NCBI GenBank assembly: GCA_903928685.1
Contig: CAIYRS010000056.1
Span: 1 to 45,498, forward strand
Direction: 5' to 3'
Origin: an uncultured Methylococcaceae bacterium
Lineage (GTDB): Bacteria > Pseudomonadota > Gammaproteobacteria > Methylococcales > Methylomonadaceae
Length of the DNA stretch: 45,498 nt
In this document: piece after piece, positions 1 to 45,498 of the stretch
Layout: each line of letters opens with the position of its first letter
Position numbering within the stretch: position 1 is the first letter of the stretch
Notes under the pieces: generated by a model
Seen by the model: the letters and a program-made list of their open reading frames with translations, nothing else
What the model was told of the DNA's origin: nothing
Databases searched by the model: none
Made by a program: the position numbers and the translations under genes

Positions 1-69
1 CCGGAGAGATTCGAACTCCCGACCGATCGGTTCGAAGCCGATTACTCTATCCAGCTGAGCTACGGGCGC
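1..69 (-). tRNA. tRNA-Arg (anticodon TCG), 3' end cut by window edge
   Basis: Read on the minus strand, this folds as a tRNA beginning with acceptor bases GCGCCCG, a D arm with AGCTCAGCTGGATAGAGTA, and a T arm containing GTTCGAAT. The anticodon loop is CTTCGAA, giving anticodon TCG for arginine CGA codons. The last few acceptor bases lie outside the window. It is followed upstream by tRNA-Ser and csrA, an order common in gammaproteobacteria. Confidence 0.93.
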
Positions 70-153
70 TTAATTGAGCCGCTTATTATCTTTGTTTAAT
101 ATTTTTTTGTCAAACAATTTTATAATTCAAACAAAAGATAAACTCATTATTTT

Positions 154-245
154 TGGCGGAGAGAGAGGGATTCGAACCCTCGATGGGAGTTAAAGCCCAT
201 ACTCCCTTAGCAGGGGAGCGCCTTCAGCCTCTCGGCCATCCCTCC
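154..245 (-). tRNA. tRNA-Ser (anticodon GCT)
   Basis: The minus strand reads as a class II tRNA with acceptor stem GGAGGGA paired to TCTCTCC (one G-U pair), discriminator G and an encoded CCA. The anticodon loop CTGCTAA gives anticodon GCT, for serine AGC/AGU codons. A long variable arm sits between the anticodon stem and the T arm, as expected for tRNA-Ser. It lies just downstream of csrA on the same strand. Confidence 0.96.
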
Positions 246-254
246 TTAAAACTT

Positions 255-446
255 TTATTCCTCAGAACTAGTTGTTCCTTCTTGTTCCTTTTTTATTCTT
301 TCGTAAATTTCTTCCCTGTGAACAGAAACATCTTTGGGTGCGTTGACACCTATGCGGACTTGATTTCCCTTAACGCCAAGGACAGTGACAGTGACTTCGT
401 CACCAATCATCAGAGTCTCACCTACTCGACGAGTCAATATAAGCAT
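255..446 (-). CDS. csrA: Carbon storage regulator CsrA
   Basis: A 63-residue RNA-binding global regulator that binds GGA motifs in mRNA leaders and controls translation and stability of target messages. The sequence opens with [18 protein letters not shown] and contains [19 protein letters not shown], the core of the CsrA dimer fold including the RNA-contacting R44-type arginine region. Length is normal for the family. The minus-strand start is preceded by a strong ribosome binding site, GGGAGAGG, a few bases upstream of ATG. It is upstream of tRNA-Ser and tRNA-Arg, probably co-transcribed with them. Assignment is very secure. Confidence 0.98.
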
Positions 447-658
447 GGCCTCTCCCTATTTATGTTAAAAACTGACTGTTCTTATACAGCATCCAACTTA
501 CCGGAAGAATGATAGCAGCTTTTTCGGATAAAAAAAACTAAAACCACTGCGATACAAGCTGGTTGTTCTTTTATTAGAGGCAATACCTTGTCGTTTTAAA
601 ATTCAAAATCTTGGTTTTATCGGTATAATCCAACGCTTTTACTGTTTGTAACACTACC

Positions 659-2062
659 ATGAACACAGTCAATTCAGAGAAACTTTCCAGTGCCCGTTTC
701 AGTGAGGCCACCAATGCGTTTGTTGAAATATTCACCGCTTCGGTGGATTTCGATAAACGCATGGCGCAACAGGACATACAAGGTTCAATCGCCCATGCGA
801 CTATGCTAGCCGCTTGCAACATCTTAACAGAGCAAGAACGCGATGACATTATCCGTGGTTTAACGCAAATTAGCGAGGAAATTACCAGCGGCGCATTTGT
901 TTGGTCAATCAAGCAAGAAGACGTGCATATGAACATAGAAGCGCGTTTGACCGATTTGATTGGCATAGCCGGAAAAAAACTGCATACCGGACGCTCCCGC
1001 AATGACCAAGTAGCAACCGACATACGTTTGTATTTGCGCTACGAAATCAGCCAAATCAGCGCCGAATTAAATCGCTTACAAAACGCAATTTTGGCATTGG
1101 CAGAACAACACGCCGCAACCATCATGCCCGGCTTTACCCATTTGCAAGTTGCCCAACCCATCACCTTGGGGCATCACTTGATGGCTTGGTTTGAAATGCT
1201 CAATCGCGATTATGACCGCCTACAAGACTGCTGCAAACGCCTAAACATCATGCCCTTAGGCGCAGCCGCCCTAGCTGGCACAAGCTACCCTATCGACCGT
1301 CATTTGACAGCGGAATTATTGGGCTTTAGCCGACCATCTGCTAACTCATTAGATTCGGTAAGCGACCGCGATTTCGCCATAGAATTTACCGCTGCCGCCA
1401 GCCTTATCATGATGCACTTATCGCGGTTTTCTGAAGAATTGGTACTCTGGACTAGCGCCCAATTTGATTTCATCAGCCTGCCAGATGCTTTTTGTACTGG
1501 CTCATCCATCATGCCGCAAAAGAAAAATCCGGATGTTCCCGAACTGGTTCGCGGCAAATCAGGCCGGGTTACAGGACATTTGGTTTCGTTACTTATGTTG
1601 ATGAAAAGCCAGCCACTCGCCTATAACAAAGATAACCAAGAAGATAAAGAGCCACTGTTTGATACGGTAGACACGCTAATCAACTGCTTACGTGCTTATG
1701 CCGACATGGTGCCGCACATCGAAGCCAAGAAAACCAATATGTACAACGCCGCCAAACGCGGTTTTGCTACTGCAACGGATTTGGCAGACTACCTTGTGCG
1801 TAAAGGCATGGCTTTCCGTGATGCCCACGAAATTGTCGGCCTTGCCGTGCGCTTAGGCATTGAAAGCAGCCGAGATTTATCGGAATTATCGCTTGCAGAA
1901 CTACAAGAATTTTCCCCATTGATTACCGATGAGGTGTTTGATTGCTTAAGCTTGGAAGGCTCAGTTGCGGCCCGTAAACATATTGGCGGCACCGCACCAG
2001 ATACCGTAAGGGCGGCAATTGCAACCGCCCGCGAACAAATAATGGCAAGAAACTTAGTTTAA
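659..2062 (+). CDS. argH: Argininosuccinate lyase
   Basis: A 467-residue cytosolic enzyme splitting argininosuccinate into arginine and fumarate, the last step of arginine synthesis. The fumarase/aspartase-superfamily signature [12 protein letters not shown] is present near residue 280, and [13 protein letters not shown] near residue 110 is the conserved substrate-binding segment typical of ArgH. Length matches the family. The ATG at 659 has no strong ribosome binding site, but the homologous N-terminus (substrate-binding arm, [17 protein letters not shown]) begins soon after it. It is transcribed away from csrA and its last four bases overlap the convergent iscA gene. Confidence 0.97.
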
Positions 2063-2385
2063 CTGACGGAAAAACTCTCGCCACAACCACAAGTACCTTT
2101 AACATTTGGATTATTGAATTGAAACGCCTCATTAAGGCCTTCTTTGCGATAATCCAATTGCAAGCCATCAATTAGCTGCAAATCGTCTTTAGGCACCAGC
2201 ACCTTAACGCCAAAATCTTCAAATACCGCATCTTCGGCATCCAAAGTTTCAGCATAATCCAACACATAAGCATAACCAGAACAGCCCGATTTTTTTACCG
2301 CCAACTTTAAGCCAATACCTTTACCGCGTTTAGCCAATTGTTTTTGGATTTGCTTTGCAGCACTTTCTGTTAATGAAATAGCCAT
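2059..2385 (-). CDS. iscA: A-type Fe-S carrier, IscA/ErpA family
   Basis: A 108-residue A-type carrier that accepts and delivers Fe-S clusters or iron in cluster assembly. It shows the HesB/IscA pattern with the three conserved cysteines: one in [10 protein letters not shown] and two in GTCGCGESF near the C-terminus. It lies 9 bases downstream of the cysteine desulfurase gene, closing an iscR-iscS-iscA operon. The usual iscU scaffold gene is missing between iscS and iscA. ErpA is an alternative name; position in the isc operon favours IscA. Its stop overlaps the end of argH. Confidence 0.88.
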
Positions 2386-2394
2386 ATTCCTCCG

Positions 2395-3504
2395 TTATCC
2401 CCGCTTCAACAGGTTTTTCAATACATCAATAAATTGCAAAATTTCAGCCTCAGTATTGCTTTTGCCGAGACTGATGCGGATTGCACTTTTAGCCAAATTG
2501 GCATCAACCGCCATTGCCATCAATACCGGGCTGGGCTGCCCACCGCCACTAGCACAAGCTGATCCGCTAGAAACTGCAATAGCTTTTTTATCTAGCTGCA
2601 TTAGCAACATTTCCCCATCAACGCCGTTAATACCAAACTGCACGGTATTGGGCAATCGCTCAGCCTGTTCGGCAAAAATTACCACGCCTTCAATAGCAGC
2701 CAATTCCGCTTCCAACACCTGTCGTAAATGCAAAACATATTGCATACGCTGGCTGAGTTCGCTCTGCGCCAATTCAGCAGCCTTACCAAAACCAACAATA
2801 GCAGCAACATTTTCCGTCCCTGGGCGTAAAGCCTGTTCCTGCCCGCCGCCCCAAACAAGCGGCTTAATCACCTGCCCTTCAGCCACAATTAGCGCCCCAC
2901 AACCTTTAGGGCCGTAGATTTTGTGGCTGGAGATACTCATCATATGCACCCCCAAATCGCGGAAAGCAACAGGGATTTTTGCCAAGGCTTGCACTGCATC
3001 AGTATGAATAGCAATGCCGTGTTGATGGCACTGCTCGGCAATGGTTTGGATATTCTGGATGACACCAGTTTCATTATTGGCAAGCATAATAGAAAGCAAT
3101 TCTGGCTTAGCCATGATTGCTGCATCAATTGCCGCTTGGCTGAGATAGCCATTAACATCAACCGCCATGACATCTAATGGGTGACCACGCAATTGCCGTT
3201 GTTTGGCGGGCTCGCTAATGGATGGATGCTCTATGGCAGAGATTGCCAAACGCGCTTGAGGGGAAAGGCTTGCCAAGGCTAAATTATTGGCCTCAGTACC
3301 ACCACTGGTGAAGATAACGCTAGAAGGGCTAGCCCCGACTAAGGCAGCGACTTGTTCGCGGGCGGTATCGATGGCGGTTCTGGCTAATCGGCCTAACCGA
3401 TACAAACCAGAAGGATTACCGTAAAACGAGCTGAGAAACGGTAACATCGCCTCCAATACCCGTTCGTCGACAGCGGTTGTGGCGTTATGATCGAAATAGA
3501 TCAT
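2395..3504 (-). CDS. iscS: Cysteine desulfurase, IscS/NifS family (class I)
   Basis: A 369-residue PLP-dependent enzyme that takes sulfur from cysteine as a persulfide for Fe-S cluster assembly. The PLP lysine is in SSHKIYGPKG (about K195), the cofactor-binding histidine in IEHPS (about H93), and the catalytic cysteine in SSGSACASGGG (about C317), with the long flexible loop of class I enzymes. It is about 35 residues shorter than E. coli IscS and looks closer to the shorter NifS-like desulfurases. It is 3 bases downstream of iscR and followed by iscA, but no iscU, hscBA or fdx follows. Confidence 0.93.
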   Translation of the reverse strand: MIYFDHNATTAVDERVLEAMLPFLSSFYGNPSGLYRLGRLARTAIDTAREQVAALVGASPSSVIFTSGGTEANNLALASLSPQARLAISAIEHPSISEPAKQRQLRGHPLDVMAVDVNGYLSQAAIDAAIMAKPELLSIMLANNETGVIQNIQTIAEQCHQHGIAIHTDAVQALAKIPVAFRDLGVHMMSISSHKIYGPKGCGALIVAEGQVIKPLVWGGGQEQALRPGTENVAAIVGFGKAAELAQSELSQRMQYVLHLRQVLEAELAAIEGVVIFAEQAERLPNTVQFGINGVDGEMLLMQLDKKAIAVSSGSACASGGGQPSPVLMAMAVDANLAKSAIRISLGKSNTEAEILQFIDVLKNLLKRG

Positions 3505-3507
3505 TCC

Positions 3508-3990
3508 TTACGCATTAACGCCAGTATGCCGATGAATTTCTACCACACGTTGCGCCTCTTGGTCTTGACGTCGAGCAACTTCTTTAACGTGGTGTTTTTC
3601 TAACAATTCCGCAAGGGTGATGCCTTTTAAATATTCACGGATTTGATCGCTTAAACCCATCCACAAATCATGCGTCAAACAGGCTTGATGCTTTTGGCAA
3701 TTGGCTTCACCGCCGCAGCGAGTGGAATCAACGCTCTCATCAACAGCGGCAATAATATCGGCAATATTGATTTCACTGGCTAAACCACACAAGGCATAGC
3801 CGCCACCAGGGCCACGCACACCTTTCACCATACCTGCTCGCCGTAATCGGGCAAACAATTGTTCTAAATAAGACAACGATATAGTTTGCCGATTTGCTAT
3901 TTCTACTAGCGTCACTGGCTTTACTTGGCTATGGAAAGCCAAATCCAACATGGCGGTAACTGCGTAGCGGCCTTTGGTAGTTAAACGCAC
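3508..3990 (-). CDS. iscR: Fe-S cluster-sensing repressor IscR
   Basis: An Rrf2-family winged-helix regulator, 160 residues from the chosen start. It senses Fe-S status with a 2Fe-2S cluster and controls the isc operon. The helix-turn-helix region opens with [18 protein letters not shown], and the ligand motif [19 protein letters not shown] carries the three cysteines and histidine of IscR. A longer frame begins at 4011, but a GTG at 3990 has AAGGA at good spacing and matches the family N-terminus, so that start is preferred. The promoter just upstream carries an IscR-like box, which suggests autoregulation. Confidence 0.93.
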
Positions 3991-4028
3991 AGAATAATCC
4001 TTGAAAAACACTGTTAAATTGTAGAGTA

Positions 4029-4062
4029 ACTATACTTAACCCAGCACAATAGTCAACTATTA
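4029..4062 (-). promoter_or_regulatory. isc operon promoter with candidate IscR type 1 site
   Basis: On the minus strand TTGACT (4051-4056) and TATAGT (4029-4034) are separated by 16 bases, a strong sigma-70 promoter about 40 bases upstream of the iscR start. Overlapping it is ATAGTTGACTATTGTGCTGG followed by GTTA, which resembles the type 1 IscR operator bound by the cluster-loaded repressor. The promoter is read directly from sequence; the operator assignment is by resemblance to the E. coli consensus. Confidence 0.7.
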
Positions 4063-4159
4063 TAGCCAAGCAAAAACCCGATAAATACCAAAATACTACA
4101 ATAAAATAAGACACTTAAGTATTGCTTTCAGGTCTTCTGAGGCTGACGGCTAAATTAGC

Positions 4160-4939
4160 TTACTCGGCATTTGCAGTGGTATCGACCGCTTGGCTATCAT
4201 TAATCTGGCAATCATCTAAGGCACACATAGGGGTTTCTTGGCAGCTTATGCCTGCCAAATTCAATGCCGATTGCATAGTCGCAACCTGCTTATCTAAGGC
4301 ATCAATATGATCCAGCATCCGGTTAATCGCATAAGCGACTGGATCAGGCATATCCGCTTTCAAACCGTAAGGGTCAAAATCCATTTTGCTGGCGATTTCA
4401 TCCAGTACCAAGTTTTGCTTTTTCGCTTTGGGATCAACAATATGCCCAGGAATCCCGACCACAGTCGCTCCGGCAGGCACGGACTTTAACACCACAGAGT
4501 TTGAACCCACCCGTGCGCCCTCACCTATTTCGATTGGCCCTAAGATTTTTGCACCTGCACCAACCACGACACCGTTGTGCAAGGTAGGATGGCGCTTACC
4601 TTTTTTCCAAGTTGTGCCACCCAAAGTTACACCATGATACAAAGTGCAATCATCACCAATCACGGCAGTTTCACCAATTACTACGCCCATGCCGTGGTCA
4701 ATAAAAAAACGCCTGCCAATTTCAGCACCTGGATGGATTTCGATACCCGTCAACCAACGGCCAATATGGGCAATAAAGCGTGCCAACCAACGGAAACCTT
4801 GCTGCCAACAACGATGGCTAAGCCGATGGATAAGCACAGCATGAACGCCGGGATAAGTGGTAATAACTTCAAAGCTGGATTGCGCCGCCGGATCGCGGGC
4901 AAATACACAGGCAATATCTTCTTTTATATCAGTGAACAT
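4160..4939 (-). CDS. cysE: Serine O-acetyltransferase
   Basis: A 259-residue enzyme making O-acetylserine from serine and acetyl-CoA, the committed step to cysteine. The N-terminal helical domain is followed by a left-handed beta-helix of hexapeptide repeats with [19 protein letters not shown] and [13 protein letters not shown], and an [11 protein letters not shown] segment. The frame is open further upstream, but ATG at 4939 has AAGGGA 8 bases before it and lies directly after the trmJ stop, so it is taken as the start. It lies between trmJ and iscR on the same strand, linking cysteine supply to Fe-S assembly. The C-terminal tail is longer than in E. coli. Confidence 0.94.
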
Positions 4940-4940
4940 A

Positions 4941-5669
4941 TTATTTTTTCCCTTGATTATCTTGGGACATCCTGAAAATGCCACGAAGAATATCGACTTC
5001 TTTAGTATCTAGCTGAATACGGTTATAAATTCGCCGCAGCCGCCGCATGATGGACTCGGCGCGATCATGATGCAAAAAGCCAATGACATCCAAAGTCTCA
5101 TATAAATGCTCATAAAACAGCTCCATTTGTGCTGCCGTCGCCAAAGGGCTATCGCCCCTATCACCAATAGGGCTTTCCTCCTTGATGCCAGTTGCGGTAT
5201 ATAACTCGTAACAGACCACTTGTACCGCTGCGGCAATATTTAAAGAACTGTATGCCTTATTGCTGGGGATATGCAGCAAGAAATGGCATAAATCTAGCTC
5301 GTGGTTTTTCAAGCCTGAATTTTCTCTACCAAAAACAATCGCCACTTGCTGTTTAGGCGTTTCTAAAACAACTTTTTCAGCGCATTGCCGAGGATTAAGT
5401 TCTGGCCAGCTAATGGTACGGCTACGCGCACTGGCACCAATCACCAATTGGCAATCAGCAACCGCTTCCTGCAAAGTGCTATAAATACTGGCAGCGGATA
5501 ACAAATCATCTGCACCAGACGCCCGTGCCGTTGCCTCGTTACTAGGAAATGTTTTTGGTGCCACCAAACATAAATTCGTCAGGCACATGGTTTTCATAGC
5601 CCGTGCGACTGCGCCAATATTGCCTGGGTGGGTGGTCTCGACCAATACGATTTTGATATGTGATAACAA
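4941..5669 (-). CDS. trmJ: tRNA (cytidine/uridine-2'-O-)-methyltransferase TrmJ
   Basis: A SPOUT-class methyltransferase that 2'-O-methylates position 32 of tRNAs. The N-terminus [20 protein letters not shown] matches the TrmJ S-adenosylmethionine and tRNA-binding motif 1; [10 protein letters not shown] and [17 protein letters not shown] form the C-terminal knot. A TTG at 5669 preceded by AAGG fits the E. coli N-terminus best; another TTG at 5708 would add 13 residues. It lies immediately upstream of cysE, as in many gammaproteobacteria, and is divergent from suhB with under 100 bases between them. Confidence 0.93.
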
Positions 5670-5761
5670 AACAACAACCTTGATTGAAAAAATCGGCAAG
5701 TTTACCAAAAGATTTGTTATTCTATTCGGCTTTCTTTACCTGCCTGTTATAAATTCTGCCT

Positions 5762-6556
5762 ATGCAACCCATGTTAAATACCGCCATCCGTGCTGCTAGA
5801 AGTGCGGGTGATCTGATTCTGCGCTCATCTGACAATATCGGACAATTGCGCGTCGACCAAAAAGGCAAAAACGACTATGCCAGTGAAGTTGATCGGATGG
5901 CGGAGCGTGAAATTATCAATATCATCAAAACCGCTTATCCCGACCACGCCATTCTCGCCGAAGAAAGTGGCTTACACCAAGGCAATGATTTTGTTTGGGT
6001 AATTGACCCATTAGACGGCACCACCAACTTTTTACACGGCTTTCCGCAATACGCGGTATCCATCGCCTTAAAATACAAAAACCGTCTGGAAGTCGCGGTG
6101 ATTTACGATCCTATGCGCGATGAATTGTTCACCGCCAAACGCGGCGGCGGCGCAATGTTGAATAACCGCCGTTTGCGGGTTACCAACCAACTCACCCTAA
6201 AAGGCGCATTACTCGGCACCGGTTTCCCCTTCAAAACCGACGAACATTTAGATGCTTACTTGGGTATGTTCCGCGCCTTAACCACCGAATGTGCAGGCAT
6301 CCGCCGCGCAGGTGCAGCCGCATTGGATTTGGCCTATGTTGCCGCAGGCCGTCTGGATGGCTTCTGGGAAATTGGCATTATGGAATGGGATATGGCGGCA
6401 GGTATTTTATTAATTAAGGAAGCGGGCGGGGTAATCACCGATTTTTCCTTTAATGACAAATACATGGAATCCGGCAACGTCATCGCCGCTAGCCCGAAAA
6501 TGCACCAATTGATGTATCAGTTGATTGAGCCGCATGTGACAGCTAGATTGAAGTAA
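5762..6556 (+). CDS. suhB: Inositol-1-monophosphatase family protein SuhB
   Basis: A 264-residue Mg2+-dependent phosphatase; in E. coli SuhB hydrolyses inositol phosphates and also takes part in rRNA transcription antitermination. The N-terminus MQPMLNTAIRAARSAGDLI is close to the enterobacterial protein. Metal and substrate motifs are present: ILAEESG, VIDPLDGTTNF and the C-terminal MEWDMAAG. Length is normal. It is divergent from trmJ, the same context as in other gammaproteobacteria. Confidence 0.96.
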   Translation: MQPMLNTAIRAARSAGDLILRSSDNIGQLRVDQKGKNDYASEVDRMAEREIINIIKTAYPDHAILAEESGLHQGNDFVWVIDPLDGTTNFLHGFPQYAVSIALKYKNRLEVAVIYDPMRDELFTAKRGGGAMLNNRRLRVTNQLTLKGALLGTGFPFKTDEHLDAYLGMFRALTTECAGIRRAGAAALDLAYVAAGRLDGFWEIGIMEWDMAAGILLIKEAGGVITDFSFNDKYMESGNVIAASPKMHQLMYQLIEPHVTARLK

Positions 6557-6645
6557 CGCCAGAACACACTTGGGTGGCGCCAATCGCGCTGCCCTAATTC
6601 TTTCATAGCCTTAGTTGAAGCATCGTAACGTAGAAATCAGAAGCA

Positions 6646-6798
6646 ATGCAGAAAGCTATTGATGAATCTGAACTGGTAACCAAAACGGATTTGCAAATCG
6701 AACTCGCTCCCGTTAAGGCTGACTTGAATTTACTCAAATGGATGATGGGCGCATTAATCGCCTTAACTATCGCCAATTTCTCCAAGCAGTTTCTTTAA
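6646..6798 (+). CDS. Short DUF1640-like C-terminal fragment
   Basis: A 50-residue frame that resembles the C-terminal end of small coiled-coil/membrane proteins of the DUF1640 type: ELVTKTDLQIELAPVKADL followed by LLKWMMGALIALTIANFSKQ, a charged helix leading into one transmembrane segment. Such proteins are normally about twice as long and have an N-terminal helical half, which is not seen upstream: an in-frame TAG lies five codons before the ATG. It may be a 5'-truncated remnant or a very short gene. It was not in an obvious operon. Family resemblance is from memory. Confidence 0.45.
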   Translation: MQKAIDESELVTKTDLQIELAPVKADLNLLKWMMGALIALTIANFSKQFL

Positions 6799-6843
6799 TA
6801 CTTATACTGCAAGCGCTTAACCACCAAGAATCAACCTAAGCGT

Positions 6844-6873
6844 TGGGAGTCCAAAACATGTTTTGGACTCCCA
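6844..6873. repeat. Perfect 30-base palindrome, AAACATGTTT family copy 1
   Basis: A perfect inverted repeat centred on ACATGT between 6858 and 6859, with outer bases TGGGAGTCC and GGACTCCCA. The core GGAGTCC-AAAACATGTTTT-GGACTCC recurs at 31046-31077, and a diverged copy sits at 35834-35861 next to a transposase remnant. No T-run follows on either strand, so it is not a clear terminator, although it lies between convergent genes. Confidence 0.85.
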
Positions 6874-6938
6874 TATCTATCTAAATCCCAGAAAAATTAC
6901 TGTTTAAAACAGCCAAAGAACGTGGCAATTGATGCCGC

Positions 6939-7322
6939 TTATTTTCTTTCTTTCAGCGTAAACTTTTTTAAAAAATCAGATAAGGTATGTTCTGACAAAT
7001 CCGTAAGCTCTCCGGCATCAAAATACCGCCCATAACAAGTTGGGCAGCTTTCATACCAAATATGCGGCTGTTCCGCATCTACCATACGAAGCATTTGGCT
7101 ATTAGGACAGCTTGGACAGTTAATTTTTCCAATTTGGTTGTTTTCTTTACTTACTTGTTCGCTGCCAGTGTCGATTTCTTTAGCAATTTCAAGTAGTTCT
7201 TCTGGTTTAAATACGTCAACCCACAATCCCTTACATGATAAGCAACGTTCAACTTTGCCAAAAGGCGTTTCGACCTGCTCCATAGTGTGTTGACACTTTG
7301 GACATTTCATTAGATTTTCCAT
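6939..7322 (-). CDS. TFIIB-type zinc-ribbon protein
   Basis: A 127-residue protein with two zinc-ribbon units. The first has CPKC (about residues 8-11) and CLSCKGLWVD (about 28-37); the second has CPSC and CPTCYGRYFDAGEL. This pairing is typical of the zf-TFIIB family of small bacterial proteins whose role is not known. A start five codons later (MKCPKC) is equally possible. It is convergent with suhB and separated from rimI by about 75 bases. Function cannot be stated beyond probable zinc binding. Confidence 0.8.
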   Translation of the reverse strand: MENLMKCPKCQHTMEQVETPFGKVERCLSCKGLWVDVFKPEELLEIAKEIDTGSEQVSKENNQIGKINCPSCPNSQMLRMVDAEQPHIWYESCPTCYGRYFDAGELTDLSEHTLSDFLKKFTLKERK

Positions 7323-7397
7323 AGTTTTCTCTTCTATAAATTACTAAACCTATCTTGATAATCCGCAAATAAGCTACCAATCACTGGGCGATAACGA

Positions 7398-7946
7398 TCA
7401 AAACAACTGCAAAGCCAGCATCATTGCATCTTCACGCCCGTCTATAGCGGGATAATAAGCTTTACGGATGCCAATCTCATTGAAACCTTCATCTTGGTAA
7501 AGGGCTATAGCAATCTCGTTGGAAACCCGTACTTCCAAAAATACCGTTTCCGCGCGGCCTCTGGCGGTTTCCACCAAAAACTGCAACATTTTACGACCTA
7601 TGCCTTGACCTTGTTCGTCAGCAGCTACCGAAATATTCAACACATGGGCTTCACCGACAGCAATGGATAGCAAGCAATAGCCTAAGACTTTATCCATGGC
7701 TTCACAAACATAGCAGCCATATCCGGCTTTGAAACAATCGGTAAAAACATCTTCTTCCCAAGGAAACTGGTAGTTTTTCCGCTCAATTGCCAATACCGCC
7801 GGCAAATCCGCCGTAGTCATGGTTCTAAAACGCAACAAATCTTTTTTACTCACTGAATCGGGGAAAATTTTCGCATAAAACTCTTTATCGGCATCGTATA
7901 CCACCAAGTTTTTGATTTTATCGAACAAACCACGCATTTCGTTCAT
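7398..7946 (-). CDS. rimI: Ribosomal protein S18 alanine N-acetyltransferase RimI, N-terminally extended
   Basis: A GNAT-fold acetyltransferase of 182 residues from the ATG at 7946. The core from LRFRTMTTADLPAVLAIERK onward has the RimI features NYQFPW near the start, acetyl-CoA loop EQGQGIGRKML, and FLEVRVSNEIAIALYQDEGF. About 40 residues before the core (DKIKNLVVYDADKEFYAKIF and neighbours) are not part of normal RimI, which is about 150 residues. The ATG overlaps the stop of the glycosylase gene as ATGA, which supports translational coupling and this start. The function of the extension is unknown. Confidence 0.86.
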   Translation of the reverse strand: MNEMRGLFDKIKNLVVYDADKEFYAKIFPDSVSKKDLLRFRTMTTADLPAVLAIERKNYQFPWEEDVFTDCFKAGYGCYVCEAMDKVLGYCLLSIAVGEAHVLNISVAADEQGQGIGRKMLQFLVETARGRAETVFLEVRVSNEIAIALYQDEGFNEIGIRKAYYPAIDGREDAMMLALQLF

Positions 7947-8635
7947 GTAGAAACCCTGTCTAAAGTCTGCATTGCCAGTTGCAAATCTTGCCAAGCTTTG
8001 CGTTTTTCTAGCAATGACCGCAATAAATAGGCCGGGTGATAAACGACCACTAGCGGTATGTTGTTGAGTTGATGGACTTGCCCACGCAATCGTGACACTG
8101 GGGCATCGGTCGCCAATAAAGTCTGGGCGGCGATGCGTCCGACCGCTAAGATTATTTTAGGTTGTATTAGCTGGATTTGGCGTTGCAAATAAGGCTGGCA
8201 AGCACTGATTTCGTCTTTGTGCGGATCGCGGTTATCTGGCGGCCTGCACTTGACTATATTGGTGATAAATACCTCTTCGCGCGCCAAGCCCATTGCCCGG
8301 ATCATTTCTGTCAGCAACAAGCCAGCTTTTCCGACAAAAGGCTCGCCCTGTTCATCTTCATGCTGTCCTGGGCCTTCACCGATAAACAACCATTCAGCTT
8401 GTTGATTGCCAGCGCCAAACACGGTGTTTTTACGGGTTTCGCATAAGCCACAAGCCTTACATTCAGCCACTTCGGCTTGCAAGCTCTGCCAATTTTCCGG
8501 TGTTATCGTTGGGGTCTGTTCGGCGACTAGAGGCTGGCTTTCTGGCAAGGCGGCTTTGGACATCCAAACATCAATGCCCATAGCCGCTAAGTAATGCAAA
8601 CGCGTGGCGTTATCGACCATAGCTTTCGCTATCAA
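7943..8635 (-). CDS. Family 4 uracil-DNA glycosylase, Fe-S containing
   Basis: A 230-residue DNA repair enzyme removing uracil from DNA. Cluster ligands are visible as CGLC preceded by CKA (about residues 59-65), then C130 in [11 protein letters not shown] and C146 in EISACQPYL. The active-site loop [10 protein letters not shown] with GEPFVGKAG and the C-terminal motif VYHPAYLLR complete the family 4 pattern. A 40-residue N-terminal region precedes the cluster; an internal ATG six codons in is also possible as start. It overlaps leuA upstream by 4 bases and rimI downstream by 4, so the three form one transcription unit. Confidence 0.9.
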
Positions 8636-10176
8636 ACCTCGCCTTTTTGTGGATGCTGGCGTTGTTTATGGTTATGCAATTTGTTGACGGCATTGATATA
8701 GGCTTTTGCTGAAGCGACCACAATATCGGTGTCTGCACCCAAACCGTTGACTATGCGCCCTGCTTTGCCTAATCGCACGGTAACTTCGCCTTGGGAGTCG
8801 GTGCCATTGGTGATGTTGTTTACTGAATATAATTCCAAATTAGCCTTGGTCTGCACCAAACTTTCTATGGCTTTTAAGGTGGCATCTACCACGCCGCCGC
8901 CTTCGGCATTACCGATCACTTCTTTATTATCAATACGTAAGGTCACTGTGGCAAAAGGCTTTTCGCCCGTTTCCGAACAAACTTTCAAAGCTATCAATTT
9001 GATATGCTCATCTTCGGCATCCAAAGAGGTTTCGGAAATCAAGGTTTGCAAATCTTCGTCGAAAATCTCGTGTTTTTTGTCAGCCAATTGTTTGAACCGG
9101 GCAAACGCCTCGTTGATTTCTTCTTCGGAAGCGAATTCAAAACCCAACTCGGCAATCCGGCTCTTGAAGGCATTGCGGCCTGAGTGTTTGCCCAATACCA
9201 TTCGGTTCGCAGACCAGCCCACGTCTTCCGCACGCATGATTTCGTAAGTCTCACGGCTTTTCAACACACCATCTTGGTGAATGCCCGCTTCATGAGCAAA
9301 GGCATTCGCACCAACGATGGCTTTATTTGGCTGTACTGGAAATCCGGTAATGGTGGAAACCAATTTGGAACAAGTTAAAATTTCTTTGGTGTCGATCCGC
9401 GTGGTGCAGCTAAATACATCTTGGCGAGTACGCACTGCCATAACCACTTCTTCCAAAGAAGCGTTACCTGCACGTTCACCCAAGCCATTGATAGTACATT
9501 CCACTTGGCGCGCGCCATTCATTACAGCAGATAAGGAATTCGCCACTGCCAAGCCCAAATCATTATGGCAATGCACTGAGAAAATGGCTTTGTCTGAGTT
9601 GGGGATGCGGTGGATCAAATTAGCGATAGTCGCGCCAAATTGTTGCGGGATGCTGTAGCCGACAGTATCAGGGATGTTTAAGGTGGTCGCGCCAGCGTTA
9701 ATGACCGCTTCCAAAATCCGGCACAAGAAGTCTTCATCTGAACGCCCAGCATCTTCTGGCGAAAACTCGACATCGTCGGTATATTGCCGCGCTCGTTTGA
9801 CCGCGCTGACGGCATGTTCAATCACTTGCTCCGGTGTCATCTGCAATTTCATTTGCATGTGGATGGGCGATGTAGCGATGAAGGTATGGATACGCGAACG
9901 TGCTGCACCTTTTAAGGCAGCACCAGCGCGGTCTATGTCTTTATCCAAAGCTCTCGCCAAACCGCACACGGTGCTGTCTTTGATGATATTGGCAACGGCC
10001 TGCACCGCCTCAAAATCGCCAGGGCTGGCGGCAGGAAATCCGGCTTCGATAACGTCAACGCGCAACCGCTCTAAGGCGCGTGCAATCCTGACTTTTTCGT
10101 CACGGGTCATGGATGCGCCTGGGCTTTGCTCGCCGTCACGCAAAGTGGTGTCAAATATAATTAAATGGTCTTTCAT
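8632..10176 (-). CDS. leuA: 2-isopropylmalate synthase
   Basis: A 514-residue enzyme joining acetyl-CoA and 2-oxoisovalerate in the first step of leucine synthesis. The catalytic TIM barrel opens with [19 protein letters not shown] and contains [16 protein letters not shown] (metal-binding HxH) and [15 protein letters not shown]. The C-terminal third, with [19 protein letters not shown] and [15 protein letters not shown], is the leucine-sensing regulatory domain, so feedback inhibition is expected. An upstream ATG at 10209 is possible, but ATG at 10176 fits the family N-terminus ([11 protein letters not shown]). It follows pssA on the same strand after about 250 bases. Confidence 0.96.
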
Positions 10177-10423
10177 AGCAAACTCGAATAGTTTTTTGAG
10201 GACAGCCAAACGCTTTGTCGGTCGTCACATAGAAATAAAGATTAAAAACGCTGATAAAAGGAATTGGCTGCCCATCAGGGCAGTAGTACTAAAACGAGGC
10301 GCACGGCACACAAAGCTGCCAAACCGATGTCGGCAGCAGTTGTATAAGCGTAACTTGAAGATGCGGAGGGGATGTTCATGGCGGCTGACTATACCGGATT
10401 GACTGTAAGCCCTCAAGCAGATT
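10177..10423. other. Intergenic leader between pssA and leuA
   Basis: About 250 bases with no convincing gene. Two short hairpins can be drawn (10268-10283, CTGCCCATCAGGGCAG, and 10316-10338 with GCTGCC/GGCAGC arms). No leucine-rich leader peptide was found on the leuA strand, so classical attenuation is not supported. Confidence 0.4.
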
Positions 10424-11164
10424 TTAGCCTTTGCGTTCTTGTAAGATGCGTTTGCGCTGTATCAAGGTAATCACTGGCCCAGAAACGGCATAGCATAAGA
10501 ACAACAAAAATAACATGGTTTGTGGTTGCGCCATAACAAAACCAATTGCCAACATCACTGAAATCGCTACGACAAAAGGCACTTTTCCTTTCAAATCAAT
10601 TTGTTTAAAACTGGAATATCGGAAGTTACTGACCATCAACAAACCAGTGGTTATGGTGAGGATGATCCCCAAATATTTAATCATGTCGATGTCATAGCCG
10701 TGTTCCAAGCTGATCCAAATAAAACCAGCAATAATAGCGGCGGCAGCTGGGCTAGGTAGGCCTTGAAAGTAGCGCTTGTCGGCAGATTCTATCTGGGTAT
10801 TGAAACGCGCCAAACGCAATGCACCGCCAGCGGTATGCACAAAAGCGGCAAATAATCCTAATCGCCCTAAACTGGCAAATGCCCATAAATACATGACCAA
10901 GGCGGGGGCGACGCCAAAGGCAACCATATCTGACAAGCTATCGTATTGAGCGCCAAATTCACTTTGGGTGTTAGTCAATCTTGCTACCCTGCCATCTAAG
11001 CCATCTAAAATCATGGCAATAAAAATAGCGATAACGGCGGTTTCGTAACGTCCGTTCACGGCAGAAATAATCGCGTAAAAACCGGAGAATAATGCGCCTG
11101 TGGTAAACAAATTGGGCAGTAAATAGATACCACGAGGGCGGGAGGAAGTTTTTTCTGGTGTCAT
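10424..11164 (-). CDS. pssA: CDP-diacylglycerol--serine O-phosphatidyltransferase
   Basis: A 246-residue membrane enzyme making phosphatidylserine, precursor of phosphatidylethanolamine. The CDP-alcohol phosphotransferase signature D-G-x2-A-R-x8-G-x3-D-x3-D is intact, read as DGRVAR, then GAQYD and SLSD. Hydrophobic segments fill the rest of the chain, consistent with about eight membrane helices. It is of the multi-pass type II class rather than the E. coli peripheral enzyme. Placement upstream of leuA is common in methanotrophs and some other proteobacteria (from memory). Confidence 0.94.
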   Translation of the reverse strand: MTPEKTSSRPRGIYLLPNLFTTGALFSGFYAIISAVNGRYETAVIAIFIAMILDGLDGRVARLTNTQSEFGAQYDSLSDMVAFGVAPALVMYLWAFASLGRLGLFAAFVHTAGGALRLARFNTQIESADKRYFQGLPSPAAAAIIAGFIWISLEHGYDIDMIKYLGIILTITTGLLMVSNFRYSSFKQIDLKGKVPFVVAISVMLAIGFVMAQPQTMLFLLFLCYAVSGPVITLIQRKRILQERKG

Positions 11165-11284
11165 GCTTATGCTCTAATGCGGTAAAAAATCATTTCCGCC
11201 CATTATACAATGCAGCGTAACGGCATAGCTAACAAACACGATGCTGTTTGGGCGCTGACTTTAACCGGAAACAAAAAATTATCC

Positions 11285-12124
11285 CTAAGGGCTTTTCGAG
11301 TTTGTGGATTTTTTCTTTGGCAAAAATGGCAATAGCAGTTGCGCCATTAAATTTGCTGGCACAGGCTCATCAATGCCATATTTTACAGGCCATTGTTTAG
11401 GAAGATAAAAAGTACCAAACAGCTTATCAACCCAAGGCAACAACGGCGCATAATTTTTGTTGATAACGGCATGGCTGTCGTTAGTATGATGCCAGTGGTG
11501 AAATGCTGGTGTGGACAGCAACCATTCAAAACACCCAAACCGCCAACGTAAATTGCTATGGATAAAAAATCCCCAGAGCGTACCGACCAACATGATTAAC
11601 ATCGGCACCATGTCGACCTGATTCGCCATTGGCTGTGCTAAACCCAAAAAATACATCGGCAGCAAACCACAGAACCGGGGAAATACTAAATCTATTGGAT
11701 GGGCTCGGGTATTTACAAGCCAATCTATGTGTGGCGCACTATGATGAATAGCATGGAAGCGCCATAAGTAGGTATTTTCGTGCATCCATCGATGCCCCCA
11801 ATAAGTCCCAATTTCACCAACAATCATCGCCGCAAAAAACCGAGCCAGAAACGGTAATTCAGCAAGCTGGCGATGCAATTCTAACGGCATGTAATCGTGC
11901 AATAACATTGCCGTTAACGACATGGGCACAATAAGTAATATTTTTGGCACCAAACCGCTAAGGAAAAAATAGTACAAATCGACAGCAAAATCTTGTCGGA
12001 AGAACTTTTGCTTATGCAAAGGATAGAGTTTTTCTAAAGGTAGAAAAATCGCGACGATTATCAACAACCAAACGGATAGCCTAAAAAGATCAACAAGGAT
12101 TATCGGCAAATTCAACTCCATCAA
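11285..12124 (-). CDS. Fatty acid hydroxylase / sterol desaturase family membrane protein
   Basis: A 279-residue integral membrane di-iron oxygenase. Three histidine clusters are visible: HRWMH, HAIHHS and HHWHH with HTNDSHAVINKNYAPLLP following. At least four hydrophobic segments flank them. The family acts on lipids (sterol C4/C5, fatty acid or carotenoid hydroxylation); the substrate cannot be read from sequence. It stands alone between pssA and a PEP-CTERM gene, both on the same strand. Methanotrophs often carry several such genes, some linked to sterol or hopanoid metabolism, but no such neighbour is seen here. Confidence 0.85.
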   Translation of the reverse strand: MMELNLPIILVDLFRLSVWLLIIVAIFLPLEKLYPLHKQKFFRQDFAVDLYYFFLSGLVPKILLIVPMSLTAMLLHDYMPLELHRQLAELPFLARFFAAMIVGEIGTYWGHRWMHENTYLWRFHAIHHSAPHIDWLVNTRAHPIDLVFPRFCGLLPMYFLGLAQPMANQVDMVPMLIMLVGTLWGFFIHSNLRWRFGCFEWLLSTPAFHHWHHTNDSHAVINKNYAPLLPWVDKLFGTFYLPKQWPVKYGIDEPVPANLMAQLLLPFLPKKKSTNSKSP

Positions 12125-12142
12125 GCACTAAAAAATGTAGGC

Positions 12143-12179
12143 AAAAAAAAGCGGATGTGGGCATTTGCCACACATCCGC
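12143..12179 (-). terminator. Rho-independent terminator of the PEP-CTERM gene
   Basis: Arms GCGGATGTG (12151-12159) and CACATCCGC (12171-12179) form a nine-pair stem. On the minus strand it is followed at once by eight T residues (the A-run at 12143-12150). It lies about 25 bases downstream of the PEP-CTERM gene stop and before the hydroxylase gene. Confidence 0.9.
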
Positions 12180-12204
12180 ATCTATTTTTAGATAACCCAG
12201 TATA

Positions 12205-13083
12205 TTAAGCGATCATTTTTTTGTTGTTTTCAGCCAATCTTTTTTGACCGAAAGCAATCACGAATAAACCGAACAATAATATGCCAATAGTTTCAGGTTC
12301 AGGCACTGCAACTAGTGAAACACCATCCAGCAATGAAAATGGTGGTTGGCCTGTTGGCGATCCTATCGCCAAAAATGACAACAACTGACTTGTTGCAGTT
12401 GCAGTGAACAGCATTTGCTGTTGTTGCCAATTTTGAAACCCCTGGCTAGGGTTATCCATCATAGAAGAAAACCTAACATCACCACCTGTCGCAATACCGA
12501 TGGCATTGGTACTGAGTTGTGACGCAGTCGCTGTAGTACCATTAGCCAAAGTAAGTGAGTTTACGTAAGTTATGCTACCACCAAGAGATACCCGCCACTG
12601 TTCTTTTGTCGCCCCAGTAAAACCAACTTGCTGACCAGCCGCTTGCCAAAAACTCAATCGATAAACTTGACCAACCGTTAATCCATTAATGGTTTGATAA
12701 ATAGAGCTGTTTCTAAACGCAGCATCAGAGACAATAAATTTTCCGCCATCTGGGCTGGTCGCTGGGATGCTATTCCCACCGGGATTCCATAATCCAAAAG
12801 TACCCCACTCTGCACCTGCTCCAACATTGGTCGGTGCTTGGCCTGGAAAAGTCAGAAAAGTATAACCGCCGCCAGTTGCATTAGTAATTTGCCAACCGGA
12901 CAGATTGCTATTATTGACTTGATAGGAATTGGTTGCAGTAGTGGTTTCAAAAGAACCGTTTTGCACCAAGTTAACTTGTGCCGCAAAAACCGATGGCGTG
13001 ACTGAAGCAAATAAAGCTAAAGACGATAATAAAACACTCAGCAAATGATTATTGCTTTTTGACGCAAATTTGTCACAAATCAT
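12205..13083 (-). CDS. PEP-CTERM sorting domain exported protein
   Basis: A 292-residue secreted or surface protein. An N-terminal signal peptide (hydrophobic core LLSVLLSSLALFASV, cleavage after VFAA) leads into a beta-rich region starting NLVQNGSFETTT, typical of DUF642-like or carbohydrate-binding jelly-roll folds. The C-terminus has VPEPETIGILLFGLFVIAFG followed by a basic tail, the PEP-CTERM signal processed by exosortase. The frame opens at 13149, but ATG at 13083 with GGTGA before it gives a clean signal peptide. No exosortase gene is in the window. The 270 bases upstream are AT-rich with no gene. Confidence 0.85.
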   Translation of the reverse strand: MICDKFASKSNNHLLSVLLSSLALFASVTPSVFAAQVNLVQNGSFETTTATNSYQVNNSNLSGWQITNATGGGYTFLTFPGQAPTNVGAGAEWGTFGLWNPGGNSIPATSPDGGKFIVSDAAFRNSSIYQTINGLTVGQVYRLSFWQAAGQQVGFTGATKEQWRVSLGGSITYVNSLTLANGTTATASQLSTNAIGIATGGDVRFSSMMDNPSQGFQNWQQQQMLFTATATSQLLSFLAIGSPTGQPPFSLLDGVSLVAVPEPETIGILLFGLFVIAFGQKRLAENNKKMIA

Positions 13084-13353
13084 TGAAATCACCATGATTT
13101 TTATTGAAAATAAAAGATACTGTAGCCTTACTAAAGCCACATTCCACACAATCTTTATTTATTGCATCCTAATTCAGCAATAAAAACACTAACTTTCCGG
13201 CAATCAATAGAATTAAATTAAAAGACAATCTTATCTATTAATTAGGTGGCGTAAAATTATTCGAAAATAATCCGTAAACCTTTTAATTATTGTGACATGG
13301 TTCGCATTTTTAACAAAATTATTTAACTCAAAACGATGTCATCGGAATTTTAA

Positions 13354-13731
13354 CTAAGCCTTTTCAGCTTTTTGGTAGCAATCAATCAGCTCCGCCAATA
13401 ACAATTTTTGGCTATCAGCAAAATCAACAAACATCACGCCAACGCCTGACGGAAACACATCATCTATCGTGTTATTTACATAAACAATTTGAGCTTTACA
13501 AAATAAAGCTTTGTTATCAGTTGTAATATGTAATTCACCAATAGAGGATATAGCTGAACCCGCTATGTCAGCAATATTACCTGCTAAAAAAGCACCATGT
13601 TCTGTAATATTGCAAAGATTGCCAACAAACGCTTCATCACCGACTGTAAATCGGTAACCCGCATTAAACTCAATGCGAATGCTACGCCGACGCTCCTGCC
13701 CTGTGGGATGTAATGTAATTATTTTATTCAT
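13354..13731 (-). CDS. PilZ-domain protein
   Basis: A 125-residue single-domain protein of the PilZ fold, which usually binds cyclic di-GMP. The binding motif R-x3-R is present as ERRRSIRIEF (residues about 13-22), and the second motif D/N-x-S/T-x2-G is CNITEHGAFL (about 41-50). It lies about 80 bases after sdhE on the same strand and may be read from the sdh operon or by itself. Its effector target is unknown. Confidence 0.8.
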   Translation of the reverse strand: MNKIITLHPTGQERRRSIRIEFNAGYRFTVGDEAFVGNLCNITEHGAFLAGNIADIAGSAISSIGELHITTDNKALFCKAQIVYVNNTIDDVFPSGVGVMFVDFADSQKLLLAELIDCYQKAEKA

Positions 13732-13814
13732 TTTATATTCTTATTATTTTACGAAGAATGCTTTACTGATTTGGAAAGCGCCCATTCTGGCAAATTTCTA
13801 AGAACAATAACGAA

Positions 13815-14051
13815 TTAAAAAACAAAACTGCGTAATTTTGGCAGCAAATCAATAAATGGATTTACTAACTTTGATGAATTAACCAACAATTCAATCAGTT
13901 CATCATCTTCCAATTGTAGTAACGCCAAAAACTGTTGCTGCTCGTTTGCATCCGCTTGCAAATACTGTGTTTGCAAATAGTTTTGCAAGATAGCGTCGAG
14001 TTCTTTAGTTCCCCTTCGACACTGCCACGCCAATTTTTTTAATTCGTTCAT
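13815..14051 (-). CDS. sdhE: FAD assembly factor SdhE
   Basis: A 78-residue helical protein that promotes covalent flavinylation of SdhA. The conserved RRG-x-x-E/L-x pattern is read as WQCRRGTKELDAIL near residue 12, and FLALLQLEDDELIELL matches the second half of the family. Its start ATG overlaps the sdhB stop as TAATG, so it is translationally coupled to the enzyme it matures. Size matches E. coli SdhE (YgfY). Confidence 0.93.
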   Translation of the reverse strand: MNELKKLAWQCRRGTKELDAILQNYLQTQYLQADANEQQQFLALLQLEDDELIELLVNSSKLVNPFIDLLPKLRSFVF

Positions 14052-14836
14052 TAACCTTGCTGTCTTTGTAACAACATTTTTTTGGTTTCAGCGATGGCTT
14101 TAGCAGGATTCAAGCCTTTCGGGCAAGTATCAGTACAATTCATAATGGTATGGCAACGGTAAAGCTTGAATGGGTCTTCTAATTCGTCCAAGCGCTCGCC
14201 CGTGTTTTCATCACGGCTATCAACCAACCAACGATAGGCTTGCAACAACACCGCCGGCCCCAAATAACGCTCACTATTCCACCAATAACTAGGGCAACTG
14301 GTAGAGCAACAAGCGCATAACACGCAATCGTACAAGCCATCCAACTTAGCGCGGTCTTCTTTGCTTTGTAAGCGCTCGCTATCCGCAGGAGCAGGTGTTT
14401 GCGTCTCCAACCAAGGCTTGATTGACGCGTACTGCGCGTAAAAATGAGTCATATCCGGCACCAAATCCTTAACCACTTGCATGTGCGGCAAAGGAAAAAT
14501 CTTAATTGTGCCAGAATAACTGTCGATGGCTTTGGTACAAGCCAAGGTGTTTTTGCCGTTAATGTTCATCGCGCAAGAACCGCAAACACCTTCACGACAG
14601 GAACGCCTAAAAGCCAAGCTACTGTCGACTTCATTTTTTATTTTTAAAATGGCATCCAGCACCATTGGCCCGCAGCTATCCATATCCAACTGGTAAACAT
14701 CTACCCTTGGATTTTCGCCCGATTCCGGATCCCAACGATACACCTCAAAATTTCGGACATTAACCGCGACTTCTGGTGCGTTGAAGGTTTCGCCTTTAAT
14801 TAAGCGGGAATTTTTCGGCAAGGTAAATTCTGCCAT
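14051..14836 (-). CDS. sdhB: Succinate dehydrogenase iron-sulfur subunit
   Basis: A 261-residue subunit passing electrons from FAD to the quinone site. The N-terminal 2Fe-2S domain has [12 protein letters not shown] and a later cysteine in TLACTKA; the C-terminal domain has [16 protein letters not shown] and [17 protein letters not shown] for the 4Fe-4S and 3Fe-4S clusters. The N-terminus is about 20 residues longer than the E. coli protein. It overlaps sdhA by one base and sdhE by one base in the sdhCDABE operon. Confidence 0.97.
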
Positions 14837-16623
14837 TAGTAAACCCTCTCTTTGGGTGGGATAACCTCAACATCATCAGTTAAGGTGTATAAATGTACGG
14901 GACGATAAGCAATTTTCACCGAACCATCTGCTTGCAACCAAGTGAGAGTATGCTTCATCCAATTGGCATCATCGCGGTTTGGGAAATCTTCACGGGCATG
15001 GCCGCCTCGGCTTTCGGTACGGTTTCCTGCGGCATTAATAGTCACTTTGGCTTGGCACAACAGATTATCCAGCTCCAAAGTTTCCACTAAATCGGTATTC
15101 CAAATCAGCGACTTATCTTTAACACCGACTTCAGCAAATGATTGGCTGATTTCATCCATCGCTTGAATGCCTTCCGTCAAGGTACTTTCGGTTCTGAATA
15201 CCGCCGCCTTAGTTTGCATAACCCGCTGCATATTCAAACGAATTTCAGAAGTCGATAAACTGCCGTTGGCATGACGGATTTTATCAAACCGAGCTAGCGC
15301 TTGGTCGCAAGCGTTCTTGGCAAGCGGTTTATGCGCTGTGCCAGGCTTAATCAATTCAGCACAACGGATAGCCGCCGAACGCCCAAACACCACCAAATCC
15401 AGCAAAGAATTAGAACCCAAACGATTAGCGCCATGCACAGACACACAAGCCGCCTCGCCGATCGCCATCAACCCCGGCACAATTTTGTCGGGATTATCAC
15501 CATCTAAAGTGACCACTTCCGCTTTGTAATTGGTAGGGATGCCGCCCATGTTGTAATGCACCGTCGGCAAAATTGGGATAGGTTGCTTAGTGACATCAAC
15601 GCCCGCAAAAATTTTTGCGGTTTCCGAAATACCCGGCAAACGTTCGTGAATAATCGCCGGATCAAGATGTTCGATATGCAAATAGACATGGTCTTTCAGC
15701 TTGCCCACGCCACGGCCTTCGTTGATTTCAATGGTAATAGCGCGGCTAACCACATCGCGAGAAGCCAAATCCTTGGCAGTCGGCGCATAACGCTCCATAA
15801 AACGCTCACCCTCGGAATTAGTGAGATAGCCGCCCTCACCCCGCACGCCTTCGGTAATCAAACAACCCGAACCATAAATACCCGTTGGATGAAATTGCAC
15901 GAATTCCATATCTTGCAACGGCAAGCCCGCGCGTAACACCATCGCACTGCCGTCACCCGTAACCGTATGCGCGGAAGTACAAGAGAAATAACTACGCCCA
16001 TAACCGCCAGTCGCCAATACCGTTTGATGAGCTTTAAACAAATGCAAAGAGCCATCATCCAAACACCAGGCCAACACGCCCCGGCATTCACCATCCTGCA
16101 TAATCAAATCCAAAGCGATGTATTCGATAAAAAATTCCGCTTGGTTTTTCAAGGCTTGTTGGTAAAGGGTATGCAAAATAGCGTGTCCGGTTTTATCCGC
16201 CGCCGCGCAAGTGCGTTGCGCTTGGCCTTTACCGAAATGCGTGGTCATGCCACCGAAGGCACGTTGATAAATCTTGCCATCTTCGGTACGCGAGAACGGC
16301 ACACCGTAATGTTCCAGCTCGATAATGGCAGGGATGGCCTCACGGCACATATATTCAATAGCATCTTGGTCGCCCAGCCAGTCGGAACCTTTAACGGTAT
16401 CGTACATATGGAAACGCCAATCATCCTCGCCCATATTGCCCAAAGCCGCACTAATACCACCTTGCGCGGCAACAGTATGGCTACGGGTAGGGAAAACTTT
16501 GCTTAAACACGCAGTTTTCAAACCCCGCTCCGCCATCCCTAAAGTCGCCCGTAAACCAGCGCCACCAGCACCGACAACCACCACATCATAAGCATGTTCA
16601 ATAATTTTATACGCAGCCGTCAT
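14836..16623 (-). CDS. sdhA: Succinate dehydrogenase flavoprotein subunit
   Basis: A 595-residue catalytic subunit oxidising succinate to fumarate. FAD-binding GxGxxG is [13 protein letters not shown]; the histidine carrying covalent FAD is in [17 protein letters not shown]. Conserved substrate-site segments include [15 protein letters not shown] and the capping-domain arginine region ([19 protein letters not shown]). [13 protein letters not shown] near the C-terminal part completes the pattern. It sits between sdhD and sdhB. Assignment as SDH rather than fumarate reductase is supported by the two-gene membrane anchor and SdhE. Confidence 0.98.
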
Positions 16624-16626
16624 TTT

Positions 16627-17004
16627 TTATCCTGCCAACACAATACGCAGTACAGCAATTACAGCCGCCAACGCCAACAATAAAAAGCTTAAATTCACTG
16701 CCCAAACAGCAATAATTTTTATATTTTCACCCGCATAATCTTCTATAACCACCTGCAAGCCTAAAGCGCCGTGATAACACGCCAGCAGCAACCAAGCGAC
16801 AATAGCGACCGTATGCACAGGCTCAGCCAACCAAACTAAGGTTTCTTGGTAAGGCGCGTTTAAGCCCATCGTCAAAAAACTAAGCAACCAAAACGTCAAC
16901 GGCACTAAAGCAAATGCCGTCACCCGTTGCATCCACCAATGGGCAGTACCCGATTTTGCCGAGCCAAGGCCACGAACTTTAGCGAGCGGTGCTTGATAAG
17001 CCAT
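16627..17004 (-). CDS. sdhD: Succinate dehydrogenase membrane anchor SdhD
   Basis: A 125-residue protein with three hydrophobic helices (around WMQRVTAFALVPLTFWLLSF, TVAIVAWLLLACYHGALGLQ and the C-terminal LSFLLLALAAVIAVLRIVLA). The helix II motif HGALGLQVVIEDY contains the heme-proximal histidine and the Asp-Tyr pair of SdhD. The frame extends to 17055, but ATG at 17004 is preceded by a strong AGGAGG and fits the family start. It lies 3 bases upstream of sdhA and just downstream of sdhC. Confidence 0.94.
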   Translation of the reverse strand: MAYQAPLAKVRGLGSAKSGTAHWWMQRVTAFALVPLTFWLLSFLTMGLNAPYQETLVWLAEPVHTVAIVAWLLLACYHGALGLQVVIEDYAGENIKIIAVWAVNLSFLLLALAAVIAVLRIVLAG

Positions 17005-17018
17005 AATGCCTCCTTTCC

Positions 17019-17396
17019 TTATACCAGAATAAATGTCAGCAAGGTCAACAACCAAGATGCCGCCAGCTCTATCAGCACATATTGATTAAGCTTAGCGTGT
17101 TCAAAACTCAAGCCCGCATCCCACAACAAATGGCGGATACCGTGGCATAAATGAAAAAACAACGCGTAAATAAAGCCCCAATACATCACTTTAAAAACCA
17201 TTAAACTCATGATTGCCTGCATATCGGCATAAGCCTGCTGACCAGAAACCAGCACCGATAACAACCAAACAACCAAAACCAATCCCAAAGACAACAAAAC
17301 GCCAGTAATCCTATGGGTAATAGAAACCAAGCCTGTCAGTGGTAATTTATAAACTTGTAAATGTGGGGAAGTGGGTCTTTTTGAAGGGATTGCCAT
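17019..17396 (-). CDS. sdhC: Succinate dehydrogenase cytochrome b556 subunit SdhC
   Basis: A 125-residue membrane subunit, first gene of the sdh operon. It begins MAIPSKRPTSPHLQVYKLPL, followed by SITHRITGVLLS, the helix I signature, and HLCHGIRHLLWDAGL, whose histidine is the heme b ligand. Three membrane helices are evident. Length agrees with the E. coli protein. The promoter must lie between 17397 and about 17560; no strong consensus was found there. Confidence 0.95.
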   Translation of the reverse strand: MAIPSKRPTSPHLQVYKLPLTGLVSITHRITGVLLSLGLVLVVWLLSVLVSGQQAYADMQAIMSLMVFKVMYWGFIYALFFHLCHGIRHLLWDAGLSFEHAKLNQYVLIELAASWLLTLLTFILV

Positions 17397-17454
17397 TCAT
17401 TTTATCCTGATGTATCGAAGTAATAATCTAAGTGCTTATGCAAAAATTTTGCTA

Positions 17455-17487
17455 AAACCTTTCAGCCCTTAAAGACCTGAAAGGTTT
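17455..17487 (-). terminator. Hairpin between ybjQ pair and sdhC
   Basis: An 11-base perfect inverted repeat (AAACCTTTCAG at 17455-17465 and CTGAAAGGTTT at 17477-17487). Read on the minus strand, an AAAATTTTT stretch follows about five bases later. It probably ends transcription of the small membrane protein/ybjQ unit before the sdh operon; the T-run is imperfect. Confidence 0.5.
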
Positions 17488-17568
17488 AAATGCCTGAAAA
17501 CTTATGCTTGATTACTTATAAAGTTTGGGTTCAGGCACTGGAGAAGCCTGTCGCAGTTACGTACAAGA

Positions 17569-17778
17569 TTACAAATCATGTCCATCATTTAATCGCTCTG
17601 TTTCCTTTGCCTCTTTCGACACAAAGGAAACAACCAATACAACGACTAATAAAACCCCTAATGTGGTTAAGATTTTATAAAGTATTTCTGGAGACCAAAA
17701 GGAAAACCACAACTGCAATAAAAATACGAAAGCACCAACAACAAAAAGTCCGATACTTATAAGTACGCTTAATCTCAT
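17569..17778 (-). CDS. Small membrane protein, function unknown
   Basis: A 69-residue protein with two hydrophobic segments (about residues 3-25, LSVLISIGLFVVGAFVFLLQ, and 36-53, ILTTLGVLLVVVLVVSFV) and a charged C-terminal tail. It starts 12 bases after the ybjQ stop, on the same strand, so the two are probably co-transcribed. No family was recognised. The overlapping plus-strand frame has no such organisation and is taken as a shadow. Confidence 0.65.
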   Translation of the reverse strand: MRLSVLISIGLFVVGAFVFLLQLWFSFWSPEILYKILTTLGVLLVVVLVVSFVSKEAKETERLNDGHDL

Positions 17779-17790
17779 AATGCCACCACC

Positions 17791-18120
17791 TTATTCAGGA
17801 ACAACCACCACAGCCGAACCATAACATAAAACTTCTGTAACACCAGCCATTAGCTCTGTTGCATCATAACGCATACCTATAATGGCATTTGCGCCATTTT
17901 TTGCCGCTTGCTTACACATAATTTCATATGCCTCAATACGGGCTTTTTCACATAGGTTTGTGTAAATGGAAATATTTCCTCCAAATATTGCTTGTACCAT
18001 GCCAAAGAAGTTACCAACAACTGAGCGAGATCTAACGGTAATTCCTCTCACAATGCCTACATTTTTTACAACTTTATAGCCAGGCAATTCTAAACATGTA
18101 GTTACCATTGATCTTTGCAT
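17791..18120 (-). CDS. ybjQ: YbjQ/UPF0145 family protein
   Basis: A 109-residue protein of the YbjQ family (also called putative heavy-metal-binding domain), a pentameric cytosolic fold of unknown role. Family features seen: VVKNVGIVRGITVRSRSVVGN near the N-terminus, EKARIEAYEIMCKQAAKNGA and NAIIGMRYD, and a final GSAVVV strand. The ATG at 18120 has AGGA seven bases upstream. It is followed by a small membrane protein gene. The 283 bases between it and tRNA-Lys contain nothing recognised. Confidence 0.85.
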   Translation of the reverse strand: MQRSMVTTCLELPGYKVVKNVGIVRGITVRSRSVVGNFFGMVQAIFGGNISIYTNLCEKARIEAYEIMCKQAAKNGANAIIGMRYDATELMAGVTEVLCYGSAVVVVPE

Positions 18121-18403
18121 TTGTTTTTCCTATTTTGAATATAACAAGGGTTTTAGGAATTACGCCAAATAAACTATGGTTTGATTGTAATACGCTTTCG
18201 CTTATAGGAGCTATATTCTATAGAACAGCAATCCCTCCACTCCCGCCGCTAGAGCCAGCAAACTAGGCTATAAAAGACAAGTCTTAGCAAATACAGAAAT
18301 TATCTATTTCTTATATCTACCACTTAAGCAGAATAAATCCACCCAAAATAGATTTTATCTATACACACAACCCGCTTTAACTTAGAATCGCAAGTCTCGT
18401 TTG

Positions 18404-18479
18404 GGGGTGTTAGCTCAGTTGGTAGAGCAAGGGACTCTTAATCCTTGGGTCGAGAGTTCGAGTCTCTCACGCCCCACCA
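18404..18479 (+). tRNA. tRNA-Lys (anticodon CTT)
   Basis: A complete cloverleaf: acceptor GGGGTGT with ACGCCCC, D arm GCTCAGTTGGTAGAGC, anticodon stem AGGGA/TCCTT around loop CTCTTAA (anticodon CTT, lysine AAG), T arm GAGAGTTCGAGTCTCTC, discriminator A and encoded CCA at 18477-18479. A TAGAAT about 17 bases upstream may be its -10 element. Confidence 0.96.
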
Positions 18480-18560
18480 ATCGTAGCTCAATTCTATAAA
18501 AAAGCATTTCTGCTTATCTTGCAACGCACCCATCAAGAATACACCTAGCCATCCCCTGCT

Positions 18561-19187
18561 ATGGAAATAAGAACCGCAAAGCAATCTGATGTTGGCGATA
18601 TTGCCGCGCAAATTTACAGCGCAGGTACAGAGCTGTATGACTTTATTTACCAAACCCGCAAACAGGCGGCGATCGATTTTATTGGTTTTGAGTTCCAATC
18701 GGGCTACGGTTTTTGCGGCTACCGTAATCTGACTGTGGCGGTGGTGGCTGGCAAGGTGGTTGGTACGGGCTGCTTTTATGATGGCAAAGGCTATGGCTTG
18801 CTGAAACTGGGCACGGTGGTGAATATGTTTCGCTTTTATGGCTGGGTGGCTGTTTGGCCTGTTTTAATGCGCTCACGCCATATTGGCAGTGTGATGAAAA
18901 AGCCGGAAAAAGGTGAATGGTATTTAGCCAATTTTGCCGTTGAGCGTTCACTGCAAGGTCAAGGTATCGGTACGCAACTTATCCAATCGCAATGGCATTT
19001 TGCTGCCGCCAACGGTTACAAAACCTTCGCCTTGGATGTCGCCGACAACAACCCGAAAGCGGAAAAGCTGTATACACGCTTAGGGCTTAAAATGGTTTGC
19101 GAAAAGGTTTTTTCCGGTAAACGCCAAGGCTTCGTTGTGCCTAAGCTTAAAAAAATGGTGATGGCGTTGGCTGTTGTCGATATATAG
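18561..19187 (+). CDS. GNAT family N-acetyltransferase
   Basis: A 208-residue acetyltransferase of unknown substrate. The acetyl-CoA-binding motif A is NFAVERSLQGQGIGTQLIQS around residues 131-150, followed by FALDVADNNPKAEKLYTRLG, the motif B region typical of GNAT enzymes. The N-terminus MEIRTAKQSDVGDIAAQIYS is also characteristic. Its TAG stop lies inside the left arm of a large inverted repeat, so the repeat may have set the present C-terminus. It follows tRNA-Lys and is convergent with recJ. Confidence 0.85.
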   Translation: MEIRTAKQSDVGDIAAQIYSAGTELYDFIYQTRKQAAIDFIGFEFQSGYGFCGYRNLTVAVVAGKVVGTGCFYDGKGYGLLKLGTVVNMFRFYGWVAVWPVLMRSRHIGSVMKKPEKGEWYLANFAVERSLQGQGIGTQLIQSQWHFAAANGYKTFALDVADNNPKAEKLYTRLGLKMVCEKVFSGKRQGFVVPKLKKMVMALAVVDI

Positions 19188-19257
19188 GATGGGCTGACGT
19201 AAGGAAGCCCATCATTGGGGTGCTGTTTGATGGGCTTCCTTGCGTCAGCCCATCCTA
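19185..19257. repeat. Long inverted repeat (MITE-like or terminator) between GNAT gene and recJ
   Basis: Two 30-base arms (19185-19214 and 19228-19257) match with one mismatch around a 13-base loop. The left arm starts TAGGATGGGCTGACG. It resembles dispersed elements of many proteobacterial genomes. Being between convergent genes, it may end both transcripts, but no T-run follows. Confidence 0.85.
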
Positions 19258-19267
19258 CCTTAAGGAA

Positions 19268-21013
19268 TCACGCCCGCTTTTCCAAATATTGCAGCAGCAA
19301 TTGCACGCTGCGGTTGCCTTTGTATTCGTTTATATCCAATTTATAGGCGGCGACAATTGATCGTAAACCCAACCAATTTTCCGGTTGGTCGATGAAAAAG
19401 GCGATGGCATCCAGTAATAATCCGCCGCCGGGTTTGCGTAATACCAATTTAAGATGCCGCTGCCCGACGATCCGCGCTTGGATGACGTCAAATTCACCAT
19501 GGAAAATCGGTTCGGGAAAGCCCTGCCCCCAGGTTGCCGCTTGCTGTAATAAATCAGCCACTTCCAAACTGAGTTCTTGCTCCGACAACTCCCCGTCTGA
19601 CCAAACTTTCTGTTCCAAATCCACCTGCGCCAGCCGCTTGCGTACCACGTCATCAAACACCAAGGCGAAGGCGGGGTAATCGTGCATTGCCAGACTTAAA
19701 CCTGCCGCCATTGCATGTCCGCCAAATTTGCTCAGCAATTTTGGGTGCGCGGCGGCAATATCACTGAGTACATCGCGGATATGTACGCCTGCAATGGAAC
19801 GCGCCGAGCCTTTTATCAAATCGTTGCCTGCGGGGGCAAAGGCGATAACGGGGCGATGCAAGCGGTCTTTAATCCGCGAGGCCAAAATGCCGATAACGCC
19901 TTGATGCCAATTGCCATCGTACAAACACACGCCTGCGGGCAAATGGTGTTCGTCGAGCATTTTCATATCCGCCAGCAAGGCCATGGCTTCAAACTTCATT
20001 TGCCCTTCAATTTCGCGGCGGTCATTGTTTAACTCATCCAATTGCACGGCGATGGTTTTGGCAAGAACTGGGTCTTCGGTAAGTAAACATTGGATGCCTA
20101 AGGTCATATCGTCCATGCGTCCGGCGGCATTCAGGCGCGGGGCTATGGCAAAACCTAAATCAGCGGCATTGATGGTTTGTAGATTTTTACCCGCAATTTC
20201 GATTAACGCCCGCAAACCCGGGCCACTTTTGCCTGTGCGTATCCGCAGCAAACCTTGATACACCAAGGTGCGGTTGACCACATCCAAAGTCACGACGTCC
20301 GCCACCGTGCCTAAGGCGACATAATCCAATAATTGCCCTAAATTGGGTTCTGGAATTTGCCGCTGGGTAAACCAATCCAATTCCCTAAGCCGAACGCGCA
20401 ACGCCATCAGCACATAAAACATCACACCAACGCCCGCTAAAGCTTTGCAAGGAAAACGGTCATCCAGCAAGTTGGGGTTAACAATGGCGGTGGCTTGCGG
20501 CAATTGCTCGCCGGGCAAATGGTGGTCGGTAATTAAGACTTTAATGCCTGCTTGCTGGGCGGCTAATACGCCATCAAGACTGGAAATGCCGTTATCAACG
20601 GTAATCAAAACATCCGGTTGCTGTAACTTCACCAGCTCGACAATTTCCGGCGTTAAGCCGTAACCATATTCAAAACGGTTGGGGACGACAAAATCCACCT
20701 GCCCCGCGCCCAGCAATTGCAAGCCTTTAATCGCTAAAGCACAACTGGTCGCGCCATCGGCATCAAAGTCAGCAACGATACAAATACGCTGCCGCATTTT
20801 CAGCGCGTACACCAATTCGCTGACCATATCTTCCATGCCGGACAATAACCACGGCGATGGCAGTTTGGCGAGCGAGCGTTCTAAATCGGCAGCAGACGTT
20901 AAACCACGGGCGGCAAAAATACGCGCCAATAGCGGATGAATATCACCAAAATCCGCACGTTTTTTTAACGCCGGACGGACAACAATGGCTTTTTTTACAC
21001 CTTGATAATACAT
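19268..21013 (-). CDS. recJ: Single-stranded-DNA-specific exonuclease RecJ
   Basis: A 581-residue 5'-to-3' single-strand DNA exonuclease of recombination and mismatch repair. DHH-superfamily motifs are in order: VADFDADGATS (motif I, about residue 80), TVDNGISS (motif II), ITDHHLPG (DHH motif III), and GGHAMAAGLSL of the DHHA1 domain; a C-terminal OB-like domain follows. Length matches E. coli RecJ. The ATG at 21013 has no obvious ribosome binding site and only about ten bases separate it from a hairpin with a T-run, an odd leader. Confidence 0.95.
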   Translation of the reverse strand: MYYQGVKKAIVVRPALKKRADFGDIHPLLARIFAARGLTSAADLERSLAKLPSPWLLSGMEDMVSELVYALKMRQRICIVADFDADGATSCALAIKGLQLLGAGQVDFVVPNRFEYGYGLTPEIVELVKLQQPDVLITVDNGISSLDGVLAAQQAGIKVLITDHHLPGEQLPQATAIVNPNLLDDRFPCKALAGVGVMFYVLMALRVRLRELDWFTQRQIPEPNLGQLLDYVALGTVADVVTLDVVNRTLVYQGLLRIRTGKSGPGLRALIEIAGKNLQTINAADLGFAIAPRLNAAGRMDDMTLGIQCLLTEDPVLAKTIAVQLDELNNDRREIEGQMKFEAMALLADMKMLDEHHLPAGVCLYDGNWHQGVIGILASRIKDRLHRPVIAFAPAGNDLIKGSARSIAGVHIRDVLSDIAAAHPKLLSKFGGHAMAAGLSLAMHDYPAFALVFDDVVRKRLAQVDLEQKVWSDGELSEQELSLEVADLLQQAATWGQGFPEPIFHGEFDVIQARIVGQRHLKLVLRKPGGGLLLDAIAFFIDQPENWLGLRSIVAAYKLDINEYKGNRSVQLLLQYLEKRA

Positions 21014-21024
21014 AACAGTCCCAA

Positions 21025-21050
21025 TAAAAAAGCCGACAGTGCGTCGGCTT
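21025..21050 (-). terminator. Hairpin with T-run just upstream of recJ
   Basis: Arms AAGCCGAC (21030-21037) and GTCGGCTT (21043-21050) with a five-base loop; on the minus strand the stem runs into TTTTTTATT. It reads as an intrinsic terminator for the bilin cluster that ends at 21232. It lies only 12 bases before the recJ start codon, so any recJ promoter upstream of it would transcribe through it. Confidence 0.75.
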
Positions 21051-21126
21051 GGCAGTTTAGCGGTTTATTTGGGATAACTATGACTGATTGGGGAAAACAC
21101 GGCAAATAAAATCGGCGGTTGATGGG

Positions 21127-21224
21127 CATAGGATGTGCCGACGACAGGAGGCATATCAATCGCGTAAAAACTCGACAGATGCGCTTCGTTCCTTTTATGC
21201 CCTTTGGGTACAGCACATCCTATG
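21127..21224. repeat. Inverted-repeat element with CATAGGATGTGC ends
   Basis: Terminal 12-base inverted repeats (21127-21138 and 21213-21224) enclose about 75 bases that contain partly complementary segments such as AGGAGGCATATC and GATGCGCTTCGTTCCT. This layout looks like a short non-coding dispersed element (MITE-like), common in Methylococcales genomes as I recall. No target duplication was identified. Confidence 0.6.
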
Positions 21225-21231
21225 ACTTTAC

Positions 21232-22830
21232 TTACCCAACGCTTTTCAGCGGCACAGCTCTCATCGGATAGATCGGTTGCGTCAAACTGCTTAAAGCATT
21301 CGCTATGCTGGCGTTATCGCGTGCATCCACTTGCACAATGGGAAAATACAATCCCCGCTCTGCTAAATAATCGGCATAGTCATCTAAGCTTGGGCTTTTG
21401 CAAATATCCAAATGGGTAATGCCAATCACTAACTTTAGTTTTGGTAAAAAACGCGCGTACAAGTCCAGATAATAATCGATTTCTGTAAATGGCTCGTTTT
21501 CGGAATTATCAATCAGCAACAACATGCCCCACGCATTTTCACAGAGTATTTGCCCCATGAAATCAAAGCGTTTTTGCCCTGGCGTACCGTAAAGAAAAAT
21601 CTTTAAGTCATTGCGGAAGCGTATCTCACCGTAATCCATCGCTACTGTTGTTGTGGATTTTTTGCGCGTTACCGAATCACTGGGGCGGGTTTCGGTGCTG
21701 ATGGGTGAGAAATCGCTGATGGCGGCGATGGCGGCGGTTTTACCTGATCCAACGCTGCCAGCAATGACGATTTTGATGCGGCCTTTCAAGGCACTGCCGA
21801 CGCTGGCGTAATTGCTTTCAAGATCGCTACGCACAGACTTTTTAGATTGGACGATTTTTAGCGCTGCCTCACCGCGCTCAACCAGTTCCAGAGCCTTACA
21901 AGCATTGATGAAGCCGATAATTTCATACAAAGAAAATTGGGTGATAGCACTGGCTTCATACAAACTTAGCGCATCGCCGCAGAAGCAATTGGCTAAGGGT
22001 TTATATTCTCTGGCGTAATAATCCAAACGCAGATATTCGGGCATTTGTTTCAGTAAAACTACGTCGGTTGCCTGCATATTCGGCAACAACCTGCCGCGCG
22101 AGACGATCAAAATAGAAAACCAAACCAGCTCATTAAGCGAATAGCGTTTGTATTTATTGACGTTGAGGGTCTGAAAAATACTGTCTTCTTCTAAAAACAT
22201 GTATTGCGACAAACGCGCAGAAAACTGCACATAACTGACTTTTTCGATGATTTGCTGATCGTTTACCGAGGTTACCGTTAAATCTTGCCAATCGACCACC
22301 ATCATCGGGATGAGTTTTTCCATTTCGCCGCTGAGATAAAAAGAATTCTCTTTAGGCAATAAATACACATCCGGACAACCGGGATATGAACAGATACGGG
22401 CTACGCCATCTGCCATCGCTTTTTGCAGCAGGCCATAAAAATACTGGTCGGGATCAAAATTGCCGCGCGTCTCAAAACGGGAAACGGGTGAAAAATGCGC
22501 TTGCACCCGGCTTAGTAATTTGGTGACCGCTAAAATACTGGGAAGATTTTTTTGCTTGGGATAACTCAATTGCCATCTTGCCGACACGGAGTATTCATTA
22601 CTGACTAAAACAATAATATTTTCAGGCGGATATTTGCCATCAAGATGTTGCAGGATTTTTATATCAGCTTCAGCATTGACCCAAACTAACATTAAGTCGG
22701 TGTCGGCAGGTTCTGATAGCACCCAGCCGCCATCCAATAATGAAATAGCCTTAACTAGCACTTCATGAATTAGGGAATAATCCTTTGTCGTGCCTGCGTA
22801 ATTTAAAATGGCTAATCGAATTTTATCCAT
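21232..22830 (-). CDS. Large protein with C-terminal Ras-like (MglA/COG2229-type) GTPase domain
   Basis: A 532-residue protein, last gene of the bilin cluster. Residues about 350-532 form a small GTPase domain: P-loop AGSVGSGKTAA (357-367), a switch region around SVTRKKSTTTVAMDYG, G3 motif YGTPGQKRFDF (414-424) and a G4-like THLD (472-475, N/TKxD with Lys replaced by His). This is the pattern of prokaryotic predicted GTPases grouped with MglA and often paired with Roadblock proteins. The first 350 residues are not recognised; LAILNYAGTTKDYSLIHEVL at the start is followed by alpha/beta segments and a helical stretch. No Roadblock gene is seen nearby. Cytosolic by absence of membrane segments. 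Confidence 0.75.
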   Translation of the reverse strand: MDKIRLAILNYAGTTKDYSLIHEVLVKAISLLDGGWVLSEPADTDLMLVWVNAEADIKILQHLDGKYPPENIIVLVSNEYSVSARWQLSYPKQKNLPSILAVTKLLSRVQAHFSPVSRFETRGNFDPDQYFYGLLQKAMADGVARICSYPGCPDVYLLPKENSFYLSGEMEKLIPMMVVDWQDLTVTSVNDQQIIEKVSYVQFSARLSQYMFLEEDSIFQTLNVNKYKRYSLNELVWFSILIVSRGRLLPNMQATDVVLLKQMPEYLRLDYYAREYKPLANCFCGDALSLYEASAITQFSLYEIIGFINACKALELVERGEAALKIVQSKKSVRSDLESNYASVGSALKGRIKIVIAGSVGSGKTAAIAAISDFSPISTETRPSDSVTRKKSTTTVAMDYGEIRFRNDLKIFLYGTPGQKRFDFMGQILCENAWGMLLLIDNSENEPFTEIDYYLDLYARFLPKLKLVIGITHLDICKSPSLDDYADYLAERGLYFPIVQVDARDNASIANALSSLTQPIYPMRAVPLKSVG

Positions 22831-22863
22831 AGCTGCTTACCTGTTAATCAAAGTTCACCCTAT

Positions 22864-23097
22864 TCACGAGTCGCAATTTAAGCCATCGCAATAAGGCGGG
22901 TCTTCCGTGCGGACGCAAGCACATAAAAATACCGTGGTGGTTTGCTCGGCAACGAAAGATAAGGGTTGTAAATCGGCAGTTTTTTGATGACTACCATCAC
23001 ATAATGGCGCTGTTTGGGTTAAGCCACAGGTACACCAGCTGTAAGTTTTTCCGGCTTCAACGGCGACGGGCATGGAGACTTTTTTAGTTGTGCTCAT
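22864..23097 (-). CDS. CDGSH iron-sulfur domain protein
   Basis: A 77-residue protein from ATG 23097. It carries one full CDGSH motif, CTCG...LCDGSH (C22, C24, C33, H37), expected to bind a 2Fe-2S cluster with three cysteines and one histidine. A second copy, CAC...YCDGLNC, has lost the histidine and may not bind normally. Tandem motifs are typical of bacterial MitoNEET-like proteins. The gene begins 4 bases after the bilin reductase stop and precedes the GTPase gene by 33 bases. A redox or cluster-transfer role in the bilin cluster is inference. Confidence 0.85.
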   Translation of the reverse strand: MSTTKKVSMPVAVEAGKTYSWCTCGLTQTAPLCDGSHQKTADLQPLSFVAEQTTTVFLCACVRTEDPPYCDGLNCDS

Positions 23098-23101
23098 AAG
23101 T

Positions 23102-23788
23102 TCAATTAAATAGTGTGTGCATGTAGTTAGCCGTCCAAGCTTCGCCAAAACTGCGGTTCATGAGTTTTAAACCTGGCGCATGGATGCGGTGGTGATGTTT
23201 GTATTCTTGTAAAACGTGTTGATATTGCTGGGTTTGTTGCTCAGGAAATTGCCGCGCGTCTTGTATTAATGTGGCGAGCTGCGGCATTAACTGCAAATGC
23301 ACAGCTGCCAAATCGCCCATTACCGCCATGTTTTCTGGGCGGATAAAAAAATCCCTGCCGGAGCGGCAAGCCTGAAACCATTCTGGGGTGTCTTCTGCTT
23401 GCTGAAACTGCGGATTTTTTTGGTGGGCCGTGTCTAAAATCCCCTCGACCAAGCTGCCGCAATCCATAGGCTGTAAACACACGCCATCGATTAACGCCAC
23501 GATGGGTTGTTCACCAAACACCACCAGCTCCATACAATACACAGGCAATTGCCAGTTTGCATCGGGGAAAAAAAATAGCGTCAGCACCTTAATTTTGGGG
23601 GCAAAAATGTGGACTATGCGTAATTCGCCACGGGCATTGACATCAAAAAACTGGGTTGCCATCACCAAATCACCATCCACTTCAGGCCGTTGGATTCTGG
23701 CAAGATTTGCAGCCAATTCCAGCGGCTGGCAAGTTAAGGGTTCGAAAGCTGCCAAAGTTGCGGCGATTAAGGCATCAAAATTCACCAT
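23102..23788 (-). CDS. Ferredoxin-dependent bilin reductase (HY2/PcyA family)
   Basis: About 228 residues. The family normally reduces biliverdin to a phytobilin with electrons from ferredoxin. Landmarks by eye: KVLTLFFFPDANWQLPVYC and MELVVFGEQPIVALIDGV (the central sheet with the LPV/IFG-x-D-like strand), FFIRPENMAV, and a C-terminal KLMNRSFGEAWTANYMHTLF close to the family ending FG-x-x-W-x-x-x-Y-x-x-x-LF. At the positions of the PcyA catalytic His and Asp this protein appears to have Thr (in VLTLFF) and Glu (in YCMELV), so the product may not be phycocyanobilin. ATG 23788 overlaps the phosphatase stop; GTG 23785 has better spacing from AGGAG, and ATG 23803 is also open. The heme oxygenase and ferredoxin of the same cluster complete the pathway. 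Confidence 0.85.
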   Translation of the reverse strand: MVNFDALIAATLAAFEPLTCQPLELAANLARIQRPEVDGDLVMATQFFDVNARGELRIVHIFAPKIKVLTLFFFPDANWQLPVYCMELVVFGEQPIVALIDGVCLQPMDCGSLVEGILDTAHQKNPQFQQAEDTPEWFQACRSGRDFFIRPENMAVMGDLAAVHLQLMPQLATLIQDARQFPEQQTQQYQHVLQEYKHHHRIHAPGLKLMNRSFGEAWTANYMHTLFN

Positions 23789-24285
23789 TGCTCCTGACAC
23801 CATTGCATTGCCGAAAGGCTGATTTCCGAAAAATGCGCGGCGGGCTGGATTTCATAAGTTCTAGCAATCGCCTGTTTGCCGCTGTCGCCGTAATATTTGT
23901 GTAAAGCCGCTGCGACCACCAATGGCGACCGACCTATGCCACGATGGCAAAACACCCACACCGGAATTTGCTGGCTTACCAGTGCAAATAAGGTTTGTAC
24001 CGCCGACAACAAGGCTTGGCGTTCGTCCTCATTGGCAATCTGCATATACATCTCACTACTTACGCGGTTGCAATCCGTTTGCATGGGTTTAGTGGTAAAA
24101 ATATCGGTAAATACTGTTTGGCTAATAACAAATTCAGGCAAGTCGGGTTGCTGGTAAACCTCATAAACATTAACCCCTGAGACGTTCAGCAGATGCCCGA
24201 CACCGTAGGCATAAGCTTGTTGTAATTGCTGAACAGTCGGTAACCCTGAAACCCGCAACCAAGCTGGCGATGCTGTTGCTACCAC
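23782..24285 (-). CDS. Dual-specificity/tyrosine-type protein phosphatase (CX5R)
   Basis: A 167-residue cysteine phosphatase. The signature VFCHRGIGRSPLV places catalytic Cys at about 113 and Arg at 119 (C-x5-R-S). Upstream, LLNVSGVNVYEV and a predicted alpha/beta fold match the dual-specificity class. No signal peptide or membrane segment. It starts 4 bases after an unknown gene and overlaps the bilin reductase downstream, so it belongs to the same message as the protein kinase two genes upstream. Together they suggest reversible phosphorylation within this system; the substrate is unknown. Confidence 0.82.
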   Translation of the reverse strand: MVATASPAWLRVSGLPTVQQLQQAYAYGVGHLLNVSGVNVYEVYQQPDLPEFVISQTVFTDIFTTKPMQTDCNRVSSEMYMQIANEDERQALLSAVQTLFALVSQQIPVWVFCHRGIGRSPLVVAAALHKYYGDSGKQAIARTYEIQPAAHFSEISLSAMQWCQEQW

Positions 24286-24289
24286 GGGC

Positions 24290-24937
24290 TTAGTTGAGGC
24301 TCAGCGCAGGAAATTCGGCAAGCATTTTCCGTAAACTTACTGCGTTTGCTTCATTAACAATAGATTGGCGTTGTTTATGGTTACAAAAATGGATGCCGCT
24401 CCAACGACTTTGATCCAGATAGTTTTCGCCTACTAATATCTCTGCTAACGCAGGCAGATTGGCATTGGGGTAATCGGCAACATCCCAAACTAGGCCAAAG
24501 CTAGCCATATGCGCGTACGCTAGATGGAAATCGGCGGCATCATTTATATGCACCAACACCACCGCGCGGAGAAAATGGCTCAAATCGGTACCGACTAAGG
24601 CAAGCGCTGCTAATAAATCGTTACGGTTAGCAGCTGTCGGCGCTAATACCACGGGTGCACAAACTTGCTTAAATTGCCCGCCTAGCTGATGCAAATGTTT
24701 GTCGGGTTGTAGTAACGCCAACAGGTTTTCATAATCATTATTATTGGGATTAAGCACGGTGCTTAAATTTGATGGGCTTGCCAACTCAATAATGATGTCT
24801 TCTTCGGGGTTCAACAGCCCTAATTCTTGCAGGCAGTAAATCGTCCAGCTGTGTGAATAAAACAAGCAATGCAAGGGACGAGAACTAAAGTTTGCTTTCG
24901 GTTGTTTAAAAATTTCAGTAAGTTGGGAGAACTTCAT
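24290..24937 (-). CDS. Unrecognised protein of the bilin cluster
   Basis: A 215-residue soluble protein with no family I recognise. It has an aromatic, Cys/His-containing N-terminal stretch (PLHCLFYSHSWTIYCLQELG), a segment AAALALVG-like LLAALALVGTDLSHFLRAVVL, and ADFHLAYAHMASFGLVWDVA. Several histidines and three or four cysteines could bind metal, heme or bilin, but no defined motif is present. Its ATG overlaps the kinase stop as ATGA and the phosphatase follows after 4 bases, so it is translationally tied to both. Confidence 0.7.
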   Translation of the reverse strand: MKFSQLTEIFKQPKANFSSRPLHCLFYSHSWTIYCLQELGLLNPEEDIIIELASPSNLSTVLNPNNNDYENLLALLQPDKHLHQLGGQFKQVCAPVVLAPTAANRNDLLAALALVGTDLSHFLRAVVLVHINDAADFHLAYAHMASFGLVWDVADYPNANLPALAEILVGENYLDQSRWSGIHFCNHKQRQSIVNEANAVSLRKMLAEFPALSLN

Positions 24938-26655
24938 AGCATTCCACTTAGTTTTGTTATTGTTAGGATTAACTTGCCATCTGCATTGGTAACGCTTGCG
25001 ACAATCAACTGACCATCGAAAGAAACCGCATAATTTTCTACGCTGCTGGCAAATTGCTTTAAACGTTGCGGTTGTAAGCTGCTATCACAGCAATACAGGG
25101 TATTTTTTTTAGCTAGCCAAAAAATCCTGCCGTTTAAGCAGCGCACTTGCTCAACATCAGCGGGTAACAGCCAGGTTTTGATGCCTTGGGCAACCGTTAA
25201 GCACCAAGCGGTAAATCGGCTGCTGGCGCTTAAATCAATGGTGACTGCCAAGACATTGCCATTCGCATGGCTTAAGGCAATCACCGGATCATCTAAAAGC
25301 CATTCTTGTAAAACAGCGGTTTGACGATCCCGCAGCACCACTTTGTTATTGGCGATGCCTTCTGAACCGACTAAGTAACCATCAGCCAAAATATGTTTTT
25401 CTGTGCTTAACCAATAATTCGGTATCACGAATTTTTGTATCGGCCCGCCCAGCTTAGGCTCATAAAAATGGTAGTAGACGTTGCTCCATAAGCAGCCACC
25501 GGATTCAACATGCCAGCCTTTTACATCGCTTAAGCGTTCTTTAATTAGGCATTCGCTGCCATCGCTTAAATTTAAGGTTTGCAAACGCGATGCGCTGGCA
25601 TAAGCCAAACTATCATTCGCCAAAACTTGCAAAGGTAAGTCGGTAAACAAGGTGCGTTTGGCTATATCGCTTGCCAGTGGCTGTAAAAGCTCCACATGAT
25701 GGGCAAAGCGTAAGCCGATGATGACTGAGCCGTGGGCATGAAAGCCATAAATGCCCAGTAATGTTTCTGAACTATTTAAGGCCAACACCACGTTATCGTC
25801 TTGCTTGCCGGGGCTTAAGGTTTGCGAAATCACCTTTATGCCCGATTCAATCCTCTCCAACATCGCCAACGCCAAGGCCGCCGAGGCAATCCGCTGCAAG
25901 GGATTTTTTACCAGTAAAAAATCAATAAAATCCCGCAATTCCGGGGCTTTTATGGCGGTTAATGACGGCACTTCCGCTAGGTTGGCATCGGTTAATTCTG
26001 AGACCGTGCCGGTAAATGGGCGCGTTCCTGTCGCCATTTCATAAGCAATCACACCCAAACTGTATAAATCGCTGTTGAAAAAAAACCGATTTTTTATCCG
26101 TTCCGGGGCGATATAAGCAGGCGTTCCGGTTACATGCAGGCCTTCTCTGGCTTCCCGTAAGGAACACGCAGCACCTAAATCAATTAGCACATACTCAAAT
26201 GTGCCGCCTTTAACCGGGCGTAATAAAATGTTTTCCGGCTTAATATCGCAATGGATAAAGTTAAGTCCATGCAAATAGCGCAGCACCTTTAACATCGCCC
26301 GCAAACAAGCCAGCATGTCTGGTAACGGCAAATGGCCTTGTTTTGCCAGTAACTCCGCCAGACTGCCGCCGGATAAATGTTCGTAAACAATGCAGGCGAT
26401 GCCATCTGAGCGATAAAAGGTATCCAAACAGCGGATTAAATGCGGATGCTGAATATCAAAAACCGCACCGACTTCCCTTAAGTAACTGCCTTTGGCGCTA
26501 GCCCTAAAACATTTAATGGCAACTAGGCTGTCGCTGGCGGTATCTTGCGCCAGCAACAGCACGCTATTAACGCCTTCGTGTATAACTGCCTGTAAAAGAT
26601 ATTGGGGAGGAAATACGCTGTTATCCGGTAACTCGTAGTTGTGCCAAGACATCAT
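24934..26655 (-). CDS. Hanks-type serine/threonine protein kinase with C-terminal propeller-like region
   Basis: A 573-residue protein. The kinase domain (about residues 20-280) has VAIKCF (ATP lysine about 48), REVGAVFDI (alpha-C glutamate), catalytic loop FIHCDIKPENILL (about 134-147), metal motif DLG in place of DFG (about 159-161), GTPAYIAPER activation-segment end, and DLYSLGVIAYEMATGTRPF. The glycine-rich loop is weak (HEGVNSVLLLA). Residues about 300-573 are beta-rich with repeated LADGYLVGS-like strands, probably a propeller sensor; no transmembrane segment is seen. Start: ATG 26655 or 26652, overlapping the V4R gene by about 35 bases. It is likely active because Lys, Asp and Asn of the catalytic set are kept. 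Confidence 0.88.
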   Translation of the reverse strand: MMSWHNYELPDNSVFPPQYLLQAVIHEGVNSVLLLAQDTASDSLVAIKCFRASAKGSYLREVGAVFDIQHPHLIRCLDTFYRSDGIACIVYEHLSGGSLAELLAKQGHLPLPDMLACLRAMLKVLRYLHGLNFIHCDIKPENILLRPVKGGTFEYVLIDLGAACSLREAREGLHVTGTPAYIAPERIKNRFFFNSDLYSLGVIAYEMATGTRPFTGTVSELTDANLAEVPSLTAIKAPELRDFIDFLLVKNPLQRIASAALALAMLERIESGIKVISQTLSPGKQDDNVVLALNSSETLLGIYGFHAHGSVIIGLRFAHHVELLQPLASDIAKRTLFTDLPLQVLANDSLAYASASRLQTLNLSDGSECLIKERLSDVKGWHVESGGCLWSNVYYHFYEPKLGGPIQKFVIPNYWLSTEKHILADGYLVGSEGIANNKVVLRDRQTAVLQEWLLDDPVIALSHANGNVLAVTIDLSASSRFTAWCLTVAQGIKTWLLPADVEQVRCLNGRIFWLAKKNTLYCCDSSLQPQRLKQFASSVENYAVSFDGQLIVASVTNADGKLILTITKLSGML

Positions 26656-27295
26656 CAATACTCAAATCATGTAATTGCACTTGTTCCAACGCAGCAATAC
26701 GCGCTGGCCCGCTAATTAAAAACTCACTGCAATTGTTGCCTGAATACTGATATGAAACCTGGATGCAGCGTAAATCGTAGCTACTGATGTCGGAAAAAAT
26801 GCTTTGCAGCATCCCGGCAATCATAAAATCCACGGGTTCATGCTTATCTTTTAAGGTCTGGGCAAACAAGCTGTTGAGCAGACTGACCCGAACAATCCCG
26901 TGGCTTTCCGCATCATCCATATAAATACGCAGCTTTCCCCAACCGTGGCTGGAAAAATAGCTTTCCAATAATTTCAAGTAACTGTCTACCGCAAGGCTGC
27001 CTACTTGTTGCCTGCCTTCCAGTTGCAATTCTTTTTCTAAAGATCGGTTGATGCGTTTGCCCCAAACGACGCCGCAATTTTTTAAAATTAACGACCAGGC
27101 GTCGCCCGCTTCATACTTTAAGGTGTCATAAATCGAGTGGATCATATCGCTGGATAAATAAATCACCCGGCTATCGGCATTGGTTACCACAGTGCCTTTT
27201 TCCATATCAAAGGTTTGCCCTTCAATACTGAACAGCATCTTTAATAAATCGCTGCTTAATTGTGGCGCTGGTGTTGTTTCATTCATGGTAGTCAT
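26621..27295 (-). CDS. V4R-domain protein (second in cluster)
   Basis: A 224-residue protein with the pattern of V4R (4-vinyl reductase) domains, small ligand-binding modules found in bacteriochlorophyll synthesis and sensor proteins. Seen are the helix IHSIYDTLKYEAGDAWSLIL followed by KNCGVVWGKRINRSLEKEL, then a beta-sheet portion with LRIYMDDAESHGIVRVSLL and SYQYSGNNCSEFLISGP. It starts 10 bases after the globin gene and overlaps the kinase gene. V4R pairs are part of the known bilin-globin clusters, so a tetrapyrrole-related role is likely by context; the ligand is not known. Confidence 0.72.
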   Translation of the reverse strand: MTTMNETTPAPQLSSDLLKMLFSIEGQTFDMEKGTVVTNADSRVIYLSSDMIHSIYDTLKYEAGDAWSLILKNCGVVWGKRINRSLEKELQLEGRQQVGSLAVDSYLKLLESYFSSHGWGKLRIYMDDAESHGIVRVSLLNSLFAQTLKDKHEPVDFMIAGMLQSIFSDISSYDLRCIQVSYQYSGNNCSEFLISGPARIAALEQVQLHDLSIDDVLAQLRVTG

Positions 27296-27305
27296 GTCAT
27301 TTCAC

Positions 27306-27893
27306 TCATTCAGAAGCAAGAATATCAACAGCCAGTTGTAAATGTGGCTGCATTAAGGCAAAGGCTTTTGGCGACAACACTTCTTGGTAATTTTTCAACA
27401 ACCGCGCGTAAGTCTCATAAATTGCCCGACGAGGTTTCGGCAAGCTATCCGCAAAAGCGGTTATTTCTGGATAGCTGGATTTGTCTGCCACGCTGTCCAT
27501 ATTGCGTTCTTCACGACCTGGATAAGAAAACGCTTGCAGAATGGTTTTAAACCAAATCAACAATTTATCCCGAAACCAATCGGGATCAGCCAACAACATA
27601 CTGTGTGTGGCATAGGCACTGACGTAACTGACATCACGGGTGCATTTATCGCGTGGCAATTCATGAAATTTTGCAAACGGGTAAACCGTTAACACTTGCC
27701 TGACGGTTTTAGTAACCACCTCCAACTCCACTGACATGATTTCTTTGGCGGCGGCAACTTGCTCAACATTTTCGGGAATCAACGCCAAATATTGCTGGTA
27801 CTCTGCTTCATTTAAATGACGGCTTTCAGCAATACGAAACAATTGATCTATCTCGGCATTCGCCCGCAAACTGCGATTAACTGGGTTACTCAT
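27306..27893 (-). CDS. Phycobiliprotein-like globin (BBAG type)
   Basis: A 195-residue helical protein. The region ELPRDKCTRDVSYVSAYATH (residues 78-97) matches the phycobiliprotein chromophore-binding segment C-x-R-D-x-x-Y-x-x-R/A-x-x-x-Y; the cysteine is residue 84, with Arg86 and Asp87 at the bilin-contacting places. Helices before it (EIMSVELEVVTKTVRQVLTV) and after it (WFRDKLLIWFKTILQAFSYP, then YARLLKNYQEVLSP) fit the globin-like fold. It is slightly longer than allophycocyanin subunits and has a loop rich in charged residues near 127-140. With heme oxygenase and bilin reductase in the cluster it fits a bilin biosynthesis-associated globin. Bilin attachment at Cys84 is inferred. Confidence 0.8.
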   Translation of the reverse strand: MSNPVNRSLRANAEIDQLFRIAESRHLNEAEYQQYLALIPENVEQVAAAKEIMSVELEVVTKTVRQVLTVYPFAKFHELPRDKCTRDVSYVSAYATHSMLLADPDWFRDKLLIWFKTILQAFSYPGREERNMDSVADKSSYPEITAFADSLPKPRRAIYETYARLLKNYQEVLSPKAFALMQPHLQLAVDILASE

Positions 27894-27959
27894 AATTGTT
27901 TCCTGTACAGAAGAATAATAAGGTTGAAAGTAAGCATGATTTGATCGGCAACAGCCTAA

Positions 27960-28940
27960 TTACCAAGGCAAAGACTGAAAAAACGCACTAGCAACAGGCC
28001 GCGCGGCAGGCGAATTTTGCTGTACCCCGCGTTGCGCTGACTGAATCGCCGACTGCGTGGCTAAATTGGCAATCGCGGTAATATCGTTGCTTGCCATTGC
28101 CGCGACTAAATCTAATTTTTGTGCAGGCATGGCTTCGTCCGTTTGCCAAGGCAGGGATTGAAAAAATGCCGAGCAAGTTTGGTTATTGGCTAGCGATGGC
28201 TGCGCGGTTTTCTCAACCACGGCATCAGCAACCACAGGCGCAGCAGCGGCCTGTTGCCAAGGTAAAGCTTGGAAAAATGCCGAACAAGTTTGGGTATTAA
28301 CAAGCGAAACGGCTGGTGCGACTAGCGGTTCAGAAACAACAACGGTAGTAGTCTGCGCTTGCAGTACTGGCGCATCGGCAGCGGTTTGCCAAGGCAATGC
28401 CCGGAAAAATGCCGAGCTAGTTTGGATATTGGCGACTGGTGCGATTACCGCCTCAGAAGCAGCAACCACGGCGGTGGCCTTGTCTTGCAACACAGGCGCA
28501 TCGGCAACGGTTTGCCACGGCAATGCTTGAAAAAATGCCGAACAGGTTTGGGTATTGGCATCCGAAGCAACCACAACGGGTGCAGCCACTACGTCAACAG
28601 CAACATCTAGGACGGCGACTGGCGCTGCCACCGGAGCGGCATCATCGCCAGCCAACCAAGGTAAGGTTTCAAAAAATGCCGAACTGGAAACCGCCGCTTC
28701 GGGCGCTATTGGCGCTGCTTGGGTAACATCAGTAGCGACATTTTCAGGCGCGGCAGAAGCATTATTGGCAGCGGCAAACTGGTCATATACGTCTGCCGGC
28801 AGAGGAACAAACGATGACTCAGGCAGAGAGGCTGCGGATTTTTCAGAAACACCCGGTTTGGCCTTCACCATCGCGGTTTCTAAAATCACCAGCATGGATT
28901 TAAAGTAATCCAATTGCTTTACTGTATAGGGTTGCGCCAT
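27960..28940 (-). CDS. Low-complexity protein with six SAFFxxLPW motifs
   Basis: A 326-residue Ala/Val/Pro/Gln-rich protein, probably disordered apart from a short N-terminal helix (YTVKQLDYFKSMLVILETA). A nine-residue motif S-A-F-F-x-x-L-P-W occurs six times at about residues 87-95, 134-142, 176-184, 220-228, 257-265 and 318-326; the last copy is the exact C-terminus. Spacing is 37-61 residues. Four copies are preceded by Q-T-C or Q-T-S. The ATG at 28940 has AAGGA nine bases upstream; a TTG two codons earlier is less likely. It lies between the first V4R gene and the globin gene. Not a family I recognise: evenly spaced aromatic motifs on a flexible chain suggest a multivalent scaffold or linker. 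Confidence 0.8.
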   Translation of the reverse strand: MAQPYTVKQLDYFKSMLVILETAMVKAKPGVSEKSAASLPESSFVPLPADVYDQFAAANNASAAPENVATDVTQAAPIAPEAAVSSSAFFETLPWLAGDDAAPVAAPVAVLDVAVDVVAAPVVVASDANTQTCSAFFQALPWQTVADAPVLQDKATAVVAASEAVIAPVANIQTSSAFFRALPWQTAADAPVLQAQTTTVVVSEPLVAPAVSLVNTQTCSAFFQALPWQQAAAAPVVADAVVEKTAQPSLANNQTCSAFFQSLPWQTDEAMPAQKLDLVAAMASNDITAIANLATQSAIQSAQRGVQQNSPAARPVASAFFQSLPW

Positions 28941-28966
28941 AACCAAATTTCCTTAAATGCCGTTAA

Positions 28967-29644
28967 TCAGCCGAGCCTTTCTAAGACTTCGGCGGCTGTC
29001 GCGCCTTCTTTCGTCCAAAACTCAGCAGCATTCATTTGTTTTTGCGAGCCTATTAAAAACTTACAAACATCATTGCCCATGGCATAGCATTGCAGCTCAA
29101 TACAGCCGCGCTCTTCGCGGTCATAATAAGAAAACACCCCAGCAAATAAACCTGCGTACATATGGCATACGGGTTTGCCCGCCAACGCCATGGATTGCGC
29201 TACCGCTGAGTTGCATAATTCAACAATGCTCAAGCCTTTGCTTTGCAACGCTTCATTATGTTTATCGCCCAAAGTCAGACGCCATGCGCCAAAACCCTGA
29301 ACGGTTAAAGGCCACCACCAGGTTTCCATAACAAATTGCTTATTCATTTGCCACATATCGGTCTTGCCGCCGCCGTATTCATGACGCATACGCTCACCGA
29401 AACGCTTCATATCCAAAGCCGCCCATTGCAAACCCGTTTGGTACATCAACAGCGAGCTGGAATCGCCAACTTCTTCCTCAATACCCAAGTGCAGGCCATT
29501 GATAAAGGTCTCATTCACTTTTGCTGCGCGTTCACCGTCATGCAAATAGATTGCGCCTTTATCGGCATCGATCTTGAAATAGTCTTCAGGATGATAGTAA
29601 TTGTGATAGCCCCTAAAGCCACCATCGACGACTTCTATTGTCAT
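28967..29644 (-). CDS. V4R-domain protein (first in cluster)
   Basis: A 225-residue protein with a V4R-like C-terminal half: GKPVCHMYAGLFAGVFSYYD and ELQCYAMGNDVCKFLIG (residues about 157-198), the cysteine-containing strands usual in V4R modules (C160, C181, C186, C194). The N-terminal half has EEVGDSSSLLMYQTGLQWAA, the helical part of the fold. Cysteines could bind a metal ion. It follows the ferredoxin gene by 38 bases and precedes the SAFFxxLPW protein by 26. Its role beside the globin is unknown; two V4R proteins with one globin and one Fe-S protein match described bilin-globin clusters. Confidence 0.8.
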   Translation of the reverse strand: MTIEVVDGGFRGYHNYYHPEDYFKIDADKGAIYLHDGERAAKVNETFINGLHLGIEEEVGDSSSLLMYQTGLQWAALDMKRFGERMRHEYGGGKTDMWQMNKQFVMETWWWPLTVQGFGAWRLTLGDKHNEALQSKGLSIVELCNSAVAQSMALAGKPVCHMYAGLFAGVFSYYDREERGCIELQCYAMGNDVCKFLIGSQKQMNAAEFWTKEGATAAEVLERLG

Positions 29645-29682
29645 AAACTCACCGTTAAATAAAAAAGTAGGGTTAAAAAACG

Positions 29683-30177
29683 TTATTTCTTTTCGGCAGC
29701 ATCCGAATAACGGACTTTTGCAATGTCAAAATTCAAATGCTCCAATTTTTCCACAATAGAGCGAATGATGATTTTGTTCGCAGGAACCAACACATCGCCT
29801 GTAACCGGATGCAAAATTGGCACTTGCGTCCGCTGCCCGATCAGTTTTTCCAGCGACTCGAAGGAATCGATATACAAACCTTCCGGTAACGACACTTCCA
29901 CACCATCACCAATCACCCGCGCCTGACAAGACAAACGGCTATTGGCGCGCGCACCTGTCAAAACTGCCAAGGTTAAGGTTTCCCTTGGCGTTGGCGGTGT
30001 CAGGTTTTCTGGATTTTTATCGACATACACATGGCAAGTAGCACACAATCCACGGCGACTGCATAACTGCTTCACATCCAGATTGCGTTCCAGCAAAGCA
30101 TCCAACAAATACGAATCGGCCTTAACTTCAACCGTACTCAAATCATCTGTAGCAAATTTTACTTTTATGGTTTCCAT
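29683..30177 (-). CDS. 2Fe-2S ferredoxin with C-terminal extension
   Basis: A 164-residue ferredoxin. Cluster cysteines follow C39-x5-C45-x2-C48 and C84, in QLCSRRGLCATCHVYV and SRLSCQARV, like the adrenodoxin/plant-type beta-grasp fold. About 65 residues after the domain (from SLPEGLYIDSFESL to the end) form an extra region with alternating strand and helix segments that ordinary ferredoxins lack. It is the first gene of the cluster and divergent from heme oxygenase, so it is the natural electron donor for both the oxygenase and the bilin reductase (inference). The predicted start ATG has no strong competitor. Confidence 0.88.
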   Translation of the reverse strand: METIKVKFATDDLSTVEVKADSYLLDALLERNLDVKQLCSRRGLCATCHVYVDKNPENLTPPTPRETLTLAVLTGARANSRLSCQARVIGDGVEVSLPEGLYIDSFESLEKLIGQRTQVPILHPVTGDVLVPANKIIIRSIVEKLEHLNFDIAKVRYSDAAEKK

Positions 30178-30371
30178 AATTTATCGATGGCTTGGGTTTG
30201 AGAATTTGTTTAAAAAACGACAAATATTATGGGTAAAATGAGTCGTCAATCAGCATTTTTGGTAATATTACATCAAATTCATCATTTTCATCACTTTCAA
30301 GTTAGCATCGATTGAAATTTAAATTATTTTTGCGTCTTTTCCATCATTTTTAACATTTTTATTAAATTAAT
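30178..30371. promoter_or_regulatory. Divergent control region of bilin cluster and heme oxygenase
   Basis: A 194-base AT-rich region that must hold the promoters for the eleven-gene minus-strand cluster and the plus-strand heme oxygenase gene. No strong sigma-70 match or long palindrome was found, and no regulator gene is adjacent, so what controls the cluster cannot be read here. Confidence 0.55.
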
Positions 30372-31019
30372 ATGACAACAGAAACTACAATCGAAGCGAA
30401 AAACACCCAACCCAGCATCATGGCAAACCTACGCCAAGGCACGGCAGCAGCCCACAAACAGTTAGAAAAATCCTCCTGTTTCAAACGCTTATTTGCCAAC
30501 GACTACCAGATTGACGAATACGCCAGCTTATTAGGTTACTTCTACGGTTTTTTTGCCGCCATAGAACCCACGCTATTTAAAGACCTGCCCACAAGCTACC
30601 GCGATAGCTTAAAACATCGACAAAAAACCCAATTACTCAAAAAAGACTTGGAATTTTTTGACAAAAATACCGATGACTTAGCGATTTGTGACAGCTTGCC
30701 ACCTATGAATAATTTTGCTGAAAAAATGGGCGTGCTGTACGTATTGGAAGGATCGATGCTGGGCGGACGGATGATAGGACGGCATTTAAGTAAACATTTC
30801 CAAACAGACATCCAGCCTGCGTTGAATTTTTACCATTGCTACGGGGAGAATTTAGATAAGGAATGGCAGGCATTTTCTGCCATGATGAACCGCTGTTTTG
30901 ATGATGCCGAAAGCACCGAGCATAGCGATATACTCGCCGCCGCAAACGCCACTTTTATGGGATTGCAAGCGTGGGTTGAGCGTTGCATGAGCGCCGAGCA
31001 AGTGGCTGAAGCGGCTTAA
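30372..31019 (+). CDS. Heme oxygenase (biliverdin-producing)
   Basis: A 215-residue helical enzyme opening heme to biliverdin, iron and CO using oxygen and reductant. The proximal heme histidine is in LRQGTAAAHKQLE (about H28), and the distal helix has VLYVLEGSMLGGRMIGRHL (about 121-139), the G-S/T-x-L-G-G signature of bacterial BphO/HO enzymes. Length is typical. It is transcribed away from the ferredoxin gene. No phytochrome gene is in the window, and the adjacent bilin reductase and phycobiliprotein-like globin indicate that the biliverdin feeds that system. Confidence 0.92.
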   Translation: MTTETTIEAKNTQPSIMANLRQGTAAAHKQLEKSSCFKRLFANDYQIDEYASLLGYFYGFFAAIEPTLFKDLPTSYRDSLKHRQKTQLLKKDLEFFDKNTDDLAICDSLPPMNNFAEKMGVLYVLEGSMLGGRMIGRHLSKHFQTDIQPALNFYHCYGENLDKEWQAFSAMMNRCFDDAESTEHSDILAAANATFMGLQAWVERCMSAEQVAEAA

Positions 31020-31045
31020 TCTTTAAGTCATCTTGCTAGCTTTAC

Positions 31046-31077
31046 TTCGGAGTCCAAAACATGTTTTGGACTCCGAA
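31046..31077. repeat. Perfect 32-base palindrome, AAACATGTTT family copy 2
   Basis: A perfect palindrome centred on ACATGT between 31061 and 31062; outer bases TTCGGAGTCC and GGACTCCGAA. It shares its 26-base core with the 6844-6873 palindrome. It lies just downstream of heme oxygenase, where it could form a strong mRNA hairpin, but no T-run follows. Confidence 0.85.
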
Positions 31078-31104
31078 AGCGAGTACCTTCCTACATCAGC
31101 CATA

Positions 31105-31195
31105 CGCCTCAGATAAGGTGGTGATACCATAATGCGCTTCCGGAAAGCCGCAAACGTGGCAGCAATTTCCGCTACCCATTGCCATCACTGCGAGC
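31105..31195 (+). promoter_or_regulatory. Candidate cobalamin riboswitch
   Basis: Upstream of the BtuF-like gene the RNA contains GGTGGTGATACC, ATAAT, GGAAA followed by a GCCGC/GTGGC stem, CAGCAATTTCCGCTAC and GCCATCACTGCGAG. These resemble the conserved order GGTG, TTAATA-GGGAA, stem, CAGC...CCGCTACTG of cobalamin riboswitches, although the usual terminal B12 box is not clear. The end abuts the ATG at 31200, which would suit translational control. B12 genes downstream support the idea. Confidence 0.4.
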
Positions 31196-31199
31196 CTTC

Positions 31200-32102
31200 A
31201 TGAAAGCCTGTTCATTTCTTCCAGCCTCAACGCACATCATTAACGAGCTGGGCTTACAAAACCACTTGCACGGCGTCACTTTCGAATGCCCTTCCGACAA
31301 GCCCAAAGTCGTCCGCTCTTATCTGGAAAACACCCACCACAGCAGCGCCGAAATTGACCGCATCGTCAGCGATTACAACCGCGAAGGCAAAACCTTGTAC
31401 TACATCGACATGGATTTGCTGCACGCCATCGCCCCCGATGTGATCTTTACCCAACACGTCTGCAACGTCTGCCAAATCGGCACCGCTTTTGTCGAAAAAG
31501 CCATCCACGCACTGCCAAAAACACCCAAGCTGATTCCGCTGGTGCCCCGCCGCCTGAACGATATTTTCGACAACGTATTAACCATCGCCACCGAATTAGG
31601 CCAAGCCGAACAAGGCCAACACCTGCTAAACCAGTGCCAGCAACGCATCGACGACATCGTTGACGTGTTAAGAAAACACCGCGTCCCACCCCGCCGCGTG
31701 ATGTTATTGGAATGGCTAGACCCGATTTACAACTGCGGACATTGGATACCCGACCAAATCGCCCTGGCTGGCGGCAGCGATGCGCTATCCTGTCCGGCAG
31801 GTTATTCCGTGCCGATGGATTGGGAAAAAATCTGTTATTACGATCCCGAAATCATCGTTATTGCGCCGTGCGGATTTAGCATTGAAAGCGCCAGCGAAGA
31901 AGTGGATTTGTTGAAAGCCAAACCAGGTTGGCACGATTTGCAAGCGGTCAAAAACCAACAAGTGTATTTGGCGGATGCCGACCTTTTCACCCGCCCCAGC
32001 ACCAGCGTCGTCGATGGCATCGAACTGCTCGCCGCTTTGTTCCATCCGCAGCTGTTCAGCATTCCTGCCACCGCGCACGACAAAGTCCAAGCCATTGCCT
32101 AA
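31200..32102 (+). CDS. BtuF-like cobalamin-binding protein without signal peptide
   Basis: A 300-residue protein of the periplasmic-binding (Fe/B12, BtuF-type) fold. The N-terminus MKACSFLPASTHIINELGLQ with HLHGVTFECPSDKP matches the first lobe of BtuF-like proteins; DVIFTQHVCNVC, WLDPIYNCGHWIPDQIALAG and DWEKICYYDPEIIVIAPCG follow in family order. A TTG at 31179 would extend it by seven residues. There is no signal peptide, so it seems cytosolic, like other stand-alone family members near corrinoid genes. It heads the local cobalamin group (cobT, cobS, cobC) after a possible riboswitch. Confidence 0.8.
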   Translation: MKACSFLPASTHIINELGLQNHLHGVTFECPSDKPKVVRSYLENTHHSSAEIDRIVSDYNREGKTLYYIDMDLLHAIAPDVIFTQHVCNVCQIGTAFVEKAIHALPKTPKLIPLVPRRLNDIFDNVLTIATELGQAEQGQHLLNQCQQRIDDIVDVLRKHRVPPRRVMLLEWLDPIYNCGHWIPDQIALAGGSDALSCPAGYSVPMDWEKICYYDPEIIVIAPCGFSIESASEEVDLLKAKPGWHDLQAVKNQQVYLADADLFTRPSTSVVDGIELLAALFHPQLFSIPATAHDKVQAIA

Positions 32103-32165
32103 GCCACTGAACGCGGCAAAGCCTAGTATTTAGCCAATGATTCTTTGCCGGATTAATCCAACCCC

Positions 32166-32246
32166 GTAGGGGCGGACGGCTGTCCGTCTATTTAAAAATC
32201 CGCACCAAATTCAGCTACGAAAAGGCGAGCAGCCGCTCGCCCCTAC
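32166..32246. repeat. Inverted-repeat element with GTAGGGGCG ends
   Basis: Terminal inverted repeats GTAGGGGCG (32166-32174) and CGCCCCTAC (32238-32246) enclose two internal hairpins, one from GGACGGCTGTCCGTC and one from GGCGAGCAGCCGCTCGCC. Such two-hairpin elements are widely dispersed small repeats. It separates the BtuF-like gene from cobT. Confidence 0.7.
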
Positions 32247-32309
32247 AAAAATTCAACACCGTCTAAGCACTAGACTAGCCACTTTTTGAAAATTACTGGA
32301 AATAACACC

Positions 32310-33350
32310 ATGCCATTCGCTGTCAACATCGCCCCGCTCAACCAACAACTAAAAGCCGCACTGCAAGAAAAAATCGACCAAAAAACCAAACCGCTGGGCG
32401 CATTAGGGCAACTGGAACAACTGGCCTTAAAAATTGGCCTCATCCAAAACAGCCTTTCCCCACAACTGAAACAACCCTGCATCATCGTATTCGCAGCCGA
32501 CCACGGCCTGACCGCAGCGGGCGTCAGCGCCTTTCCGCAAGCCGTCACCGCGCAAATGGTCGGCAATTTTTTAGCAGGCGGCGCTGCCATCAACGTCTTT
32601 GCCAAACAACACGGCATTGAATTGCTGATTGTCGATGCAGGCGTCAACGCCGACTTAAGCGCCTACCCGCAACTCATCCACGCCAAAATCGCCCACGGCA
32701 CCGCCAACAGCCTCAACCAACCCGCCATGAGCGCCGCGCAATGCCAACAAGCCCTGCAAACAGGCGCGGACTTAGTCAACCGCCAATGGCAAGCGGGCTG
32801 CAACTGCATCGGCTTTGGCGAAATGGGCATCGGCAACACCGCCGCCGCCGCGTTAATCATGCAGCGCCTGACCAGATTGCCGCTAAGCCAATGCACCGGA
32901 CGCGGCACTGGCCTTAACGACAGCCAACTGGCGCAAAAAATCGCCACCTTACAACAAGTGCTAGACCGCCACGCGCACGCCACCGACGCCCTCACCGTGC
33001 TGCAACACCTCGGCGGTTTTGAAATCGCCATGATGACAGGTGCATACCTACAAGCCGCCGCCAACGGCATGACCATCCTCGTCGACGGCTTCATCACCTG
33101 CGCCGCCCTACTTATCGCCGCACACCTAAACCCCGCCGTACTCGACTACTGCATCTACAGCCACGTCTCCCAAGAACAAGGCCACCAAGCCCTACTCCAA
33201 CACCTCAACGCCCAAGCCCTGCTAAACCTAAACATGCGCCTAGGCGAAGGCTCAGGCATAGCCGTCGCCTACCCGTTGCTGCAATCAGCAGTGGCGTTTT
33301 TGAATGACATGGCTTCGTTTGCGGAGGCTGGGGTGGCGGGGAAGGCTTAG
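32310..33350 (+). CDS. cobT: Nicotinate-nucleotide--dimethylbenzimidazole phosphoribosyltransferase
   Basis: A 346-residue enzyme making alpha-ribazole phosphate, the activated lower ligand of cobalamin, from dimethylbenzimidazole and nicotinate mononucleotide. Landmarks: KTKPLGALGQLEQLA near the start, IIVFAADHGLTAAGVSAFP, GFGEMGIGNTAAAALI, GRGTGL, and a late DGFITCAALLIA with RLGEGSGIAVAYPLL containing the catalytic glutamate near the C-terminus. ATG 32310 follows GGAA and fits the family start; a TTG at 32286 is the alternative. An IS3-family element lies directly downstream, separating it from hypB and cobS. Confidence 0.96.
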   Translation: MPFAVNIAPLNQQLKAALQEKIDQKTKPLGALGQLEQLALKIGLIQNSLSPQLKQPCIIVFAADHGLTAAGVSAFPQAVTAQMVGNFLAGGAAINVFAKQHGIELLIVDAGVNADLSAYPQLIHAKIAHGTANSLNQPAMSAAQCQQALQTGADLVNRQWQAGCNCIGFGEMGIGNTAAAALIMQRLTRLPLSQCTGRGTGLNDSQLAQKIATLQQVLDRHAHATDALTVLQHLGGFEIAMMTGAYLQAAANGMTILVDGFITCAALLIAAHLNPAVLDYCIYSHVSQEQGHQALLQHLNAQALLNLNMRLGEGSGIAVAYPLLQSAVAFLNDMASFAEAGVAGKA

Positions 33351-33520
33351 GTTTTTTCGGGACGGAGATTAGCTGGTGGAAATTTCTAATATAATAACTC
33401 AATAGCCTTAATCACCATGGAGTCCAAAATTAAGCCCCTTCAACAAACTGTAATGGTCTAATAATTTTGGACAGCCAAAAGAGTCCCTTATACTCCTGAC
33501 CGAATCCAAAAAAGCCCACT

Positions 33521-33853
33521 ATGACCACACGTAAAACATTCACCCCTGCCTTCAAGTTGGAAATTGCCAAACTGATGGTTGACGAAAACTATTTATGCCC
33601 TTTAGGGTACACCATCAAACAAGCCTGTGAAGCGTCAGGTGCTGGCGAAACGGCGGTGAAACGCTGGCGCCAGCAATACTTGGCGGAACTGGCAGGCAAA
33701 CCCTTGCCAAACACCCAAGCGTTGACCCCGGAGCAACGGGAAATACAACAATTGAAACAACGCATTAGGCAATTGGAGACGGAGAAAGACATCTTAAAAA
33801 AAGCCAGCGCCTTTTATGCCCCAGAGGGTATCTTTGCCAAGGAAATGCGATGA
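33521..33853 (+). CDS. IS3-family transposase OrfA
   Basis: A 110-residue HTH_Tnp_1 protein: FTPAFKLEIAKLMVDENYL, GYTIKQACEASGAGETAVKR as the helix-turn-helix, then a coiled coil QREIQQLKQRIRQLETEKDI. Seven A residues after CTT (33793-33799) form a slippery A-AAA-AAA site near the end. A -1 shift there enters a frame open into orfB with no stop between, giving the expected OrfAB fusion. The stop overlaps the orfB ATG as ATGA. Confidence 0.88.
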   Translation: MTTRKTFTPAFKLEIAKLMVDENYLCPLGYTIKQACEASGAGETAVKRWRQQYLAELAGKPLPNTQALTPEQREIQQLKQRIRQLETEKDILKKASAFYAPEGIFAKEMR

Positions 33854-34494
33854 GCTACAGCCTCGTTGACGAATTGAAGAAGGCGCACCCCGTATCGCAG
33901 CTCTGCGAGGTGCTGGATGTCCAGAAAAGCAGCTATTACTACTGGCAAGGGCATCGCCAACCGACAGCGCAACGCCTACGCCTGCAAGTGCAAGCCAGGG
34001 CGGTGCACACGGAAACCCACCAAACCTACGGTAGCCGCCGGATGTCGGCTGCCCTGAAAGCGCAAGGTCTGGCCGTGGGGCGTCACCGTGCCCGGAGTCT
34101 GATGCGGGAAGCGGGGCTGGCGGCGGTGCGCCCCAAGAAACGCCACAGCTATCCGGCAGGCGAAGTGTCACGCGTCGCCGACAACCACTTAGACCGCCAA
34201 TTTGAAGCCAGCAAACCCAACCAAAAATGGGTCGGTGACATCACGTATTTATGGACGTCGGCTGGCTGGGTGTACCTCGCGGTGGTGCTGGATTTGTTTT
34301 CGCGCAAGGTGGTCGGCTGGAGCATGTCCGCATCACCCGACACGGTGCTGATACTCGCTGCGCTCAACCAAGCAGCGATCCTGCGGCAGGTCACGCCCGG
34401 CATCGGTCCGCTGTTCCATTCAGACCAAGGTTGCCAATACATTGGGTCGGGACGATACGGTGACAGGACGGCGCGGGCTTGCGGAGCAATCTAA
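33850..34494 (+). pseudogene. IS3-family transposase OrfB, truncated
   Basis: The 214-residue frame has the IS3 OrfB layout: an N-terminal HTH_21 region (VHTETHQTYGSRRMSAALKA), then the rve integrase core with KWVGDITYLWTSAGWVYLAV (first Asp) and GPLFHSDQGCQYIGS (second Asp). After this the sequence changes to GRYGDRTARACGAI and stops, so the final catalytic Glu (expected in the ...NCWDNA...E segment) and about 70 residues are missing. It is a non-functional remnant; the breakpoint is near 34445. Confidence 0.88.
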
Positions 34495-34597
34495 CCGTCG
34501 CGTAGTTTTTGCGGATTTTTGGGCAGGACGCCCGGAAAATCTTTACGCAAAAATAGCGACTCGCTTATTTTTTTAAACGCTTTAAAGAGTAGCTAAT

Positions 34598-35362
34598 CTA
34601 CACGTTTGCCAACAACCAATCAGTCCATTCGCCCAGATTATCGCCTTTAGTTGCTGACAACTGGATCACCTGCAAATTCGGATTCACCTGTCTGGCAAAA
34701 TCCAAACAACGTTGCACATCAAAATCAACATACGGCAACAAGTCGATTTTGTTCAGCACCATCACATCTGCGGCATGGAACATATCAGGATATTTCAGCG
34801 GCTTGTCATCACCTTCCGTTACCGACAACACCACGATTTTATGCGCCTCGCCCAAATCAAACGACGACGGGCAGACCAAATTACCGACGTTTTCAATCAC
34901 CAGCAAACTGTTGGGCTGCACCGCCAATTGCACCACCGCATGACCAATGCCCTGTGCGTCCAAATGGCAAGCGCGTCCGGTGTTGATTTGCAAAGCCGGA
35001 ATGCCAGTAGCGCGGATTTTGTCGGCATCGTGTTCGGTTTGCTGGTCGCCTTCAATCACAGCAATGGGGAAACGGCTCTTCAAGCGTTTGATGGTTTCCA
35101 CCAGCAACGTAGTTTTGCCCGCGCCGGGGCTGGAGACCAAGTTTAAGACAAAGATATTATCATCTTGGAAAAAACGGCGGTTTTGTGCGGCATAGGCGTT
35201 GTTTTTGCTGAGCAAATCTTGCTCAACTTGCACTAGCCGCGCGTTATCCAACGGCGGGTGGTGATGGCCTGTGCTGAGCACGGGATGGACGTGTCCGGTC
35301 ACTGGCTTAAATTTGCCGGTGCTGTCTGGGTGTTCTTGTCCGCAACCGCATATTCCGCACAT
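34598..35362 (-). CDS. hypB: Hydrogenase nickel incorporation GTPase HypB
   Basis: A 254-residue SIMIBI-class GTPase that loads nickel into NiFe hydrogenase (or helps urease). The N-terminal high-affinity Ni site MCGICGCG is followed by a His-containing linker (HVHPVLSTGHHHPP). The G domain shows LVSSPGAGKTTLL (P-loop), AVIEGDQQTEHDADKI with the family Asp, CHLDAQ, ENVGNLVCPSSFDLGE and NKIDLLPYVDFD. No other hyp or hydrogenase gene is in the window; it stands among cobalamin genes, on the opposite strand, beside an IS3 remnant. Confidence 0.95.
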   Translation of the reverse strand: MCGICGCGQEHPDSTGKFKPVTGHVHPVLSTGHHHPPLDNARLVQVEQDLLSKNNAYAAQNRRFFQDDNIFVLNLVSSPGAGKTTLLVETIKRLKSRFPIAVIEGDQQTEHDADKIRATGIPALQINTGRACHLDAQGIGHAVVQLAVQPNSLLVIENVGNLVCPSSFDLGEAHKIVVLSVTEGDDKPLKYPDMFHAADVMVLNKIDLLPYVDFDVQRCLDFARQVNPNLQVIQLSATKGDNLGEWTDWLLANV

Positions 35363-35483
35363 AGGTTTTTCCTTTAACTGATCAGTAAGTATTTAATTTA
35401 GGACTTTCAATACCCCTGTATAAGCCGTAATACTAGAGGGTGTTCTTAATTGAACCATATTACAGTGGAAACCAAAATGCCTA

Positions 35484-35840
35484 GTGTTAAAACATTGGTT
35501 GATTCTCGATAACCACTACCACGTGCTAGTCACCAGCAAAATAAACGCAGACTTAAGCGGCATTATAGGTAAAATTCAGATGCTATCGGCAAAACTTATC
35601 CGCTCCCAACTGCAGCCAATTTGGTGGATTTATTGGGATTATTACCAACTTGATGAAGCCGATTATTTGATGCCTTTGAATGATTTGTTCAATAATCCGA
35701 TTAAACATGAGTATGTGACTAATTTGAAAGATCACCCCTATCCTAAGTTTTTGTCAACACAAGGCCGCGAACTTTTGCTTAAGCGGTTCAGAGAATACCC
35801 TGAATATAAAAGCTTAGTTTTAGACGAAGATTCGGAGTAA
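35484..35840 (+). pseudogene. REP-associated tyrosine transposase (RAYT, Y1/HUH) remnant
   Basis: A 118-residue frame resembling the C-terminal two thirds of the IS200-like Y1 transposase family that mobilises REP palindromes. The metal-binding HUH motif is in HWLILDNHYHVLV. DLFNNPIKHEYVTN and DHPYPKFLST match the Y-x-x-x-NP-x-K-x-G/Y-V region, but the catalytic tyrosine expected just before NP is not present. The usual 40-60 N-terminal residues are missing: an in-frame TGA lies at 35451 and the only start is GTG. The stop codon is inside a palindrome (35834-35861), the usual arrangement for RAYT genes. Probably inactive. Confidence 0.7.
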
Positions 35841-35861
35841 AAAAACATGTTTTTTTACCCC
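35834..35861. repeat. Palindrome copy 3 spanning RAYT stop and cobS start
   Basis: A 28-base inverted repeat with one mismatched pair, centred on ACATGT between 35847 and 35848. It shares GGAGT and AAAACATGTTTT with the palindromes at 6844 and 31046 but has extra A/T in place of CC/GG. It contains the stop codon of the RAYT remnant (TAA, 35838-35840) and the ATG of cobS at its centre. Confidence 0.8.
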
Positions 35862-36596
35862 AAACTATTTTTGCTGGCACTCAGCTTCTACACCCGCCTC
35901 CCCACTCCCCAAAACCTCGACTACCAAAAACTCCCGCAAGCCAGCACTTATCTGCCCTTGGTTGGCTGGCTAGTCGGCGGCGGATGCGCGTTGGTGTTTT
36001 ATCTGGCTGCGTTGTTGTGGTCGCCGTTTACAGCAGCGATACTCGCCACCATCGCGGGTATTTTTATCACTGGCGCATTCCACGAAGACGGTTTTGCCGA
36101 TGTTTGCGACGGTTTCGGCGGCGGTTGGGGTAAGGCGCGGATTTTGGAGATTATGAAAGATTCGCGCGTGGGTGCGTATGGCGCGATTGGCATTGGTTTG
36201 TTGTTGCTTTTAAAAATTAGTGTGTTGGCGGACTTGCCGATTGCTGCCACGCCGTTGGCGCTGTGGGCGGGTCATAGCGTCAGCCGTTTGCCGCCGCTGT
36301 TGTTGATGTGGCGATACGATTACGCGCGGCTGGAAGACAGCAAAGGCGCGGCGGCGGTGTTTAAACCTAGCACGAAGGATTTGGCGTTTGCGGCGGCTTG
36401 CGCGGTGTTGCCGATGTTGCTGTTGCCTGCCATTTGTTGGTGGTCGATGCTGCCTGTGTTGTTGGTCAACTTAGGCTTAGGCCAGTATTTTCATCGTCAT
36501 ATCGGCGGTTACACGGGCGATTGTTTGGGCGCAAGCCAACAAGTCGCGGAAGTGGTGTTTTATTTGGGCGTGGCGGGGTTATGGACATTTATCTGA
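35847..36596 (+). CDS. cobS: Adenosylcobinamide-GDP ribazoletransferase (cobalamin synthase)
   Basis: A 249-residue membrane enzyme joining adenosylcobinamide-GDP and alpha-ribazole (phosphate) in the last assembly of cobalamin. FLLALSFYTRLPTP starts the chain; the active-site region is AFHEDGFADVCDGFGGGW with MKDSRVGAYGAIGI; hydrophobic helices follow, with SRLPPLLLM and a C-terminal GYTGDCLGASQQVAEVV. Its ATG is the centre of a palindrome and the ribosome binding site would be GGAG in the left arm, so mRNA folding could hide the start. It overlaps cobC by 16 bases. Confidence 0.96.
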   Translation: MFFYPKLFLLALSFYTRLPTPQNLDYQKLPQASTYLPLVGWLVGGGCALVFYLAALLWSPFTAAILATIAGIFITGAFHEDGFADVCDGFGGGWGKARILEIMKDSRVGAYGAIGIGLLLLLKISVLADLPIAATPLALWAGHSVSRLPPLLLMWRYDYARLEDSKGAAAVFKPSTKDLAFAAACAVLPMLLLPAICWWSMLPVLLVNLGLGQYFHRHIGGYTGDCLGASQQVAEVVFYLGVAGLWTFI

Positions 36597-37144
36597 TCCG
36601 CCACAGCAAAACCGTCGCCACACCGGGCTTGTGTTACGGTCGCACCGACATTGCCCTTGATGATAATTTTGCCGACGAGCTGGCGAAAATCCGCGCCAAA
36701 CTGCCAGAACTGCACGCCGATTGTCGAGTGTTTTCCAGCCCGTTAAGCCGTTGCACCCTGCTTGCCGAACAACTTAGCGAACGCGTCGAAACCGATGACC
36801 GCTTGCTGGAAATCAATTTCGGCGATTGGGAAAACATCCCCTTTGATGCGCTGGACAGCGACGCATTACGACATTGGACAGACAACTTCGTCACCAGCCG
36901 CGCGCCCAATGGCGAATGTTTTACCGATTTATTCCTCCGCGCGGGCGAGTTTTGGCAGGATTTAGTCCAGCAAGATGCACCGCAAACTTTGGTCATTACT
37001 CATGCCGGAACGATACGGGCGTTGCTGGCGCACGTCCTTAAACTACCACTGGCCAACGCCTTCCAATTCCGCGTGGCCTTAAGTTCTGTGCATAAACTGC
37101 ACTACACGCCTGATTACACTTACATCGATTATCTTAACCAATGA
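36581..37144 (+). CDS. cobC: Alpha-ribazole phosphatase, histidine phosphatase family
   Basis: A 187-residue enzyme that removes phosphate from alpha-ribazole-5'-phosphate (or adenosylcobalamin phosphate). The phosphohistidine motif is MDIYLIRHSKTV (R-H-S in place of R-H-G), with FSSPLSRCTLLAEQL, LLEINFGDWENIPF and LVITHAGTIRALL completing the superfamily pattern. A longer frame opens at 36398 but is inside cobS; ATG 36581 overlaps the cobS stop and fits the family. Its last 66 bases overlap the convergent export gene on the other strand. Confidence 0.92.
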   Translation: MDIYLIRHSKTVATPGLCYGRTDIALDDNFADELAKIRAKLPELHADCRVFSSPLSRCTLLAEQLSERVETDDRLLEINFGDWENIPFDALDSDALRHWTDNFVTSRAPNGECFTDLFLRAGEFWQDLVQQDAPQTLVITHAGTIRALLAHVLKLPLANAFQFRVALSSVHKLHYTPDYTYIDYLNQ

Positions 37145-39358
37145 AACCATTTTTTGGATTTTCTCTATCAGCTCCATTATCTGCTTATCCAACCTAAAGC
37201 GCAGTTGCCATTCCAGCGCCAAATCAGCGGGCAGACTGTCGATACGGTGGTGTTCGGTATAACTTTGTTTCAGTAATTCGTGGATGTCAGCAACGTCTGT
37301 CCTCACTTCTTGTTGATCGCCTTGCAGCGTCAATGCGGCATTCTCCAGTTCATTCGCCAGTGCCTTATCGAAATTACGGCTGTAGTCTTGCAGTTCATCA
37401 GGAAAGTTGCTGAATTGCTGACCACTCAGCAAGCGGTAGCGTCGCCGGATTTGTAGCAAACCGGATAGGTTTACGGCGGCTTCAATCAGCGCATTTAGCG
37501 TTGCCCTTTCATCGGCTTTTTTGCTTAATCTGGCATCCGGTTCTAATACCGCGTGAACCAGCAAATCTTTTGCCGCCGCCAGTTCTTTATCTGCCGACAA
37601 GCGTAACGGCAAGGTCTGTTTGACTAACATTCCCACATCCGGCAAGCGTGCGGTAAGTTTGGCAAGTGTGTGCAATGCCGCTGCGCTATGGTGTCGGGCA
37701 AGCGCTATCGAACGTCGAGGCCAGAGCGCATAGTCGAGCACGCCCATCACGAGTATGCCCAGCAAAATGCCAGCAACTCGATCGCGCGGCAAATAAAGAT
37801 CGGTAACTGGGCCGAAATCATGTAAGACGAACGTGGCGAACGAAAATCCGAGCTGCCTGCCTAGGTAAGCGATACGCTCACTTCCTGCGGAAATCCAAGC
37901 TGCCAAAACCCAAAATGGCGTGGTTGCCAATGCAAAACCCGCGATGTTGTCGAGCTGGGACTGGAAGACCAGCACGTAAATGTAGGCGCAAAGTCCACCG
38001 ACCACCGCACCCGACAATCGCAATAGTGATAAACGGTAATCGGCACCCAGACTGGTTTGTGCGGCAACCAGACAGGTGGGTATGGCGGTATTGATGGCAG
38101 GCCAACCCATGCTTTCCACAAACAGTGTGCAGAGTATCGCCCCTAGGGAAAATTTAATCCCAAATTGCAAGCTATCAGCATGGGTCGCCCAGAACTCATA
38201 ACCAAACCAAGCGGGAAACCAGCCTGCTGGTTCATCATCGTCGATTTCGGCAGCTAGATTTTTCCTGTCAGATTCTGGCTGATGCAATTCATGCAGCAAT
38301 CCGGCGATCCGATGCAGCCCGCGCCACATCGCCGTTAATATCGATGGGATGGTTTGCTGCGAATAACGGTTTAGTACGTCATCTTTTAGCAGTATGTAGA
38401 TTTGCTCAGAAACATCGCGGGATTCTTCCACGCCCTGACGCAACAATGCACAGGCGCTTTGCATAGCCAGATAGACATTTAATTTTTCCTGATCCATCGG
38501 TTGCGCCCGAAACGCTGGTGTCAAAACCTGATTCAGCCAGATGGCTGTCTGCCGCAAACCATCAATTTCCAGCAAAAGGGCAAGATAAGTGTCGTGCTGC
38601 TGATGTATGGAGGGATGGATGAGTTCTGCGTTAGACAGCAATGTTAGGGTTTTGCCTAAGCTGTCTGGGGTTGCAGGCTTTGGTATGGTTCGTTTCTGAA
38701 TCGCCACGCCACTGTCGGCAAGACGCGTACTTAAAATCGTTTCTACTGCCGCCAGTTGCGCCGCGATACTGGCCTTTAGTTCTTTGAGCGGGTCTTGTGG
38801 ATTAATGGTCAGATGCACCACCGTCCATGAGCCGATAGCCAGTACACCGATGATCGGGATATTCCACAAGGCATGGTAAATACCTTGTTCAGGATCACTT
38901 GGCCCATACAGCACGGCTACGGAAAACCACAGCGCAATGCCGGTAGGCCAAGCGATCAATCGGGCATGGAACAGGGCTACCGCTAAGATGATGAAAGACA
39001 GGGGCAGTAACAGCCAAGCGTCATTGCCGGCAAATATCAGTGTCGCTACCGATAGTATGGTGGTGACGATGATGTATCCCAATTGACGTATTCCAAACGC
39101 CAGCGATTGTCCGGCATTGGCATAGGCGTCGTAACTTAAGCAGATCAGCAACGCAATCGCCCCTAATGGCGGCACATGCAAGGTTTGGCTGACCAAGGCA
39201 ATGATTAATGAGACGATGAGCAAACGCAATGCGGCAACTCGCCGCCCTGGAAAGTCGCTGAGTTCGGCTATCAGAAATTGCGTCAGGCTGGTGCCGAACC
39301 AGAGGCCACCGCGCCGTTTGTGCGAGACCGAAACGGGTTGCGGGTCTTTGTTGGTCAT
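37079..39358 (-). CDS. FUSC-family inner membrane transporter (MdtO-like)
   Basis: A 759-residue protein of the fusaric-acid-resistance/AaeB/MdtO family of efflux pumps. Two blocks of membrane helices are visible (about residues 40-180, with VAALRLLIVSLIIALVSQTL, and about 400-530, with GAILCTLFVESMGWPAINTA), each followed by a soluble helical region. It is the third gene of a ytcA-mdtN-mdtO-like operon and overlaps the HlyD gene by 4 bases. Its C-terminus overlaps the convergent cobC by 66 bases; the tail VVQFMHRT may have been extended by loss of an earlier stop. Substrate unknown. Confidence 0.86.
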   Translation of the reverse strand: MTNKDPQPVSVSHKRRGGLWFGTSLTQFLIAELSDFPGRRVAALRLLIVSLIIALVSQTLHVPPLGAIALLICLSYDAYANAGQSLAFGIRQLGYIIVTTILSVATLIFAGNDAWLLLPLSFIILAVALFHARLIAWPTGIALWFSVAVLYGPSDPEQGIYHALWNIPIIGVLAIGSWTVVHLTINPQDPLKELKASIAAQLAAVETILSTRLADSGVAIQKRTIPKPATPDSLGKTLTLLSNAELIHPSIHQQHDTYLALLLEIDGLRQTAIWLNQVLTPAFRAQPMDQEKLNVYLAMQSACALLRQGVEESRDVSEQIYILLKDDVLNRYSQQTIPSILTAMWRGLHRIAGLLHELHQPESDRKNLAAEIDDDEPAGWFPAWFGYEFWATHADSLQFGIKFSLGAILCTLFVESMGWPAINTAIPTCLVAAQTSLGADYRLSLLRLSGAVVGGLCAYIYVLVFQSQLDNIAGFALATTPFWVLAAWISAGSERIAYLGRQLGFSFATFVLHDFGPVTDLYLPRDRVAGILLGILVMGVLDYALWPRRSIALARHHSAAALHTLAKLTARLPDVGMLVKQTLPLRLSADKELAAAKDLLVHAVLEPDARLSKKADERATLNALIEAAVNLSGLLQIRRRYRLLSGQQFSNFPDELQDYSRNFDKALANELENAALTLQGDQQEVRTDVADIHELLKQSYTEHHRIDSLPADLALEWQLRFRLDKQIMELIEKIQKMVSLVKIIDVSVIRRVVQFMHRT

Positions 39359-40539
39359 TGCGAAACTGGTGCTTTACTGGCTGGCGTAAGAGCGGGCAAT
39401 TCGGAATAGTGATCCAGAACGGTGACAAAAGCGGTCATGCCCATTCGTAAGGGATGGTCGGGATCGCGTTCGGGTATCTCGATCCGAACTTGGAAACGGG
39501 ATGCCAGAATAACCCAGTTCAACGTGCGCTGAACTTCCGGCAATACGCCTTGTTGCTTGATATTATCGGGAGCATTCGCCCAACCTATGCCAGTCACTAC
39601 GCCTCGGTAGCGTTTGCCGGGATAAGCAACTAAGAATATTTCGGCTTCCTGGCCTGGACGAATGGATGGCAAATAGGTTTCTTTAAAGCTGGCAATGGCA
39701 TACCAATGGCGGTCATCAACCAGGGCGAACATTTGTGTTCCGGCTTTGGCGTATTCGCCTTCACGGGTATTTAGGTTTGTGATATAGCCATTGAAAGGGG
39801 CACGTATCGAACAGTATTCCACATCAAGTTCGGCGGCAGCGACAATCGCCTTGGCGACTTCGATACGGGCATTGACGTTACCGGATTGGGCAATCAACGA
39901 TACCGCGCCACGGCTCTCACTTTTAGCTTCGGTAATGGCACTTTGGGCCGACAGCACTTTAGCGCGGGCATCCGCCAACTCAGCGCGTGAAGCGGCATAC
40001 TTGGAACGCGCCTGCTTGAACTGGTCTACCGTAACATATTGTTTTTCCGCTAACGGTTCAAGTCGTTCCACATACCTATGCAGATACTCATCTTCCGCCT
40101 CAATCCGTTTAACCTCCGCTTCAGCGGCGGTGCGTTGATGTTGCAGCCGTTCGATGGCGATTTCCGCAGAACCGCTGGAGGCACGGCGTGAATCCACATC
40201 TTTTTCTGCCAACAGCAATTCCGCCTTGGCCTGATCCAGTTTAGCCTGATATGGGCGCGGGTCGATAACGTACAGTAGATCGCCCTGTTTGACGTATTGA
40301 TTGTCATCAACGTGCAATTCCACGATACGCCCACTCACTTCCGGCGCGATACCAACGATGTTGGCACGTATCAACGCATCGTTGGTGCTGGGATGCTGAT
40401 AGTTGATCCGCCACGTCAGCGCTCCAGTAATGATCGCTCCCAACACAATCACTGTTCCGATGCTACGTCCTAGCAGTATGCGGTGTTTATTATTGGTAAC
40501 GTGATGATCTTTTTGACTGTTTTCCATAATGGACGGCAT
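39355..40539 (-). CDS. HlyD/EmrA-type membrane fusion protein (MdtN-like)
   Basis: A 394-residue periplasmic adaptor. One N-terminal membrane segment (SIGTVIVLGAIITGALTW) leads to the lipoyl half GIAPEVSGRIVELHVDDNQY and VKQGDLLYVIDPRPYQAKLD, a long coiled-coil hairpin (about 100-220), then the second lipoyl half IRAPFNGYITNLNTREGEYA. ATG 40539 is used; ATG 40527 is also possible. It links the FUSC pump downstream to the divergently encoded TolC-like channel. Confidence 0.9.
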   Translation of the reverse strand: MPSIMENSQKDHHVTNNKHRILLGRSIGTVIVLGAIITGALTWRINYQHPSTNDALIRANIVGIAPEVSGRIVELHVDDNQYVKQGDLLYVIDPRPYQAKLDQAKAELLLAEKDVDSRRASSGSAEIAIERLQHQRTAAEAEVKRIEAEDEYLHRYVERLEPLAEKQYVTVDQFKQARSKYAASRAELADARAKVLSAQSAITEAKSESRGAVSLIAQSGNVNARIEVAKAIVAAAELDVEYCSIRAPFNGYITNLNTREGEYAKAGTQMFALVDDRHWYAIASFKETYLPSIRPGQEAEIFLVAYPGKRYRGVVTGIGWANAPDNIKQQGVLPEVQRTLNWVILASRFQVRIEIPERDPDHPLRMGMTAFVTVLDHYSELPALTPASKAPVSQ

Positions 40540-40545
40540 CCGTTT

Positions 40546-40815
40546 TTAGCGTGAATAAAACAACAACCAAATAACGAAAGTGCATAATGCCCATAAGCTG
40601 GGCGCTATCAATAACGGTGGCCCCAGATGCGGTGCTAGTTTGAATCGTACCAATTGCCACATCAGCACCATGCTTAACGCCAGACCAGCGAGAATGCACA
40701 TAATCCAGGCGGGCCAGAATGAACCTTGAATGCTTAGCATAGGGTCGCAAGCCGTCAAAAAAGCTGCCGAAATAGACGGCAAAATCAACGATTTCGACAA
40801 CTTAGGCGTTGCCAC
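40546..40815 (-). CDS. YtcA-like small membrane lipoprotein
   Basis: An 89-residue protein with a lipobox-like LTAC (cysteine about 23) after a hydrophobic N-terminal stretch, then two hydrophobic segments (WPAWIMCILAGLALSMVLM and LIAPSLWALCTFVIWLLFYS). This matches YtcA, the small protein encoded with mdtNOP in E. coli. It is the first gene of the operon, 6 bases before the HlyD gene. Its function is not known. Confidence 0.72.
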   Translation of the reverse strand: MATPKLSKSLILPSISAAFLTACDPMLSIQGSFWPAWIMCILAGLALSMVLMWQLVRFKLAPHLGPPLLIAPSLWALCTFVIWLLFYSR

Positions 40816-40998
40816 TATGAAGTCTGCTGGGAGGAAAAATTACATTTCGAAAATTTTAATAAATTCATTTGATTACTTTAAATTGAGTGTTGTATCACTC
40901 GGAGGCGTATTGATTTATTATGGTCGCAATGTCTCACTTCACCTATTAATTAAACTCCCGAACATGTATTTATTCCAAAATAGAACGTTCGCTTGAAA

Positions 40999-42525
40999 AT
41001 GACGCTTTTGAGGGTTTGTGTATTGCCGTTCTACAAACGCCATACTTTACCCGCATTGCCTCTCTCCAATTTACGAAGAGCCAAGTACTTTGGAACAGTC
41101 GTGGCGATAGCCTTAACCGCTTGCACGCCGCCGCGCGTTCTCCCATTTGATGATTCCTATGTGGCAACCTCAGCCGACCCTGCCAGTTATTGGCAGGGGT
41201 TCCAGAATAAAATCGACTCCCAACAAACCGCTATCTACAGCCATCCGCCTGACAAAAATCTGGTCGACACCAAAATAACCTACGATCTGCCCGCACTGGT
41301 CGATCTGGCTTTGCATACCAACCCCGAAACCAAAGCGAGTTGGGAAGAAGCAAAAGCTGCCGCCGCCAAGCTCGAAAAGAATCGCAGTAGTTGGTATCCG
41401 ACCTTAACGGCAATGGCGTTTGGTCAATATTTCAAAACCAGCTTTCCCATTCCCGGAAGTGCGTTGGTCAGCACGGGTGACGCCGCTTCAGGCAGTTTGA
41501 ATTTGGCTTGGACATTGTTCGATTTTGGGCGCAGGGAAGCCTTAATCGATGCCGGAGTTCAGCGCTTGAACGCCGCTAATTTTGCCTTCAACCGAAAACA
41601 TCAGGAAATTGCTTACCGCGTTGCCAGCAGTTTTTTTTCTTATCAGGCCAGCCTATCCAAAATCATGGCGACGCAACAAACGCTTGAGACGGCAAGTGCA
41701 GGCACTGCTTCAGTTAAAGCGAAACTCGACCAAGGCTTGGCGACACGCCCCGACTTACTGCTAGCCATCCAGGAACAAGCAAAAGCCAGCTATGATTTGC
41801 AAGATAGCCGAGGTTCTGTGATTCAGGCAAAAGCCGATCTGACAACGAATCTGGGCATCTCACCTTCTTATTCCTTGCAACTGATCGATCTGAGTAAGCT
41901 GCCGTTGCCGAAAGGATTGGTACAATCCGTCGAAAAAATTGTTGATGAAGCATTGGAGCAGCGCCCGGACTTGATGGCACGTCTTGCGGAATTGCGGGCA
42001 CGCGAATCCGAAGTCAAAAAAGCCAGAGCCGAATTCTGGCCCAAGGTTACTCTTGGCGGCAGTCTGGGTAATCAATATTGGGGCAATGTACAGACAACGC
42101 CACCAGGTAATGAAAGTTACTCGGCAAGTAATCTGGTTGGTAGCGGAATGCTGACGATGGAATGGACGTTGTTCGATGGTTTTGAACGCAACCACGCCGT
42201 GCAAGAAGCGGAAGCCAAGAAAGAGGCATCAAAAGCCCAACTTGAGGCCTTGCGTCTGGAAATTATGCGCGATATTTGGAAAGCCTATGCCGATACCAAA
42301 ACCACCTTGGAAAAACGCGAGTTTGCCCTAGCATTGTTGAAAGCGGCTGAAGAATCTTACGCCGCTACACAAGAATCGTATGCCCAAGGATTTTCGACAG
42401 TGATAGAGCTACTTTCTGCACAAAAGGATTTGGCGCACGCCCGTTATACCGAAATCGACAGCCGTGCCAGCTTATTACGTTCCGCAGCGGCTTTAGTTTA
42501 TGCGGCAGGTGGGCAAGATATTTAA
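40999..42525 (+). CDS. TolC-family outer membrane efflux lipoprotein (MdtP-like)
   Basis: A 508-residue outer membrane channel. A signal with TVVAIALTACTPP gives a lipobox cysteine, so it is probably lipid-anchored. The two halves of the OEP fold repeat: SSWYPTLTAMAFGQYF with LNLAWTLFDFGRREALIDAG, and FWPKVTLGGSLGNQYW with TMEWTLFDGFERNHAVQEAE. The C-terminal AAESYAATQESYAQGFSTVI is typical. A TTG at 40993 is another start. It is divergent from the ytcA-like operon across about 180 bases and probably completes the tripartite pump. Confidence 0.9.
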   Translation: MTLLRVCVLPFYKRHTLPALPLSNLRRAKYFGTVVAIALTACTPPRVLPFDDSYVATSADPASYWQGFQNKIDSQQTAIYSHPPDKNLVDTKITYDLPALVDLALHTNPETKASWEEAKAAAAKLEKNRSSWYPTLTAMAFGQYFKTSFPIPGSALVSTGDAASGSLNLAWTLFDFGRREALIDAGVQRLNAANFAFNRKHQEIAYRVASSFFSYQASLSKIMATQQTLETASAGTASVKAKLDQGLATRPDLLLAIQEQAKASYDLQDSRGSVIQAKADLTTNLGISPSYSLQLIDLSKLPLPKGLVQSVEKIVDEALEQRPDLMARLAELRARESEVKKARAEFWPKVTLGGSLGNQYWGNVQTTPPGNESYSASNLVGSGMLTMEWTLFDGFERNHAVQEAEAKKEASKAQLEALRLEIMRDIWKAYADTKTTLEKREFALALLKAAEESYAATQESYAQGFSTVIELLSAQKDLAHARYTEIDSRASLLRSAAALVYAAGGQDI

Positions 42526-42621
42526 TACGGATAGCAAAGTATTTGACCAGCTTGTACCATTGCGATGGTGATAATACACGCACGTTCAAAAATTAAACCC
42601 TATTAGCTAAGAGCTACACCT

Positions 42622-42903
42622 ATGAAAATCAACGCATATAAAAAATCATTCGTTTTGGCTTTCGTAATGGCGCTTCTGCATATCGTTGGCTGTACCGAAA
42701 ACATCCGTGAAGCACCTGCGAATCTCATTACAAAATCCACAGAACATCGCGCAACTACAGATGATAAAGGCCTAGCATGGTTTGCACCCGAATTGCATAC
42801 CAGCCAATATCGGGCGTTATTTTTCGGTTACGATACCTTGAATTACCGTTTAGCAGGACCTGAACATGCCGACGGTGAATACGTTAGCTTATTATTTATT
42901 TAG
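42622..42903 (+). CDS. Small putative lipoprotein, possibly truncated
   Basis: A 93-residue protein with a lipoprotein signal (FVLAFVMALLHIVGC, Cys about 24) followed by a short hydrophilic chain ending DGEYVSLLFI. No family was recognised. The reading frame continues open after its TAG for another 63 codons to 43095 with plausible protein-like content, so it may be the first part of a gene broken by one stop codon. It follows the TolC-like gene by about 100 bases on the same strand. Confidence 0.5.
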   Translation: MKINAYKKSFVLAFVMALLHIVGCTENIREAPANLITKSTEHRATTDDKGLAWFAPELHTSQYRALFFGYDTLNYRLAGPEHADGEYVSLLFI

Positions 42904-43095
42904 TCCTGCATTCAACTGGAATGGATTGACAGAAAAAATATTCGGCTTCTTGCAGTACCACTGAAGCACTGCGTCAAAAGACGGCTTACGCCCGATGACC
43001 CTAAGTTTCAGGTTGAACGGTTAGATGGCGGGGCTTTTGCTGCGGTGTTGGCTAAGATTGCGGATAGGTCGGCTTTGTCGGGTGATGATCTATAG
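42904..43095 (+). pseudogene. Coding remnant in frame with the lipoprotein
   Basis: From 42904 to the TAG at 43093-43095 the frame is open for 63 codons with no start near its beginning. It includes LEWIDRKNIRLLAVP and PKFQVERLDGGAFAAVLAKI, which look like the C-terminal end of a soluble protein I do not recognise. It could be the end of the preceding lipoprotein gene after a nonsense change, or the tail of an unrelated deleted gene. The remaining bases to 43209 hold no further gene; an AT-rich stretch there is the likely promoter of the toxin-antitoxin pair. Confidence 0.4.
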
Positions 43096-43209
43096 TTAAG
43101 CGTATTTACAACCACACCGATTTAAAACCATGCCCTAACTATAACGAATAAACTCGCCAAAATAGTACGAAATAACGTACGATATATTTTTGTTTTTTAA
43201 AGTGCCATT

Positions 43210-43452
43210 ATGCAAACCTTAACTGTCAGCGAAGCCCGCGCAAACCTCTATCGAATTATCGACCAAGCCGCCGAATCCCACCAACCCATAGCCATCACCG
43301 GAAAACGCGCCAATGCTGTTTTGCTTTCTGCCGAAGATTGGTCAGCGATACAAGAAACCTTGTATTTGCTCGGCGTTCCTGGAATGCGCGAAGCTATTTT
43401 AGAAGGCATGGCAGAATCCCCCGATGAATGCAGCAAGGAACTGGATTGGTGA
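43210..43452 (+). CDS. Phd/YefM-family antitoxin
   Basis: An 80-residue antitoxin. The N-terminal DNA-binding fold shows MQTLTVSEARANLYRIIDQA and PIAITGKRANAVLLSAEDW, the YefM signature; the C-terminal tail, MAESPDECSKELDW, would wrap the toxin. Together with the next gene it forms a YefM-YoeB type II module. It probably represses its own promoter in the region 43140-43205. The toxin GTG start overlaps its TGA stop. Confidence 0.92.
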   Translation: MQTLTVSEARANLYRIIDQAAESHQPIAITGKRANAVLLSAEDWSAIQETLYLLGVPGMREAILEGMAESPDECSKELDW

Positions 43453-43712
43453 GTTGGGAAATCATCTACGCCAAACAAGCACAGAAAGATGCCAAAAAAT
43501 TGGCTGCGGCAGGATTAAAAGATAAAGCCTTACTGTTATTGGAAATTCTAAAAATCGACCCGTACCAAAACCAGCCACCTTACGAAAAATTAGTCGGTGA
43601 CTTGGCAGGTGCTTATTCACGGCGCATCAACATCCAGCACCGTTTGATTTATCAGGTTTTGGAAAGTGAAAAACAGGTTAAGGTTTTGCGGTTGTGGAGT
43701 CATTATGAATAA
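43449..43712 (+). CDS. YoeB/Txe-family mRNA interferase toxin
   Basis: An 87-residue RelE-fold toxin expected to cleave mRNA at the ribosome. The family start VSWEIIYAKQAQKDAKKL is read from a GTG at 43449, overlapping the antitoxin stop as GTGA; an upstream ATG at 43428 would be inside the antitoxin gene. PYQNQPPYEKLVGDLAGAYS and RRINIQHRLIYQV with the final LRLWSHYE carry the conserved Glu, Arg, His and Tyr of YoeB, so it appears catalytically intact. Confidence 0.92.
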   Translation: MSWEIIYAKQAQKDAKKLAAAGLKDKALLLLEILKIDPYQNQPPYEKLVGDLAGAYSRRINIQHRLIYQVLESEKQVKVLRLWSHYE

Positions 43713-43819
43713 CAAACAGATTACCTTCATCAAAGGTAGATGAGGGAACAGTTATATGCACAATAGTTTCGAATAACGAACCACCACTATAAAATTAGCA
43801 CCACATAAGGCTCATAAAA

Positions 43820-45394
43820 ATGAAAATTGATACGCTACTTATTGAAAACTTTCGTGGTATCCAAAAACTGGAAGCTCGGTCACTAGGTGATACGATAATT
43901 ATTGCAGGGCAAAATGGATCAGGAAAATCCTGTATTTTTGATGCGATTAGGCTATTAAAAAGCACTTATGGTGGATACCAGCAAAATGAATGGCAGCATT
44001 TTTTTGGAGAACTTGCCATTCAATTACATGGTGGGTCAAAGAATCTAAAAGGCTTATTTAATGACAGTACAAGGCCAGCAACAATCGAATGTAGATTTCA
44101 ATTAAGGGATAATGAAAAGTCTTACATAACTAAGAACGCAACTAACTTGCTAGAGGAAACAATATGGCAAACAATTCTTCCAGAAGCATTTCAATGGGGA
44201 GGTTATCAAAAAGCTCTTTTTGCAAATCAATTTCGTGACCGTCAACCTGAGGTAAATGAACGAATTGAAAAAGACTTACCCTTATTGTTAACCGAGCTGG
44301 CAGCGCCAATTATTCTAGGCAGAATTGAAATATCACCCAATGGTCAAGTACAAATCAGTGAATCTAGGCTACTTTCTGTGGTTTTCACCAATTACAAGCC
44401 GAGAGAAATTGGTGTAATTGATTTTCACGGTGCTCAAAGACATTATGGTCGAGAAAATGTACAAGGAATAAATCTAAGTCTTGATCAAGCAAATCAGCAA
44501 TATAGTCAACACACACTTTACAATTACAACAATAAGTACAATAACGTTAAAAGCGAAATGGCTGGTAACTTTATTAAGGAGTTGCTCGCGGAGAAAGCAG
44601 TGACAGTTACAACACCAGCTATCATCTCATTATCAGAGACGCTAAAAGAGTTATTTGAATCATTTTTCCCTGAGAAACGATTTTTAGGCCCACGACCCAC
44701 ATCTGACGGTAGCCTTTCTTTTCCCGTCGTTACCCAAAATGGAACTGAACACGACCTTGACGAGTTGAGCTCTGGCGAAAAAGAAATATTGTATGGCTAT
44801 CTTAGAATCAGAAGTTCTGCGCCGAGAGACTCAATCATTTTGCTTGACGAACCATAACTTCATTTGAACCCAAGGCTAATACGAGGTTTACCCGAGTTTT
44901 ATAGAAAGCACCTAGGAGAAGCATTGCAAAATCAATTATGGCTGGTAACACATTCAGATGCTCTTATTAGGGAAGCTGTTGGCAAACCCGGCTTTAATGT
45001 CTTTCACATGATTCCATGTGGATCAGAAGTTTCAGGAGCTTCACAATTAAGTCCATTGACTGTTGGTAAAGACTTAGATGTTGTAATGGCAGATTTGGTT
45101 GGCGATTTAGCTGCTTATCGCCCAGGTGGTAAGGGTATAATTTTTGAAGGTGGTGGTGACTCAGATTTTGACAAAACCATTGTTGGCAGTCTTTTTAGAA
45201 ATAAATTGCGCGGTATAAATCTACTTTCAGGAACAAATAAAATGCGGGTGAAAGTTCTGCATGAAATTTTGGAGAGAGCTTATGAGAATGGAGATTTGCC
45301 AACAAAATTTTATGCTTTGACGGATAGCGACGGCGACAAAGAAATTGGGAAAGCCATAACTAGGGAGCGTTCTCAACCAATTCTAAACAAATAA
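43820..45394 (+). pseudogene. OLD-like AAA ATPase with TOPRIM region, broken by one in-frame stop
   Basis: A 525-codon frame interrupted once by TAA at 44855-44857. The N-terminus IDTLLIENFRGIQKLEA and Walker A IAGQNGSGKSCIFDAIR are typical of SMC/RecF-like ATPases of the OLD type; DELSSGEKEILYGYL is the signature motif. Walker B reads IILLDEP, then the stop, then LHLNPR, exactly where DEPELHLNP is expected, so one glutamate codon (GAA) became TAA. Downstream are LWLVTHSDALI and FYALTDSDGDKE, a TOPRIM-like acidic motif. The end seems short for the family. Composition is more AT-rich than the neighbours. Likely a decayed defence-type gene. Confidence 0.85.
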
Positions 45395-45437
45395 GCCCTA
45401 TTGATGTGTTCTAATATCCATTTGCCTTGGAAAAATC

Positions 45438-45498
45438 ATGGATCGAACTGTTTTAAGGGATGACCAATGGGAACGTATAAAAGATTTTTTACCCGGCA
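45438..45498 (+). CDS. IS5-family transposase, start only (cut by window edge)
   Basis: The frame starts MDRTVLRDDQWERIKDFLPG and runs off the window. LRDDQWERIKDFLP is the usual N-terminus of IS5-family (DUF4096-type) transposases. The inverted repeat of the element should lie between 45395 and 45437 but was not identified. Confidence 0.8.
   Translation, partial: MDRTVLRDDQWERIKDFLPG

Follow-up and report, generated by a model that had tools for sequence, protein, structure and literature searches.

The window, i.e., the whole stretch of 45,498 nucleotides that was analysed, carries on its minus strand a run of 11 co-directional genes with gaps of -47 to +66 bases, and a heme oxygenase gene that is divergent from this run and lies 194 bases away from it. 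The features are given below with their profile scores and, where stated, with the identity to the counterparts in compared loci (L numbers).

30372-31019, plus strand: heme oxygenase (PF01126, 60.2 bits; 51-52% identity to L010/L009)
29683-30177, minus strand: 2Fe-2S ferredoxin, a relative of the cyanobacterial cluster ferredoxin (Fer2, 36.5 bits; 77-79% to L010/L009)
28967-29644, minus strand: V4R-A protein (V4R, PF02830, 52.8 bits)
27960-28946, minus strand: REP, repeat-motif protein and likely scaffold (six FFxxLPW copies; without Pfam/NCBIfam family)
27306-27893, minus strand: BBAG-1, phycobiliprotein-like globin (Phycobilisome, PF00502, 38.1 bits, cut-off 22.2; CTRD (CxRD) motif)
26621-27295, minus strand: V4R-B protein (V4R, 14.5 bits, below the cut-off of 31)
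24934-26658, minus strand: serine/threonine kinase (PF00069, 135.3 bits; in the cluster-kinase clade)
24290-24937, minus strand: gene X, predicted MinD/ParA-like fold without P-loop
23782-24285, minus strand: cysteine phosphatase-like protein, CX5R (DSPc, 23.3 bits, below the cut-off of 33.5)
23102-23803, minus strand: ferredoxin-dependent bilin reductase, pre-1 type (Fe_bilin_red, PF05996, 64.6 bits, cut-off 31)
22864-23148, minus strand: CDGSH iron-sulfur protein (PF09360, 55.7 bits)
21232-22830, minus strand: Ras/MglA-like GTPase with N-terminal extension (PF03029, 40.5 bits; Ras, 22.8 bits)
21030-21050, minus strand: candidate operon terminator (9-pair stem and T tail, between the GTPase gene and recJ)

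The measured spacing agrees with the sequence-only reading of this DNA, which had described eleven same-strand genes separated by overlaps or by less than 70 bases. The candidate terminator is weak, because such sites do not exceed their frequency in shuffled sequences. The GTPase gene was found in four non-duplicate loci, all from the window's family; in L013 it lies on the other strand. Synteny of the cluster, complete or partial, was observed in the loci of five relatives, and the globin and the bilin reductase occurred in the identical 6 of 151 genomes; together, these two results exclude chance as the origin of the cluster. The host had been taken to be non-photosynthetic, and a search of its genome (99.1% complete) gave no Photo_RC match, so that the photosystem reaction centre that a light-harvesting phycobilisome would feed is missing from it. 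The genome carries an AMO/PmoA-family gene (436 bits), and the host is likely a methane-oxidising bacterium. In the comparisons that follow, the loci sampled included the best 80 of 219 by similarity to V4R-A, and L009-L012 (copies of L016, L017, L018 and L023) and L001-L008 (partial) were removed before counting.

All four of the heme oxygenase, ferredoxin, bilin reductase and globin named in the earlier reading were recovered as Pfam profile matches; the stretch 23102-23788, read there as a bilin reductase, lies in the PF05996 match, and 27306-27893, read as a phycobiliprotein relative, in the PF00502 match. The best PDB match of the globin was allophycocyanin beta (E 1.5e-4). The reductase carries F67, T75 and E92 at the sites of PcyA Glu76, His88 and Asp105, i.e., the pre-1 signature, in which the catalytic residues are absent. 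These residues, together with a gene order that is the same as in Sph1, bear out the assignment to the pre-PcyA/BBAG clusters of Rockwell, Martin and Lagarias (2023; PMC10151467). The published core consists of an Fe-S protein, two V4R proteins, a globin, an FDBR and a heme oxygenase (PMC10151467), and in the window a phycobiliprotein-family globin with CTRD as its CxRD motif lies beside exactly such genes, so that the core of the cluster is a new member of the known pre-1/BBAG-1 kind. The locus of Sph1 (L017) belongs to the window's genus, and its globin, reductase and heme oxygenase are 70%, 53% and 51% identical to those of the window. Its globin and reductase genes are five genes apart, as is also implied by the spacing of the accessions POZ53552 and POZ53557 (PMC10151467). 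The Sph1 proteins (Methylovulum psychrotolerans) were among those tested in the defining paper, where the pre-1 reductase was poorly active and the globin poorly loaded with bilin, loading being equal without the reductase (PMC10151467); the reduced bilin may therefore not be the true ligand. Among the cyanobacterial globin ORFs of the sampled loci (best 80 of 219), 69 of 78 have no CxRD.

The two V4R proteins that had been called fared differently: 28967-29644 held, whereas 26621-27295 stays below the Pfam cut-off and yet aligns to a relative's V4R-A (24% identity, E 3e-13). As V4R-B reaches 14.5 of the 31 bits but can be aligned to V4R-A genes, it is regarded as a divergent V4R relative; it is 57-65% identical to its L009-L011 counterparts. 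No other gene of the cluster is as strongly conserved as V4R-A, which shows 80-83% identity to L009-L011 and 39-40% to Acaryochloris. When plasmids were searched with V4R-A, two Acaryochloris clusters and a Paracoccus 4-vinyl reductase were found; the same search with the globin gave no match.

Beyond the published core, the locus holds three new elements, namely REP with its FFxxLPW motif, a clade-forming kinase and the fold prediction for gene X. The slot of REP is the ORF immediately downstream of V4R-A, and its six motif copies are located as follows.

28656-28676, minus strand: FFxxLPW copy 1, within REP
28515-28535, minus strand: FFxxLPW copy 2, within REP
28389-28409, minus strand: FFxxLPW copy 3, within REP
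28257-28277, minus strand: FFxxLPW copy 4, within REP
28146-28166, minus strand: FFxxLPW copy 5, within REP
27963-27983, minus strand: FFxxLPW copy 6, C-terminal residues of REP

REP matched no Pfam or NCBIfam family, phycobilisome linkers included, and a literature text search with FFxxLPW or similar motif strings found no paper; slr0145 was named in a single one of the papers listed. A single-chain prediction gave a disordered protein (mean pLDDT 46) with short helices at the motifs. Orthologs, among them P0002-P0018, carry 3-8 copies, the cyanobacterial ones usually two, and the number varies even among related orthologs (three in P0006, of 211 aa, and six in P0001, of 326 aa), which fits a valency-tuned linker but could also be caused by a collapsed assembly. 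Among 83 sampled loci from at least six phyla, cyanobacteria included, the ORF behind V4R-A had at least two strict motifs in 42 and one copy in a further 18, so that 60 of 83 have at least one; as a few ORFs begin at this place in each locus and the best of them was taken, the motif ORF has a slight advantage over single background ORFs. In the background, two or more strict motifs were found in 0 of 4830 ORFs and one in 8 of 4693, and the 60 proteins contained 114 strict motifs against a shuffled mean of 0.29. Chance or low complexity as the source of the motif was thereby ruled out. With a looser motif, at least two copies were present in 65 of 83 loci, and at least one, loose or strict, in 76; the corresponding background counts were 45 and 438 of 4693 ORFs. 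By itself the looser definition is weak evidence, and in 10 of the 76 motif ORFs it rests on a single copy, as many as 9% of the background ORFs have. The globin comes next after REP in 72 of the 76 loci with a motif ORF, V4R-A and the motif ORF overlap by four bases in 40 of 48 cyanobacterial loci, and the motif ORF is missing from two cyanobacterial clusters (L061 and L090). The idea that the motif is a client tag used elsewhere in the genome was not supported: its DNA pattern occurs at ten places, six of them inside REP, and the frames around the other four are short (16-72 residues) and show no sign of being genes. Among other cluster proteins, single matches in two of the 62 kinases and in one of the 16 reductases, namely that of the window, were taken as chance, and a scan of the assigned cluster ORFs with the strict motif revealed no fusion of REP with a partner.

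A kinase gene follows V4R-B in all 28 non-cyanobacterial loci that have V4R-B and enough sequence (best 80 of 219 sampled), and is found near V4R-B in 24 of 48 cyanobacterial loci; in the other 24, of which 15 offer more than 5 kb of sequence, none was detected within 5 kb. In L034 (Thiotrichales) the ferredoxin, V4R-A, motif protein and globin are present, and V4R-B and the kinase are absent behind them. In the kinase tree, 52 cluster kinases, cyanobacterial ones included, fell on one side of a branch, apart from 29 others (SH-aLRT 86). The 29 comprise 24 from 30 fetched loci, taken out of some 202 matches in seven genomes, and five from elsewhere in cluster loci; six fetched sequences were removed as copies of cluster kinases, and domains shorter than 120 residues were dropped by rule. 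The tree was drawn without Synechocystis SpkG, so that "SpkG-type" refers to position only. Hence, the "extra signalling genes" of the sequence-only reading were correctly seen but understated, in that the kinase is old and general in such clusters and the repeat protein is another member. Neither REP (27960-28946) nor the generality of the kinase had been singled out there.

The phosphatase-like gene was present in only seven sampled loci (best 80 of 219), and CX5R is kept in 7 of 7 homologs. The column of T74 in the ferredoxin is Ser or Thr in 62 of 63 ferredoxins of the sampled loci. Thr18 and Thr72 may be phosphosites of ferredoxin 5; a literature search gave no confirmation of this, and it is not used as evidence. 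Ferredoxin 5 is slr0148, whose deletion (fed5) in Synechocystis had no effect on growth or on the tolerance of stress (PMC4284462). Its phosphorylation is gone in a mutant of spkG, which encodes a putative kinase (PMC11863333), and interactions among Slr0144-Slr0149 were validated by AP-MS with tagged Slr0149 (PMC9880817).

Gene X is predicted to adopt a MinD/ParA-like fold. No P-loop (Walker A) was seen in 14 aligned X proteins, and the sole match in a PDB profile search was a fimbrial subunit, represented by two constructs (best E 0.005), for which none of the matched stretches passed by itself. A plain ParA was thus ruled out, given that both the P-loop and a profile match are lacking.

From the genes present, the conservation of their order, the motif shared across phyla, the single kinase clade and the joint occurrence of globin and reductase, we infer that REP likely serves as a disordered scaffold for a globin/V4R complex, which the cluster kinase would likely read out via ferredoxin phosphorylation; this reading has, in our judgement, about an even chance of being correct. 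Homology predicts that heme is opened to biliverdin by the heme oxygenase, that biliverdin is reduced by the pre-1 reductase with ferredoxin electrons, and that the bilin is bound by the globin at the CxRD cysteine; reduction and loading have been reported for the proteins of a close relative, both being weak (PMC10151467). Through its six motifs, the multivalent REP could tie the predicted bilin-binding globin to the V4R proteins. V4R-A is the likeliest docking partner, since the motif ORF, which was sought there, lies directly behind it and overlaps it by four bases in most cyanobacterial loci. The serine/threonine kinase would then phosphorylate the cluster ferredoxin as the readout, the phosphatase-like protein might reverse this step, and candidates for the signal sensed are bilin supply, light, oxygen or redox state.

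A plainer account would take the locus as an ordinary pre-1/BBAG-1 cluster in which REP and the kinase are passengers without a common function. The published core omits both (PMC10151467), and the kinase is absent within 5 kb in half of the cyanobacterial loci and from L034. However, passengers would not keep to one slot across phyla, as the two genes do: the strict motif is present in 60 of 83 loci and the kinase in 28 of 28 non-cyanobacterial loci with V4R-B, and the cluster kinases form one clade. This makes the account unlikely. The cluster might also be a heme-breakdown or iron-recycling unit under the control of the signalling genes, with the bilin as waste and the globin as its sink; heme oxygenase, ferredoxin and reductase could be enough for this, and the weak pre-1 activity in print (PMC10151467) would agree with it. 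Against this, the cyanobacterial loci retain V4R, REP and globin, and often the kinase, without a reductase, and with a heme oxygenase match in L091 only. The complex therefore outlives the bilin chemistry, and we find such a unit improbable.

That the tested BBAGs have been described as photoinactive or photoinert, and that their fluorescence was low when measured (PMC10151467), speaks against a light sensor in which a bilin chromophore on the globin would let light alter the kinase output. We hold this to be an outside chance, even though the bilin enzymes and a CxRD globin are present and a domain search of the host genome found no PHY-domain phytochrome as another bilin user. A positioned assembly could likewise be pictured, in which REP condenses globin and V4R and a ParA-like protein places the assembly, in analogy to McdA and carboxysomes. 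In favour of this are the multivalence and predicted disorder of REP, the predicted ParA/MinD-like fold of X and, in L040, L043 and L044, a real ParA with a P-loop immediately behind V4R-B. X, however, is without a P-loop, its profile reached an hhalign probability of 0.15% against those ParA proteins, and a pattern scan of the cyanobacterial loci showed no P-loop ORF except an opposite-strand one in L090, which leaves positioning by X doubtful.

BBAGs are relatives of the light-harvesting phycobiliproteins, and the cluster is related to those that are regarded as the source of the cyanobacterial phycobiliproteins; the function of BBAGs is given as unknown in the defining paper (PMC10151467). 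For the scaffold-and-kinase reading, the conserved motif protein and the kinase offer two testable handles on this function, i.e., the partner of the motif and the substrate of the kinase. The results connect a methanotroph that is not photosynthetic with a poorly understood operon of cyanobacteria, which published work associates with the assembly and repair of photosystem II, and they point to signalling or redox control, and not light harvesting, as the ancestral role of these globins. A wider proposal, to which we give somewhat less than an even chance, is that the protein with the FF..W repeats represents a new family of multivalent scaffolds, which brought bilin-binding globins, V4R proteins, a ferredoxin and a dedicated kinase together in a signalling assembly before phycobiliproteins served in light harvesting, with the cyanobacterial Slr0144-Slr0152 complex as its living descendant.

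Among known systems, the MinD/ParA/McdA ATPases differ from gene X, which has neither the P-loop nor a sequence-profile match. The phycobilisome contains globins of the same Pfam family, and REP may be likened to its non-globin proteins that tie globins together, but REP matches none of the Pfam families of phycobilisome linkers, and the host genome has no reaction-centre match. The Sph1 pre-1/BBAG-1 cluster (Rockwell et al. 2023) shares genes and order with the window, and differs from it by about 2.8 kb of extra sequence between the ferredoxin and V4R-A; a term search of the main text of the defining paper found no phosphatase, GTPase or CDGSH, and "kinase" and "repeat" in the references only (PMC10151467). 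In the cyanobacterial slr0144-slr0152 type of cluster, compared here through the sampled cyanobacterial loci, with Synechocystis outside the set, there is no reductase, the globins are mostly without the CxRD that the window has as CTRD, and the motif reads VxxFFxx[IVF]NWxG, usually in two copies, as against six FFxxLPW copies in the window. Its order of V4R-A, motif protein, globin and V4R-B is nevertheless the same, together with a ferredoxin, and the kinase that is often present belongs to the same clade as that of the window.

The genome carrying the window measures 3.38 Mb and is 99.1% complete, and the window is one entire contig of it, C56. The closely spaced run of eleven genes on one strand that the sequence-only reading had described was recovered, i.e., 11 minus-strand genes extend from 30177 to 21232 with intergenic gaps of -47 to +66 bases, and the heme oxygenase gene lies divergently, 194 bases off this run. 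The members that matter here are:

28967-29644, minus strand, V4R-A
27960-28946, minus strand, REP, a repeat protein
27306-27893, minus strand, phycobiliprotein-like globin (BBAG-1)
26621-27295, minus strand, V4R-B
24934-26658, minus strand, kinase
24290-24937, minus strand, X, with a predicted MinD/ParA-like fold lacking a P-loop
23102-23803, minus strand, bilin reductase

The family content proposed from the sequence stood in large part: heme oxygenase, 2Fe-2S ferredoxin, V4R-A, globin and reductase scored above the Pfam cut-offs, but the second V4R protein, V4R-B, fell below them. The kinase, a CDGSH protein and a GTPase were also above, and a phosphatase-like protein was below. REP and X matched no Pfam family, and neither of the two scored above an NCBIfam cut-off. 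Genes for a periplasmic binding protein (PF01497) and a CobT-type phosphoribosyltransferase (PF02277) adjoin the cluster (31179-33350 and 34598-36596); from the translations, 35847-36596 reads like CobS, 34598-35362 reads like HypB, and the two ORFs at 33521-34494 look like an IS3-type transposase pair.

The cluster as such is already known. Pre-PcyA reductases and BBAG globins were defined, and proteins of Methylovulum psychrotolerans Sph1 tested, by Rockwell et al. 2023 (excerpts of PMC10151467), and the earlier assignment of the window's cluster to this kind was upheld. The gene order is identical to that of the Sph1 cluster, and where PcyA has its three catalytic residues the reductase carries F67, T75 and E92, which fits the pre-1 type. 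The CxRD motif is kept in the globin of the window, in 23 of 31 non-cyanobacterial globin ORFs (loci from the best 80 of 219 plus three) and in 50 of 70 protein hits. Many cyanobacterial loci have a second globin gene, often adjoining the ferredoxin. In the Sph1 cluster (L017, 7150-10000), about 2.8 kb lie between ferredoxin and V4R-A, and by eye the ferredoxin 3′ end seems to be partly repeated ahead of V4R-A. The host had been thought to be non-photosynthetic, and indeed neither a photosynthetic reaction centre nor a PHY domain was found in its 99.1% complete genome; with an AMO/PmoA-family gene (436 bits) present, we take it to be a methanotroph of the genus of Sph1. Distribution of the cluster is patchy, and the globin and reductase genes go together: among 151 genomes the globin was found in six (four among the twenty listed members of the genus, counting that of the window, and two of another genus), and the reductase in exactly these six. 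The cluster is present in G007, a genome of the same genus.

REP contains six FFxxLPW copies separated by variable linkers, the final copy forming the extreme C-terminus. Its orthologs carry 3 to 8 copies, and their invariant columns lie mostly within the motifs and conserved end segments. In its predicted structure, the window REP is disordered (pLDDT 46), with one helix at the N-terminus, another at the C-terminus and short helical stretches where the motifs lie. The motif was then followed in 83 loci with V4R-A (the window, two Acaryochloris plasmid loci and the best 80 of 219 from a contig scan with a V4R-A alignment), taking in each the best ORF directly after V4R-A. Among these 83, the strict motif was present at least twice in 42 loci and once in 18, and none of 4830 other ORFs had two; together these 60 proteins contained 114 strict motifs, against 0.29 on average and 2 at most after shuffling. 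When the motif was relaxed to F or W five residues ahead of W, at least two copies were found in 65 of the 83 loci (background, 45 of 4693 ORFs, and 438 of 4693 with at least one), and an intermediate definition gave at least two in 59 of 82 loci versus 11 of 4671 background ORFs. By either the looser or the strict motif, 76 of the 83 loci had at least one copy.

Seven of the 83 loci had no motif ORF. L042 and L020 are at contig ends, two degenerate copies are present in L041, and in L079 (Oscillatoriales; 10631-13348) the motif protein gene is interrupted by one for a reverse transcriptase, which reads as group II intron-like, with a motif-bearing remnant just beyond. No other cluster gene was found beside V4R-A in L052, whereas in L061 and L090 the motif ORF seems to be genuinely missing. 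Most loci from proteobacteria and verrucomicrobia share the consensus AxxFFxxLPW, cyanobacterial loci have VxxFFxx[IVF]NWxG, and a mixed set of loci, myxococcal ones among them, has VxxxFxxVxW. A profile of the cyanobacterial motif protein found 268 relatives; among the 120 listed, none had a Pfam domain and 115 had exactly two motifs. The Acaryochloris pREC2 motif protein (L015, 6624-6986) is annotated as a hypothetical protein, and that of pREC3 (L014, 6624-6962) is missing from the gene table used, which is incomplete by design. As far as our searches reach, this motif-repeat family is undescribed in the literature.

The kinase is a general member of these clusters, as shown here by synteny and a tree. 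Counting loci (from the best 80 of 219 plus three) with V4R-B and at least 600 bases behind it, a serine/threonine kinase lies within 1.5 kb of V4R-B in 28 of 28 non-cyanobacterial loci, and within 100 bases in 24 of these; L034 (Thiotrichales; 11589-16701), outside this count, ends after the globin, with other genes next and neither V4R-B nor kinase. A fast tree built from 81 kinase domains, not bootstrapped, has a branch (SH-aLRT 86) that separates the 52 cluster kinases from 29 others, a sample of those genomes' kinases; 0 of 500 shuffles gave as good a separation. A pattern scan found all three catalytic motifs in 38 of the 52, the window's included. A kinase was listed for part of the cyanobacterial clusters already in 2014 (excerpts of PMC4284462), and the excerpts of PMC10151467 hold no mention of one in non-cyanobacterial clusters. 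True ParA ATPases with a P-loop are encoded between V4R-B and the kinase in myxococcal L040 (12828-13607), L043 (12563-13381) and L044 (12447-13247), and X in other clusters mostly follows the kinase.

Our best reading is that REP would hold the globin, the V4R pair and the ferredoxin in one complex, which the cluster kinase would control. Since their genes adjoin, and V4R-A and the motif ORF overlap by four bases in 40 of 48 cyanobacterial loci (among the best 80 of 219 plus three), we infer that REP binds V4R-A. The ferredoxin column of window T74 is Ser/Thr in 62 of 63 sequences; this would suit a phosphosite, but the residue may instead be kept for structural reasons. Several observations count against the complex. 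A kinase lies within 5 kb of V4R-B in 24 of the 48 cyanobacterial loci that have V4R-B and at least 600 bases behind it, and none was found within that distance in the other 24, 15 of which had more than 5 kb to inspect. CxRD is absent from 69 of 78 globin ORFs of cyanobacterial loci (L014, L015 and L046-L095 without L052), and weak pre-1 activity and poor BBAG-1 loading are in print (excerpts of PMC10151467). Many cyanobacterial loci have a second globin gene, often adjoining the ferredoxin.

The proposal of a REP-held, kinase-controlled complex was drawn from the conserved gene slots and from the Synechocystis operon Slr0144-Slr0152, to which the cluster is likened. According to the published excerpts, the Slr0144-Slr0149 interactions were validated by AP-MS with tagged Slr0149 (PMC9880817), Slr0148 is ferredoxin 5 (PMC4284462), and SpkG, the kinase encoded by the last gene of that operon, lacks direct verification of its own activity, but ferredoxin 5 phosphorylation is lost without it (PMC11863333).
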